From positions 1 to 64,000 of the forward strand of contig JANQHF010000082.1 in assembly GCA_028282725.1 (NCBI GenBank): a stretch of DNA of 64,000 bases, given 5' to 3'. The notes below the pieces were generated by a model. The model worked only from the letters and a program-made list of their open reading frames with translations, did not search any database and was not told the origin of the DNA. The position numbers were made by a program, and so were the translations under genes. The DNA is from Saprospiraceae bacterium (lineage in GTDB: Bacteria; Bacteroidota; Bacteroidia; Chitinophagales; Saprospiraceae). Below are positions 1 to 64,000 of this stretch, piece by piece. Position 1 is the first letter of the stretch, and each line of letters opens with the position of its first letter.

Positions 1-150
1 CTTCCAGGATGGAATCTACTAATAATCGCGTTTCCATCTCTTTGTTTTTTTGGATAACTCTAAGGTAAGCCTTTTTGTGCATTTTGAAATACACACGACC
101 ATAGGTGTCCTAATTCATTCATTTTCAATGATTATTATCTTTGTTTCTTA

Positions 151-1959
151 GTGAAAAGCTATTTCTATACCGGTCTAATTTCCCTGGTGAGTCTGAATTT
201 GGCGATGGGTCAAATTGACTTCCTGGAATCATCGGCGAAGTACGACGTGAGACATTCATTGTCTATTCATACGATAGGCGCAGGTGTCAGCATCTATGAT
301 TTCAATGGAGATGGTCTCGATGATCTGACATTGGGATCTGACAGAGGAGCTTTAATCGGATTTTATGTAAATACCGGTAATGGTTTTCAACAAATTGTTT
401 CACTGGTAGACAATCGTGAGCAAGTCAAACAGATCAACTGGGTCGATTACGATAATGATGGTGACCCGGATCTGTATGTTGCGGCCAATGACGGGATCAG
501 CAGGCTTTACCAAAACCGGGGTGATCTGAATATGCAGGATGTCACAGAGTCAAGCGGATTGCCCTTAAATGTACATTATGGCTACGGTGCTTGTTGGGGA
601 GACTACAATCGCGACGGATGGCTCGATCTTTATTACGCATCCAAGGGAATCATTGGTGATCCGGATGCGATCAGAAGTTATAATCGATTGTTTAAAAATA
701 ACGCGGACGGCTCTTTTTCAGAACGGACATTCGAAGCGAATGCCAGCGATGATGGTAAACTTCCTTTCTGTGCTGCATTCTTTGACTACAACAATGATAT
801 GTGGCCGGACATCTATATTGCAAATGACAAACTCACGTTCAATACTCTTTTAGAAAATACAGGTCATGGTGGTTTTCTCGATGTTAGCGAAGAGACCGGA
901 TCCAATGCAAGAATGAACGCCATGTGCGTTAATCCGGGTGATTTCAACAGGGACGGATGGATGGATGTTTATGTAACCAATACACCGATCGGAAGTCAAT
1001 GTTTACAGAATTTGGGAAGTGTCGATAAGAGCAGTACGATATCATTTACAAACGTTGCCGAAGAAATTGGGATTCACTTTCCTGGTGGAAATTGTTGGGG
1101 ATCCAACTTCCTGGATACGGATAATGACGGTGATCTGGATTTGTACGTCACTAGTTCCATCAACGCACCTAAAGAGGTGTCCAGTGCTTTTTATGAAAAT
1201 ATTGAGGGATCACATTTTGACGCTCCACTGATACAAGGTTTATTGGCGGATACGACATATGGTTTTACAAATGCCATTGGCGATTTGAATAATGACGGTT
1301 TGATTGACATAGTCGTTCAAAACGATCCGCCACATCATTTTACAATTTGGGAAAACAAGACGGTATCAGCCAACAATTGGATCAAATTCAAAATGGAAGG
1401 TGTGCTTAGTAATCGCGATGGAGTAGGTGCCAGATTGGAAGCCTATACAAACGGAAAATACCAACAACAATTCACATTGTGCGGTTCAGGATTCCTTGGT
1501 CAGAATTCCTCATTCAAACATTTTGGTCTCTCGTCTGCAGCTCAATTGGATTCGTTGATCGTAACCTGGCCGACAGGACATGTTGATCGGTTTTACTCTT
1601 TAGCTGCCAATGAAGTTTATAATATTAAAGAAGGGTCGTCCACGGATGGGCAAATCGATATTGCAGAAGGAATACGGATCGTTGAGGAAAAAATTACCAC
1701 TTCAGTGGCTGAATACCTTTCAGATCAACTTGAAATTTCCATTGGCCCCAACCCAGGATGGGGAGATCTCAGGTTCGATTCAAAACAAATCATAGATGAT
1801 ATTCAGATCTATGATTCGGCAGGACAGATTCAGTCTCAATACTCAATCGGAATGTCTCAATTCCTATTGGATGTAGAGCATTTGGATGTCGGATTATACA
1901 TTCTCATTATCAACCTCAGGGATCAAGGAGTAAAGAGTTACAAGTACATGAAGCTGTAA
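151..1959 (+). CDS. Secreted FG-GAP/VCBS repeat protein with ASPIC/UnbV-like region and C-terminal T9SS sorting domain
   Basis: GTG start; repeated D-x-N-x-D-G-x-x-D motifs (DFNGDGLDD, DYDNDGDPDLYV, DTDNDGDLDLYV, DLNNDGLID); ASPIC-like 'GVGARLEAYTNGKYQQQ..'; C-terminus 'ISIGPNPGWGDLRF...GLYILIINLRDQGVKSYKYMKL' typical of a T9SS type A CTD. Confidence 0.85.
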   Translation: MKSYFYTGLISLVSLNLAMGQIDFLESSAKYDVRHSLSIHTIGAGVSIYDFNGDGLDDLTLGSDRGALIGFYVNTGNGFQQIVSLVDNREQVKQINWVDYDNDGDPDLYVAANDGISRLYQNRGDLNMQDVTESSGLPLNVHYGYGACWGDYNRDGWLDLYYASKGIIGDPDAIRSYNRLFKNNADGSFSERTFEANASDDGKLPFCAAFFDYNNDMWPDIYIANDKLTFNTLLENTGHGGFLDVSEETGSNARMNAMCVNPGDFNRDGWMDVYVTNTPIGSQCLQNLGSVDKSSTISFTNVAEEIGIHFPGGNCWGSNFLDTDNDGDLDLYVTSSINAPKEVSSAFYENIEGSHFDAPLIQGLLADTTYGFTNAIGDLNNDGLIDIVVQNDPPHHFTIWENKTVSANNWIKFKMEGVLSNRDGVGARLEAYTNGKYQQQFTLCGSGFLGQNSSFKHFGLSSAAQLDSLIVTWPTGHVDRFYSLAANEVYNIKEGSSTDGQIDIAEGIRIVEEKITTSVAEYLSDQLEISIGPNPGWGDLRFDSKQIIDDIQIYDSAGQIQSQYSIGMSQFLLDVEHLDVGLYILIINLRDQGVKSYKYMKL

Positions 1960-1977
1960 CGCCTGCTACTTGTGACA

Positions 1978-2397
1978 CTAACCGACAAACTCGATTTTTC
2001 TATGAGATCCATCGCAGTATGGTTTGTTTTCCGATGCACCGCAACGACAAAATGAACTACGGTTCAATCGAATCTCCGTATTTCCATCCTTGTCCGTGAT
2101 CTTTACGGTGGCCTTTACGATCAGGGGACCATTCTGAATGACTTCTACCTCGGTCTCATTGGAAGTAGCCGTTTCTGTCGGAGCGCTGGTTACATAACTT
2201 AAAGCACCCGATGGACATTGATCAATTTGTTTTTTAATCCGGTCACTTTCGGCTTTGTCCAATTGGATCCATGGCTTGTCCTTGGGCCGGAATACTTCGG
2301 ACAATCCATTGGCACATATGGTCGAATGTATACACTTTCCCGGTTCCCATATGACTGTGAGATCTTCTTTAGTGTACTCTTTTCTTAGATTGCTCAT
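1978..2397 (-). CDS. (4Fe-4S) mono-cluster / CDGSH iron-sulfur domain protein
   Basis: C-terminal '[17 protein letters not shown]' CDGSH motif; N-terminal '[16 protein letters not shown]...QCPSGALSY' divergent ferredoxin-like domain. Confidence 0.85.
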
Positions 2398-2520
2398 TGT
2401 ATATGTTTGATTGACGAATGCTTCTATTTCTTACAAGATATTGATATCATAACAAAAATGCCATCTATTAGTTCGCCTATGTCTCATCTTGTACTATCTT
2501 TCAGATTAAGCTTATTGCCA

Positions 2521-3894
2521 ATGAAGAAAAACGGTTTTATAACACTGCTATTCCTATTCTTGATCAATGGGATTACTCTTGGCCAGAACGGTTGGGAACT
2601 CCTTTTTAATGGAACGGACCTATCAAATTTTGAACAGCTCAACGGAAAAGCAGATTACGTCATCGAGGATAGTGTAATCGTCGGCATATCCAAAATGAAT
2701 ACGCTTAACAGTTTCCTGGCGACAAAAAAGACATACGGCGACTTTATCCTGGAATTTGAAGTTCTCGTTGACAATGGATTGAATTCTGGTGTTCAGTTTC
2801 GCAGTCAGAGTATTCCTGAATACAGAAATGGCAGAGTTCATGGATATCAATGCGAAATAGAAACGAGTCCGAGGAAATGGGCAGGAGGTATTTATGATGA
2901 AGCGAGGAGAGCATGGCTTTATCCATTAAGCAGAAATGCGAAAGGAAGAAATGCGTTCGTACCCGGTCAATGGAATCATTATCGAATAGAGGCTATTGGA
3001 AATCACATCAGAACCTGGATCAATGGAGTGCATTGTGTCAACCTCGTGGATGATCTTACAGACGAGGGATTTATTGCTTTCCAGGTGCATAGTATCAGGG
3101 ATCAATCCCAGGATGGGAAAAAAGTGCGATGGCGCAATATCCGGATCAAGACAGATGGGCTTGAAGAGGCCAGGCTCAACCCGGATCAGGACGTAGTCGA
3201 AATCAGTTACCTCAATAACAGGCTTACAAAAGAAGAAAAAAGAAAGGGTTGGCGTTTGCTCTGGGATGGGCAATCCACCAATGGTTGGAGAGGTGCCAAA
3301 ATGGATCGCTTCCCGGAAAAGGGTTGGGTAGTTGAGGACGGCATATTGAAAGTGCTGGCTTCAGGAGGATACGAATCCCGAAACGGAGGAGACATCGTTA
3401 CAGTCGATACCTACAGCGATTTTGAATTGAGTGTAGATTTTAAGATCACAAAAGGTGCCAACAGTGGCATAAAGTACTTTGTCGACCCGGACTTAAATAA
3501 AGGTACAGGTTCTGCAATAGGATTGGAATTTCAAATTTTGGATGATCACAATCATCCCGATGCCGAACAAGGAAAGAATGGAAACCGGACTGTAGCCTCT
3601 CTCTACGACCTGATCAGAGCGGAGTCGTACAGTAAGAATGGCAGCAAGAATTTTAAGGGAGTAGGGCAGTGGAATAATGCCAGGATTGTCGTCAGGGGTG
3701 GACATATAGAACATTGGCTGAACCATGTCAAGGTAGTTGAATTTGACCGATTCAGCCAGGTATTTGCTGCCCTTGTAGAAAAAAGCAAATATGAAATATG
3801 GGAGAATTTTGGGAGATTGCCTGAAGGGCATATCCTCTTACAGGATCACGGTGATGAAGTTTCATTCAGGAACATCAAAATTCGAGAATTTTAG
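2521..3894 (+). CDS. DUF1080 (3-keto-disaccharide hydrolase-like) protein, two tandem domains
   Basis: ORF 2407..3894; ATG at 2521 gives a signal peptide [22 protein letters not shown]; two DUF1080-like units '[19 protein letters not shown]' and '[17 protein letters not shown]'. Confidence 0.85.
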
Positions 3895-3904
3895 AAGATA
3901 AGAA

Positions 3905-5239
3905 ATGAAGAAAACCAGAAGAAAATTTATCAAGCGAACCGGTATTGTAACAGCCGGAGCTGTTTCGGGATTAGGGAATATTTCCGCACGGAGTTATCGC
4001 AGGATTATCGGATCGAACGAAAGGATCAATACGGCTGTCGTGGGATTGAATGGAAGGGGAGGAGGATTGATGAATACCATTCTCAAACTGGAAAATTCCG
4101 ATGTCATTGCACTGTGTGATGTCGATCGTAATGTATTGGATAAACGAGTGGATCAATTAAAAGAAGAACACGATAAATCCGTATCCGTGGAGTCAGATTT
4201 CCGGAGACTCGTACAGAATCCAGACATTGATGCCATATTCATTGCTTCTGCAGATCATACACATACTCCTTTCTCGATCCTTGCCATGCAGACCGGCAAG
4301 CACGTCTATTGCGAAAAGCCACTGAGTCATAATCCGAATGAAGGAGCACTCCTCGTGATCGCTCAAAGGAGATACGGCAAATTGGTTCAAATCGGCAATC
4401 AACAACGATCCGCACCCACATCACAAATGATGATTAAGGACATTGCTGGGGGAATTATTGGAGATGTCTATGAAGCAACATGTTGGTATGCCAACAGTCG
4501 CGGAACAATTGGTGTAGGAAAGGTCACACCAGTGCCGGATCACCTCGACTGGGATCTATGGCAAGGGCCTGCGCCCAGGAAGCAGTACAGGGACAATATC
4601 GTGCATTACAACTGGCATTGGTTTAGGCATTGGGGAACCGGTGAAATCTGCAATAACGGTTTGCATGAGATGGATATTTGTCGATGGGCCCTGGGCGTCA
4701 AACATCCGACAAGTGTAACATCAGAAGGTGGCAGGTTTCATTACCAGAATGACGACTGGGAGTTTTATGATACCCAAATCGCAAGATTTGAATTTGAAGG
4801 TGGCAAATCACTTACATGGGATGGAAGAAGTTGCAACGGCATCAAGAAATACGATCGTGGCCGTGGAGTGCTGATCTATGGTACAGAAGGTAGCATTATG
4901 GTCGATCGAAATGATTACTATGTCTATGACCGCGAAGGCAATGAAATCAAACACAAATCCGAGGAAGTGCTTTCCCAGACAACTAATATTGCAGGGATCG
5001 GAGGATTGACAGATAAGCATATTCACAATTTCTTTGAGGGCATCAGGAAAGGTGAGACCTTAAACTCACCGGTAGCCGAAGCTAATTTTAGCAATCATCT
5101 GTGTCACCTGGGCAACATGGCTCAGGCAACCGGGACGAAGCTCGAAGTTGATGTGAAATCTGGAATCATCACCAATAATAAAGAAGCATTACGCATGTGG
5201 TCCAGAGAATATGCTCCGGGATGGGAATTGACAAATTAA
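3905..5239 (+). CDS. Gfo/Idh/MocA family oxidoreductase with Tat-like signal
   Basis: MKKTRRKFIKRTGIVTAGAVSG leader; Rossmann 'NTAVVGLNGRGGG'; 'GKHVYCEKPLSHN' EKP motif. Confidence 0.93.
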   Translation: MKKTRRKFIKRTGIVTAGAVSGLGNISARSYRRIIGSNERINTAVVGLNGRGGGLMNTILKLENSDVIALCDVDRNVLDKRVDQLKEEHDKSVSVESDFRRLVQNPDIDAIFIASADHTHTPFSILAMQTGKHVYCEKPLSHNPNEGALLVIAQRRYGKLVQIGNQQRSAPTSQMMIKDIAGGIIGDVYEATCWYANSRGTIGVGKVTPVPDHLDWDLWQGPAPRKQYRDNIVHYNWHWFRHWGTGEICNNGLHEMDICRWALGVKHPTSVTSEGGRFHYQNDDWEFYDTQIARFEFEGGKSLTWDGRSCNGIKKYDRGRGVLIYGTEGSIMVDRNDYYVYDREGNEIKHKSEEVLSQTTNIAGIGGLTDKHIHNFFEGIRKGETLNSPVAEANFSNHLCHLGNMAQATGTKLEVDVKSGIITNNKEALRMWSREYAPGWELTN

Positions 5240-6723
5240 ACCGTTCATTTCTGAGAAAATTTGAAAAAATACCCAGGGTCTTGCTATTCATTTTGGGGAC
5301 CTGGTTGATCTTCGGGTCGTGTAGCCCACCCAGACAAAACAACGTGGTTCTTATCCTGGTCGATGACCTTGGTTGGATGGATCTCGGCTATTCGGGAAGT
5401 ACATTTTATGAGACTCCGCATATCGATGCCTTGAGCAGGAGGAGCATGATCTTTACGAATGCTTATTCATCCAATCCCGTCTGCTCACCTACGCGGGCAG
5501 CCATCATGACCGGTCTTCATCCATCGAGGATTAACATAACAGATTGGATTCCCGGAAGGGATCCGAAAGATCAGAAATTGTTGGGTCCGCGGGATTTGAA
5601 TGAACTTCCCCTTTCCCACATAACCATTGCCGAAGCTTTGAAAACCAATGGATATCAGACATTTTTTGCAGGAAAATGGCACCTTGGAGGGGAAGGATAT
5701 TATCCGGAAGATCAAGGATTTGATTTTAATCAGGGCGGGCACGACAAGGGTGCTCCGCCGGGAGGATATTATTCGCCCTACGAAAATCCTAAACTCACTG
5801 ATGGACCCGAAGGAGAATACCTGACGGATCGATTGACGAATGAATCCATCAACTTCATTGAACATCATGGAAAAGATCCGTTCTTCTTATTCCTTTCTTA
5901 CTACACTGTCCATACACCTATCCAGGCGTCTAAACGGCATATAGAGAAATTCAAAAAAAAGCTGGAGGAGGATCCCGACCTCAGCTTACAAGTTGAAATA
6001 GACCGATCCGGACAAACCACGATGAACCAGGTGAATGCCGATTACGCCTCTATGGTTTATGCACTGGATGAAAATGTTGGAAGGCTGATCAACAAGCTTG
6101 AGGAGGAAAAACTGTATGACAATACAACTATTATTTTCACCTCTGACAATGGTGGACTTTCTACGTTGGATACATCCTGGTCGATGATCGGACCGACTTC
6201 TGTACGACCACTCCGGGGAGGGAAGGGCTGGTTATACGAGGGAGGTATACGCATTCCCTTATTAATCAAACCACCTGATTACGACCAATTTGACCGAAGC
6301 ACAGATGTCCCTGTAGTCAGCCATGACTTATTCCCGACAGTCATGACTATTTCCGGAAATGAAATACCTGAGGATGTTGTATCCGACGGTAAGGATCTAT
6401 CACCTCTATTTAGTGATCCCTACGACTTTGAGGAAAGGACGCTTTACTGGGATTTTCCCCATTATCACGGCAGTGGCTGGCGACCCGGAGGTGCTATTCG
6501 CCATGGCAGATGGAAGTTGATCGAATTCTATGAGACGGGCACTATCGCATTGTACGACCTTGATGCTGACCTGTCCGAGCAAGTTGATCTATCGGAAAAG
6601 CATCCTGATAAATCCAGTGAGCTATATCAAAAACTCGATGCCTGGAGAAAGGATATGAAGGTACAGGAGCCCATACTCAATCCTGCTTATGTGCCGGATG
6701 ATGCGAAGAGAACGGCCAATTGA
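5221..6723 (+). CDS. Sulfatase (arylsulfatase family)
   Basis: 'NVVLILVDDLGWMDLGYSGSTFYETPHID' and formylglycine motif 'NPVCSPTRAAIMTG'; ORF 5197..6723, ATG at 5221 overlapping the upstream gene. Confidence 0.93.
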   Translation: MGIDKLNRSFLRKFEKIPRVLLFILGTWLIFGSCSPPRQNNVVLILVDDLGWMDLGYSGSTFYETPHIDALSRRSMIFTNAYSSNPVCSPTRAAIMTGLHPSRINITDWIPGRDPKDQKLLGPRDLNELPLSHITIAEALKTNGYQTFFAGKWHLGGEGYYPEDQGFDFNQGGHDKGAPPGGYYSPYENPKLTDGPEGEYLTDRLTNESINFIEHHGKDPFFLFLSYYTVHTPIQASKRHIEKFKKKLEEDPDLSLQVEIDRSGQTTMNQVNADYASMVYALDENVGRLINKLEEEKLYDNTTIIFTSDNGGLSTLDTSWSMIGPTSVRPLRGGKGWLYEGGIRIPLLIKPPDYDQFDRSTDVPVVSHDLFPTVMTISGNEIPEDVVSDGKDLSPLFSDPYDFEERTLYWDFPHYHGSGWRPGGAIRHGRWKLIEFYETGTIALYDLDADLSEQVDLSEKHPDKSSELYQKLDAWRKDMKVQEPILNPAYVPDDAKRTAN

Positions 6724-6763
6724 AAAGAAGCTCTGTCTTACTTAAGGCTTATTCATATATTAG

Positions 6764-7969
6764 ATGGTATTGCATGATTCATCCTCACTTACTTTGAAAA
6801 GACTGAAGCAGACATGGCGATGGTACGGACCTGAAGATCCCGTAAGTTTGTGGCATATCAGACAAGCTGGGGCCACAGGAGTGGTCACGGCCTTGCATTA
6901 CATACCGAATGGAGCAATTTGGCCGATCAATGAAATTCGTTCAAGAAAATCCGAGATTGAGGAAGCCGGACTTGAATGGTCGGTAGTCGAAAGTGTACCG
7001 GTCCATGAGGATATCAAAAGAAGAACAGGTCAATGTGATCTTTACATAGATCATTATAAAAGCACGGTCAGAAATCTGGCTGCGTGTGGAATCTCAATCA
7101 TCACGTACAACTTTATGCCTGTCGTAGACTGGACGCGGACCGACCTGGCATTTCAACTCCCCGATAGATCATTGGCATTGAGATTTGAAAAAGCTGCCTT
7201 TGCTGCCTTTGACTTATTCATTTTACAAAGACCCGGGGCTGAGCATGATTACAACGAATCTGAGATCAAGTCTGCTCAGAATCGATTTAAAGAAATGGAT
7301 AAAGAGGAGATCAGGCGGCTCACTGAGTACATCATTGCCGGTCTTCCTGGTGGAACCACGGAAGGCAGTGCATCACTTCAGGAATTTCAGAATCTCCTGG
7401 ACAGTTATCAGTCCGTTGATGGAGAAATATTGAGGGATAATCTGATTCACTTTCTGAAAGAGATGATTCCGGTGGCCGAAGAGGCAGGAGTTAAGATGGC
7501 TCTACATCCTGATGATCCTCCCTTCCCACTGCTCGGACTACCCAGGGTTGTCAGTACGGGAGAAGACCTGAAGGCCATTATGGATGCTGTTGATTCCAAT
7601 AGCAATGGACTTTGTTTTTGTTCGGGATCACTTGGTGTCAGACCGGACAACGACCTGCCCAGGATGATTCGGACCTTTGGTCACAGAATCCATTTTGTTC
7701 ATTTGAGATCCACACGGCGAGATAATGAAGGCAACTTTTTTGAAGCAAGTCACCTGGATGGTGATGTAGACATGTACGAAGTGTTGAAAGCACTTTTGGA
7801 AATACAAAAAGACCATCGCGAATCAATTCCGATGAGACCGGATCACGGACATCAAATGCTTGATGATTTGCATAAGAAGACTAATCCCGGATACTCTGCC
7901 ATCGGCAGGTTAAAAGGCCTGGCTGAGTTAAGGGGTTTGGAACTAGGAATTATTCGCAGTATGACATGA
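6764..7969 (+). CDS. uxuA: Mannonate dehydratase
   Basis: '[41 protein letters not shown]' and '[12 protein letters not shown]...[20 protein letters not shown]' typical of UxuA. Confidence 0.95.
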
Positions 7970-7981
7970 AAAAATATTACG

Positions 7982-8764
7982 ATGGATCTCAACATAAGCA
8001 ATAAGGTATATATCGTAACCGGCGGTTCTAAAGGTATCGGCGAAGGGATTACACGAGCAATTCATTCTGAGGGAGGAAAGGTGGTTATTGCGACCCGGTC
8101 TGATGGTCCGGTTACCGAAAATCTCGTATCGGAATTAAATAGTAACGGTTCCTGCCATGCCATCATCGGGGATCTCCAGGACACTGATCAATGTAAAAGA
8201 GTCATTGATGAGACGGTAGAGGTTTATGGACAAATCGACGGCATCGTGAATAATGCTGGCATGAATGACGGCGTGGGCCTGGAAGACGGACCAGTTAAAT
8301 TTCGTGCATCCATTCATCTGAATCTCTTTCACTACTATGACCTTGTGCACTATGCGTTGCCGCATCTAAAGAAATCGAAAGGCTCCATTGTAAATATAAG
8401 CTCTAAAGTTGCTTTGACAGGTCAGGGGAAAACTTCGGGATATGCCGCCGCGAAAGGTGCACAGCTTGCATTAACCCGGGAATGGTCGGCAGAGTTATTG
8501 CCGTATTCCATCAGGGTCAATGCCATACTTCCCGCTGAAGTAATGACCCCCTTATACCGCAAATGGTTAGATCATTCTTTTGACAATCCCGATTCGAAGG
8601 AAGCGGAGATTGTTGCCAAAATCCCGTTGGAAAACCGCATGACTACCAAGGAAGAGATCGCAGCCATGGCCGTCTTCCTGTTATCGGATAAGTCCAGTCA
8701 TACCACAGGTCAATTTATGATCGTAGATGGGGGATATGTTCATTTGGACAGGTCGCTTACTTAG
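7982..8764 (+). CDS. SDR family oxidoreductase (sugar or uronate dehydrogenase candidate)
   Basis: TGGSKGIGEGI, NNAG, YAAAKGA and C-terminal 'TTGQFMIVDGG' SDR motifs. Confidence 0.93.
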   Translation: MDLNISNKVYIVTGGSKGIGEGITRAIHSEGGKVVIATRSDGPVTENLVSELNSNGSCHAIIGDLQDTDQCKRVIDETVEVYGQIDGIVNNAGMNDGVGLEDGPVKFRASIHLNLFHYYDLVHYALPHLKKSKGSIVNISSKVALTGQGKTSGYAAAKGAQLALTREWSAELLPYSIRVNAILPAEVMTPLYRKWLDHSFDNPDSKEAEIVAKIPLENRMTTKEEIAAMAVFLLSDKSSHTTGQFMIVDGGYVHLDRSLT

Positions 8765-9110
8765 TTTCAATCAAAATCAAAATCAAAATTCAGAACCCAA
8801 AATTCAGCATTCAAAACTTGCCGATGTCATCCTGTACTTTCGCAATGCGAATCGTCGGGACTAATTCACCACAGATTAGCATAGATATCAATCGTTTGCT
8901 CATGAAGGCCTCGCTCATGCGGCCTGATATGCCTGCCCGCAAGAACTCATCTCGCCATAGGCGGAGCAAGCGCCCACCTTAGAAGTTGAACGATGGATAC
9001 TTCAACTGAAAACTATAACTGAAAATTCAAAATTCAAAACTCAAAATTTATAATTCACCACAGATTGACACAGATTAGCACAGACATAAATTCAAAACTA
9101 ACCAACACAC
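8765..9110. repeat. Intergenic simple and direct repeats (AAAATTCAAAAC-type; CACCACAGATT..ACACAGATTAGCACAGA)
   Basis: TCAAAATCAAAATCAAAATTCAG near 8770; 'caccacagattagca' near 8868 and 'caccacagattgacacagattagcacagac' near 9057; 'aaaattcaaaattcaaaactcaaaattt' near 9020. Confidence 0.55.
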
Positions 9111-10421
9111 ATGTCCACTAAGATTCCCATAGTTCCCAAGGAATTGATCATTCCATTTATTTTGATTACCTCGCTTTTTGCTTTGTGGGGATTTGCCAAT
9201 GACATTACCAATCCCATGGTAAGTGCCTTTAAAAAGGTCTTGGAACTGAACAACACCCAGGCTTCATGGGTCCAAATGGCTTTTTATGGAGGATACTTTA
9301 CAATGGCCCTGCCGGCAGCCATCTTTGCTAAGAAATACTCCTATAAAAAAGGAATCCTCCTTGGCTTGATTTTGTACGCGTCAGGGGCCTTGCTCTTTTA
9401 TCCTGCCGCTGCATATGAGCAATTCACATTCTTTCTCCTGGCATTGTATATCCTAACATTTGGTCTTGCCTTCCTGGAGACTACCGCCAATCCCTTCATC
9501 CTGTCCATGGGGCCATCGGAAACAGCAACTCAGAGATTGAACCTGGCACAGGCATTCAATCCGATAGGTGCCCTTGCCGGTTTGTATGCCGCACAGACAT
9601 TCATATTGGGTTCCCTTCAATCAGATGACCTCAATGAAAATGGGCAAGTCATTTATGACTCATTGTCAGAGACAGCCAAAGCTTCTATCAGGACTGCCGA
9701 TTTAATGGTGATCAGAAATCCCTATGTTATGCTTGGATTGGCGGTTATTGGTATCCTGATCCTGATTGCCATCGTTCGAATGCCGGAAAAAAAGGAAGAG
9801 GATAGTGGAGAAGGACTCTACTCCGCGATCAAAAGGATCTTTCAGGGAAAGAAATTCAGGGAAGGAGTGATTGCTCAAATGTTTTATGTAGGTGCTCAAA
9901 TCATGTGTTGGACATATATCTATCAGTACGCCGAGACGCTGGGCATAGACAACAGATCAGCAGTACCTTATGCCATGGCTGCCCTGGGCATTTTCCTCGT
10001 CGGGCGATGGGTATGTACCTTTCTTTTACGATACATCGACGCCGGTAAGTTGTTGACGATCTTTTCTTTTATGGCCATGGTATTTACACTTGGCACCATC
10101 TTTATCGAGGGAATGATTGGTCTCTATAGCCTGGTCATGATATCGTTTTGTATGTCACTCATGTTTCCGACGATTTATGGAATAGCACTGGACGGAATGG
10201 GAGATGATGCCAAGTATGGAGCTGCTTTCCTCGTTATGGCAATTGTGGGTGGGGCTATCATGCCATTAGCCCAGGGTATGATCCTTGATCTTGGAGGCCT
10301 CGGATACGCGGACACGCGTGTCTTTGGAGTTCCCGAAGTCAACTTTTCATTTGTCCTGCCGCTGTTTTGCTTTGTTGTTATTGCTACATACGGAATTCGT
10401 GTATTTAAAAAGTTGATATAA
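9111..10421 (+). CDS. fucP: L-fucose:H+ symporter-like MFS permease
   Basis: 'FALWGFANDITNPMVSAFKKVLELNNTQASWVQMAFYGGYFTMALPAAIFAKKYSYKKGI' is characteristic of FucP. Confidence 0.92.
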   Translation: MSTKIPIVPKELIIPFILITSLFALWGFANDITNPMVSAFKKVLELNNTQASWVQMAFYGGYFTMALPAAIFAKKYSYKKGILLGLILYASGALLFYPAAAYEQFTFFLLALYILTFGLAFLETTANPFILSMGPSETATQRLNLAQAFNPIGALAGLYAAQTFILGSLQSDDLNENGQVIYDSLSETAKASIRTADLMVIRNPYVMLGLAVIGILILIAIVRMPEKKEEDSGEGLYSAIKRIFQGKKFREGVIAQMFYVGAQIMCWTYIYQYAETLGIDNRSAVPYAMAALGIFLVGRWVCTFLLRYIDAGKLLTIFSFMAMVFTLGTIFIEGMIGLYSLVMISFCMSLMFPTIYGIALDGMGDDAKYGAAFLVMAIVGGAIMPLAQGMILDLGGLGYADTRVFGVPEVNFSFVLPLFCFVVIATYGIRVFKKLI

Positions 10422-10430
10422 TCTAAGTCT

Positions 10431-10787
10431 ATGGATACAAGACGTTATTGCCTGACTTGTGATCTCAAGGATGATCCGCAACTAATAGAAGAATACAAGA
10501 CCTATCACAAGCCTGGAAATGTATGGCCTGAAATCACACAAAGCATTAAAGCTGCCGGTGTCGAAGACATGCAAATATTTCTTTCTGCCCATCGAATGTT
10601 CATGATTATAGAAGTCAACGATTCATTTTCTTTCGAGCAAAAATCCCGGATGGACAATGAAAACCAAAAGGTCAGGGAATGGGAAGAAATCATGTGGCAG
10701 TTTCAACAGGCATTACCCTGGGCCAGGGAAGGAGAAAAATGGATCTTGATGGAACAAATATTCCAGCTTGATGCTGGTGAGTCCTGA
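10431..10787 (+). CDS. L-rhamnose/L-fucose mutarotase family protein
   Basis: 'YCLTCDLKDDPQLIEEYKTYHKPGNVWPEITQSIKAAGVEDMQIFLSAHRMFMIIEV' RhaM/FucU-like. Confidence 0.88.
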   Translation: MDTRRYCLTCDLKDDPQLIEEYKTYHKPGNVWPEITQSIKAAGVEDMQIFLSAHRMFMIIEVNDSFSFEQKSRMDNENQKVREWEEIMWQFQQALPWAREGEKWILMEQIFQLDAGES

Positions 10788-10816
10788 ATTCATCTGTAAG
10801 CCTGATCTTCCGACCA

Positions 10817-12469
10817 TCACAATGAAATACCTCTCTTCCAGGGGATGAAGTCATCCTGACCCAGGTGAACTGCCTTGGGAACGACATCACCACTTGCCAC
10901 CGTAATGATCAATTCCAGCAACTCCCTGCCTTTTGATTCGATGGTAGAGGCTCCTGAAATAATGGACCCGGTGTCCAGATCGATAATGTCTTCCATCCGT
11001 TGTGCCAGTTGAGAATTCGTTGACACCTTGATGGTCGGAGCAACTGCATTTCCCGTAGGGGTTCCCAAGCCGGTGGTGAAGACAATTATGTTGGCACCAG
11101 AGCCAGCCAGCCCGGTTGTGCTTTCCACATCATTCCCGGGAGTGCATACAAGGTTGAGTCCAGGGTGTATCGAGGGCTCCGCATAATCCAAAACATCAGT
11201 TACCGGCGATGTCCCTCCTTTTTTTGCAGCTCCGGCCGATTTAATCGCATCTGTGATCAATCCATCCCTGATATTTCCTGGTGAAGGATTAAACGCAAAG
11301 CTGGATTGGGATCTTCTGGCTTCGTCTGAATAGGATTTCATTAGAGAAGAAAATTTCCTGGCGATCTCCTGATTGGAGCACCTGTTGATTAACTCCTGTT
11401 CAATTCCATTCAGTTCCGGAAACTCCGCCAACATCGTAGTTCCTCCGAGGGCGACAAGAAGATCGGATGTATATCCAAGGGCTGGATTGGCGGTAAGACC
11501 GGAGAATCCATCCGAACCTCCGCATTCTAATCCCAATTTTAGCTTTGACAGAGAAGCTGGTGCTCTCTCAATTTTATTCGCCTCCATCAGTCCTGCAAAT
11601 GTTTGTTTTACTGCATTCGCAATGAGTTCCCTTTCAGATTCGCTGTCTTGTTGTTCGAGGTAGTAAATGGGTTTTGAACAATTCGGATAATGTTCCGTCA
11701 TCGTTTGCTTCATCAAGGAAACCTGGGCATTTTGACATCCCAGGCTCAGTAAGGTAGCCCCTGCAACATTTGAATGATTGATATACCCGGCAAGGAGTTT
11801 ACATAACATTTGCGTATCCTGGCGGGTACCGCCGCATCCTCCTTCATGGGTCAGGTATTTGATACCATCAACATTTTGAAAGATCCTTCTTTGTCTGAGC
11901 TCTTCCTGGTCCAGGATGATGTCAGTAGCCAGGATCGAGCTTGCGTCTTGACCTGATTGATATTGATCAATGAGCGATTGGGTATCTACGCGAAAACTCT
12001 TTGCAGTAGCATAACCCAATTGTTCATTCAGGGCTTCCCTGATGACATTGATATTTCTGTTTTCACAAAACACAAGCGGTATGACCAGCCAATAATTCAT
12101 TGTGCCCACTTGTCCATCCGACCGGTGGTAACCCATGAAGGTCCTGTTGGCGAATTCTGAATGATCAGGGGGTATCCACTCATAGTCAACAGATTGTATT
12201 TGGTAATCAGCTGTTGCATGCACAATGTTTCGGGTCGTGATCACTTCTCCACTCGAAATCTCTTTAGTTGCCTTTCCGACGATGACACCATACATAATCA
12301 CTTGATCACCGGGAGCAAATTGCACGGCTGCAAACTTGTGTTTGGACGGAACATCGGATACTAAATTGAATTTCTCTTCTTCCAGGACAACACGCTCTCC
12401 TTTTTGCAGATCCTGCAAGGCCACTATAATGTTGTCACGAGGATGAACTTTGAGTACCTTGTTGTGCAT
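10817..12469 (-). CDS. UxaA family hydrolase / altronate dehydratase
   Basis: N-terminal SAF-like domain 'HPRDNIIVALQDLQKGERV' and C-terminal 'GLECGGSDGFSGLTANPALGY'; ORF 10817..12496, internal ATG at 12469 preferred. Confidence 0.9.
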   Translation of the reverse strand: MHNKVLKVHPRDNIIVALQDLQKGERVVLEEEKFNLVSDVPSKHKFAAVQFAPGDQVIMYGVIVGKATKEISSGEVITTRNIVHATADYQIQSVDYEWIPPDHSEFANRTFMGYHRSDGQVGTMNYWLVIPLVFCENRNINVIREALNEQLGYATAKSFRVDTQSLIDQYQSGQDASSILATDIILDQEELRQRRIFQNVDGIKYLTHEGGCGGTRQDTQMLCKLLAGYINHSNVAGATLLSLGCQNAQVSLMKQTMTEHYPNCSKPIYYLEQQDSESERELIANAVKQTFAGLMEANKIERAPASLSKLKLGLECGGSDGFSGLTANPALGYTSDLLVALGGTTMLAEFPELNGIEQELINRCSNQEIARKFSSLMKSYSDEARRSQSSFAFNPSPGNIRDGLITDAIKSAGAAKKGGTSPVTDVLDYAEPSIHPGLNLVCTPGNDVESTTGLAGSGANIIVFTTGLGTPTGNAVAPTIKVSTNSQLAQRMEDIIDLDTGSIISGASTIESKGRELLELIITVASGDVVPKAVHLGQDDFIPWKRGISL

Positions 12470-12517
12470 ACTATGGCAACTTTGATGAAAAGCCAAATCA
12501 ATTCTAAATGTATATAG

Positions 12518-13915
12518 ATGAAGGCATTTTTGGATGAAAATTTCTTATTACAAAACGATACGGCACAAATCCTGTATCATGAATATGCGTCAAAAATGCC
12601 CATCATCGACTACCATAATCACCTTCCTCCGGATGAAATTACCGGGAATATTTGCTTTCAAAATATCACAGAGGCATGGTTACGCGGAGACCACTACAAG
12701 TGGAGGGCCATGCGTGCAAATGGTATCAATGAAACCTTCATAACAGGTGATGCTACTGATCCGGATAAATTTTTGAAATGGGCTGAGACGGTTCCCCATA
12801 CCATGCGAAATCCTCTGTATCACTGGACACATCTTGAATTGCAAAGATATTTTGATATCAATACATTGCTCGATCAGCATTCAGCCAGGACGATCTACCG
12901 GGATACCTCTGAATTGTTACAGACTGAGGCCTGCAGCACCCGTGCTATCCTCAGGAAAATGAACGTTGAGGTCATTTGCACAACTGATGATCCAGTAGAT
13001 GATTTGCAATTTCATAAGGCTTTTCAGATGGACTCTGAAAGCTTTGACCTGTTGCCAGGATTCAGACCGGACAAGTTCCTGATTGTTGAAAGCGAAGGCT
13101 TCACGGATCAAATACATAAACTGGAAGAAGTCACAAGTCGGGACATCCGGAACTTGCGGGATCTGGTAGAATGTTTACAAATGCGTATAGACTTTTTTCA
13201 TGATGCGGGATGCAGATTATCGGATCATGGTTTGACCAGGATTTTTGCTGCCGATTTTACAGATGACGAGGTCGACAAAATTTTGAAGAAGAGGCTGGCT
13301 CAGAGACAATTGTACTCGGCAGAGGTCCTGCAATACAAGTCTGCCATGCTCTACTACCTTGCAAGAATGTATGAAGCCAGGGATTGGACGATGCAATTCC
13401 ATCTTGGGGCTCTTCGGAACAATAACACCCGGCTCATCCGAAGTCTCGGCAGTGATGCAGGCGCTGATTCCATAGGAGATTTCCCTCAAGCCGCAGACCT
13501 TTCCAAATTCCTGAATCGATTGGATTCAGAAGAAAAGCTTGCCCGTACCGTTTTGTACAATTTGAATCCCCGTGATAACGAAGTATTTGCAACCATGGCG
13601 GGAAATTTCCAGGATGGAAGTATCCCTGGTAAGATCCAGTGGGGAAGTGCATGGTGGTTTCTTGATCAAAAAGACGGGATGGAGGATCAACTCAATGTTT
13701 TGTCCAATATGGGTTTGTTAAGTCGATTCATCGGGATGTTGACGGACAGCCGAAGTTTTCTTTCATTTCCCAGGCATGAATATTTCAGACGCATTCTCTG
13801 CAACCTCTTAGGGACAGATATTGAAAATGGCTTGCTCCCGAATGATAAGAACTTTATTGGTTCGATGGTGCAGGATATTAGCTACCGGAATGTGAAGAGG
13901 TATTTGGGGTTGTAG
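12518..13915 (+). CDS. uxaC: Glucuronate isomerase
   Basis: 'MPIIDYHNHLPPDEI', 'CTTDDPVDDLQFH', 'MQFHLGALRNNN', 'LTDSRSFLSFPRHEYFRRILCNLLG' typical of UxaC. Confidence 0.96.
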   Translation: MKAFLDENFLLQNDTAQILYHEYASKMPIIDYHNHLPPDEITGNICFQNITEAWLRGDHYKWRAMRANGINETFITGDATDPDKFLKWAETVPHTMRNPLYHWTHLELQRYFDINTLLDQHSARTIYRDTSELLQTEACSTRAILRKMNVEVICTTDDPVDDLQFHKAFQMDSESFDLLPGFRPDKFLIVESEGFTDQIHKLEEVTSRDIRNLRDLVECLQMRIDFFHDAGCRLSDHGLTRIFAADFTDDEVDKILKKRLAQRQLYSAEVLQYKSAMLYYLARMYEARDWTMQFHLGALRNNNTRLIRSLGSDAGADSIGDFPQAADLSKFLNRLDSEEKLARTVLYNLNPRDNEVFATMAGNFQDGSIPGKIQWGSAWWFLDQKDGMEDQLNVLSNMGLLSRFIGMLTDSRSFLSFPRHEYFRRILCNLLGTDIENGLLPNDKNFIGSMVQDISYRNVKRYLGL

Positions 13916-13970
13916 TTCTTGGTCTTTGATGGACGGAAGACGGGAGATGGTGGATGGTTGGTGCCATGTG

Positions 13971-14036
13971 CAAGGGGTTAAAACCCCTTGGAAGTTCCCT
14001 GATACATCATCGATTCCAATGGGCTTCAGCCCATTG
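13971..14036. repeat. Bipartite REP-like palindromic element, copy A
   Basis: CAAGGGGTTAAAACCCCTTG (13971-13990) + 26-nt spacer + CAATGGGCTTCAGCCCATTG (14017-14036). Confidence 0.8.
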
Positions 14037-14143
14037 CCCCATGGATTGTTATTACCTTGAAATCAACTCCTGAGTTCCTCAATGGGGATAACTATCTGGG
14101 CCAATCCTTATCTTGTCACTCGACCAGTAATTCACATTCATAC

Positions 14144-15133
14144 ATGAGTGACTCATTTGTTGCAGCATTTAAGATTATTCCACTCTTTACAGTATTGATT
14201 GTCACGACTTCCTGCCACACACTTTCTGACACAAAAACCATCAAACTCGCCCATGGTCTTTCGGTGACCCATTCTGTGCACCAGGCCATGGAAAAAATGG
14301 GTGAAGATCTCCTTGTTCTCTCCGGAGGGAAGCTAGCATTGGAAATCTATCCCAGTCAACAACTCGGTACGGAACGGCAAAGCCTGGAATTGCTGCAAAT
14401 TGGCAGTCTCGATATGACCAAGGTTTCAGCCGGTGTCCTGGAAAATTTTGCTCCCAAGATGAAAATCTTCGGAATCCCATTTTTATTCAGAGATCGTGAG
14501 CATTCTTTCGAGGTCCTGGATGGCCCCATTGGCAAACAGTTACTGGATGATGGGACAAAGTATTGGTTGAAAGGCCTGGGATATTATGATGCCGGCAGTC
14601 GCAGTTTCTATACCAAGGAGCGTCCGGTACATAGTCCGGAGGATCTTGAAGGACTGAAAATCAGGGTCATGGAAAGCGTCTCCGCTATGAATATGGTCCG
14701 GGCCCTTGGAGGATCACCCACACCCATTTCATGGGGAGAATTATACACGTCTCTACAACAAGGAGTAGTGGACGGGGCAGAAAACAATCCACCTTCCTTT
14801 TATCTATCTAAACATTATGAAGTCTGCAAGTACTATTCACTGGATGAACATACAGTGCTGCCAGATGTACTGATCGCAAGTACGCATCTCTGGAAGCGAT
14901 TGTCTGAAAAAGAAAGAAAATGGGTACAACAGGCGGTGGATAACTCGGTTATCCATCAAAGAAAATTATGGGCAGAGTCGGAGGCAGAGGCACTTTCTGA
15001 AGTGCAAAAGGCCGGCGTCGAGATTATCCGGCCGGACAAACAAATATTTCAGAACCAAGTAGCGGATTTGTATGCTAAATATAAGGATCAGCCCGAGATC
15101 TATCAGATCATTCGTGAAATTCAATCGCTTTAG
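14144..15133 (+). CDS. dctP: TRAP transporter substrate-binding protein DctP
   Basis: 'IKLAHGLSVTHSVHQAMEKM', 'SGGKLALEIYPSQQLGTERQSLELLQIGSLDMT', 'LQQGVVDGAENNPPSF'; ORF 14057..15133 with likely ATG at 14144. Confidence 0.92.
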   Translation: MSDSFVAAFKIIPLFTVLIVTTSCHTLSDTKTIKLAHGLSVTHSVHQAMEKMGEDLLVLSGGKLALEIYPSQQLGTERQSLELLQIGSLDMTKVSAGVLENFAPKMKIFGIPFLFRDREHSFEVLDGPIGKQLLDDGTKYWLKGLGYYDAGSRSFYTKERPVHSPEDLEGLKIRVMESVSAMNMVRALGGSPTPISWGELYTSLQQGVVDGAENNPPSFYLSKHYEVCKYYSLDEHTVLPDVLIASTHLWKRLSEKERKWVQQAVDNSVIHQRKLWAESEAEALSEVQKAGVEIIRPDKQIFQNQVADLYAKYKDQPEIYQIIREIQSL

Positions 15134-15136
15134 AAA

Positions 15137-15595
15137 ATGTGGGGAAGATCACTGATTGATAATATTCTTGGCAAGGCCCTGATCATCATTATGACTGTCA
15201 TGGTCATCAATGTCTTATGGCAGGTATTCACAAGATACATATTGGGATCACCGAGTTCTTTCACCGATGAATTGGCCAGGTATCTCATGATCTGGTTGGG
15301 GATCCTGGGTGCCGCCTATGTTTCAGGTAAGGGCATGCACGTTGCTATTGATGTGGTCCCGTCCCGGCTGAACGACAGGAATAATAGGAGGGTCCGGAAA
15401 CTGGTTTCTATTATTATCATCTTATTTGCGCTGTTTGCTTTTGTAATCGGCGGTAGCAGACTGGTCTATGTGACATATGTGCTGGGTCAAAATTCTCCCG
15501 CTCTTCAAATTCCATTAGCACTCGTTTATTTGATCATTCCATTGAGTGGCTTGATCATTATCTATTACAAGATTGCTGACCTCATACAAAGTTGA
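15137..15595 (+). CDS. dctQ: TRAP transporter small permease DctQ
   Basis: 4-TM protein between dctP and dctM; 'LWQVFTRYILGSPSSFTDELARYLMIWLGILGAAYVSGKGMHVAID'. Confidence 0.92.
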   Translation: MWGRSLIDNILGKALIIIMTVMVINVLWQVFTRYILGSPSSFTDELARYLMIWLGILGAAYVSGKGMHVAIDVVPSRLNDRNNRRVRKLVSIIIILFALFAFVIGGSRLVYVTYVLGQNSPALQIPLALVYLIIPLSGLIIIYYKIADLIQS

Positions 15596-15597
15596 TC

Positions 15598-16893
15598 ATG
15601 GATGTCATTCCCATATTGCTATTGGTGATCAGCTTCATTTTCCTCCTGGGAATAGGCACTCCCGTAGCGTGGAGTATTGCCGTCTCTGCACTACTTACTA
15701 TCCTGGTCAGCATTCCGGCTTTACCTGCTTTGACGACAATGGCTCAGCGGATTGGTACCGGTTTGGACAGTTTTGCATTACTGGCAATTCCCTTTTTTAT
15801 TCTGTCGGGACAAATCATGAATCGGGGAGGTATTGCGCAGAGATTGGTAGCATTTGCAAAAACCCTTGTTGGTGCTTTGCCCGGAGGACTGGCATTGATC
15901 AATGTCATTTCTGCCATGTTGATGGGGGCGATTGCAGGATCGGCAATGGCCTCTGCCTCGGCAATGGGCAGTATACTGGGACCTGAGATGGAGAAAGAAG
16001 GTTATTCCAAGGAATTCGGGGCCGCTGTAAATATTACTTCGGCTACCACTGGCCTTGTTATTCCCCCGAGCAATGTACTCATCGTGTATTCTTTGGCAAG
16101 TGGAGGAGTCTCAATTGCCGCCCTCTTTGTCGCCGGATATATACCCGGAATATTGACTGGATTATTCCTGATGATTGTCGCCTCCGTATGGGCCAGGAGT
16201 AAAGGCTACAATGTTGGCAAGAGAAGTTCTTTAAGAGAAGTCCTTCAATCTTTCATCGTCGCTTTCCCCAGTCTGCTTTTATTGATCATTGTCATTGGCG
16301 GTATTGTGGCCGGCATCTTTACGGCGACAGAGGCTTCAGCCGTTGCTGTCCTGTATACTTTGATCCTGGGATATGCATACAGGGAAATGTCCATGAAGAA
16401 TCTACCCCAGGTCTTTCTGGAGTCTTCGGTGACAACGGCAATCGTCATGCTCCTCATAGGAACATCCATGAGTATGTCCTGGGTCCTCTCCTACGAACAC
16501 ATACCTCAAGACATCAGCACGGTACTTCTTGGATTCAGCGAAAATAAGATCGTCATTCTCCTGATTATCAATTTCATTCTTCTATGCGTAGGCATCTTCA
16601 TGGATATGACCCCTGCCGTGTTGATCTTTACACCCATCTTTTTACCCATAGTCACCCAGATCGGGATTGATCCTGTACAATTTGGAATTATCATGGTCCT
16701 GAACCTTTGTGTAGGACTTTGTACACCTCCTGTTGGGTCGGTCCTCTTTGTCGGTGTGAGTATTGCGCAAACTACCATTGAAAAAGTGGTACGGCCCCTG
16801 CTGCCGTTATTCATAGCGATGATCATCGCATTGTTGTTGGTTACCTACATTCCGCAATTAAGTTTGTGGCTCCCCGGATTATTCGGCTTGTAA
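15598..16893 (+). CDS. dctM: TRAP transporter large permease DctM
   Basis: 'SFALLAIPFFILSGQIMNRGGIAQRLV', 'GSAMASASAMGSILGPEMEKEGY', 'LVIPPSNVLIVY'. Confidence 0.95.
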   Translation: MDVIPILLLVISFIFLLGIGTPVAWSIAVSALLTILVSIPALPALTTMAQRIGTGLDSFALLAIPFFILSGQIMNRGGIAQRLVAFAKTLVGALPGGLALINVISAMLMGAIAGSAMASASAMGSILGPEMEKEGYSKEFGAAVNITSATTGLVIPPSNVLIVYSLASGGVSIAALFVAGYIPGILTGLFLMIVASVWARSKGYNVGKRSSLREVLQSFIVAFPSLLLLIIVIGGIVAGIFTATEASAVAVLYTLILGYAYREMSMKNLPQVFLESSVTTAIVMLLIGTSMSMSWVLSYEHIPQDISTVLLGFSENKIVILLIINFILLCVGIFMDMTPAVLIFTPIFLPIVTQIGIDPVQFGIIMVLNLCVGLCTPPVGSVLFVGVSIAQTTIEKVVRPLLPLFIAMIIALLLVTYIPQLSLWLPGLFGL

Positions 16894-16980
16894 TTAATAT
16901 TTCAGTAACATCCTGATAGCCCTTATTAACATTCCGATCCACGTCTTGGGTTAAACATTTTCTAACCAAATTCTAAAGCT

Positions 16981-17667
16981 ATGAATCCACGACGAATCAT
17001 ATCAATCGGATTTCTTTTCTTTTTAACACATGGGATACACGCCCAGATTTATACCGGTTTGAAGACTTCGATCATTTCGAATGACACCAAAGTTCATTCG
17101 GGCGCCTTGAATGCAAACGATGCCATTGATCCGCTTACAGGTTTTTCATTTGGGGGAATAGCCGGGTATCAGACCAACTCGAATTTTGCGATAGAAACCG
17201 GCCTGCATTACAGGAGACTTGGATTCCAAACGGGCATTGAAACCGACTTCAATGTTGGCGATTTCAATATCCCGATCGGATTGTCAGCAAGAACAACTGT
17301 AAACTATCTCGAAATGCCATTCTTGATTAAATATCAACATGACTTTGGCAGTCTTCAATGGTATTTGAAAGCAGGTCCTGCATTGAGCTATGCCCTCAAT
17401 GGTCAAATCCAAGCCCGGGCCAATAGTTTTATTGATATCAACCTGTACCGTTTTGACCTGGGTTTCTCAGGTGATCGATTCAACAGATTTGCAGTTAATG
17501 GTCACATCGCAGCTGGCTTGCAGACCAATTTGTCGGAACAAACTTTTTTGTATGGGGAAATCGGATATGCCCATGATTTCTCAACCCAGGTGGAGATACC
17601 CATCGTTGATGGAGGAGTCAGGAATAGCAGTTGGAGCCTGGGAGTTGGAGTAGGGTATCGATTCTAG
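16981..17667 (+). CDS. Porin-family outer membrane beta-barrel protein
   Basis: Signal peptide; alternating hydrophobic strands; 'GFSFGGIAGYQTNSNFAIETGLHYRRLGFQ', terminal 'GVGVGYRF'. Confidence 0.8.
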   Translation: MNPRRIISIGFLFFLTHGIHAQIYTGLKTSIISNDTKVHSGALNANDAIDPLTGFSFGGIAGYQTNSNFAIETGLHYRRLGFQTGIETDFNVGDFNIPIGLSARTTVNYLEMPFLIKYQHDFGSLQWYLKAGPALSYALNGQIQARANSFIDINLYRFDLGFSGDRFNRFAVNGHIAAGLQTNLSEQTFLYGEIGYAHDFSTQVEIPIVDGGVRNSSWSLGVGVGYRF

Positions 17668-17735
17668 AGCCCCTCCTTTCCTGAGGGTAGTATTAGCCGG
17701 GAAGTTTTGCTTACTTTTCGGCTTATTTTTTGTTG

Positions 17736-19208
17736 ATGAGAATTGATGCATCGAGGATAGGGCTATTTCTGGGACCTCTTTCTTTTATCATTACACTACT
17801 CTTTTTTCATCCGGAGGGACTGAATGAGCAGGCAAATGCCGTATTGGCTTCCACCTTGTGGATTGCGATTTGGTGGATTACCGAAGCCATTCCGATTGCC
17901 GTGACGGCATTATTGCCCATTGTACTTTTTCCATTGACCGGTGGCCTTGATCTCTCTGCTACCACCGCTTCATTCGGGCATAAATATGTCTTTTTGTATG
18001 TGGGGGGATTTGTTTTAGCCATCGCTATTGAGCGATGGAATTTGCATAAGCGTATCGCCCTTACCATTATCAATTGGATAGGGACCAATGTTGTGAATAT
18101 TATCCTTGGATTCATGCTGGCCACGGCATTTATGTCAATGTGGATATCCAATACTGCTACCTCGGTGATGATGCTTCCGATAGGTATGGCCATCATTGCT
18201 CAGTTGAAAGACAACCCGGTCACGATTGAAGATGAGAATAAGATTTTTGGCAAAGCACTGATGTTGTCGATAGCCTACAGCGCCTCGATTGGAGGAATCG
18301 CCACGCTGATCGGGACCCCACCTAACCTGGTCCTGGCTGGTGTGGTGGAAAAGACATATGGGATTGAGATATCATTTGCTCAGTGGTTTATGTTCGGATT
18401 TCCCATTTCGATTGTATTGCTTTTCATCTGTTGGTATTATCTGACGAGGAAGGCTTTTACTTTTAGGCAAAAGGCATTTCCGGGTGGTAAGGCCGAGATC
18501 CAAAGACAATTGAAAGAATTGGGGAAAATTGGGTACGAGGAAAAGCTCGTTTTGGTGGTTTTTATCGGAACTGCTTTTGCGTGGATCACGCGATCCTTTG
18601 TCCTGAAAAGGTTCATCCCCGCGATTGACGATACGATCATTGCCATGATCGCTGCCGTTATCATCTTCCTGATCCCTGCCAGGAGCGGTAAGCGAAAGTT
18701 ACTGACCTGGAAGGAGGCAGTCAAACTTCCCTGGGGTATTTTGTTGCTTTTTGGTGGTGGCATGGCCCTGGCATCAGGATTTGAAAACAGTGGTTTGGCA
18801 GCATGGATCGGCAGCCAAATGACCCTGTTGCAGGGTGTGGCCATTATTATCCTGGTCCTGGTGATGATCTTATCGGTGAATTTTCTTACCGAGATCACGT
18901 CCAACCTTGCCACTACTGCCATGCTTCTTCCGATCCTGGCCCCTATGGCTTTGACGATCGACGTACACCCATATATTTTAATGGTAGCCGCAACAGTTGC
19001 CGCTTCCTGTGCCTTTATGCTACCCGTTGCCACTCCACCAAATGCTGTGGTATTCGGATCGGGATATTTACGTATTCCTGACATGGTGCGAGCAGGGATC
19101 TGGATGAATTTGCTTTCTATCCTTTTCCTGACTGCCATGGTGTATTTCCTGCTACCACTTCTCTGGGACTTTGTACCCACGAAGTTTCCAGATATGTTTA
19201 GGAATTAA
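17736..19208 (+). CDS. SLC13/DASS family anion (dicarboxylate) permease
   Basis: 'STLWIAIWWITEAIPIAVTALLPIVLFPLTGG', 'MWISNTATSVMMLPIGMAI', 'SIGGIATLIGTPPNLVLAG', 'SCAFMLPVATPPNAVVFGSGYL'. Confidence 0.93.
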   Translation: MRIDASRIGLFLGPLSFIITLLFFHPEGLNEQANAVLASTLWIAIWWITEAIPIAVTALLPIVLFPLTGGLDLSATTASFGHKYVFLYVGGFVLAIAIERWNLHKRIALTIINWIGTNVVNIILGFMLATAFMSMWISNTATSVMMLPIGMAIIAQLKDNPVTIEDENKIFGKALMLSIAYSASIGGIATLIGTPPNLVLAGVVEKTYGIEISFAQWFMFGFPISIVLLFICWYYLTRKAFTFRQKAFPGGKAEIQRQLKELGKIGYEEKLVLVVFIGTAFAWITRSFVLKRFIPAIDDTIIAMIAAVIIFLIPARSGKRKLLTWKEAVKLPWGILLLFGGGMALASGFENSGLAAWIGSQMTLLQGVAIIILVLVMILSVNFLTEITSNLATTAMLLPILAPMALTIDVHPYILMVAATVAASCAFMLPVATPPNAVVFGSGYLRIPDMVRAGIWMNLLSILFLTAMVYFLLPLLWDFVPTKFPDMFRN

Positions 19209-19300
19209 ACCTAAAGACACACTACACACTCAAAGACACACTCGCACCTGATCGTGGGGATTTCTGCCGAATGAATTTCCGGAGGGGTTTGGGAATTAGA

Positions 19301-19369
19301 CAAGGGGATAAAACCCCTTGGAAATTATAGATGTAATTCAAATCATATCCAATGGGCTTCAGCCCATTG
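19301..19369. repeat. Bipartite REP-like palindromic element, copy B
   Basis: CAAGGGGATAAAACCCCTTG (19301-19320) + 29-nt spacer + CAATGGGCTTCAGCCCATTG (19350-19369, identical to copy A). Confidence 0.8.
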
Positions 19370-19438
19370 TCTCTTTAATAATTAGATTCAGAATCTATTT
19401 CATGCGCTTTTTGTTATCTATTGCAACACGTCCATCTC

Positions 19439-19678
19439 ATGAAAAAGGTGATCCGGAGATATTGGGTACAATTGATCCTGGCAGGAATCGCAATTCTGGC
19501 CACCTGTCTCATCATTTTCAGAAAACAAATCAGCGATCATAAAGTGACACAAGCCAAGATCGAAGCCTTCAAAAGAATGTCCCAATCCACCCCCAAAAAG
19601 TGGCCACAGGAAGTCAGGCATGTTTTTGATAGTATTATTGTGCAACAAATCGATAGTACAGCAAATACGAGGCATTGA
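19439..19678 (+). CDS. Hypothetical single-TM protein
   Basis: 'MKKVIRRYWVQLILAGIAILATCLIIFRKQI' N-terminal TM; overlaps the next ORF by 4 nt (TTGA). Confidence 0.55.
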   Translation: MKKVIRRYWVQLILAGIAILATCLIIFRKQISDHKVTQAKIEAFKRMSQSTPKKWPQEVRHVFDSIIVQQIDSTANTRH

Positions 19679-20118
19679 AAATTCCAGTCATCATTATCAA
19701 GGGTCACGGTGCCGCTTCCGGACAGAAAAGGGATCCACGATATCCGGAGGGTACCCTCGTCATGCAATGGCCCTATTTTTTAGATGCGGGAATAGACCTC
19801 AGGGGATTGTTCCAGGGGACGATCAATGTAGATATTCGACCCTTCCGGTTTGAAATAAAACGTCCGTTTCGATTTGTTGAATCGGTAAACTGGTCTCAAT
19901 ACATTTCGCCCGAGAATTTCTATTTCTTCCAGGTTTCATTTTATTATGATAGCCATCAACAAGATGGACTCATCTATCTTCCTGATCCCAGGACAAAAGA
20001 AGAACACTTCCAGCCCTCCTCCATGCTGGAACTTCTTTTGCCCAAAATTGAAGGGATCAAATACAACGAGCGGGCAGAGATTGAAGTCCCTTCCGATCAG
20101 ATGATTTTCTATCGCTAG
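19675..20118 (+). CDS. Hypothetical protein
   Basis: 147-aa ORF from TTG, translationally coupled to the upstream ORF. Confidence 0.55.
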   Translation: MKIPVIIIKGHGAASGQKRDPRYPEGTLVMQWPYFLDAGIDLRGLFQGTINVDIRPFRFEIKRPFRFVESVNWSQYISPENFYFFQVSFYYDSHQQDGLIYLPDPRTKEEHFQPSSMLELLLPKIEGIKYNERAEIEVPSDQMIFYR

Positions 20119-20125
20119 ATTTTCT

Positions 20126-21844
20126 TCAGGAAAGAATGCCCTTCAGGATTTCAACAGTAATTTTATATGTGGGCTTAACTCCGTCCGGTCCGAGGCTTCC
20201 CGAGGCAAGGGTACTTCCGGATTCCAGGGGATTATCCGAGGCGTAATAAGCATACCTCAATTTTACCCTGGATGAAATGGATTTTCTGATTTTGGAAGCG
20301 ACCTGGATCGCTTTCTGGTAATGGGCACCTTCCATTTCGAGTCCTATGGCCTTCCAGGACGATTTGAGGAAATACCTGAGGATGTCCTTATTCTGTAGTG
20401 ATGTCCCGAGTACGGTGATCATCGTACCTTCGAAAACCCTGAGTCCAATATTTTCAAATTGCTCTGTATTCAGTTCGTTATTAAAGGGATAGTTGTCTGT
20501 AGTGCCTTCAAATACATGGGCATTCGGAATCATGATATCGCCTTTTGCTCCACAAAGAATCCCTGCTTTCCCCATTATATTGATCGATGCAATTCTCATT
20601 TTGATCTCCCTGTCCTCCAACTCATAAGGTTTGAGTAACTCGTCCATCGTCTCGTAGGCCTGTTCTCCAAACGCGTAATCCATGACGAGGATCACATCCC
20701 TGGATTCAGTTTTCGAAAGCGCCCCGTTCACCTCACCGGGTAGTTTATCCAGTTGAATTTGAGACAGGTCAATGACCTGGACATGGATATTCGTTCCACT
20801 GTCATCCTGGACTTCAAACATGCCATTCTTCAGGGCATACTTTCTGATTTTGTTCATGAGCTTCCCGTTGTTCTCATTGCTCAGTTTCTGGGCGATCGAC
20901 AACAAGTCCATTGCTTTATAGGATTTGCCAAGGGCATTCGTGGCATAGACTGTGTTAATAATGCTGTGCATATTCGCACTCACGATATGGATGCGTTTAT
21001 TGAGTAAACCCCTATCATACAATGCCTTTTTGATATTGTTCGCCCAACGTTCGCCATAGGTGTGATGGCCGAGGTGCTCTCTCAAGGCAGCAGAAAAAGT
21101 AATCTCACGATCATTGTTATCCAGTGCTTCTTCAAGACTTAGTTTCCCCAACCAATAACAGATTGAATAGAGGCTATTCACCTTGGACGCCTTGTCAAAT
21201 TCCGCTACGGCAATGGCAGTTTCACTAAAAGTCCTTCCAAGGAGTGTGCTCAAATAGGAGACGGCCTTCTTCTGTTGGGCGGCGTCAAGCTGTTTTTGGC
21301 TGACGACTTTTTTGAGCATATTCCACGTCCTTCCGGGTTGGTTTCTGCCGTTCAGGGCGTTGCGTCCGATTTTTTCAGCTTCATTGTACATGAAGGTGAG
21401 GTGGGTCAGAATGTCATATACATCACTGCGTCCTCTTGTCATTTCGATGAGCATCTCCTCCTCATCCACCCGGTAACAATTTCTTCTTCGTTTGCTGGGG
21501 ACAAAGGCCTTGAATTCAGATTGTTCATATCCCTCACGACTGATCAATTTGACGTACCGGCATTGCTCGATGCCTTGTGGCAGCCTTTGAAATACGTAGA
21601 GCAAGCCCTTCAGTTCAACTTTCTCGGGATCGGTGATCGAGCCGTATATCGCGGGGTTGATGGCCAACAGAGCATCCATCATACCCTGGCCGGACCGGCC
21701 CACGGGTTTATAGCTTCCCCGTATCAGCAAGTGACGCATCTCAATGTGCATTCTGCTAATGGCAGCCCTTGAAATCTGGGCGTTGGAAGGAGATGTGTTG
21801 AGGTGACTCAAATTAAGTATTTCTTTAATCAATGATAAGTACAA
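20126..21844 (-). CDS. Conserved Bacteroidota protein (possibly DUF6909), C-terminal nucleoside-phosphorylase-like motif
   Basis: 572-aa ORF; C-terminal 'IGLEMEGAHYQKAIQVA' resembles the PNP/MTAN (D/E)-MEG-A signature. Confidence 0.6.
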   Translation of the reverse strand: MYLSLIKEILNLSHLNTSPSNAQISRAAISRMHIEMRHLLIRGSYKPVGRSGQGMMDALLAINPAIYGSITDPEKVELKGLLYVFQRLPQGIEQCRYVKLISREGYEQSEFKAFVPSKRRRNCYRVDEEEMLIEMTRGRSDVYDILTHLTFMYNEAEKIGRNALNGRNQPGRTWNMLKKVVSQKQLDAAQQKKAVSYLSTLLGRTFSETAIAVAEFDKASKVNSLYSICYWLGKLSLEEALDNNDREITFSAALREHLGHHTYGERWANNIKKALYDRGLLNKRIHIVSANMHSIINTVYATNALGKSYKAMDLLSIAQKLSNENNGKLMNKIRKYALKNGMFEVQDDSGTNIHVQVIDLSQIQLDKLPGEVNGALSKTESRDVILVMDYAFGEQAYETMDELLKPYELEDREIKMRIASINIMGKAGILCGAKGDIMIPNAHVFEGTTDNYPFNNELNTEQFENIGLRVFEGTMITVLGTSLQNKDILRYFLKSSWKAIGLEMEGAHYQKAIQVASKIRKSISSRVKLRYAYYASDNPLESGSTLASGSLGPDGVKPTYKITVEILKGILS

Positions 21845-21922
21845 AAATGTATCCAGAATCAGTGAATTGATCGCATTTACCCCGGATATTCCTATTTTAC
21901 CCGGGAATCAAATTTCGATCAA

Positions 21923-22363
21923 ATGTCTTACGATACCCTATTTTCCTATTCAGGTAATCTCGCTATGCTGGGCTGGCTATTACTGATCATCGCTCCCTAT
22001 TGGAAATATACTCGTCCGATTGTACAGTACGGGGTGATTGTCATTTTGCTCTCGCTGCTCTATGCATACTTGATTTTTCTCGCACCAGGTGGAAGTATGG
22101 ATTTTGATGCATTTGGGTCTTTGCAAGGGGTGATGGGTTTATTTACGGATCCCAAGGCCACACTGGCCGGATGGGTGCATTATCTTGCCTTTGATCTTTT
22201 TATTGGAACATGGGAAGTGGGAGATGCCAAAAAGCACGGCATTAATAGATGGTTTGTTTTACCCTGTCTATTTTTCACCTTTATGCTCGGGCCGGTAGGT
22301 TTGTTATTGTACCTTATCCTGAGATCGTTTATGACGAAAAAGGTGCTGCATGAGAATTTTTGA
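21923..22363 (+). CDS. ABA4-like (DUF4281) membrane protein
   Basis: 'GWVHYLAFDLFIGTWEVGDAKKHGINRWFVLPCLFFTFMLGPVGLLLYLILR' matches the ABA4-like family pattern. Confidence 0.75.
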   Translation: MSYDTLFSYSGNLAMLGWLLLIIAPYWKYTRPIVQYGVIVILLSLLYAYLIFLAPGGSMDFDAFGSLQGVMGLFTDPKATLAGWVHYLAFDLFIGTWEVGDAKKHGINRWFVLPCLFFTFMLGPVGLLLYLILRSFMTKKVLHENF

Positions 22364-23150
22364 GTGGATGGCTGAATTGCGCTATCGCAACAGTCTTCTG
22401 TACAGGATTGGTCTAATACACTTTATACTTTTTGCTCTCCTGCTGATTCCATTAATGACAGATTCCCGGGAGGTGCTTGGTATCAATACGTGGATCAAGC
22501 CTCTGAAATTCTGTTTGTCCATCGGTATTTATGCCTGGACCTGGGCCTGGATCTTGTTTGATATACCGGGAAGTCGTAGATGGAAACAGATCATTTCATG
22601 GTCTATTGCCATATCGATGGTTATTGAAATTGCAGTAATCGTATACCAGGCATCAAGGGCAACGGAATCTCATTTTAATTTTAGTACACCATTCGATTCG
22701 TTACTATTTGCAGCCATGGGCATTATGATCCTGATCAATACCCTGGCCATCATCGCCACGATAATTTTGTATTTCGTCAAGAAACCCAATCTGGACAAGG
22801 CGTATTTGTTAGCCTTAAGACTCGGACTGATCGTATTTTTTATCGGTAATTGGATTGGAGGGGTGATGATTCAGAGATCCCAACATGCAGTTGGGGTAGA
22901 AGATGGAGGTCCCGGACTACCCTTTACGAATTGGAGCACCGAAGCAGGAGATTTGAGAATTGCTCATTTTTTAGGTCTTCATAGTGTCCAATTGATACCA
23001 TTGTTTTCCTATTTCCTGATCAGGAGGACGAGTATAGGCCAGGGATCAAGAATATTGCTGACTATAATATTTACCCTCCTTTATGCTGGTGCTGTTGGCT
23101 TTTTGTATTTCCAGGCGATGAAGGGGGAGCCGTTATTTACTATGAATTAG
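22350..23150 (+). CDS. Multi-pass membrane protein of unknown function
   Basis: 266 aa, about 7 hydrophobic segments; 14-nt overlap with the upstream ABA4-like gene. Confidence 0.7.
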   Translation: MRIFEWMAELRYRNSLLYRIGLIHFILFALLLIPLMTDSREVLGINTWIKPLKFCLSIGIYAWTWAWILFDIPGSRRWKQIISWSIAISMVIEIAVIVYQASRATESHFNFSTPFDSLLFAAMGIMILINTLAIIATIILYFVKKPNLDKAYLLALRLGLIVFFIGNWIGGVMIQRSQHAVGVEDGGPGLPFTNWSTEAGDLRIAHFLGLHSVQLIPLFSYFLIRRTSIGQGSRILLTIIFTLLYAGAVGFLYFQAMKGEPLFTMN

Positions 23151-23212
23151 AGAATAATTGATTTTCAATTTTCCGGGTGTAGTCTTAGCGTTGGTTACAC
23201 TCTGAATCCTAT

Positions 23213-23769
23213 TTGGTTTTTATTTTTCTTTTTCACCTTTTTAGAAAAGGTGAATCCAAAAGCGTTTGCCTAAATTCCCTGTACAAGAGCTTAAATATTC
23301 TTAGTTACAATTTTGTCGTCTATTGACTTGAATTCCTTCAGATAACACAAGCTTTTTGGTCATTTGCACGCTCTTTTAGCCAGTGCAAGCATGGCCACCT
23401 CTCTTAGGCAAACAGCCCACCCGCGAATTCGACTGAGATTCAAAAATGAACCATTCCATCAATCAAAGCATCCTAAATTTGAATTGGTTTTTCCAATAAG
23501 TATGAAGAACAATATTCTCCATAACAGATTCGTGTAGAAGTTGATTGTTCCTTTAAGAGGCGCGGCTTGGATGATTTAGTGGGGTAGCCAGGACGGGTGG
23601 CTCAAAGATTGAATTCTTGAAAACAGAAAGTTTGTGTTCTCAGATTCAAATGCATTAGTAAAGAATGAGTTGTAATTCGAATTTGTTCAATCTTTGGAGC
23701 GCATTAAATCATCCGATTTTTGAAATACTTTTTCTAAAAAAGTACGAATGAGAAAAATCTACCCAGATT
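23213..23769. mobile_element. Candidate non-coding element bounded by inverted 8-3-8 hairpins (MITE-like or degenerate)
   Basis: CACCTTTT-TAG-AAAAGGTG (23234-23252) and inverted TACTTTTT-CTA-AAAAAGTA (23726-23744); flanking near-direct repeat TCTGAATCCTAT (23201-23212) / TCTGAATCTAT (23770-23780); no ORF in the track. Confidence 0.35.
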
Positions 23770-23823
23770 CTGAATCTATGCCACCAGTGAAAGGTTAATG
23801 GGAAGTTTGAATATCCAATTTAT

Positions 23824-24075
23824 TCACTCCTTCCTCACATACTTCCCATCAAAGGCAATTGTCCATGTCGTTCCGCCATCCGGGGATTGGCGCCAGAACT
23901 GTCTGACTTCATTTTCTCCTGCCTTGGTTCCGTTAGGGGCAAATACCTCCCACTCTCCAGCCCAGAAATCCAACTTGCCAAAGATTTCGTGATTAGCACA
24001 GGGACTCGACTGTGCATTGGCAATATAAGTTGTCAAAGCAAACAGGAAGAGCAAGGCGTAGTTGGTGATTTTCAT
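23824..24075 (-). pseudogene. Apparently internally deleted secreted protein ('DFWxGEWEVF' family)
   Basis: Signal peptide, then family N-terminus 'KLDFWAGEWEVFAPNGTKAGEN' joined in frame to a family-like C-terminus 'VRQFWRQSPDGGTTWTIAFDGKYVRK'; 83 aa from ATG at 24075. Confidence 0.5.
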
Positions 24076-24176
24076 AGTAAACATTTGAAAAAACGTTTGA
24101 TAACTTCGAATTGTGATTAACAAACAGAGGTGACTTTGCGAGAACAAAGCCACCTCCAATCACTAAAAACCTATCT

Positions 24177-25598
24177 TTACTTCTTTATTGATTTCATGGT
24201 ACTTGGACAGACATAATCAGTAACCTCTATTCCTGAATCTTTAATTCCTTTAATGCCTCCTCTCACTTCAATCAGGTTGTGATAACCTCTTGACTTCAAA
24301 ATTGAAGAAGCAATCATCGAACGATTTCCGCTTGCGCAATACAGGTAGAAGGTCTCCTCTCCTGGAAATTCCGCAAGATGATCGTTGATATAGTCCAGGG
24401 GAGTGTTCTCAGCAGCAGGCATTCTTTCAGAATACCACTCGGTTTCCTTTCTTACGTCAAAGACGGGCAGGTCTGCTGTCAATCGATTCTTCAATTCGTC
24501 AGGATTGATTCTTTCGACTGTGTCGATTTCCTTTCCGGCTTCTTTCCACGGATCAATTCCACCTTTCAGATAACCAAGTGTATTATCAAACCCCACCCTT
24601 GATAACCTCGTCACCACCTCTTCCTCACGTCCCTCGGGAGCGACAATTAAAATAGGAGTAGATACATCCGCTACCAATGCTCCTGCCCATGGTGCAAAAT
24701 TGCTGTCGATGCTGATATGGATGGACCGGGGAACGAATCCCTTGGAAAAAGTTTCTCCATCCCTGGTATCCAAAACGAGTGCTTCACTCGTTTCGGCGAC
24801 CAGTTCGAATGCCTCCGGATCTAATTCCCTTGTACCATGACTGATCACTTGTTCTACGTCCTTGTATCCCTCTTTATTCAGCTGGACATTCATCGGGAAG
24901 TAGGCTGGAGGAGGCAAGAGACCCTCCGTGACTTCCTGGATAAATTCTTCTTTTGTCATATCGGCACGAAGTGCGTAATTCACTTTCTTTTGATTGCCAA
25001 GGGTATCTACAGTCTCTTTCATCATATTCTTTCCACATGCCGAGCCTGCCCCATGAGCCGGGTAGACGATGACTTCATCGGACAATGGCATGATCTTCGT
25101 CCTCAGGCTGTCATAAAGCAGACCTGCGAGATCTTCCTGTGTCATGTGGGCAGCCTTCTGTGCAAGGTCGGGTCTTCCTACATCTCCGAGGAAGAGCGTA
25201 TCACCCGAAAAAATGGCATGGTCATTCCCGTCAGAGTCGATCAAAAGAAAAGTCGTAGACTCCATGGTATGACCAGGTGTATGCAATACTTTGATCGTCA
25301 AGTCACCAATGGAAAATGTTTGTCCATCTTCGGCTATAATCGCGTCAAAAGATGGTTGAGCGGTTGGTCCGTAAATGATGGGTGCCCCCGTTTTCTCTGA
25401 CAATGTCACGTGACCACTGACAAAATCTGCATGAAAATGAGTCTCAAAAATATACTTCAGCCTGACGCCATCCTTTTTCATTCTGTCTATATATGGTTGA
25501 ACTTCGCGAAGAGGGTCGATGATGGCACCCTCACCTTTGGATGCGATGTAGTAGGCACCCTGTGCCAGGCATCCGGTATATATTTGTTCGATGTTCAT
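24177..25598 (-). CDS. MBL-fold metallo-hydrolase with two rhodanese domains (persulfide dioxygenase/rhodanese type)
   Basis: 'THFHADFVSGHVTL', 'HTPGHTMESTTFLL', 'SGDTLFLGDVGRPDL'; C-terminal rhodanese 'FYLYCASGNRSMIASSILKSRG'. Confidence 0.93.
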   Translation of the reverse strand: MNIEQIYTGCLAQGAYYIASKGEGAIIDPLREVQPYIDRMKKDGVRLKYIFETHFHADFVSGHVTLSEKTGAPIIYGPTAQPSFDAIIAEDGQTFSIGDLTIKVLHTPGHTMESTTFLLIDSDGNDHAIFSGDTLFLGDVGRPDLAQKAAHMTQEDLAGLLYDSLRTKIMPLSDEVIVYPAHGAGSACGKNMMKETVDTLGNQKKVNYALRADMTKEEFIQEVTEGLLPPPAYFPMNVQLNKEGYKDVEQVISHGTRELDPEAFELVAETSEALVLDTRDGETFSKGFVPRSIHISIDSNFAPWAGALVADVSTPILIVAPEGREEEVVTRLSRVGFDNTLGYLKGGIDPWKEAGKEIDTVERINPDELKNRLTADLPVFDVRKETEWYSERMPAAENTPLDYINDHLAEFPGEETFYLYCASGNRSMIASSILKSRGYHNLIEVRGGIKGIKDSGIEVTDYVCPSTMKSIKK

Positions 25599-25694
25599 TC
25601 TATTTCTTTATGAATTACAGGTATCTAAAATTGATAACACAAAATAAGGGGTTCTAATTCACTTGGATAGTGATGCTTGTCACAATCTCCACCG

Positions 25695-26303
25695 TTAATC
25701 ACTTCTCAAAAACCTTATACTCCACATCCCTCTCAGATCACCTTCCCGATAGCCCGTTGCCTGATCGTCGGGGTAATATTGGTTGATGATCTTGTATTCT
25801 TCTGATCCGATGTCATCACCTGGTGAGCCATGGCAGTTCAGACAAAATTCATTGATCACAATGGGTGCGTAGAAGGCTATATTGTGATCATCGATGAATT
25901 CGACATGCGGTTGCAAATCCTCTCCTTTATTGAATTGTTTTTGGTACGTCTTCAATTGTTCGGCCTCTATGCAGGAAGGGGAGTTCATAGGATTGCGAAT
26001 GTTCAATGAAGTTCTCCTGATATCGGCATTATATGCATTGGACAGGCTATCAGTCAAACTGAGCGCTCTGATATTACAAGAGGCAATGGCATTGTTTATG
26101 TCACCTTCACCGAGCGCTTTCTGCAATTGGCCGGACAGTACCGCCAATGTACGGGCAGCTATATCCTTACCCTTTGCCAGGTACTCTTCTTTTTCTTGTT
26201 GGTTGAATCGTACCTCAATATTTCCATCTTTTTGATTCTCACATTGGAAAAAACTCAATGCACCAATGATGAACACAAGGAATATCGCCACCCTGTTCTT
26301 CAT
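25695..26303 (-). CDS. DUF3365 (Tll0287-like) haem-binding lipoprotein
   Basis: Lipobox-like 'LSFFQCEN'; single CxxCH 'NEFCLNCHGSPGDDIGSEEY'; 'GDLRGMWSIRF' ending. Confidence 0.85.
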   Translation of the reverse strand: MKNRVAIFLVFIIGALSFFQCENQKDGNIEVRFNQQEKEEYLAKGKDIAARTLAVLSGQLQKALGEGDINNAIASCNIRALSLTDSLSNAYNADIRRTSLNIRNPMNSPSCIEAEQLKTYQKQFNKGEDLQPHVEFIDDHNIAFYAPIVINEFCLNCHGSPGDDIGSEEYKIINQYYPDDQATGYREGDLRGMWSIRFLRSD

Positions 26304-26386
26304 ATCACAAAAATTATCATTTGTTCGGATTGACGTTAATTATTAATCAAACACCTCCAGGGGATTTTAATTTCTTGGTCGTGGTA

Positions 26387-26406
26387 CAATGGGATGAATC
26401 CCATTG
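26387..26406. repeat. Single palindrome related to the second half of the REP-like element
   Basis: CAATGGGAT-GA-ATCCCATTG perfect inverted repeat. Confidence 0.6.
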
Positions 26407-26501
26407 AAAGTCATCATTTATTCATCGACCGCTACCTGATGGTTTTCCGTTTCAACAAGCGTGTACATATATAAATACACAAGAAAATCATGTATCCCGG
26501 G

Positions 26502-26816
26502 TTAAGCTGCGGGTTTCAATAGTGTCTTTACATCATCCATGCTGCCTCCATTGTATACGCTTTTTATCCCGGCTGCCCTGAGCAAAAGGTTAGCTTGCTG
26601 ACTCCTGTTACCACTACGGCAATAGAGAATGATGGGCTTTTCCATTTTTCTGAATTCATCTCTCCTGCTCACTAGGGTGCGCAAAGGGATATTGAATGAT
26701 CCATCAACATGCCCTGCTTCATACTCCCAGGGCTCTCTGACATCCACAATGATCACTTCAGATTGATCGATAAGATCTTTCAATTCTAGTTTCTTTTTTC
26801 TTTGTCCAAATAACAT
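26502..26816 (-). CDS. Rhodanese-like domain protein
   Basis: 'VIIVDVREPWEYEAGHVDGSFNIPL', active-site loop 'ILYCRSGNRS'. Confidence 0.92.
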   Translation of the reverse strand: MLFGQRKKKLELKDLIDQSEVIIVDVREPWEYEAGHVDGSFNIPLRTLVSRRDEFRKMEKPIILYCRSGNRSQQANLLLRAAGIKSVYNGGSMDDVKTLLKPAA

Positions 26817-27081
26817 TTCTCGTACGTCTGTAAATTTTAATACTCCGATTTTCTAACTCTTAACAACTATTCAAATTTGATTACTGACCCGCACCCTTTT
26901 AATTCCCTAACGGGGGGCTTTGCTTGTTTGCTATTTATATAGCCAAATGTATACTGCTTACAAAATTTGATTTGTGATGTGGCTCACCATGGCAGGTATG
27001 ACAAAATCGTTCTTACTGCATCGGGATGAAAATATGGATTTCCATATGTCGCCTGGTCAGCGAGGCATTAATCAAATAGTC

Positions 27082-28917
27082 TTACCCTGTTATTTCTGAT
27101 ACTGCCCGATGTGCTTCTTTGATTGCTGCTTTCGTTGTCGAGGATGCGGCTGAATCCGAGTTGGCAATATGGATATTGCCAAAAGGTTGTCGGCCAATGA
27201 CCCAGGGTTTATCTTCCTCGGCAAAATCTTCTCCCCAGGTGAGACCATTATCATAGGCATAGCCATGCGGCCATCGATTCACCGTGATTGCCTCAATGTC
27301 GCGGTCCGCATCAAAACCAACGCTACCGAGCGCCTGTGTAAGCTGCTCTCTCGCATGACGTTCGAATTCGTCGAAGGTTGTGACAAGGATCTGGTTGCGC
27401 CCGACCCGCCATTGGTCTGGTCCCGTGATATCAGTAAACAGCGGCACATGACACATATGAATCACCATCGGTTCGTCCGGCGTTTGTGAGCATTTGTAAT
27501 CACCGAGTGAAACCGGGTAAGCGAGTTCTGCCTGCTTGTAAAAGCCGCCCGTGAAATAGACGAAACTGGTTTTTAATTCATCAAAGGCTCTCCAATTATT
27601 AATCAGCACTTTAGTATATACCAAAGGCTGCTTTACATTAAAAGCGAGGCCTTCTTTTTGTTTTTCCGGCATCTCCGGGCATAGATAAGGAATAGCACGG
27701 TTATAGCATGCCATGATACATTTCCTGCCCCTCACCTTATGGGTTTTCCCTGCTCGCACATAAGTAACATCCACATTGGCACCGTCATCGGTATTCGTGA
27801 CATGGACCACTGTACTGTTTAGGCGAATATTGATGGGTTGACCTTCGCGATCGATTTTTGAATAATCTGCACGTGCAGTTACCACGTCTTCCATAGTTGT
27901 TCCGGGTATGGCTTCCGGGATCATTTTGCGCACAAGAAGACGTGCGATGGAAGCATTGCCATCGGGAAAATGGAAGATATAGGGATCAACACCACGGCCA
28001 GTTCTCAAAGGCAGGGTATGATCAACGCCTGGAATGCCGCCGTCATAATATTGCACTTGCGTTGTCGGAACCTCTTCCATATCAACACACCAGAAACTCA
28101 TGCCCCAGTTCTGGTAAATATTTATAACCTGTTCATCCACTTTGACATAGTCGCGAAGAAAGCTGGAATATCCGGTCTTACTGAGGATTCTAAATTTTTC
28201 CTCAACCGGAGTACCTTCCATGTAATCGACCTCAGCAGTCTGAACGCGGATGAAATCAGCACGTGCTTTGTCGGAAAGAGGAGCTTCGGCGGCGAAATCT
28301 TCCCATGACTTTTCACCGTAGCCTGTGACGTGTTTTGTTTCACCAAAATTTGCCTCGTCAAATACAATAGAAATGCCCATACCTCGCGAAGAATAAAGAT
28401 CCTGTTGAAACGCATCATAGAATTTGTCCAGATCAATACCTATATCTTCAAGTAAGCCAAGGGCTTCTGGTGGATAGGAGGAAGGCGTATCAATGGCTTC
28501 GGTGCCACCGTAGGTAATGCGAATGTCTTCTCCATAATTGAATTCATTTCGTTTGGCATGTCCACCGAAGTCATCGTGGTTATCGAGGATCAGAATTTTG
28601 GCTCCGGGATTTTTCTGATCGTAGAAATAAGCGGAAGAAAGACCACTGATGCCGCCACCGACGATGACAAGGTCAAATTCTTCGTCTATGACTTCTGTTT
28701 TCCATTCTTCCCCCAGTACCCGCGCATGCATGGTCTCCCAGGATCCGTCGTGACTTCCCCGAAGACCTTGTTTGGCGGGCGGATAATAATCTTCTTCGAG
28801 TCCAAAAGCATAAGGATCTGTTACCCCGCATTTTGTGATCCATGGGGTCAGCAAAGTCGCGCCGATGGCAACACGACCACCATTTAGAAAATCGCGTCGG
28901 GTAATTTCTTTTTTCAT
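27082..28917 (-). CDS. Tat-exported NAD(P)/FAD-binding oxidoreductase, spermidine dehydrogenase (SpdH)-like
   Basis: 'MKKEITRRDFLNGG' Tat signal; 'DLVIVGGGISGLSSAYFYDQKNPGAKILILDNHDDFGGHAKRNEF' FAD motif. Confidence 0.85.
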   Translation of the reverse strand: MKKEITRRDFLNGGRVAIGATLLTPWITKCGVTDPYAFGLEEDYYPPAKQGLRGSHDGSWETMHARVLGEEWKTEVIDEEFDLVIVGGGISGLSSAYFYDQKNPGAKILILDNHDDFGGHAKRNEFNYGEDIRITYGGTEAIDTPSSYPPEALGLLEDIGIDLDKFYDAFQQDLYSSRGMGISIVFDEANFGETKHVTGYGEKSWEDFAAEAPLSDKARADFIRVQTAEVDYMEGTPVEEKFRILSKTGYSSFLRDYVKVDEQVINIYQNWGMSFWCVDMEEVPTTQVQYYDGGIPGVDHTLPLRTGRGVDPYIFHFPDGNASIARLLVRKMIPEAIPGTTMEDVVTARADYSKIDREGQPINIRLNSTVVHVTNTDDGANVDVTYVRAGKTHKVRGRKCIMACYNRAIPYLCPEMPEKQKEGLAFNVKQPLVYTKVLINNWRAFDELKTSFVYFTGGFYKQAELAYPVSLGDYKCSQTPDEPMVIHMCHVPLFTDITGPDQWRVGRNQILVTTFDEFERHAREQLTQALGSVGFDADRDIEAITVNRWPHGYAYDNGLTWGEDFAEEDKPWVIGRQPFGNIHIANSDSAASSTTKAAIKEAHRAVSEITG

Positions 28918-29079
28918 TGCTTTATACCTCTTACAATTGGTGATCCTCTAATGTAAGAAGACAATTGACATTCTAAGAGCACTTGAAAAATCCTGAACTT
29001 CTACCTCGGTTTTCATCTTCCTGTAAAAGAAGGTGATACACAAATCAAAGCATCCGCTTTATTGCTCAGTTGAATTTCA

Positions 29080-29145
29080 TTGTCGTTCAGAATTCCGCAC
29101 CTTGGCTAAAATAACGATTGCCGAATAAGATTAAGAATGGGACAG
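29080..29145 (-). pseudogene. Degenerate 3' fragment of an MFS transporter gene related to the gene at 31319-32527
   Basis: Minus strand encodes 'SAIVILAKVRN' (intact gene: 'SAVIILVRMRN'); 30/40 ungapped identity between 29091-29130 and 31321-31360; in-frame stop just upstream. Confidence 0.55.
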
Positions 29146-29223
29146 ATTTAGTAAAGGAATGCGTTTCTGTGATTTTCATCTGGTCTTCCCGGGCCTTCCT
29201 TTCAATTCCCTATCTTTAATGAC

Positions 29224-31215
29224 ATGGTTAACAACCTCTGGTCCGAACTTCAACGGAGAAATGTTATCCGTGCTGCTCTGGGTTATATTGCTGTAAGCTG
29301 GGTAATATTGCAAGCCATTTCTATTCTTTTCCCTCTCTTTCAATTGCCAGATTCACTACAGCGAATCATCGTTATTTCCTTAATTGTATTATTTCCTTTT
29401 TGGCTTGTATTTGCCTGGATTTATGAATATACACCTGAGGGTTTTAAGAAGACAGGGGATGTCCCGAATGATGAATCGATTACCGGGGCAACTGGCAGAA
29501 ATCTGAATGCAATCATACTGGCAGGAATGACCTTGGCGATAATTCTTCTCATATCTGACAGAATGATTGATTTCAGTGATAATGAGGCAGACAAGACCAT
29601 AGATGATACAAGTATTGCAGTCCTGCCCTTCAAAAACATGAGTGTAAATCAAGCGAATCAACATTTCTGTGATGGGATGATGGAAGCCATATTGAATCAC
29701 CTTTCTAAAATTCCAGACCTTCGGGTGATATCTCGCACATCAGTAGAACAGTTCAGGGAGAATCCACCCCCGATTCCTACTATCAGAGATCAATTAGATG
29801 TAAGTTTTATTGTTGAAGGAAGTGTTCAACGCATAGAGAACCAGGCTCTAATCACCGTTCAACTAATAAATGCTAAAAAAGACAACCACATCTGGTCAGA
29901 AGCCTATGACAGGGATCTTTCTGAAATATTTGTAGTACAAGCAGAGATTACCAGGTTAATTGCAGATGAGTTAAAGGCAAAACTACGACCTGATATACAA
30001 GAACGCATTGAGGCGATTCCTACGGAAGACCCCATAGCTTATGATTATTACTTACGGGGAAATGAATTTTTGTTTGAAGCGAACAGTTGGCTACAATCCG
30101 ATGAAGAATGGCACGAATTATTGAAAAAAGCATCGTTGTCATTCAAACTTGCCCTTGAAAGAGATTCGTCGTTTGCCGACGCCATAATTGGATTAGCCAG
30201 GGTAGAGTATAAGAAAAATGTAGAGACGTCAATATTGGAAAAGGATTACCTCAAAAATGTTTTAATATTGGTAGATCAGGCACTTTCGATTAATCCGTTC
30301 CTATCGGAAGGATATGTCCTTCGAAGTCAATATTATTCACTTCATAATCAAATTTCAAAAGCTAAAAATGATATCGATAATGGGCTTAAATTAAAACCAA
30401 ATGATATTGAATTGCTATTTGCAGATTTTGATTATTACCGGTTATTTGAATTTGATTATGAGAAAGCTATATCTACCCTTCACAAGTTAGATGGACTTGT
30501 CAGTTCCAAAGAGGAACTTTTGCAGTTATGTAATAGTCGATCATCTTTATTTAGTAGCATAGGAGATATGAACATGCTGGAGTCAAACTTCCACAAGTGC
30601 CAGCTTCTGAACCCTGACCAGCCCAATTATTTTGATTGGGTATTTAACGTTACCGGAAGAGCTGAAAAGAATATCGCATATATAAATGAGCATTTCCCTG
30701 AAACTCAATATAAACATGTCCGACTTGGGGGATGCTATGTATACCTGAGAGATTATTCCTCAGCTAATGAGCATTTTAAAATTTGGGAACAACTAGTGAA
30801 AGAAGAAAGTGCAAATAACTGGCTTTCTATAAATGATTGGCATCGCTATGGGCAGGCTCTTGTCGGAGTTGGTGAAATTGAGAAAGGCAAAGACCTGCTC
30901 CTTAGACAACTTGAAATCAACAAAACAAAATACAGCTTAGAACGAACTGGTATATCAGGCTTAGGGGCTATCTATGATGTCGCCGGTATCTACTCCTTTA
31001 TAGGAGAAAAAGACTCTTGCTACCACTGGCTGTCAAAATTAGAATATGCAGAGAGCTGGTTGAGAGAAGGATGGATGACTTCCTTTATCAATTATGACCC
31101 ATTGTTTGACAATATTCGAAATGAGGAAAGATTCGAGAAAATTCTTGCCAGAGCATATCGACAGCAAGGAGCGGCACAACAATCGGTTCGGGAACTTCTT
31201 TCTCTGTATAACTAG
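29224..31215 (+). CDS. Membrane-anchored TolB-like/TPR protein (cyclase-associated N-terminal type, no cyclase domain)
   Basis: 'LWSELQRRNVIRAALGYIAVSWVILQ', 'EYTPEGFKKTGDV', 'IAVLPFKNMSVNQANQHFCDGMMEAILNHLSKIPDLRVISRTSVEQF' followed by TPR-like helices. Confidence 0.85.
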   Translation: MVNNLWSELQRRNVIRAALGYIAVSWVILQAISILFPLFQLPDSLQRIIVISLIVLFPFWLVFAWIYEYTPEGFKKTGDVPNDESITGATGRNLNAIILAGMTLAIILLISDRMIDFSDNEADKTIDDTSIAVLPFKNMSVNQANQHFCDGMMEAILNHLSKIPDLRVISRTSVEQFRENPPPIPTIRDQLDVSFIVEGSVQRIENQALITVQLINAKKDNHIWSEAYDRDLSEIFVVQAEITRLIADELKAKLRPDIQERIEAIPTEDPIAYDYYLRGNEFLFEANSWLQSDEEWHELLKKASLSFKLALERDSSFADAIIGLARVEYKKNVETSILEKDYLKNVLILVDQALSINPFLSEGYVLRSQYYSLHNQISKAKNDIDNGLKLKPNDIELLFADFDYYRLFEFDYEKAISTLHKLDGLVSSKEELLQLCNSRSSLFSSIGDMNMLESNFHKCQLLNPDQPNYFDWVFNVTGRAEKNIAYINEHFPETQYKHVRLGGCYVYLRDYSSANEHFKIWEQLVKEESANNWLSINDWHRYGQALVGVGEIEKGKDLLLRQLEINKTKYSLERTGISGLGAIYDVAGIYSFIGEKDSCYHWLSKLEYAESWLREGWMTSFINYDPLFDNIRNEERFEKILARAYRQQGAAQQSVRELLSLYN

Positions 31216-31318
31216 GGAGATTATATAGGATTACAATTAATTCAAGTCACAGAGGAATTTACACGTAAAAAGAGAACCTCCTTATGCGGTCAGCCATAAC
31301 ACATAACAGACACATGTG

Positions 31319-32527
31319 TCAATTCCGCATCCTGACCAAAATGATGACTGCCGAAAGAAAGGTAAGTACAGCTATGAATACAATGGCGGTGTTATAAGAA
31401 TACAAGTCAGCTATGATCCCCGTGAGTATAGCCCCGACTGCATATCCCAAGTCTCTCCACAACCTGAATACTCCGATTCCTTCAGCTCTCTGCCCGGGAT
31501 GAATATTATCAGCAATGGCTGCCAAAAAGGTGGGATAGACCATGGCCGTGCCCAGTCCCAGAAGAGCTGCAGTCAGGATGAAAAGAACATAAGATGAGAT
31601 TCCCGCGAAGCCTATAATCGCGACTCCCTGGAATATCATTCCCCAAAAGAGCAACTTCTTCTTGGACATTCGATCCGCCATTCCCCCGGTGAATAACTGA
31701 CCAATACCCCAGACAGCGGGATAGACGGCGGCAATGATGCCTATTTGCTCCAGATTGAAATCCTTCGCTGCCAGGAAAATGGGTAGTAATCCCCAGATCA
31801 TTCCATCATTTAAATTGTTCACCAGACCTGCCTGGGAAACACTTCCCAAATTGGGATGACGCACGGACGTATCGATAAAGACATTGGCCAATCTGACTAT
31901 CGTACTTTCCTTACTTTCTACAGCAACATGTTGATGAGTGTCCCTGATCAACAGTACACTACCCAGCAAACCAAGAACAGCAATGCTTATACCCAAATAA
32001 AATGGATACGGTCTAAGTCCATAATTAGATGCAATATAACCAGTGAGAAATGCGACAATGCCCACAGCCACGTATCCGGCAAACTCGTTGATACCCATGG
32101 CCAGCCCTCTTTGTTTTTCCCCGACGAGGTCTATCTTCATGATGACGGTTGCGGACCATGCAAAGCCCTGGTTGATACCCAGGAGTATATTTGCTGCGAG
32201 GATGTAGTTCCAATTCGTTGCAAACATGATCATGAAGGGTACTGGCAGACCAAAGAGCCATCCAATCACCAGGAGCTTTTTGCGACCTCTTTTCTGCGCC
32301 AATTTTCCCATCAGATAATTGGCTAGTGCCTTTGAAACACCGAAAATCACGATAAATGTCAGGATAATGGTATTGGTCGAAAGACCAAATTCTTCTTCTG
32401 CAAGTGCCGGAAGAATCGTTCGCTCAAGACCTGCCATGCCGCCAACAAAGGCATTGATCAGGATCAGGAGACTGAATTGCTTCCAGTTCTTTTTCAAACC
32501 CAACTTTACTACATTGGACACGTTCAA
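31319..32527 (-). CDS. MFS transporter
   Basis: 12-TM pattern; 'GKLAQKRGRKKLLVIGWLFGLP', 'GGMADRMSKKKLLFWGM'. Confidence 0.9.
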   Translation of the reverse strand: MNVSNVVKLGLKKNWKQFSLLILINAFVGGMAGLERTILPALAEEEFGLSTNTIILTFIVIFGVSKALANYLMGKLAQKRGRKKLLVIGWLFGLPVPFMIMFATNWNYILAANILLGINQGFAWSATVIMKIDLVGEKQRGLAMGINEFAGYVAVGIVAFLTGYIASNYGLRPYPFYLGISIAVLGLLGSVLLIRDTHQHVAVESKESTIVRLANVFIDTSVRHPNLGSVSQAGLVNNLNDGMIWGLLPIFLAAKDFNLEQIGIIAAVYPAVWGIGQLFTGGMADRMSKKKLLFWGMIFQGVAIIGFAGISSYVLFILTAALLGLGTAMVYPTFLAAIADNIHPGQRAEGIGVFRLWRDLGYAVGAILTGIIADLYSYNTAIVFIAVLTFLSAVIILVRMRN

Positions 32528-32635
32528 CTTTTGAAAATTAGGTACGACAAGGTAAGCTTGTCATCCGAGTCAAATTCGTCAGAAGGTGTAATGGGTGGTG
32601 CAACACACCCGCCGGCTTCCACCACTGTGAAAGGA

Positions 32636-33379
32636 TTATCCAAAAATTTTTGCCTTGATGAATCGAAAGTTCATTTCGGCAATATTCGTGATCGAAATTC
32701 CCTCAGGACATTCTACTTCGCATGCTCCGGTAAATGTACAGCTTCCAAAACCCTCCTCTTTCATTTGGTCTGTCATCCCAATGACCCGACGGTGTTGTTC
32801 TGCCTTTCCTTGAGGCAACTTATTGAGGTGATTGATTTTAGCCGCAGTAAATAGTGCAGCAGAAGAATTTTTACAGGTTGCAACACAGGCTCCACAACCG
32901 ATACAAGCAGCTGCATCCATCGCGGCGTCGGCTACAGGTTTCGGTATGGGAATGGCATTGGCTTCCGGAGCCGTTCCTGTTTTGGCACTGATATAGGCAC
33001 CGTGCTCAATAATGCGATCAAAGGCAGAGCGATCGATGATCAGATCTTTGATCACTGGAAAGGAGGCTGCACGCCACGGTTCTACCACAATGGTACTTCC
33101 ATTCTCAAAACTGCGCATATGTAATTGACAGGTGGTCATGTTATCATGCGGCCCGTGGGCCCGGCCATTAATGAACACACCGCATTGCCCGCAAATACCT
33201 TCACGACAATCGTATTCAAAGGCGATGACTTCTTCCCCCTTTAATACGAGTTGTTCGTTCAAATGGTCCAATGCTTCCAGGAAGGACATGTCTTCGGAAA
33301 GACCATCCACCTCATAACTTTGCAAAGCCCCTTTGTCTTCAGATCCGTCTTGCCTCCATATTTTGAATGTTACCTCCAT
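32636..33379 (-). CDS. sdhB: Succinate dehydrogenase/fumarate reductase iron-sulfur subunit
   Basis: '[22 protein letters not shown]' [2Fe-2S]; '[16 protein letters not shown]', 'CEVECPEGI' clusters. Confidence 0.95.
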
Positions 33380-33386
33380 CGAATTT

Positions 33387-35303
33387 TTATTTGTAGCTGC
33401 GCACGGTGGGCTTTATATTTTCAAATTCAAGATCTTCCTTATGCAGTTCAAATCTACCTTCGGCATATTCCCAGGCAGAAACATAGGAATACTGATCATC
33501 ATTTCGTACTGCTTCTCCATCTTCGGTTTGGTATTCTTCACGAAAATGCGCTCCACACGACTCCTCTCGCTCGAGGGCATCGGTACACATTAAAATTCCC
33601 AATTCGATGAAGTCGGCCAGGCGATAGGCCTTTTCTAATTCAGGGTTCATTTTATCACCAGCTCCTGTCACCTTCACATCCCGCCAAAATTCACGTTTCA
33701 GCATTTCGATCTTCCGGATAGCATCTTCCAGTCCCGGTTTGTTTCGACTCATGGCACACTCCTGCCACATGATCTTCCCAAGTTCCCTGTGGAAATGATC
33801 CACGGTCTTCGTTCCATTAACACTTAAAATTCTCCGGATATGTTCCTCCACTTCACTTTCTGCACGGGCAAATTCAGGATGATCAGTAGTTGTATGTTCT
33901 TCTTTCAGGGCATTGACGAGATAATTGTTAATTGTATTGGGCAAAACGAAATACCCATCAATACTGGCTTGCAGCAATGAGTTGGCCCCCAGGCGATTGG
34001 CCCCGTGATCTGAAAAGTTGCATTCACCCACGGCATACAATCCCGGAATCGTAGTCATCAATTCATAATCTACCCACAAACCACCCATCGAAAAATGTGC
34101 AGCTGGCGAAATCTGCATGGGTTCCTGGTAAGCATCAATACCTGTAATTTTTTTGTACATGTTGAACAGATTGCCATACCGGTCCTTGATCGTTTCCAGA
34201 CCGAATTTCCCGATGGCATGCTTGAAGTCCAGGTAGACTGCATTTTTAAGCCGTCCTACGCCATAACCTGTATCAATGCGTTCCTTAGCTGCGCGGGATG
34301 CAATGTCCCTTGGAGCTAAATTTCCGAAGCTCGGGTATCGGCGCTCCAAATAATAATCCCTCTCCGTTTCAGGGATTTCGTTGGCCTTCCTTGGATCATC
34401 TTTTTGCAGGGGCACCCATATCCGGCCGTCATTGCGCAAAGATTCTGACATCAAGGTCAATTTAGACTGAGCCTCACTGGTCTGAGGCAGGGCAGTGGGA
34501 TGAATTTGCGTAAAGCTGGGAGCAGCAAAATAAGCCCCGCGCTTGTGCGCTTTCCAAATGGCGCTTCCATTACATCCAATGGCCAAAGTTGACAATCGAA
34601 AGACGCGCGAATAACCACCGGTGGCCAAAACGACGGCATCGGCAGCATAGCGCTTCAACCTTCCTGTGACAAGGTCGCGTACGATAATTCCCTTTGCTTT
34701 TCCATCGACCACAACCAAGTCCATCATTTCACTCCTCGGATACATTTTGACTTTCTTGGCGCGAACCATTTTGTACAGTTGTGAATAAGCAGCCAACAGT
34801 AGCTGTTGACCGGTTTGTCCGCGTGCATAAAATGTACGTTGCACCTGCACCCCTCCAAAACTCCGATTGACCAATACACCTCCATATTCCCTGGCGAAGG
34901 GAACCCCCTGCTGTACGTAGTGGTCAATGAGTGGCGCAGAAAGTTCTGCCAATCTGTATACGTTGGCTTCCCGGGATCTGAAATCGCCACCTTTCAGCGT
35001 ATCGTAAAACATTCGCCAAACACTGTCGCCATCATGCTGGTAGTTTTTAGCAGCATTGATGCCTCCCTGGGCAGCGACCGAATGCGCCCTGCGCGCTGAA
35101 TCCTGGTAACAAAAACATTGCACGTCATAGCCCAATTCAGCCAAGGTGGCAGCAGCACCGGCACCTGAGAGACCAGAACCCACCACGATTACATTCAGTT
35201 TCTTTTTATTCGCGGGATTGATCAGTTGGGCATGCAGCTGATAGTTGCGCCACTTATCTTCTAATCTGCCTTCTGGTATTTTTGAGTTTAATTGCATCGA
35301 CAT
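33387..35303 (-). CDS. sdhA: Succinate dehydrogenase/fumarate reductase flavoprotein subunit
   Basis: '[49 protein letters not shown]'; ORF to 35342, likely ATG at 35303. Confidence 0.95.
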
Positions 35304-35307
35304 AGGA

Positions 35308-35976
35308 CTATTTGAAATAGACAATGAATGGAATGATCCCAAATCCTATTGCCATGATCGCGGCATAAATCAATGATACTTTGGCCAGGGTCCTCAATCC
35401 ATTCTTATGATAAAATCCAAGGGTCATAAAACCACTTTTGAGGCCGTGATTCAAATGCAATCCCAAAGGAATCATCAGGACCGTGTAGAAGATCACATAG
35501 TAAATATTCTGAAAGAGGCTGTAGGTTACCTGGTAAACATCTATGTTTCCCATAGCATCTATTCCAGGACTTTCTCCCATGCCTAGTTTGATGCGCGCCC
35601 AGAAGTTGGCTAAATGCACTATGATAAAGAGCAGGATCATCGTCCCGATCAATCCCATATTCTGGGAAGTCCATGTGCTGTTTTCCCTTGCATTGTTTAC
35701 TTCATACTTCTGTGGTTTTGATTTTCGATTTCCAATGGTGATGAGTATGGCATAAATGACGTGAAAGAGAATGGAGAGATAAAGCAAATAGGCTACTGCT
35801 TTGATGATGGGACTATCCCGCAATGTTTTGGAATACGCATTATACATCTCCCTGGCCATGTCTTCAGGCAGCAGCAAGATGCAATTGGCAGAGAGATGAA
35901 CGATTAAAAAAATACATAGGAAGAGGCCCGTTCCTGCCAGGATGGTTTTTCTGAAAAAAAGTGGGTTGATCCTCAT
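35308..35976 (-). CDS. sdhC: Succinate dehydrogenase cytochrome b subunit
   Basis: 5-TM cytochrome b type; directly upstream of sdhA; '[18 protein letters not shown]', '[15 protein letters not shown]'. Confidence 0.93.
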
Positions 35977-36053
35977 TTCCTTCTATTAAAGACTGTGTAG
36001 AAACACATCTTCAATGTAAGGATTTTGAGCATTCTCAAAAGGTAAAAAACCGG

Positions 36054-37475
36054 TTATTTTTTATACAACTTGGCTTGATATTTAGGATGCATCATATTTT
36101 CTACACTAAGGATTTTATCTAATTCCTCTTTTGTTAACAGCCCTTTTTCCAACACTATTTCAGGAATCGTCTTCCCGGTGCGTATCGCTTCTTTTCCAAT
36201 GACATCTCCCATATGATGCCCAATAAAGGGATTCAGGAAGGTGATGATACCCACAGAATTGTACACCATCTCTTTAGTGTGCTCCTCGTTAGCAGTTATA
36301 CCATTGATGCACTTTTCCGCAAGTGTGACGCAGGCATTGGACAACAACTCTATGGATTCAAATAGGCATTGAGCTATCATCGGTTCCATAACATTCAATT
36401 GAAGCTGGCCGGCTTCTGCCGCGAAAGAGATGGCAACATCATTGCCAATGATTTTGAAACAAACCTGGTTGGCTACTTCAGGTATAACGGGATTTACTTT
36501 TGCCGGCATAATTGATGAGCCTGCCTGCATTTCCGGCAGGTTAATTTCATTCAGGCCACACCTGGGCCCGGAGGACAATAATCTGAGATCATTGCAGATC
36601 TTTGATAGTTTCACCGCTGTTCTCTTCAAGGCTCCGGAAATCATTACATAAGCACCACAGTCAGAGGTCGCTTCTATAAGATTTACCGCTGGCACAAAAC
36701 TGGCTTTTGTGAATTTTTGTAAGTAACCTATCGACAATGCTGTAAATCCCCGGGGAGCATTGACGCTGGTGCCGATAGCCGTAGCTCCTAAATTCACTTC
36801 AAGAATAAGGTCGCGACAATTCTTAAGGTTCTTGGTTTCTTCCTTGAGGTTGACCGACCATGCAGCAAATTCATCTCCTAAAGACATCGGGACAGCATCC
36901 TGCAACTGGGTTCTGCCCATTTTGAGTACTTTCCTGAATTCTGCGGCTTTTTTGTCCACACTCGTTGTCAACACATTGAGGTGTTCTAAAAGATCATTCA
37001 TGTAATAATAGAGGGCAACTCTGAAACCTGTAGGATAGGCATCATTGGTAGACTGGGATTTGTTAACATGATCATTGGGGTGTAAAATTTCGTAATTGCC
37101 CTTCTTGTGCCCATTTAGCGTTAAGGCCACATTGGCAATGACCTCATTGGTATTCATATTCACAGAAGTGCCGGCCCCGCCTTGAAATACATCTGACGGG
37201 AAGAACTTCGAATATCTTGTCAGATTTGACAGAATATGATCGCAAGCCTCGATAACCATGTTTGCTTTCTCAGCCGGAATGGTTCCTATTTCCTTGTTCG
37301 CAGCCGCACATGCTTTTTTTGTTAAGATGAGCCCTTTGATAAAAATCGGATAGTCTCCAATCTTCGATTTCGATATTTTAAAATTGTTTACAGCCCTTTG
37401 AGTGTGAATACCGTAGTATAGTTCATTGTAGATTTCGAGTTCGCCCAAAAGGTCCCTTTCTTTTCTAGTTTTCAT
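36054..37475 (-). CDS. aspA: Aspartate ammonia-lyase
   Basis: '[31 protein letters not shown]', '[20 protein letters not shown]' fumarase/aspartase signature; ORF to 37505, ATG at 37475 preferred. Confidence 0.94.
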
Positions 37476-37613
37476 AGCAATGCTAAAAGTAACCAGAATT
37501 AGCATCGAAGTCTTATAGAATTTCTGCCTGAATCAAATCCCCGGAAAGGCCAGAACGGCCCGGACGGTCGAAAAAAGTCGAATAAAATTGAAGGCGGTAA
37601 AAGATTTGCATGT

Positions 37614-39341
37614 CTAGATTCGGCCATTTGATTGAAGGGCGTATTTAACTGAATCCGTTGACTGCACACCCGGCACCTGGTCTACCCAATCAATGGCTTC
37701 CTGGATACTCATAGCGAAATTTGAAGCACCCATTTTTTTAGTCAACCCACTGATCTGAAATGCGTCTCTCACCGGACCTTTTACTCTGGCAAACAATAAT
37801 TGGATGTTATTGGAAAGCAACTCTTCATGTAATTCGCTCAAAGCGTGAATGGCACTGCTATCGACGTTGTTGATACTTTCTGCACTTACGATGACTGCTC
37901 TTAGAGCATCACCCTTTTGAATAATCAGATCCTCAATCTGATCTTTGAAGTACGTCACGTTGGCAAAATATAACTGGGCATCGAAACGGATCACCAGAAT
38001 ATCATCGCACACTTCCAGCTCTTTGAATCGTTTGATGTTCCGAAATTCCGAGGAGCCGGGAATTCTGCCGAGGACTGCAATATGAGGCCGGGTCGTTTTA
38101 TAAATAATGATGGTGAGGGATAGAAGTACACCGATACCAATTCCCTGCTCTATGCCAAAGGCCAGGGTCGTTAAAAAAGTTATCGCCAACATCCAGAAGT
38201 CGGACCTGTTGGCAGACCACAAATGTTTGGCCTCCTTGAAATCCATTAGCCCAAAAACGGCCACCATGATGACCGATGCGAGAATTGCATTGGGAAGATA
38301 ATAAAAGAAAGACGTCAGGAATAGGAGCGTGAGAACAATGAGTAAGGCACTAATCATGGAGCTCACACTTGTTTTTGCGCCTGCCTGGTCATTTACAGCC
38401 GTTCTTGAAAATCCTCCTGTCACCGGGTAAGATTGAAAAAAGGATCCACCGATATTTGCCAGGCCAAGAGCTATCAATTCCTGGTTGGCTTCTACCTTGT
38501 AATCCCTATGTCTGACCTGAACTGCCTTTGCCACTGCAATACTCTCCATGAAACTCACCAGGGAAATTGCGAGCGCTGTTGGAAGAAGCATTGTAATGGT
38601 TTCGACATTGAGTACCGGTGTACTTATAAAAGGGAGGCCTTTGGGCACTTCTCCCACAATTTTTGCGCCTGCAGCTTCCAGGCCAAATACCCGGACCGCA
38701 AGAATACCCAGCACAACGGCAATGAGCAATCCGGGGATCTTTGGATTGATCTTCTTCAGTATTATGATCAACACAATGCCCAATATGCCAATGGTGAAAG
38801 TCAACCAATGAATTTCCCCGAAATGCATGAAAGCATCAATCAAAATTTCATGTACGTGATGACTTCTGGCAATCTCAATGCCCAAGAGATGTTTCAACTG
38901 TGAAAATCCGATGATCAGGGCTGCAGCTGAAGTGAATCCACTGATCACCGGATGAGACAAGAAGTTGACCAGGAAACCCAGTTTGAAAACTCCAAGTGTG
39001 AATTGAATGATGCCTACCAGTAGTGCCAATGTGATAGTCAGACTGATATAGGATTGTGTGCCCGCCTCAGCCAATACGCCAATTCCCGCCGCGGTCAACA
39101 ATGAAACCATGGCCACCGGTCCCACCGCCAGTTGGCGCGAAGTCCCCATAAGGCCATAAATGATCAATGGAATCGTTGAGGCATATAAGCCGTAGATGGG
39201 AGGAAGACCTGCAATCATGGCGTAGGCCATTCCTTGGGGGATCAACATAATACCGACTGTTATGCCGGCTGACAAATCACCCCTTAACCACTGTTGATTG
39301 TAGTTTTTGAATGTTTGAAAAAAAGGAAAAAATCCGGCCAT
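37614..39341 (-). CDS. SulP family inorganic anion transporter with STAS domain
   Basis: 'DLSAGITVGIMLIPQGMAYAMIAGLPPIYGLYASTIPLIIYGLMGTSRQLAVGPVA'; C-terminal STAS 'VIVSAESINNVDSSAIHAL'. Confidence 0.96.
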   Translation of the reverse strand: MAGFFPFFQTFKNYNQQWLRGDLSAGITVGIMLIPQGMAYAMIAGLPPIYGLYASTIPLIIYGLMGTSRQLAVGPVAMVSLLTAAGIGVLAEAGTQSYISLTITLALLVGIIQFTLGVFKLGFLVNFLSHPVISGFTSAAALIIGFSQLKHLLGIEIARSHHVHEILIDAFMHFGEIHWLTFTIGILGIVLIIILKKINPKIPGLLIAVVLGILAVRVFGLEAAGAKIVGEVPKGLPFISTPVLNVETITMLLPTALAISLVSFMESIAVAKAVQVRHRDYKVEANQELIALGLANIGGSFFQSYPVTGGFSRTAVNDQAGAKTSVSSMISALLIVLTLLFLTSFFYYLPNAILASVIMVAVFGLMDFKEAKHLWSANRSDFWMLAITFLTTLAFGIEQGIGIGVLLSLTIIIYKTTRPHIAVLGRIPGSSEFRNIKRFKELEVCDDILVIRFDAQLYFANVTYFKDQIEDLIIQKGDALRAVIVSAESINNVDSSAIHALSELHEELLSNNIQLLFARVKGPVRDAFQISGLTKKMGASNFAMSIQEAIDWVDQVPGVQSTDSVKYALQSNGRI

Positions 39342-39400
39342 TCGAATTGATCACTTCCTGCAAAGATCAGCCAAAAACCAGGAATGGATTGTGACCATGG

Positions 39401-40048
39401 TCACGTTTCCAGTAAGGCAATCTCGTTTCTTCCCAGCTTCACTTTTCCCTGGATCTCAAGCTTTTTCAATAACCTGGAAATAGACTCTCTCGATGCATTC
39501 AGATCATGAGCGATATCGGAGTGAGAAATGTGGAAGACGTTTTGATCCTTTTGTCTCTGCATCTCATCCAGGTAGTATAATAGTTTTTCATCCAAATTGG
39601 CAAAGGAAACCCTGTCGATCGTATCGATGAGAGCAAACAATCTCGCATCGTACATACCAAAAATGAAATCTCTCCAGGCACTGTATTTTTCCATCCATTC
39701 ATCGGCACTCTGCAACGGAATCATGAGAATGGTCGCATCTTCTTCACACACCGCCTTGATTTCGCTTCGTTTGCGGATCATACAGCAACTGAAGGAAGCT
39801 GCACAGGACTCTCCTGATCCCAGGAAGTACAACAAGATCTCCTGGCCATCTTCCCCCTCTCGAATGATCTTCATCAATCCTGAGATCAGCATAGGTACGA
39901 ATTCAATGTAATCACCGTAGTCCATGATGACCTCACCCCTGGAGAATTGAGCCATTTGAGAAACTTCAGCTATTTCCCGGATCAATGCCTCGCTTTGACC
40001 GAGATCCGGAAATAAGTCCTTGATTATTTGTGAGTCAATTTCTGCCAT
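39401..40048 (-). CDS. Crp/Fnr family transcriptional regulator
   Basis: cNMP-binding-like fold and C-terminal HTH 'ISHSDIAHDLNASRESISRLLKKLEIQGKVKL'. Confidence 0.93.
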   Translation of the reverse strand: MAEIDSQIIKDLFPDLGQSEALIREIAEVSQMAQFSRGEVIMDYGDYIEFVPMLISGLMKIIREGEDGQEILLYFLGSGESCAASFSCCMIRKRSEIKAVCEEDATILMIPLQSADEWMEKYSAWRDFIFGMYDARLFALIDTIDRVSFANLDEKLLYYLDEMQRQKDQNVFHISHSDIAHDLNASRESISRLLKKLEIQGKVKLGRNEIALLET

Positions 40049-40077
40049 ATTGGTTGATTTAAATTCAAATGAACTGG

Positions 40078-40458
40078 CTAAGCTGTATTTTGAGCATTGA
40101 TGCCTCCGTCCAAATTATAAACGCGAAAGCCAGAATTTTGCAAAAGCATACAAACGCGTAAGCTTCTTCTTCCTGTCCTGCAGAATACATAGTAATGTCT
40201 CCCGGGATCAAGTGCATCGATTTCATCTGCCAATGTAGTGGAGAGATAATCCATGTTAATGGCACCCTTTAAGGAGCCTGCTCTAAACTCATCAATTGTA
40301 CGTACATCCAGGAGGACTGCCTGGTGATCTCGGGACGCCTGACTTTCAAATTCTTGAAAATGGAGATTTTTGAGCAGGTTCTTATGCAATTCCCACCTGG
40401 ATAGTCCACATACGTCTGATCCTTCCGTGACTGATTCTTCCATTCTAATTTGATCCAT
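40078..40458 (-). CDS. Rhodanese-like domain protein
   Basis: 'AVLLDVRTIDEFRAGSLKGAINMDY', 'YYVFCRTGRRS'; ORF 40078..40491, ATG at 40458 preferred. Confidence 0.88.
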   Translation of the reverse strand: MDQIRMEESVTEGSDVCGLSRWELHKNLLKNLHFQEFESQASRDHQAVLLDVRTIDEFRAGSLKGAINMDYLSTTLADEIDALDPGRHYYVFCRTGRRSLRVCMLLQNSGFRVYNLDGGINAQNTA

Positions 40459-40493
40459 GTCGAAAATACGGTTCCCAAAGAGTGTTCTCAAAA

Positions 40494-43358
40494 TTAATGT
40501 TTACTTATATAATAGGCTTCTTTTACCGGCTTGAGTGGTCTGTTGAACCAATAGGGACGTCGCAGGCCATCGGGACCTGGTGCAGGCCGGGTCATCTTCA
40601 TCCACTCACGGTATACTTCCATGGATTTATTGGTATCTACCATGATGTCCCCATACTTCTCACCTGGTCCTGGGTGTTCGATACGGACCCTTTGATGCCA
40701 GCAGTGCATACCACTGACAGGATCGGGATGTACGGCATGAGTGATATTTTGATGTACACCTCCATCCAACCAAAAAATGCGTTTACTGTCCGGATCGGAA
40801 CTTTGAAAGGGCTTAATTCCGGATTTGGTATTCATCAGCCATTTTCCATCCTTTTGTTCAATATTGACCGTATTGGTGGCCCATCGATTTCCCTGATCCT
40901 GATCTCTTCGCCATCTGCCTAGGTGATGTGAACATGCAACTACGCCTGGTTTCATTCCTTCCGTGACCCATACCTTATCGATAAAGTATCCGATATCGGT
41001 ATTCAATTTGACGAGATCACCAGTCCGGAAATTCCACCTCAGCGCGTCATCGGGATGCATCCAAATCGGGTTGCGATTTGCAATTTCGACCAACCATTTG
41101 GCATTGGCCGATCTTGAATGAATCAAGGTCGGTAACCGGAATGTTGGGACCAGCACATACTCACCTTTGGTTCGGTCCAGCTTTTCCTCGTGGATATGGC
41201 TTTTTATGTAGGTCGGTATGGCATACTCGGGCCATTTCCAGTCTACCAGGGTTTGTGAATAGAATTCCTGCTTTCTTGAAGGTGTCGGGAAGCCAACCAT
41301 AGCTTTCCCGTCAATCATGACACCTATGGATGCACCTTCCTTGCTGATAACCTTGGTTACCTCATCTACTGTACTTCCTTCCAAATCATCAGTAGTCAAA
41401 TGTGTTTCATTCTTTTTGTAACCATGTTTTTCGACTTCAAAGGCACCGTATTTTTTCATGTATTCCAATTCGGTGAGACCTTCTTTCCGTGCTGCCTCCG
41501 GTAGCCCTTTGGTATGTTCGAATATGTATTGATAGTACTCGTCTATTGTAATCTTCTCCCCTTTTCTATAAGGTGATTCAAAGTGTTTCCTGATGCCCAT
41601 ACTTCCATCGGGATCGATTCTCCAACTCAATTCGATCCAGAATTCATCTTCTTCCCAGACTTCTCCGGGATTTACTTCATATGTGAAAGTCACATCTTTT
41701 CCGGCTCTTCTGGCTGCTTCACGGAGTACGGGTTGTCTGAATGCGACCCATGTGCCGGAGTGGGTGGCATAGCTATTCAAATCGTGCCGTTCGGAACTGT
41801 GCCCCATAGGAAGGACATAGTCAGCAAAAAACGCCGTCTCATTCCAGGTGGGTGTCAATGCGGCATGAAGCCCAAAGCATCGATGATCCGAATATGCCTC
41901 CATCCAGGTGAAGCCATCCGGGTACGTCCAAACCGGGTTGAACACCCTGGAGAAATAGACATCCATGAATCCGCGTCCGTCTTTCAGCATATGGGGAAGA
42001 AGGAAGCTCATTTCGTGCATGGCCAGGGGATATTCTCTCGGAAAATGCAACTCGTTCCAAAACTTGACAGCTGGTGGAGTATCAAAAAATTTGGGCTTGA
42101 ATTTATTCCAACTGTTTGGTGAAGTGCCACCTTTTGTCCCGACACTTCCCGTTAAGACATTCAGAAAATGCAGACAGCGCGAAACACACCAGCCACCCAA
42201 ATTCCCACTTGCGGCACTTCTCCAATTGTGAGTGGCAAAACGCTCTCCTGCCTCGCCGATCTTTATGGCAACTTCTCTGATGACCGATGCCCTGACCCCG
42301 CTTTCTTGTTCAGCAAATTCGGGAGTGAATTCAGCATAGGCCTCTTTCATTTTTGAGATATAGTTCTCAAATGTTATTTCGATTTCAGGATGGAGTTTTT
42401 TCAGATATTCGTCCCAATTAACCCAATTCTCCAGGAAAGTCCGGTTATACAGTCCTTCTTCCAGGATGATCCGGGCAATGGCTAATAAAACTGCCGCCTC
42501 GGTACCCGGATAAGTTGGCATCCAATAATCGGACATGCTGGCCGTATTGGATAACCGGGGATCCATCGTTGCCAATTTGGCACCTTTCATCTTTCCTTCA
42601 ATGATCCTCTGGGCATGGGGGTTGAAGTAGTGCCCCGATTCCAGATGAGCGGAAATCAGGAGGATAAACCTGGCCTCGGAGTGGTCAGGGCTGGGACGGT
42701 CATAACCATGCCACACGCTGTATCCAAACCGGGCACCCGACGAACAAATATTTGTGTGACTGTTGTGCCCGTCGATTCCCCATCCTTTCAACACCCTCTT
42801 TGCATAGCCTTCGTGTCCGGGCCGTCCGACGTGATAGGCAATTTCATTGTTGCGGCCTTCTTGCAAAGCAGTCCGAATTCTATCCGCAATCTCATCCAGA
42901 GCCTGGGCCCACGTGATCCTTTTCCAATCACCTTGACCTCTTTCTCCCTTTCTTTTCAGAGGATATAAAATACGATCCGGGTCCGTGATCTGGTTGATGG
43001 TCGCTGGTCCCTTTGCACAATTTCTTCCGCGGCTTCCCGGATGATATGGATTCCCTTCAAACTTGCGGATTTCACCTTTTTCCTTATCAATATAAGCCGT
43101 AAGTCCGCATGCGCTTTCACAGTTGAAACACGTAGTTGGAACAATGGTATATGTCTTCTTTTCTTTTTTAGGCCATGCTTTCGCTTCGTATTCTTCCCAA
43201 TGATCCCATTGTTCGATCGGAGGAAAACCGTTCAGTTCAGTAACAGTCATGCGGTCGAGGATACCCTTCCGGTCTTTGTGCAGATCAGGTATGATTTTCA
43301 GCTTTTCTGCTATCCGCTCAATGAAAGTGTGTTGCCGGGTCATATGAGTCTCGATCAA
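40494..43358 (-). CDS. Molybdopterin-dependent oxidoreductase catalytic subunit (DMSO reductase superfamily)
   Basis: 'CFNCESACGLTAYIDKEKGEIRKFEGNPYHPGSRGRNCAKGPATINQITDPDRILYPLKR' [4Fe-4S] plus Mo-bisPGD signature; 'HTNICSSGARFGY' with a likely Cys ligand. Confidence 0.93.
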   Translation of the reverse strand: MIETHMTRQHTFIERIAEKLKIIPDLHKDRKGILDRMTVTELNGFPPIEQWDHWEEYEAKAWPKKEKKTYTIVPTTCFNCESACGLTAYIDKEKGEIRKFEGNPYHPGSRGRNCAKGPATINQITDPDRILYPLKRKGERGQGDWKRITWAQALDEIADRIRTALQEGRNNEIAYHVGRPGHEGYAKRVLKGWGIDGHNSHTNICSSGARFGYSVWHGYDRPSPDHSEARFILLISAHLESGHYFNPHAQRIIEGKMKGAKLATMDPRLSNTASMSDYWMPTYPGTEAAVLLAIARIILEEGLYNRTFLENWVNWDEYLKKLHPEIEITFENYISKMKEAYAEFTPEFAEQESGVRASVIREVAIKIGEAGERFATHNWRSAASGNLGGWCVSRCLHFLNVLTGSVGTKGGTSPNSWNKFKPKFFDTPPAVKFWNELHFPREYPLAMHEMSFLLPHMLKDGRGFMDVYFSRVFNPVWTYPDGFTWMEAYSDHRCFGLHAALTPTWNETAFFADYVLPMGHSSERHDLNSYATHSGTWVAFRQPVLREAARRAGKDVTFTYEVNPGEVWEEDEFWIELSWRIDPDGSMGIRKHFESPYRKGEKITIDEYYQYIFEHTKGLPEAARKEGLTELEYMKKYGAFEVEKHGYKKNETHLTTDDLEGSTVDEVTKVISKEGASIGVMIDGKAMVGFPTPSRKQEFYSQTLVDWKWPEYAIPTYIKSHIHEEKLDRTKGEYVLVPTFRLPTLIHSRSANAKWLVEIANRNPIWMHPDDALRWNFRTGDLVKLNTDIGYFIDKVWVTEGMKPGVVACSHHLGRWRRDQDQGNRWATNTVNIEQKDGKWLMNTKSGIKPFQSSDPDSKRIFWLDGGVHQNITHAVHPDPVSGMHCWHQRVRIEHPGPGEKYGDIMVDTNKSMEVYREWMKMTRPAPGPDGLRRPYWFNRPLKPVKEAYYISKH

Positions 43359-44981
43359 TTATATTAATGAAATTCGTTGTGGGGCTTCCACCCAGACATG
43401 CTCGGTGATATAAATACCCATCAATGTCAATATCGAAGCAATTGCAATAGTTATCGATTCACCTGCCGTCAATAGCAATATCAATGGAATCAAATTGCCA
43501 CAAATGATAATCCCGCCCCAGAACAGCTTGCGATATCTTCCTTTCACAATCATTTGCACGGTAAGCGTTGCATCCTTTGTAGGATGTGTTGTCACAATCT
43601 CGAGAATAATCGAAGCCAGGTTGATGACGATCGAAATGGCCAAAGTGGATTTCAAAAAGCTCATCCACGATGGTTCTATCCCAATGAAATATTCGAGTAA
43701 TATAAAGATTGCTGCACCTGCCATAATTGCGTGAATGAACATGTGTAAGGAGAGGGTAGGGCTTTGCCAAAAATCACGGCCTTTTGCCTGGGCAAACAAG
43801 AAGGCGGTATAGATGGCGATCAAAATGGCGACAGGAGCGGAAAGCGCGAAAACGATGGAAAAAAAGACTTCCCAATTGAAGAAAAGAGCAACCCCTGTAA
43901 GTACGAGCAGTGTCCCGTAAATAGTAATGGTATATCCTCCTTTGACCAACCACGATCCGAATTGAGGACGTAGCAATACGTATGGAAATCTCTTGGGCTG
44001 ATCCAGATCCATGATGAGCAGGACACCGGTCAATAGAAGAAATAACATTCCGGTGATCACGGATGACCAAACCAAAGCCGGAGAAAGTTTGACAATACCC
44101 AGCAACCAGGCCAGGACAGGAATGAACACCGCCCCGGATGCAATGGCCTTTGTCCAGATATACCCTGAGACCTCCCATCCCCATAGTATCCCTTTGTCCG
44201 GGGTGTCGTATACTCGTTTTGCCTTTTTATTCATGAGTACGTCTATACTCTTGGGCACTCCGGAAGTCGTGTGATTCGTCACTGAATTAGAGCCGTTTAT
44301 TTTCAAGGTCTCTGCAATCACATCTGCATTGGTATAGGCTATTTTTTCTGCCTCCTTGGCAAAGTGCCCTACACCCAATGACTGCGACCCCCATAAGGTG
44401 ATATCTGAAGTATCTGTTTCATTAGGGATTAAGGAAACATCATCGGCATCGATGTAAAATAGATTAGGTTGGGTGGCTTTTTCTGGTTTTCTGGTCTTTA
44501 CCGCCTGTCTTGCCAGGAGTTGTGAAATCTCACTTTCAGGATTGTCCATATCACCCGAGATGATAGCATGCTCAGGGCAAACATTTACACAGGCGGGTTC
44601 AAGACCGATATCGATGCGATGGGCACAGTAATTGCACTTGGCGGCAGTGTGCGTTTCGGGGTCAATATACAGCGCGTCATAGGGACAGGCCTGCATACAG
44701 GACTTACATCCGATGCAACGATCATTGTCAAAATCGACAATGCCATCGTCCCGGGTGTAGAGTGCCTCAGTCGGGCAAATATCAACACAGGGTGCATCCG
44801 AGCAATGATTACACCTCATTACAGAAAATAAGCGTCTGGTATCCGGAAAGCTTCCTTTTTCTACCTGTTTGACCCAGGTTCTGTTTACACCGACCGGTAT
44901 ATCATGTTCGGACTTACAGGCCGTTGTACATGCATGACAACCAATACACTTTCTGTTGTCTATAATGAAGCCATATTTCAT
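43359..44981 (-). CDS. Fused four-cluster ferredoxin and NrfD-type membrane anchor
   Basis: N-terminus 'KCIGCHACTTACKSEH...CNHCSDAPCVDICP...CIGCKSCMQACPYDA...CNYCAHRIDIGLEPACVNVCP'; C-terminus about 8 TM segments, NrfD-like. Confidence 0.9.
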   Translation of the reverse strand: MKYGFIIDNRKCIGCHACTTACKSEHDIPVGVNRTWVKQVEKGSFPDTRRLFSVMRCNHCSDAPCVDICPTEALYTRDDGIVDFDNDRCIGCKSCMQACPYDALYIDPETHTAAKCNYCAHRIDIGLEPACVNVCPEHAIISGDMDNPESEISQLLARQAVKTRKPEKATQPNLFYIDADDVSLIPNETDTSDITLWGSQSLGVGHFAKEAEKIAYTNADVIAETLKINGSNSVTNHTTSGVPKSIDVLMNKKAKRVYDTPDKGILWGWEVSGYIWTKAIASGAVFIPVLAWLLGIVKLSPALVWSSVITGMLFLLLTGVLLIMDLDQPKRFPYVLLRPQFGSWLVKGGYTITIYGTLLVLTGVALFFNWEVFFSIVFALSAPVAILIAIYTAFLFAQAKGRDFWQSPTLSLHMFIHAIMAGAAIFILLEYFIGIEPSWMSFLKSTLAISIVINLASIILEIVTTHPTKDATLTVQMIVKGRYRKLFWGGIIICGNLIPLILLLTAGESITIAIASILTLMGIYITEHVWVEAPQRISLI

Positions 44982-45091
44982 CTAAATCACTCTTTCACTG
45001 TTTTTGATAAGTGGTTGAAAGGTATAGACAGATAAAGTGATTGTTGGAAAATTAGTGGATGTTGGCTTTTCATATATTGTTCTGGTACTCA

Positions 45092-45418
45092 TCACATATT
45101 ACAATTACAGTTTTCGAGGCACTCTATGATCAATGACACATCTCTTTCCTTGAGTGAGTAGAAGATATTTCTGCCTTCTCTCTTTGAAGAAAGCAAGCCT
45201 TTTAGTTTCATATTCTGTAAGTGATGCGAGGTTAGTGATTGTTCCGTCCCTAGTTTTTTACAAATTTCTGTAACGGAAAGCCGCGGGAATATTTCCAGTT
45301 GATGAATGATCGCTAACCGGATCGGATGAGCCACCGTCTTTAGGATATATGCAATACGCTCAAGTTTTTCGGCTTCTTTCTTATTGAATATCGGACTATG
45401 CGTCAGATCAGTCATCAT
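45092..45418 (-). CDS. ArsR family transcriptional regulator with C-terminal CxC
   Basis: 'LKTVAHPIRLAIIHQLEIFPRLSVTEICKKLGTEQSLTSHHLQNMKLKGLLSSKREGRNIFYSL'; tail 'ECLENCNCNM'. Confidence 0.92.
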   Translation of the reverse strand: MMTDLTHSPIFNKKEAEKLERIAYILKTVAHPIRLAIIHQLEIFPRLSVTEICKKLGTEQSLTSHHLQNMKLKGLLSSKREGRNIFYSLKERDVSLIIECLENCNCNM

Positions 45419-45469
45419 TCAAATGTATGAATATATGTTCATGTATTCCTCTGATAGTACAATTTCTAC

Positions 45470-46489
45470 TCAATTGCTTAATTTGTTTTGTACGAATTGT
45501 TCAACGCGTTGATAGGCATTCTGCCTGACATTCATATAGTAAAAGTTCAAATCTGCTATGTGGTAGTTTCTTCTCGTAAATAAAAAACTAAAAGCAAATT
45601 TTGGCTTTGAAGCCCACAAAATCCCATCCTTCACCTGGGCATCAGTTGCTTGAGGAATGATCTTATTGAAGTTCCTCAATATGGCTCCGCGATTAGATTC
45701 TTTGTTTATATAGGTATCATCCTGGGTCCAGGATAACGGGTTATGTACCGCAATAGAATCTCCCAATGCTACATTTGCCGGAATATGACCCCGTTTGTAA
45801 GTTCGCCACGATACAAAGCAATTCAGGTCATTACTATTTTTACACGGTGGAATCGACTCAAAAACATTCTTATGTACCGGCATGCCTACCAGGTACGCTG
45901 CAACCAGTTGTGATTGAATGTCATGTCCATCGACCATTGCCCGGATTAACCGGACTGCATGGGTTGTTCCCTGGCTATGAGACGCTATGATAAATGGTCG
46001 TCCCTGATTTTCTTCTTCCAGGTAATAGCTGAAGGCATTTTGGACATCATTGTATGCAAGGTCAAAGACTAGTTCTGCCAATTCATTATGTACGGTAAAA
46101 AAGGTTTGTAAGTGTGCCTGACGATATCGAGGGGCATATACTCTTCCGGCTTTATTAAAAATGCTCGCCTGGTACTGTATGGTACCCTCATCTGTTTTCT
46201 TGTTCAATTTGGCATGATTCAAGGGTCCGTTCCACATCCCATCAATCGAACCTGAGGTATAAGTGGTAGGATGGATGAAAAAGATATCCGCCTCACGGAT
46301 CTGATCATGGTCTTCTCCGATCTGTTGCGGTATCAGGTCGGCAGGATCATTTTTATCGGGATGGGCTGCCCAGAAATCCAGGTTGGAATAATCCGGACCC
46401 CGGGGAGCAATCTCAGCACCCTTATGGGGAAGAGATGCACAACTTAAAAGAATAAGAGCTCCGGATATCAAAACCAAAATCACACGCAT
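45470..46489 (-). CDS. DUF3089 domain lipoprotein (alpha/beta hydrolase-like)
   Basis: 'ADIFFIHPTTYTSG', 'RPFIIASHSQGTTHAVRLI'; lipobox 'LILLSCAS'; ORF to 46522, ATG at 46489 preferred. Confidence 0.87.
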   Translation of the reverse strand: MRVILVLISGALILLSCASLPHKGAEIAPRGPDYSNLDFWAAHPDKNDPADLIPQQIGEDHDQIREADIFFIHPTTYTSGSIDGMWNGPLNHAKLNKKTDEGTIQYQASIFNKAGRVYAPRYRQAHLQTFFTVHNELAELVFDLAYNDVQNAFSYYLEEENQGRPFIIASHSQGTTHAVRLIRAMVDGHDIQSQLVAAYLVGMPVHKNVFESIPPCKNSNDLNCFVSWRTYKRGHIPANVALGDSIAVHNPLSWTQDDTYINKESNRGAILRNFNKIIPQATDAQVKDGILWASKPKFAFSFLFTRRNYHIADLNFYYMNVRQNAYQRVEQFVQNKLSN

Positions 46490-46524
46490 ATTCACGATTT
46501 GATTGAATTCTATATTTACCATAA

Positions 46525-47655
46525 CTAATTTTTGGTAATGAACAGACCGGAAGAAACTTTATCGCAAATGAACCACCAATCCTTGTTGAGACGTATGGAT
46601 TGATCGGTGGATATCAGGATGCCCTCCTTCATCATGTGTTCGGATTCCCTGTAGAAGTGGTCCCGGATTTCAGTTGGGAATAACGACAATTTAGTGATAT
46701 CTATACCCGAATCACATCTCAGACCGAGCATGATGGTTTCATTATATTGGTCAAATTGGTCCAGATGCTCTTTTGAACAATAATACTCATCTTGCTCACA
46801 CATACGTAAGTATGAGGCGTTATTTGAGACGTTCCAGCTGCGCACTTCATCCTGAAATGAATGAGCTGAAGGCCCTATTCCCAGGTAGGGAATTCGTTTC
46901 CAGTAATTGGCGTTGTGCAGCGATGAATAGCCGGGAAGACTATAATTGGAAATTTCGTAATGCTGAAATCCCTTCTGTGCCAGATAATTTTGGGCATGTC
47001 GAAATTGTCTCCGTTGTTCTTCAGTCGTATTTTCTTCGAGTCTCTTTGTTTTTCTCAAATGAGCAAAGACCGTTTGTTCTTCGATTGTTAAGTTATAAAC
47101 GGAAAGATGCGTGGGCTGGAATTGTGAGATTTTTTCCAAACTATATTGCCAATCTTCCAGGGTGCTGTCCACCAGGCCAAACATGAGATCGACGTTGTAG
47201 TTCTCAATTGGCGATTCGTCGATTAATTCCAGGGCTGTCAAGCTTTGATCGGCATTGTGTACCCTGTTCATAAACCTCAGATCATGATCGCGAAATGATT
47301 GGATGCCTATGCTCAATCGATTGATCCCTGCATCACGCCAATGCTGAAGCCCCTCTGAAGTGACGTCCTCGGGATTGCATTCCATTGTGAATTCGACCTC
47401 TTGGGCAATCCGGTATTTTTCTTTGACGGAGTCAATCAGCTGGTTCAATTGACCGATATTCAGCAATGATGGTGTACCACCTCCCAGATAAATTGTTTCC
47501 ACTGTTTGCTCTTCAAGATAACCCTTCCTGAGGTCCAGTTCCCACATGATGGCTTCAAGGACGTTTCCCAGATTTTTTAGTTGAGTCGAAAAATGAAAAT
47601 TGCAATAATAACAAGCCTGACGACAAAATGGGATATGGATGTAAATACCGGCCAA
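46525..47655 (-). CDS. hemW: Radical SAM family haem chaperone HemW
   Basis: 'MAGIYIHIPFCRQACYYCNFHFS', 'TIYLGGGTPSLL', 'NRLSIGIQSF'. Confidence 0.95.
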   Translation of the reverse strand: MAGIYIHIPFCRQACYYCNFHFSTQLKNLGNVLEAIMWELDLRKGYLEEQTVETIYLGGGTPSLLNIGQLNQLIDSVKEKYRIAQEVEFTMECNPEDVTSEGLQHWRDAGINRLSIGIQSFRDHDLRFMNRVHNADQSLTALELIDESPIENYNVDLMFGLVDSTLEDWQYSLEKISQFQPTHLSVYNLTIEEQTVFAHLRKTKRLEENTTEEQRRQFRHAQNYLAQKGFQHYEISNYSLPGYSSLHNANYWKRIPYLGIGPSAHSFQDEVRSWNVSNNASYLRMCEQDEYYCSKEHLDQFDQYNETIMLGLRCDSGIDITKLSLFPTEIRDHFYRESEHMMKEGILISTDQSIRLNKDWWFICDKVSSGLFITKN

Positions 47656-47657
47656 TC

Positions 47658-48302
47658 TTACACTTTTCTGATTAGTGAGATTCCGTCGCGGTAGGGGAGA
47701 AGCACCACTTCAACACGATCATCTGCATTGATCCATTGATTGAACTCATGCATGGATTGTGTCATCCGATCCATTATGCTGTTCAAAACTCTGCCCTTCC
47801 AAAGTGTATTGTCGGCAATGATGATTCCGCCTTGTCTTACTTTGTCGACGACCGCTTCATAATATGCCTTGTACTCGTACTTCGCTGCATCGATAAAGAC
47901 GAGATCCAGGTCGTCGGCTAGCTCGGGAATAATTTGAAGAGCATCTCCGAATATGACTTCAACAGTATCGACAAGATCCAATCGGTTGAGATTGTTCTCT
48001 ATCATTGAACGACGACGCAAGTCATTCTCAATGCTGATCATCCTGCCACGAGGAGCAAGGCCTTCCGCCAGGCAGCCTGTGGCATATGCAGTGAACGTAC
48101 CGATCTCCAGGATGAGTTTGGGGGCAAGAATCTTGCTGATGAAACTGATCAACCTCCCCTGGATCATATCGGAGGCATCGTGTCTTTTCACTGTATGTAA
48201 ATGAGTATGACGCTCAATTTCACGAAGAACTGCATTCTCGGTTGAGCTCCATTTTTCACAGTAAATGCGCAATAAAGGATCGATATCTAATCTATGCTCC
48301 AA
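47658..48302 (-). CDS. Class I O-methyltransferase
   Basis: 'LILEIGTFTAYATGCLAEGL', 'LDLVFIDAAKYEYKAYYEAV', 'GGIIIADNTLWKGRV'. Confidence 0.93.
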   Translation of the reverse strand: MEHRLDIDPLLRIYCEKWSSTENAVLREIERHTHLHTVKRHDASDMIQGRLISFISKILAPKLILEIGTFTAYATGCLAEGLAPRGRMISIENDLRRRSMIENNLNRLDLVDTVEVIFGDALQIIPELADDLDLVFIDAAKYEYKAYYEAVVDKVRQGGIIIADNTLWKGRVLNSIMDRMTQSMHEFNQWINADDRVEVVLLPYRDGISLIRKV

Positions 48303-48439
48303 GAATTTTTTTTGTTGATCTGAAAGGACAAAGATAATTGAGTTGGAAAGGCTGCCAAGTCACCATTTTTTTTTGCATTCCGGCATGACTTTTGAATTAT
48401 TGATCATAACAATTGGTTTTTTTGGGGTAATAAATTTGG

Positions 48440-48470
48440 TCCCGGTCACATGCAGTGGCCGGGATTTTTT
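48440..48470 (+). terminator. Rho-independent terminator-like hairpin in a divergent intergenic region
   Basis: TCCCGGTCAC-ATGCA-GTGGCCGGGA followed by TTTTTT. Confidence 0.65.
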
Positions 48471-48476
48471 ATTTCT

Positions 48477-48484
48477 TACATTTG
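48477..48484 (+). promoter_or_regulatory. Candidate Bacteroidota -7 box (TAnnTTTG) for the TetR gene
   Basis: TACATTTG 25 nt upstream of ATG 48510; no clear -33 element verified. Confidence 0.4.
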
Positions 48485-48509
48485 ATTTCTTTATCCGAAT
48501 TAGCCTTTA

Positions 48510-49172
48510 ATGGATCCATCGAAAAGACGAAAGAAAGAGCAGGGAATTATAGATGCTGCGATTGAGGTATTAAACGATACGGGTTTTCAAAGCTCCAGGA
48601 TGGACGACATTGCCCAGGCTGCCGGGGTCACAAAAGTTACTCTTTATTCATATTTCGACAGCAAGGATAATTTATATATGGCCGTCATTTACAGGGCATT
48701 CCAGGCACTTACGGATGTCTTTTATGCTACGATAGACGCCAATAAGGAAGAATCAGGCCTGGTCTCCACAATTGCCATCTTTGAATCCTTCTTCAATTTT
48801 TGCGAGAGAAACTATTTGTTTTCCGAGGCTATCCTGGATTACTTTTCACTGATCAGAAATATTTCACGGGGAGTGGAATCTCAGAATGGTGCAAGCAACA
48901 TTTCTCAAAGTACATATTTCAACCGCGTACGGGATCTGCAAAATTTGCCATTGAAACTTACGGTAAAGGAAATGGAGCGGGGTATCGAGGATGGAAGCAT
49001 CAAGTCAGGGATTGACTGTATGTTGCACACCATACAAGGATGGACCATGGTGGTCGGATATACGAAATTGATGTCTGCCACGGTGAAAAATCAGGCTCCT
49101 TTGCTCAATGTGAATCTAAAGTCACTGAAAACGCTGAGTTTGGAATTTGCGGAAAAGGCATTGGCTAAATAA
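48510..49172 (+). CDS. TetR/AcrR family transcriptional regulator
   Basis: 'IIDAAIEVLNDTGFQSSRMDDIAQAAGVTKVTLYSYFDSKDNLYMAVI' HTH. Confidence 0.93.
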   Translation: MDPSKRRKKEQGIIDAAIEVLNDTGFQSSRMDDIAQAAGVTKVTLYSYFDSKDNLYMAVIYRAFQALTDVFYATIDANKEESGLVSTIAIFESFFNFCERNYLFSEAILDYFSLIRNISRGVESQNGASNISQSTYFNRVRDLQNLPLKLTVKEMERGIEDGSIKSGIDCMLHTIQGWTMVVGYTKLMSATVKNQAPLLNVNLKSLKTLSLEFAEKALAK

Positions 49173-49289
49173 ATCTTAAAAAATTCATTTTCACAATTTC
49201 TGATCGTCTGAGGGAGTTACTTGGACACCTGCTCACAAAATCATCAATGGCATAAGCACCTCTACAATTTTTCATTTAAAATCATCTCT

Positions 49290-49808
49290 ATGAAAGCTGT
49301 AGAATCCATAGTTATCTTTGTCTTTCTGGTTTTTTTTGGGGCCTGCCTGGAAGAAGACCTTGAGTCACCGGCGAATGAATCTGTCCGGGAAAGGGTATTT
49401 CCGGGAGTTGACCCAGCCTTGTGGCCCCATTTTCGGGCTTTTGAGGATGCCGCATTGGCAAGAGGTTACAGGGTAGATCTGGCTGCAACCAATATTGTCG
49501 GCACCATCGAAGAAATTCACGAACAGAATATTGCAGGGTCCTGTTCATATGGTGGCAGGTCAAACACCAAGGATGTGGTCGTGGACAAGTCTTTTTGGGA
49601 CAGGGCAAATAATCTGTACCGCGAATACATAGTCTTCCATGAATTGGGTCATTGTTATTTGTTTCGAGACCACCTGGATGCTTGTTTTGCAAATCGCACC
49701 TATGTGAGTTTGATGCGCAGCGGAAACGGGAATTGCCGCGATAACTACTCCTTTCAAACGCGGGATTATTACCTGGACGAACTCTTCGAGCCGCTTTCAG
49801 GGCCGTGA
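49290..49808 (+). CDS. Putative zinc metallopeptidase lipoprotein
   Basis: Lipobox 'VFFGACLEED'; 'YREYIVFHELGHCYLFRDHLD' HExxH motif; ORF 49221..49808, ATG at 49290. Confidence 0.8.
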   Translation: MKAVESIVIFVFLVFFGACLEEDLESPANESVRERVFPGVDPALWPHFRAFEDAALARGYRVDLAATNIVGTIEEIHEQNIAGSCSYGGRSNTKDVVVDKSFWDRANNLYREYIVFHELGHCYLFRDHLDACFANRTYVSLMRSGNGNCRDNYSFQTRDYYLDELFEPLSGP

Positions 49809-49930
49809 GCCGTAATTTCGCGATAGGAATGCCGAATGACAAATTGCCAATTAATTCCCCTTTCGCCCATTTAATTGGCATTATCGACAATTAGAATTGT
49901 TGTAATTTTACCCTGAGTAAAGAAAAAAAT

Positions 49931-51751
49931 ATGTCTAAGTATGTAAGTGTCGAACATCTCAAGTATTTGCTTCATGAAGTTCATGGAATGGATGAAATGT
50001 TCAGACTTTCCCGATATCGGGAATATGACTCGGAAAGCATTGATATGCTGCTCGATTCGATCAGGCAATTCTCCGATAAGGAACTCTTTCCCTATTTGAA
50101 GGAGATGGACGAATTCGGGGCGAAATATGAGAATGGATCAATTACGGCTCATCCTCAAATAGAGCGCATTATGAGACAAGCCGGTGAAAATGGATTTATA
50201 TGCAGTCATTTCGATTATGACGAAGGTGGGTCCCAAATGCCATATATGGTGGGCATTGCTGCCAATTTTATTACCACCGCAGCCAATAATTCGGCTGTGG
50301 GCTATATGAGTCTTACTGCCGGTGCTGCCGGCTTGATCAGGTCTTTTGGATCCAAAGAGCAGTTTGAAGAGTATGTCCCGAACATGGTGGCAGGTAAATG
50401 GGGTGGAACAATGGCATTGACTGAACCACAGGCAGGCAGTTCTCTATCAGACATCGTGACCTCGGCCCGGGAAAATCAAGATGGGAGCTACAAAATTACA
50501 GGTCAAAAGATCTTCATATCATCCGGTGATCACCAGTGTGTGGAAAACATCGTCCACCTTGTCCTTGCCCGCATTGAGGGAGCTCCTGCCGGTACGAAGG
50601 GTATTTCTCTTTTTATCGTGCCCAAGAAAAGAATGAATGCTGATCGTGTATTGGTATCGAATGATGTATTCACGGCCGGAGAATATGATAAAATGGGTCA
50701 AAGAGCATATGTCACGACACACCTTGTCTTTGGCGAACAGAACAATTGCAAAGGTTGGTTGGTCGGCGAGGCTAATATGGGATTGAAGTATATGTTTCAG
50801 ATGATGAATGGAGCCCGGCTTGAGGTAGGATTAACAGGGGCGGCAATCGCCTCAGCTGCATACTATGCTTCCCTGCAATATGCAAAAGAGAGACCACAGG
50901 GACGGAAATTGGATGGTTCAGGGGGCAAGAATCTGAATGAACCGCAAACATTGATCATCAATCACCCCGATGTGAGAAGGATGCTGATGTTGCAAAAAGC
51001 GATTGTAGAAGGATCTGCGAGTTTGCTTCTTCTTTGTGCAAAGTACCTGGATTTATCTCACAATGGAGAAACGGAAGAGGAAAGACGAAAGAATCATTTG
51101 TTGGTTGAATTGTTGACCCCGGTTGCAAAAACCTATCCATCGGAAATGGGCATTGTTTCGATCAGTAACGGTATGCAGGTATTAGGCGGCTATGGATTCA
51201 CCACGGACTTTCCTCTCGAGCAATATTACCGCGATGTTCGCATTACTGCCATTTATGAAGGGACAACAGGAATTCAATCTCTTGATTTGCTGGGACGAAA
51301 GATGACCATGCACAATGGACAGGCCGTACGCGAATTGATAGTCGAAATTTCCAATACAATGAATGATGCCTCGACTTTTGACGAATTGAAACCGTATGCC
51401 GAACAATTACAGCTTGCAGTTCAATCCACTGAGCAGGTATTGATGCACCTGATGTCTTTTGCCATGAAGGGGCAATTTGAAAAATTCCTTGCTGATGCGA
51501 CGATATTTATGGAATTCTTCGGAACCACGGTCATAGGATGGCAATGGCTTGCCATGGCCCTGTCCGCCAAAAAAGCGTTGGTCACAGAGCAGATGAAGCG
51601 AAGTACGGACTTCTATGAAAGTCAGATTCATGCGATGAAATTCTATTTTAAATATGAATTAACGAAAACGAAGGGTCTGGCGGAAACTTTGTTGAATACA
51701 GAACAATTAACAACAGTAGAAAAAGAAAGGGCAATGTCCCTATTTGAGTAA
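49931..51751 (+). CDS. Acyl-CoA dehydrogenase
   Basis: 'GTMALTEPQAGSSLSDIVTSARENQDGSYKITGQKIFISSGDH', 'VLGGYGFTTDFPLEQYYRDVRITAIYEGTTGIQSLDLLGRK'. Confidence 0.96.
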   Translation: MSKYVSVEHLKYLLHEVHGMDEMFRLSRYREYDSESIDMLLDSIRQFSDKELFPYLKEMDEFGAKYENGSITAHPQIERIMRQAGENGFICSHFDYDEGGSQMPYMVGIAANFITTAANNSAVGYMSLTAGAAGLIRSFGSKEQFEEYVPNMVAGKWGGTMALTEPQAGSSLSDIVTSARENQDGSYKITGQKIFISSGDHQCVENIVHLVLARIEGAPAGTKGISLFIVPKKRMNADRVLVSNDVFTAGEYDKMGQRAYVTTHLVFGEQNNCKGWLVGEANMGLKYMFQMMNGARLEVGLTGAAIASAAYYASLQYAKERPQGRKLDGSGGKNLNEPQTLIINHPDVRRMLMLQKAIVEGSASLLLLCAKYLDLSHNGETEEERRKNHLLVELLTPVAKTYPSEMGIVSISNGMQVLGGYGFTTDFPLEQYYRDVRITAIYEGTTGIQSLDLLGRKMTMHNGQAVRELIVEISNTMNDASTFDELKPYAEQLQLAVQSTEQVLMHLMSFAMKGQFEKFLADATIFMEFFGTTVIGWQWLAMALSAKKALVTEQMKRSTDFYESQIHAMKFYFKYELTKTKGLAETLLNTEQLTTVEKERAMSLFE

Positions 51752-51784
51752 CTTTAAATTTATAAACAATTAATTTTTAATTAC

Positions 51785-52081
51785 ATGGATGCAGCAACAG
51801 TACTTGCACAATTAAATGAACAAGCCTCAAACATTGATCCTATTGGGGCAACAGTAAAGTTTGCAGTCGACGATCATAATATCTATATAGATGGAACTGG
51901 TGACTCCAATGTCGTAAGTGATAGCGATGCAGAAGCGGATTGCACAATTTCTACTTCATTGGAAACCCTGATGAAATTAAAAGATGGCGATCTGAATCCC
52001 ATGATGGCCGTAATGAGCGGTAAGATCAAAATACAGGGCGATATGAGTCTTGCCATGAAACTACAATCTCTCCTCTCTTAG
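51785..52081 (+). CDS. SCP2 sterol-binding domain protein
   Basis: 'ATVKFAVDDHNIYIDGTGDSN...DCTISTSLETLMKLKDGDLNPMMAVMSGKIKIQGDMSLAMKLQSLL'. Confidence 0.93.
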   Translation: MDAATVLAQLNEQASNIDPIGATVKFAVDDHNIYIDGTGDSNVVSDSDAEADCTISTSLETLMKLKDGDLNPMMAVMSGKIKIQGDMSLAMKLQSLLS

Positions 52082-52102
52082 AAGAACAGGAAATAACAGC
52101 AA

Positions 52103-52135
52103 AAAGGCCCTTTGGTTTACCCGGGGCCTTTATAT
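52103..52135. terminator. Bidirectional-looking terminator after SCP2 gene
   Basis: AAAGGCCC-loop-GGGCCTTT (52103-52131), A-rich left flank and T/A-rich right flank. Confidence 0.65.
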
Positions 52136-52161
52136 ATTAATAAATTGTTATTTTTTTCTGA

Positions 52162-52473
52162 TTAGTTAGGATGATAGTATAAATGAAGGAATCTTCCGGC
52201 ACTCAGGGGCTTTTCAGGGTTCACTTTTGCCCCTAAATATGGAAACAAAATAGCCAGTTCATCCAGGAGTGCTTTTTGGTTGTCATCTACGATGTACTCA
52301 GGATGCGCCAACAGTATCTTCACAAAGATCCTGTCCGTTAATTCCTTCGCTTTCAGCGTATTATGACAGAGGGCAAGACTATTCTTGTATACCCAATCAA
52401 AATGTTTTTGATAGAATTGATCCCATGCATTGATGGATAATCCGATTGCGTTGGTTGGTTCTATTCGGGTCAT
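52162..52473 (-). CDS. Small protein resembling sigma-70 region 2 only
   Basis: 'AWDQFYQKHFDWVYKNSLALCHNTLKAKELTDRIFVKILLAHPE' resembles ECF sigma2; no region 4. Confidence 0.5.
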   Translation of the reverse strand: MTRIEPTNAIGLSINAWDQFYQKHFDWVYKNSLALCHNTLKAKELTDRIFVKILLAHPEYIVDDNQKALLDELAILFPYLGAKVNPEKPLSAGRFLHLYYHPN

Positions 52474-52600
52474 TTTTCCGAATTTATCTAATTAACAATA
52501 TAAACGTTTTTGAGGTTCGTTTTGTATCAGTTTACTTATAATCCAACAATTGAGCCAAAACTGTAATATAAACATACCCTTAGAATAACAGGGATGTCAA

Positions 52601-53827
52601 TCAGTGAGAAGAGGTGAGTAAGAGTTCCAGGGCTGTAAACTTAAAATCAAAGCGTTTCGCAAGGTATTCATTGGTTACATGCCCCTGGTACGTATATACC
52701 CCATTTCGAATACCTTCGTAATGATACAATATTTCAGAGAGTTTTTGGCCATTCCCGATGCGAAGAATCAAAGGAGTGAGGATGTTGCTAATCGCCTGTG
52801 AACTCGTTCTGGCCACTTTAGATGCGATATTCGGTACACAGTAATGTGTTACACCGTATTTGACATAGGTAGGCTGATCATGCGTAGTCATTTCGGAGGT
52901 TTCGAAACATCCTCCCTGGTCGATACTGACATCGATGATGACCGACCCCTTTTTCATATTCCTGACCATTTCGTCAGTCACAATGATTGGTGTTCTACCT
53001 GTCTTGGAATGAATGGCCCCGATTACGGCATCGGCACTTGTCAATTGATAGGCGATGTATTCAGGGTTGAGGGATGATGTGTGCAACTGGTGCCCGATCT
53101 TGTTTTGTAACCTGATGATCTTGTAGATGTCATTGTCAAATATCCGTACAGAGGCGCCCAAGCCAAGTGCCGTGCGAGTAGCATGTTCGCCGACAACTCC
53201 TGCCCCTAAAATAACCACCTTTGCCGGGGGTACACCCGAGACTCCTCCTAACATGACCCCACGTCCACCGGCATTGTTGGTCAAAAGATCTGCGGCTGTC
53301 AATATTGCCATCCTTCCGGCTATTTCACTCATGACCCGGATGACCGGAAATGATCCGTCTTCGTATCGCAAATGCTCCATGGCAATAGCGGTGATCCTCT
53401 TTTGCTTCAGCTTTTGCAAATATTCACCGGAAATAAGGGGTAGTTGCAAAGGTGTGATGAGCACTTGCCCTTCATTCATCATTTCCAATTCCTCCAGGGT
53501 AGGTGGGGCACTTTTTATGATCAGCCTGGCACTGAATACTTCCTTCGGGTTATCGCTGATCCGGGCACCTGCCGAAGTGAAGTTATCATCTGCATATTGT
53601 GATTTCATACCAGCCTTGGATTCTACAATGACATTGTGCCCATAGCCTGTAATCGATCGGATCGAATTAGGTACCAATGAAACCCTGCATTCACTATAAT
53701 GATTTTCTTTGGGAATCCCTATCGCAAGGCCATCCCCTTGGGATCTGACCTCAAGTCTTTCGACCTGTGTCTCATATTGTCCTTTTGTAAAAAATGATGA
53801 AAATTTATACTTATCCCCTGATGCCAT
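52601..53827 (-). CDS. ald: Alanine dehydrogenase
   Basis: 'IGIPKENHYSECRVSLVPNSI', 'GGVSGVPPAKVVILGAGVVGEHATRTALGLGASVRIFDND', 'IDVSIDQGGCFETSE'. Confidence 0.94.
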   Translation of the reverse strand: MASGDKYKFSSFFTKGQYETQVERLEVRSQGDGLAIGIPKENHYSECRVSLVPNSIRSITGYGHNVIVESKAGMKSQYADDNFTSAGARISDNPKEVFSARLIIKSAPPTLEELEMMNEGQVLITPLQLPLISGEYLQKLKQKRITAIAMEHLRYEDGSFPVIRVMSEIAGRMAILTAADLLTNNAGGRGVMLGGVSGVPPAKVVILGAGVVGEHATRTALGLGASVRIFDNDIYKIIRLQNKIGHQLHTSSLNPEYIAYQLTSADAVIGAIHSKTGRTPIIVTDEMVRNMKKGSVIIDVSIDQGGCFETSEMTTHDQPTYVKYGVTHYCVPNIASKVARTSSQAISNILTPLILRIGNGQKLSEILYHYEGIRNGVYTYQGHVTNEYLAKRFDFKFTALELLLTSSH

Positions 53828-53921
53828 ATTACGAGCCGAAAGAAATCTTCACTTAAAATTTTAGACTAATAATCCAATTGTACGATGGTGTCCCCGCTTC
53901 AAATCCGGTGCCCGTTTGCTA

Positions 53922-54740
53922 TTACTCGAAAGTTTCACTTACATAATCCACTAATTCCCTGATTTCTGCTTTGAGCAGGTCACGCTTGGACTCCGTTTCT
54001 TCCAGGTATTTTTCAGCGGTCTTCGTTCCATAAATTGCGGACATGAATCTAAGGGTCGGTTCGAGATAATCTGTGAAATTGTCATAGAAGTCAACAGTCG
54101 CCCAATGATATTCTCTTTCGGTACCTCCGGGGATGATCATGGTATAAATACCCCAGCCGTTCATATGACCCATTTCCATCCTCTTCTTATGGACCGGGAT
54201 CCAGTATTCCCTCTCTATCCTTTGATATTCATCCTCGGCAATGCCCGGTCTCATTCTCATCGCGTTAAACACCTGGTATCGATACATCCGGTCACCTTTG
54301 AAAACCTGATCCACTGTCCGCCATACCTCTTCATAGGTCATATCACTAATTTCCGGAGTTCTCAACGCAAGAGTGATCTCATCCCTGCTCAGTATATTCG
54401 TATAGTCCACGCCGAAACCTTCAAAGTGATCACCGAGTTTTTCTGCCGAATCGTATTCTTCTATCGTAATGTAGTTATAGTTTGTATTCGTTCCTGCCGG
54501 TGAAACAACACGGAAAAAGTACCATCCGTCCAAAACATCTTCATTGATTCGCTTTTGGTGGATCTTTTTCCAGGTTTCAAGTTGTGAACGCAAGAATTCA
54601 CTTTCATTCGAAGGGTCCACTTTTATATATTTTATGGCAAAGTAATTGAGAGAAACATCCTGTGCACTAACATTTGTATCAAATGCAGTACCGATTAATA
54701 CGGACAATAATGCGATCAAAACATACTGGGTCATTTTCAT
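53922..54740 (-). CDS. Secreted protein with two internal dimeric alpha/beta-barrel-like repeats
   Basis: Signal peptide; duplicated pattern 'ETWKKIHQKRINEDVLDGWYFFRVVSPAGTNTNYNYITIEEYDS' / 'EYWIPVHKKRMEMGHMNGWGIYTMIIPGGTEREYHWATVDFYDN'. Confidence 0.75.
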   Translation of the reverse strand: MKMTQYVLIALLSVLIGTAFDTNVSAQDVSLNYFAIKYIKVDPSNESEFLRSQLETWKKIHQKRINEDVLDGWYFFRVVSPAGTNTNYNYITIEEYDSAEKLGDHFEGFGVDYTNILSRDEITLALRTPEISDMTYEEVWRTVDQVFKGDRMYRYQVFNAMRMRPGIAEDEYQRIEREYWIPVHKKRMEMGHMNGWGIYTMIIPGGTEREYHWATVDFYDNFTDYLEPTLRFMSAIYGTKTAEKYLEETESKRDLLKAEIRELVDYVSETFE

Positions 54741-54883
54741 AGCTTATCGTTTATATTTTGTTAACCATTATATCATCTGAAGTTCTCTGCAGAATTACGT
54801 TTAAGATACATCATTTTTCGGCTTATCCCTAAATATCCCCGGCTCAATTCTATTCGGTTCATCACAGGCAAAAAAGGAAAATG

Positions 54884-55303
54884 CTAATGTTCACTTATGT
54901 CAATCGACCGGCTTTCTCCTTCCTCTGTAATTCTGATCATTACATAATTGTCTTTCAGGACCGGCAGCAATAATTCGGGCCATTCGATCAGACAGAATGA
55001 GCGTTGCCGGTTGAGGTATTCTTCTATTCCGATATTGTATAATTCTTCCAGGTCATTCAGACGGTACAGGTCCATGTGATAAACCATGGTGTCATTGGAC
55101 AACTCGTATTCGTTGATCAGAGAAAAGGTCGGACTACTCACCTCATCTTTTGATTGTAAGGCAACCATCCATTTTTTGACCAGGGTGGTTTTTCCCGACC
55201 CCAGATCCCCTTTTAACAAGAATAGAATATGCCGATCCATCAGTTTGATCAGGTAGGAAGCGACCTGATTTAAATCTCGTTCACTGTTTACCGTAAATAT
55301 CAT
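54884..55303 (-). CDS. tsaE: tRNA threonylcarbamoyladenosine biosynthesis ATPase TsaE
   Basis: P-loop '[18 protein letters not shown]'; '[12 protein letters not shown]...VYHMDLYRL'; 'LIEWPE'. Confidence 0.95.
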
Positions 55304-55374
55304 GACACTAAAGAGGTCGTATGCTGGTTGGACAATGCTCCTGACAATATGTCACATTCAAATACCTATTATCA

Positions 55375-55382
55375 TATCTTTG
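55375..55382 (+). promoter_or_regulatory. Candidate Bacteroidota -7 box (TAnnTTTG) for miaB
   Basis: TATCTTTG followed by C, 33 nt upstream of ATG 55415; -33 element not clear. Confidence 0.4.
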
Positions 55383-55414
55383 CACTCCTTAAAAAGAAAA
55401 TTGCTGAGGCACAA

Positions 55415-56881
55415 ATGTACGATAGCAACCCTACTATAGATGAATTGAATCCTGCAGATCAGGCTAAAAGACACAAATTGCTCGAAGATTGCCGTCAAGG
55501 AGAAGCCCTGGAAATGAAACATTCTGCAAACGGAGGCACGGCTCATAAGAAGTTCTATATTGAAAGCTATGGCTGTCAGATGAATTTTAGCGATGGTGAG
55601 ATTGTCGCCTCGATCCTGGCAGAGAATGGCTTTGCATCAACAAGGAATATAGAAGAATCGGATCTTATCCTGATCAATACGTGTTCGATACGCGAAAAGG
55701 CAGAAGAGAGTGTAAGAAAAAGACTTTCCGTCTTCAACCGGTTCAAAAAATCCAGACCCGGATTACTTGTTGGAGTACTGGGTTGCATGGCAGAGCGGTT
55801 GAAGTCCAAATTTCTTGAGGAAGAGAAAATCGTCGATATCGTCGTAGGCCCGGATGCATACAGGGATCTTCCCAGATTGGTGGATGAAGCTGAAGATGGT
55901 CAAAAAGGTGTCAATGTTTTTTTGTCCCGGGAAGAGACTTATGCGGACATTGCACCGTTGAGGATCGGTTCGAATGGAGTGACGGCCTTCATTTCCATTA
56001 TGCGCGGATGCGATAATATGTGTTCTTTTTGTGTCGTACCATTCACTCGTGGCAGGGAAAGAAGTCGCAATGCCTTTACGATCGTTTCTGAGGCACAGGA
56101 TTTATTTGACAAGGGATACAGGGAGGTTACGCTCCTGGGCCAGAACGTCGATTCCTATAAATGGGTAAATCCCGAATCAAATCAGACTGTCACATTTGCA
56201 CAATTGTTGGAAATGACTGCCCAGGTTCACGCGGACTTGCGGATCAGGTTTTCCACTTCTCATCCCAAGGATATGACTGATGACGTGCTTTATACAATGT
56301 CGAAATACGACAATATCTGCAAGTACATTCATCTTCCGGTACAATCCGGTAATTCAAGGGTTCTGAAACTGATGAACAGGACCTATGATCGTCAATGGTA
56401 TATGAATAGGGTAGAGAGCATCTATCGCATTCTTCCCGATTGTGCAATATCTTCTGACATCATCAGTGGATTTTGTACGGAAACAGAAGAAGATCACAAA
56501 GAAACCCTGGATATAATGGAATGGGCAGACTACAGTATGTCCTATATGTTTTATTATTCCGAAAGACCAGGGACACTGGCTGCAAAAAAACTTGAGGACG
56601 ACATTCCACTGGCAACCAAAAAGAAGAGATTACAGGAGATTATCAATGTGCAAAGTCAACTTTCGCTGAAGCATAATCAGCGGGATATCGGGAAGGTATT
56701 CAAGGTCCTGATCGAGGGAAATTCGAAAAAATCAGCTGAGCATTTCAAGGGAAGGAACAGCCAGAATAAAATGATCGTATTTCCCAAAAAGGGTCAATAT
56801 CAACCCGGAAATTATGTACACGTGAAGGTGGATTCTGTGACAAGTGCCACCCTGTTAGGCGAAATCATTGAAGAAGTTTAA
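55415..56881 (+). CDS. miaB: tRNA-2-methylthio-N6-dimethylallyladenosine synthase MiaB
   Basis: '[23 protein letters not shown]', radical SAM '[23 protein letters not shown]', TRAM-like C-terminus; ORF starts at 55328 but ATG 55415 is preferred. Confidence 0.94.
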
Positions 56882-56892
56882 AAGGAGATAAA

Positions 56893-58173
56893 GTGCAAAT
56901 ACAGGCTGTCAAGCAGAGATATGGAATAATCGGGCGATCACAAAAACTCGATCGTGCCCTTAGTAAAGCCATGCGTGTGGCCAATACCGATTTGACAGTT
57001 CTGATCCAGGGAGAGAGTGGCGTAGGCAAGGAAGTCATATCTAAGATCATTCATCAACTGAGTGCAAGAAAGCACAATACTTTTATTGCTATAAACACAG
57101 GAGCGCTACCTGAAGGAACGATCAACTCAGAATTGTTCGGTCATGAAAAAGGAGCTTTCACGGGTGCTACAAGCGACCGGAAGGGGTATTTTGAGACTGC
57201 TGGAGGAGGAACCATCTTCCTTGATGAGGTAGGAGAAATGCCGTTGGATACACAGGCATACCTGCTTCGCGTATTGGAATCGGGAGAATTTATACGGGTG
57301 GGATCTTCCACTGTGCAAAAGACTGATGTGAGGGTCATCGCAGCTACGAATGTCGACTTGCTGGAAAAAGTGAGAGCAGGAAAATTCAGGGAGGATCTCT
57401 ATTATCGGTTGAATACTGTACCGATCGTCGTTCCTTCTCTGAAAGAACGACGTGAAGATATCTATATGCTGTTTCGAAAATTTACATTGGATGCAGCGGA
57501 AAAATACCGGACAGAACCCGTTTCCCTGGATTCCGAAGCCAAGGATCTCCTGGTGAATTACAATTGGCCCGGCAACATCAGGGAATTGCGCAATGTGGCA
57601 GAACAACTGTCTATCTTGTCAGAAGAGAAATTAATTACGTCCGAAATTCTATCTGAAGTTGTTCCGAATATTCGCAACAGACATTTACCCGGGATTGCGA
57701 AAGATGGCGGTGAAAATCTCCAGGAACGCGAGATCCTGTACAAGGTTTTGTTTGATATGAAAAACGATATCAACGATCTGAAATCTTTGATATTCGAATT
57801 GATCAACAGCAACAATCTGCAGGTGAGCAATGTCAACAGCCTGAGACAATTACAGCTTTCACCAGGCAATGTTGCACCCTCCGATATCTATCAACCCTCT
57901 GGCGATCTTGCCAAAATGCAACAGGAATCCAGTCGTATTATTCCCGACGATCATTACGAAGAAAAGGCAACAGAATCCATGCCTGTAATCATCGAAAGAA
58001 ATACGTATGAAGAAAGCGAAATCGTGGAAGACAACTTGTCCCTTGAGCAGATGGAACGCAACCTCATCTCTAAAGCGTTGAAAAAATACAATGGAAGAAG
58101 AAAGGAGGCCGCAGCAGAACTGGGAATTTCGGAAAGAACACTCTACAGAAAAATAAAGAACTATGGCATGTAA
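56893..58173 (+). CDS. Sigma-54-dependent transcriptional activator without receiver domain, Fis-type HTH
   Basis: GTG start after AAAGGAG; 'GESGVGKEVISKIIH', GAFTGA box 'HEKGAFTGATSDRKGYFE', 'NWPGNIRELRN', C-terminal 'KEAAAELGISERTLYRKIKNYG'. Confidence 0.95.
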   Translation: MQIQAVKQRYGIIGRSQKLDRALSKAMRVANTDLTVLIQGESGVGKEVISKIIHQLSARKHNTFIAINTGALPEGTINSELFGHEKGAFTGATSDRKGYFETAGGGTIFLDEVGEMPLDTQAYLLRVLESGEFIRVGSSTVQKTDVRVIAATNVDLLEKVRAGKFREDLYYRLNTVPIVVPSLKERREDIYMLFRKFTLDAAEKYRTEPVSLDSEAKDLLVNYNWPGNIRELRNVAEQLSILSEEKLITSEILSEVVPNIRNRHLPGIAKDGGENLQEREILYKVLFDMKNDINDLKSLIFELINSNNLQVSNVNSLRQLQLSPGNVAPSDIYQPSGDLAKMQQESSRIIPDDHYEEKATESMPVIIERNTYEESEIVEDNLSLEQMERNLISKALKKYNGRRKEAAAELGISERTLYRKIKNYGM

Positions 58174-58684
58174 GTATTGGATCTTGCCATTATTTATCAG
58201 TCTCTGTTTTTCCGCATGCTATTCTTTCAAAGGAATTTCGATTGCTCCGACCATTTCTACTTTTTACGTGGATCAGTTTCAAAACGGGGCGGGTAATGCA
58301 CCTCCCGATATCGGACAGCGATTCAGCGAAGAGTTAAAGGACATCATTTTGAGGAGTTCGAGATTGAATTACGATGAAAGCGCCCCGGATATCGAATTTT
58401 CCGGGACGATAACGTCGTTCAATGTACAATCTGTTGCACCGGAAAGACGGGACGATTCATCCGGGGCTACCGATTTTGGAAGTTCATTGAATCGCCTGAA
58501 TATCTCCATCAGTGTCGAATATGTAAATAACCAGGACGCCGAGGATATCTGGACACAGAGCTTTTCTTTCTTTCAGGATTTTGACAATACCCAGAACCTC
58601 ACCGATGTACAGGACGACCTCATCGAGGAAATTTTCGATCAATTGACCAATGATATATTCACCAGAGCATTTACCAATTGGTAG
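58163..58684 (+). CDS. lptE: LptE-like LPS assembly lipoprotein
   Basis: 'SLCFSACYSFKGISIAPTISTFYVDQFQNGAGNAPPDIGQRFSEELKDIILRSSRL' matches the Bacteroidota LptE pattern; overlaps the upstream gene. Confidence 0.85.
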   Translation: MACKYWILPLFISLCFSACYSFKGISIAPTISTFYVDQFQNGAGNAPPDIGQRFSEELKDIILRSSRLNYDESAPDIEFSGTITSFNVQSVAPERRDDSSGATDFGSSLNRLNISISVEYVNNQDAEDIWTQSFSFFQDFDNTQNLTDVQDDLIEEIFDQLTNDIFTRAFTNW

Positions 58685-58686
58685 TT

Positions 58687-59400
58687 ATGGCCCGGAAAAA
58701 ACTCATAGATTATTTGAACGATCCTAACAATCTGAAATCAATCAGCACAGAAGAACTGAGAGATTGGGCGAGAACAGCGCCGTATGCCGGCCTGATCCAC
58801 AAGTTGCTCGTCCAAAAGCTCATATTGGAGAAGGCACCGGAGAAAGACCTGGAAGAAGCCACCACGATGGCCATCCTGAACAATGCGAATCCCGGAATTA
58901 CTTTGAAATCCATCGAAGACTTCAAACAGTGGATGCTTTCTTCTCAGAAGATGAAGGATGACAAGACCGAGATCATGGAAGATCCGGAACCCTCAAAAGC
59001 CCATGGCATTACCGATGAGGATATCAAGGATCAGACATCACCAATTATGGAGTCAGGACTTGAAGATCCGATCAGCGCGGCGAAAGTGATCCTGCCAAAA
59101 GATGAAAGTGCCGATGTCCAACAAGAGCAACTGACGACGGTCCCGGAAGAGACCGGGGATGAACTCAGCGATTTTACTTCGTGGTTACAGAGTCTAAAAC
59201 CCGTCAAAGATGCAGAGACCAAAGGAATGAAAAAGCTTGAATTGACCGATTCTTCAATAGCTTCGTCTGCCCTTGCGGAAATACTGACAGAGCAAGGACA
59301 TATCGCGGAAGCCATCCAAATGTATGAGTTACTTATATTGAAAAATCCCGAAAAAAGTTCTTTCTTTGCCGCTCAAATTGAAAAGCTGAAAGCACTATGA
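58687..59400 (+). CDS. Hypothetical cytoplasmic TPR-like protein
   Basis: Between lptE and secG; C-terminal 'SSALAEILTEQGHIAEAIQMYELLILKNPEKSSFFAAQIEKLKAL' TPR-like. Confidence 0.75.
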   Translation: MARKKLIDYLNDPNNLKSISTEELRDWARTAPYAGLIHKLLVQKLILEKAPEKDLEEATTMAILNNANPGITLKSIEDFKQWMLSSQKMKDDKTEIMEDPEPSKAHGITDEDIKDQTSPIMESGLEDPISAAKVILPKDESADVQQEQLTTVPEETGDELSDFTSWLQSLKPVKDAETKGMKKLELTDSSIASSALAEILTEQGHIAEAIQMYELLILKNPEKSSFFAAQIEKLKAL

Positions 59401-59654
59401 TCACCTTTCTAACGATCCTTGTTGCACTAGTGTGTGTCCTGTTAATGTTAGTTGTCCTCATTCAAAACCCTAAGGGTGGTGGACTGGATTCAACTTTCGG
59501 AGGTTCGGGTGCAAATCAAATGTTTGGGGCGGCAAAATCTACAGATCTGATCGAGAAAATCACATGGGGGCTTGCCATTGCACTTTTCATTCTTTGCATA
59601 ATAACAGCAATTATTGTCAATAGTCAGGCTGCAATTACGGCTCAGACTCTGTAG
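59397..59654 (+). CDS. secG: Preprotein translocase subunit SecG
   Basis: 'LVVLIQNPKGGGLDSTFGGSGANQMFGAAKSTDLIEKITWGLA'. Confidence 0.94.
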   Translation: MITFLTILVALVCVLLMLVVLIQNPKGGGLDSTFGGSGANQMFGAAKSTDLIEKITWGLAIALFILCIITAIIVNSQAAITAQTL

Positions 59655-59707
59655 TCAATATCTGCCATTTTTTCAATTCGATGATACCTTATTCTTGGTT
59701 TAAGTCA

Positions 59708-59766
59708 AAAATGTCAAAAATCACTGCTAAAATGTCAGTCCTGAAGTGCTTGGCACAGGAAGTGAT
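59708..59766 (+). promoter_or_regulatory. Candidate sigma-54-type promoter with upstream direct repeats, groES-groEL
   Basis: AAAATGTCA at 59708-59716 and 59729-59737 (21-bp spacing); TTGGCAC at 59750-59756 followed by AGGAAGTGAT (consensus TGGCAC-N5-TTGCW, imperfect -12). Confidence 0.4.
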
Positions 59767-59830
59767 GATAAAGCCATGTTATTCATTCATTCATTTTAAT
59801 TAATCCAAACGAACTGTAAAATTATAGATT

Positions 59831-60106
59831 ATGAGTTTGAAACCTATTAACGATCGAGTGGTAGTGAAACCTGCTCCCGCCGATGCTAAAACGAGTGGGG
59901 GTATCATTATCCCGGATACCGCAAAAGAGAAGCCGCAAAGGGGTAAAGTAATTGCTGTCGGACCTGGCAATGACGGAAATCAAATGACCGTAAAAAAAGG
60001 TGATACCGTATTGTATGGCAAGTATGCCGGTCAGGAATTGGAATACGAGGGTACAGAATATCTAATCATGAGGGAAGATGATATTCTCGTAATCATTGGT
60101 AAATAA
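59831..60106 (+). CDS. groES: Co-chaperonin GroES
   Basis: '[43 protein letters not shown]'. Confidence 0.98.
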
Positions 60107-60127
60107 GAAATTAATAAATCACGATAA

Positions 60128-61777
<1,650 letters not shown>

Positions 61778-61797
61778 TTAGAATTGAAATGAATCCA

Positions 61798-61831
61798 AGA
61801 GCTTCTCTTTGCCGGGAAGCTCTTTTTTTAT
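61798..61831 (+). terminator. Rho-independent terminator after groEL
   Basis: AGAGCTTC-TCTTTGCCGG-GAAGCTCT followed by a T run. Confidence 0.8.
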
Positions 61832-61862
61832 ATAACGATCTGTATTATATTTCCTCACCAAA

Positions 61863-62705
61863 TTGATTGCCGTGGTTTTCGATTCCATAATCGCTGATCT
61901 GCAGGAATATTACGAGGCCTTTATCTCCCTGTTGCCGCAATTTATAACGGGTATTCTTGTGCTTTTCATTTTTTGGGTCTTGTCCAAAATTCTGAAAAGA
62001 ATATTACAAAGAGCACTTGATCCAAAATTTGAAGATAAGCTAGTCCTTCGATTCATCTTGAAGACGGTTAACCTGATTTTTTTTGGAATTGCTGTACTCG
62101 TTTTTTTAAAGATAATTGGCCTTGGAGATATCGCAATGGGAATTTGGGGGACAGCGGGTATTGGTGCCTTCGTTATTGGTTTTGCATTTAAAGATATTGG
62201 GGAACATTTTTTGGCTGGTTTTATCCTCGCTTTTAACAGGCCTTTTGGTATTGGTGATGTGATTGAGGTGGACGACCGTGCAGGGAAGGTTGTAGGCCTG
62301 AATTTGAGGAATACGCACATTAAATCGTTTGATGGGAAGGATGTCTATATTCCCAATGGCATTGTCGTGAAACATCCCTTGTCTAATTATACAATTGACG
62401 GCTTTCTCAGGAATGAATTTGAAATCGAAATTAAAATCGATGCGGATATCGACAAGGCGACTTCGATTATTTATCGTGTCATTAACGAACACCCCTATGT
62501 CCTGAAGAACAAGAAAAAACCTGACATCAATATCGCCTATGTCGGTAATCAAAGTATAAAGATGCGTGTGTTGTACTGGATTGATACTACTGATGAGAAT
62601 GTCAACACATTCAGGATTCGACTTGAGCTTGTCCGTGGTATTGTGGAACAATTCAATCGCAATCAAATTGATTTTCCGGAGCGAATTACGGATCTCTCGA
62701 TATAA
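61863..62705 (+). CDS. Small-conductance mechanosensitive ion channel (MscS family)
   Basis: 'GIWGTAGIGAFVIGFAFKDIGEHFLAGFILAFNRPFGIGDVIEVDDRAGKVVGLNLRNTHIKSFDGKDVYIPNG'. Confidence 0.94.
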   Translation: MIAVVFDSIIADLQEYYEAFISLLPQFITGILVLFIFWVLSKILKRILQRALDPKFEDKLVLRFILKTVNLIFFGIAVLVFLKIIGLGDIAMGIWGTAGIGAFVIGFAFKDIGEHFLAGFILAFNRPFGIGDVIEVDDRAGKVVGLNLRNTHIKSFDGKDVYIPNGIVVKHPLSNYTIDGFLRNEFEIEIKIDADIDKATSIIYRVINEHPYVLKNKKKPDINIAYVGNQSIKMRVLYWIDTTDENVNTFRIRLELVRGIVEQFNRNQIDFPERITDLSI

Positions 62706-62864
62706 GACATACAGGTTTGATTTTAAGTTAACTCCGGAAATATTATAATTTTCTAGCTATATAATTTTCCAAATTCGATCCTTACCTGCTTTATTGTATT
62801 TTTCAGAATTTCCATTGTAATAGGAATTGAAGCTTCAGCTGGATTGCTACTTTAGCTTTCCAAT

Positions 62865-63224
62865 TTGAGAATTATGAGCCAATTGTCGGGGTGTATTTTT
62901 TTTCTCTTACTCAATGTGACAATGGTCCATCAGGAAGCATCGGATTTGAAAATGACTGAAGCCATTGATGAAGTTACTATTAAAAGCATTCTAAGCGAGG
63001 ATCAAAAATCACTGCACCTTCAAATATCACTACCCATCTCCAGTAATGTAGGTTTTGAATTATATGATGAAGAGGATTCGATTGTCCATCTTTGGCATGG
63101 GCAACAACTGTCATTGGGAGATCACCAGCTTAAATTAAACTTGCCCCATTTATCCGGCAAACGATACATGCTTCATATCCAGGTGGGAAACGAGATTTTT
63201 AAACAACTTCTTTATATTCAGTGA
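62865..63224 (+). CDS. Small secreted protein resembling a lone T9SS CTD/FlgD-like Ig domain
   Basis: Signal peptide; 'VGFELYDEEDSIVHLWHGQQLSLGDHQLKLNLPHLSGKRYMLHIQVGNEIFKQLLYIQ' CTD-like beta pattern. Confidence 0.6.
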   Translation: MRIMSQLSGCIFFLLLNVTMVHQEASDLKMTEAIDEVTIKSILSEDQKSLHLQISLPISSNVGFELYDEEDSIVHLWHGQQLSLGDHQLKLNLPHLSGKRYMLHIQVGNEIFKQLLYIQ

Positions 63225-64000
63225 GTCTGTTGAAGGAACTGATTCCTGTGTGAAATCAGGGCAAGTCCGATAAAAGTGAGCACACCATTCAGGGCGATCA
63301 GCATATACCCAAATTCCAGCCCATTAAACCATTGCCGGGAATTGCTGTCCAGGACAAAGGAAATGACCGGTGCAAGAATACAGACAGGAAGTGCCCATCG
63401 ATCATAAATAGGCCGTTTGGTAATCATGCCAAATGTGAATAAGCCGAGGATCGGCCCATAGGTATACCCTGCTGCTATAAACAAGGAATTTATAATTGCA
63501 TCATTGTTGAGCGCACGAAATCCGAGAATCACGATGAAAAGGATAATGGAGAAGGTAATATGTGTTTTGAGCCGGGTTCTTCTTTTTTCATCTTCACTCC
63601 TCGTATCTCTTTCAAAATTCAGGAAATCAATACAGAACGATGTTGTCAATGCTGTCAAGGCAGAATCCGCGCTGGAATACGCTGCTGCAATCAAGCCCAA
63701 TATGAATACAATTCCGATGACCGGTCCGAGGTGATTGAGTGCGATTTGCGGAAATAAGAGATCCGACCTCTCAGGAATGGCCAATCCTGTTTGACTTGCA
63801 TATATGTAGAGCAATGCACCCAGGCTTAAAAACAGCAAGTTGGCAAAGATCAATATAAAACTGAATGTGAATACATTCTTCTGTGCATCTCTCAGGGTCT
63901 TGCAAGTCAGGTTTTTTTGCATCATATCCTGGTCGAGGCCAGTCATCACGACGGCAATGAGTGCCCCGCTGATGAATTGCTTGAAGAAGTTGTTTTGATC
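63218..64000 (-). CDS. Sodium:solute symporter (SSS family), partial, runs off the window end
   Basis: 'VVMTGLDQDMMQKNLTCKTLRDAQKNVFTFSFILIFANLLFLSLGALLYIYA'; frame stays open to position 64000. Confidence 0.9.
   Translation of the reverse strand, partial: DQNNFFKQFISGALIAVVMTGLDQDMMQKNLTCKTLRDAQKNVFTFSFILIFANLLFLSLGALLYIYASQTGLAIPERSDLLFPQIALNHLGPVIGIVFILGLIAAAYSSADSALTALTTSFCIDFLNFERDTRSEDEKRRTRLKTHITFSIILFIVILGFRALNNDAIINSLFIAAGYTYGPILGLFTFGMITKRPIYDRWALPVCILAPVISFVLDSNSRQWFNGLEFGYMLIALNGVLTFIGLALISHRNQFLQQTH

Follow-up and report, generated by a model that had tools for sequence, protein, structure and literature searches.

The fused FeS-NrfD and molybdopterin oxidoreductase genes of a Saprospiraceae bacterium fit the polysulfide-reductase-like complex 3 (PSRLC3) type and probably encode a sulfite:menaquinone oxidoreductase that faces the cytoplasm and operates in the manner of SoeABC. 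They lie in a stretch of 64,000 nucleotides (assembly GCA_028282725.1, contig JANQHF010000082.1, positions 1 to 64,000), hereafter the window. Sulfite oxidation is favoured because related complexes are linked to dsrA and nearly exclude AprA in Chlorobiaceae, because they are linked to persulfide dioxygenase (PDO) genes, because SulP, TauE, YeeE, TusA and DsrE are found among their neighbours, and because the window's genome has no SUOX-family oxidase. The membrane enzyme would thus turn toxic sulfite left from sulfide breakdown into harmless sulfate.

Gene organization of the locus

Open reading frame checks and domain searches bore out the first-pass annotation of four genes on one strand, with the following coordinates and domains. 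Other genes of the window to which we refer are included.

45092..45418, minus strand: ArsR/SmtB-family regulator, 108 aa (HTH_5; over the cut-off of the HTH_metalloreg model; C-terminal CxxxC and an extra CNC)
43359..44981, minus strand: fused electron-transfer/anchor subunit, 540 aa (Fer4_11 and NrfD; PsrB-like N-terminal half, NrfD/PsrC-type membrane domain in the C-terminal half)
40494..43358, minus strand: Mo-bisPGD catalytic subunit, 954 aa (Molybdop_Fe4S4, Molybdopterin, Molydop_binding; N-terminal [4Fe-4S], Cys ligand in HTNICSSG)
40078..40491, minus strand: single-domain rhodanese, loop CRTGRR (Rhodanese domain)
39401..40048, minus strand: Crp/Fnr-family regulator, probably on the same transcript (domain search; gene run)
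37614..39341, minus strand: SulP anion transporter with a STAS domain, suggested to export sulfate (domain search; gene run)
26502..26816, minus strand: small single-domain rhodanese near the PDO gene (window genes)
24177..25598, minus strand: MBL-fold and double rhodanese protein of the PDO type, proposed sulfite source (not adjacent; a homologue adjoins the complex in relatives)

The Mo gene had been described as following the FeS-NrfD gene without a gap. The adjacency holds, and the annotated TTG start (43358) indeed leaves zero gap; the alignment with homologues begins only at the ATG at 43343, however, so the TTG is probably not used. The ATG would yield a 949-aa protein and a gap of 15 nt. 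For the rhodanese, the ATG at 40458 is a more likely start than 40491 and leaves a gap of 35 nt. On the same strand, the Crp gene (29 nt after the rhodanese) and the SulP gene (59 nt after Crp) follow at short distances, and the operon, first proposed to comprise four genes, is therefore likely a unit of six, from ArsR through SulP (45418-37614). Co-transcription of the ArsR gene is less certain because 110 nt separate it from the FeS-NrfD gene. Promoter and terminator scans at the locus gave signals at chance level. Read by eye, succinate dehydrogenase-like genes (cytochrome b, flavoprotein, FeS) occupy 32636-35976 on the minus strand, with an aspartase/fumarase-like gene (36054-37505) upstream of them, on the same strand as the cluster.

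The sequence ECLENCNCNM was verified as the true C-terminus of the ArsR protein, and the CxxxC with which its last helix ends is conserved in ArsR homologues encoded at further family loci. BigR/SqrR-type sulfur sensors carry a Cys pair in helix 2 and helix 5; no Cys was found near the helix-2 position in the window's ArsR, which has the C-terminal CxxxC instead. It also scored 48.7 of 155 bits with the BigR model, below the cut-off, and thus differs from the BigR/SqrR regulators in both Cys pair and model score.

Subunit architecture and structural relatives

The fusion of the electron-transfer and membrane-anchor subunits in one 540-aa protein, recognized in the first reading, was confirmed by domain search. 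It is not a sequencing accident, since the FeS and NrfD domains are both present in 42/42 intact fused proteins scanned. The FeS half contains 16 cysteines (four [4Fe-4S] clusters), a number found in 60 of 68 members. Of the family's 83 Mo subunits, 79 have the expected Mo-ligand motif H[TS]N[IV]CS[SA]G and none carries a Tat motif; the window's subunit lacks a Tat signal, as first reported. No TorD/NarJ-type chaperone gene is adjacent in the window, as first observed, and a search of the relatives' flanking regions gave no TorD-like gene, although the rapid divergence of TorD proteins makes this a weak test, with a weak positive control. In haloarchaea and Rhodococcus, the gene directly 3' of the Mo gene encodes an Mrp/NBP35 FeS-scaffold ATPase, which perhaps serves in maturation instead of TorD.

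Foldseek with the AlphaFold model of the fused subunit (anchor half good, FeS half of low confidence) retrieved PsrB and PsrC of Thermus thermophilus PsrABC (2VPW) and ActC-type anchors. The FeS half is closest to PsrB (40% identity), and the NrfD-type anchor fold matches with a TM score of 0.78 by target length. By contrast, the Thermus enzyme has three separate subunits, and the window's Mo subunit matches it well only over the N-terminal half. For the Mo subunit, AlphaFold gave a poor model (pLDDT 60), which was left out of the analysis; the subunit's closest solved relatives are arsenate and polysulfide/thiosulfate reductases, with ArrA as the best match.

With ArrA and PsrA as the best solved matches of the Mo subunit, a PsrB-like FeS half, and the name PSRLC itself, the complex might be a cytoplasmic polysulfide/persulfide reductase, with menaquinol reducing sulfane sulfur to sulfide. 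Consistent with this main rival, the Mo subunit has a 38% identical relative in Campylobacterota, a phylum with cytoplasmic psr genes linked to sulfur reduction, one of them being induced by S0 reduction (PMC10045233). That relative, from a Sulfurovum mangrovi plasmid record, shares the order FeS-NrfD-Mo; unlike in the window, its FeS and NrfD genes are separate, though abutting, and TorD and a further FeS gene follow 3'. SulP and TauE neighbours, on the other hand, suit oxyanions. Together with the distribution of carriers and the AprA pattern described below, this makes the reductase an unlikely reading.

Distribution and phylogenetic placement

At least 529 relatives of the Mo subunit were found in a scan of a genome collection, the best 80 of which belong to Saprospiraceae, Flavobacteriaceae, Cyclobacteriaceae, Chlorobiaceae, Calditrichota, KSB1, Acidobacteriota, Pirellulaceae, Nitrospinae, Neomarinimicrobiota and Spirochaetia. 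Further carriers, known from plasmid records, are Thermomicrobium, Rhodococcus and haloarchaea; carriers in culture include Flavilitoribacter nigricans and Lutibacter litoralis. Among 100 genomes of the window's family and order, 29 encode a Mo subunit 71-85% identical to that of the window. The fused gene lies directly 5' of the Mo gene at nearly all loci whose contig reaches that far, and a fused-gene match is found near 72 of 83 Mo genes. This range of carriers argues against polysulfide reduction: some of the genera are aerobic heterotrophs, and the family also occurs in haloarchaea and, beside oxidative Dsr, in phototrophic sulfur oxidisers.

In a maximum-likelihood tree, the family and its Sulfurovum and Azoarcus relatives grouped on a supported branch that excludes PhsA, TtrA, DmsA and an ArxA-like protein; we claim only this exclusion, since long branches make the deeper order unsafe. 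Against the NCBIfam models of ArrA, PhsA, TtrA and DmsA, the Mo subunit reached at best 186 bits, compared with cut-offs of at least 694. With ArrA as the best solved match and an ArsR gene leading the cluster, the complex could be taken for an Arx/Arr-type enzyme acting on arsenite or arsenate. Such an enzyme is very improbable: the Cereibacter arx-like gene falls on a separate branch, ars genes do not recur among the neighbours, the Mo subunit lacks a Tat signal, and the ArsR protein is as similar to regulators linked to sulfur as to those of arsenic genes.

The Azoarcus KH32C relative (33%), considered as a candidate SoeA, was ruled out by its Tat signal and arsenic-island context. At 6245-14558 of the KH32C plasmid, FeS and NrfD are encoded by genes of their own beside this Tat-bearing relative, along with TorD and one more FeS gene, and the locus adjoins an arsenic-resistance island and a two-component system.

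Relation to PSRLC3 and SoeABC

The window's complex is clearly orthologous to a two-gene complex of Chlorobiaceae: the Mo subunits are 65-66% identical and fall in one supported clade, and the fused subunits are about 50% identical. PSRLC3 of green sulfur bacteria likewise consists of two genes (PMC5473276), and a passage in PMC6338057, citing Frigaard and Dahl 2008, presents it as a suggested alternative sulfite-oxidising system. Judged from sequence, the window's complex fits PSRLC3, a name that we apply because gene number, fusion and dsr context agree and not from a labelled locus tag. Both share the order of fused FeS-NrfD gene then Mo gene, the lack of a Tat signal, and rhodanese, TusA, DsrE and TauE in the surroundings. 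They differ in that the complex of green sulfur bacteria lies beside reverse Dsr (rDsr), whereas the window's copy is accompanied by ArsR, Crp and SulP, in a genome with PDO instead of rDsr.

SoeABC of Allochromatium vinosum and Aquifex aeolicus resembles the complex in its Mo/FeS/membrane-anchor composition, in the lack of a Tat signal on the Mo subunit, in the presumably cytoplasmic catalytic side and in the proposed transfer of electrons from sulfite to quinone. However, SoeB and SoeC are separate proteins, and SoeC is reported to be less than 25% identical to other NrfD-type families and to form a separate cluster (PMC6303296), whereas the anchor of the present family matches NrfD (PF03916) in 42/42 proteins scanned. 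Because its subunits are fused and its anchor is of the NrfD type, the complex is not canonical SoeABC, judged by these two features. This result therefore lowers the view that the complex is SoeABC, not the view that it works like SoeABC.

The first-pass annotation had found no clear match to a characterised enzyme. Biochemically this stands, as our literature search found no biochemical or genetic test of any family member; yet the complex has a name, fits PSRLC3 and recurs in more than 500 genomes. It is real, widely conserved, already named, and of a known but apparently uncharacterised kind.

Linkage to dsr genes and near-exclusion of AprA in Chlorobiaceae

In Chlorobium, the two genes lie directly 5' of tauE-dsrE2-rhodanese-tusA-dsrN-dsrC-dsrA-dsrB, and in 20 of the 25 Chlorobiaceae genomes with both genes on one contig the Mo gene is 4.5-5.7 kb from dsrA. 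Among 86 Chlorobiaceae genomes, the Mo gene was found in 45, dsrA in 58 and AprA above cut-off in 11. Of the 58 genomes with dsrA, 41 carry the Mo gene, versus 4 of the 28 without dsrA, or 35/48 versus 0/17 when only high-quality assemblies are counted; the four exceptions are all assemblies below 90% completeness. Within the dsrA-positive genomes, it occurs in 1/9 with AprA versus 40/49 without (Fisher p=1e-4, a test that ignores phylogeny and overstates the evidence because the genomes are phylogenetically dependent). Two genomes that we take to be among those scanned follow this pattern: Chlorobaculum tepidum TLS with AprA, two dsrA copies and no PSRLC3, and Chlorobium luteolum DSM 273 with PSRLC3 and no AprA. 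Nine dsrA-positive genomes have neither PSRLC3 nor AprA and must be explained by another sulfite outlet or by assembly gaps.

AprA/Sat is the known onward route for sulfite. As rDsr frees sulfite in the cytoplasm (PMC6397845), sulfite oxidation is the expected role of genes that take the place of AprA/Sat after rDsr. Polysulfide reduction, by contrast, gives no ready explanation of the near-exclusion of AprA.

Sulfur genes near the complex and in the window's genome

PDOs convert persulfide to sulfite, an established reaction. A survey likewise describes PDO as making sulfite from persulfide (PMC12345210). PDO-rhodanese genes lie within 5 kb of the complex in 17 of 30 genomes of the window's relatives, nine of the 17 at 1.6-2.0 kb, which leaves just the room of the fused gene; the window's own PDO gene is 15 kb away. 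As PDO is nearly universal in the relatives (94/101), only linkage is informative, and a co-occurrence test was dropped. The window's PDO-rhodanese belongs to the 472-aa family that adjoins the Mo complex in relatives. Close to it and to the small rhodanese, within 24177-26816 on the minus strand, is a gene that by eye is of the DUF3365-like haem-lipoprotein type.

Within 7 kb of the Mo gene at 83 loci, we counted SulP at 36 (51 of 53 copies on the same strand), PDO-rhodanese at 35, rhodanese at 17, Crp at 13, a YeeE pair at 12-13, SQR-like genes at 8, DsrE2 at 7, TusA at 5 and ArsR at 5; MoaD/MoaE/MoeB-like Moco genes, read from sequence, were present at 6-11. The complex adjoins a TauE 'sulfite exporter' gene in two haloarchaea, and DsrE and TusA genes in Rhodococcus. 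At nine Flavobacteriaceae loci, the Mo gene is followed by two different SulP paralogues (about 32% and 50-60% identity to the SulP of the window), of which one may serve sulfite and the other sulfate. Besides the PDO of the window, the window's genome encodes a second PDO, a YeeE pair and a type III SQR-like gene; no PF00174 (SUOX-family) sulfite oxidase and no dsrA were found in it.

TusA, DsrE and rhodanese handle sulfane sulfur rather than sulfite, as would befit a dehydrogenase of another reduced sulfur compound (thiosulfate, or persulfide on a TusA/DsrE carrier) delivering electrons to quinone. We regard this as improbable, since the same proteins equally serve PDO and rDsr upstream of sulfite, and the AprA exclusion points to the sulfite step. 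The first-pass annotation had proposed sulfur oxyanion or persulfide chemistry and left the substrate open; sulfur oxyanion chemistry is borne out, and neighbours and phyletic pattern together now point to sulfite oxidation.

Proposed pathway

In the sulfite-oxidation model, cytoplasmic sulfite would most likely be supplied by the PDO of the same window, and by rDsr in green sulfur bacteria, with the rhodanese handling persulfide sulfur upstream of this step. The 954-aa subunit would convert sulfite to sulfate at its Mo-bisPGD site, and the two electrons would pass first through its N-terminal [4Fe-4S] cluster and then through the fused subunit's four clusters before reaching quinone bound in the NrfD-type domain. 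SulP would remove the sulfate, and ArsR and Crp might switch the gene set on according to sulfur species or redox state.

Discussion

How cytoplasmic sulfite is disposed of is unsettled in dsr-bearing sulfur oxidisers without Apr-Sat and in aerobic Bacteroidota with PDO. On balance, we favour the view that the fused complex represents a sulfite:quinone oxidoreductase family that is widespread and separate from SoeABC, SorAB/SUOX and Apr-Sat. It would operate in about ten bacterial phyla and in haloarchaea, following the enzyme that supplies sulfite to the cytoplasm in each case (rDsr in phototrophs, PDO in aerobic heterotrophs), and would have been overlooked by surveys counting only soeABC. 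A 2023 genome study stated that Prosthecochloris without sat/aprAB go only as far as sulfite (PMC10158934), and a survey reported SoeABC to be absent in Bohai Sea sediments (PMC12345210). Should the complex prove to be the missing step, these two statements might have to be revised, and the fused gene would provide a simple marker for the sulfite-oxidation trait.
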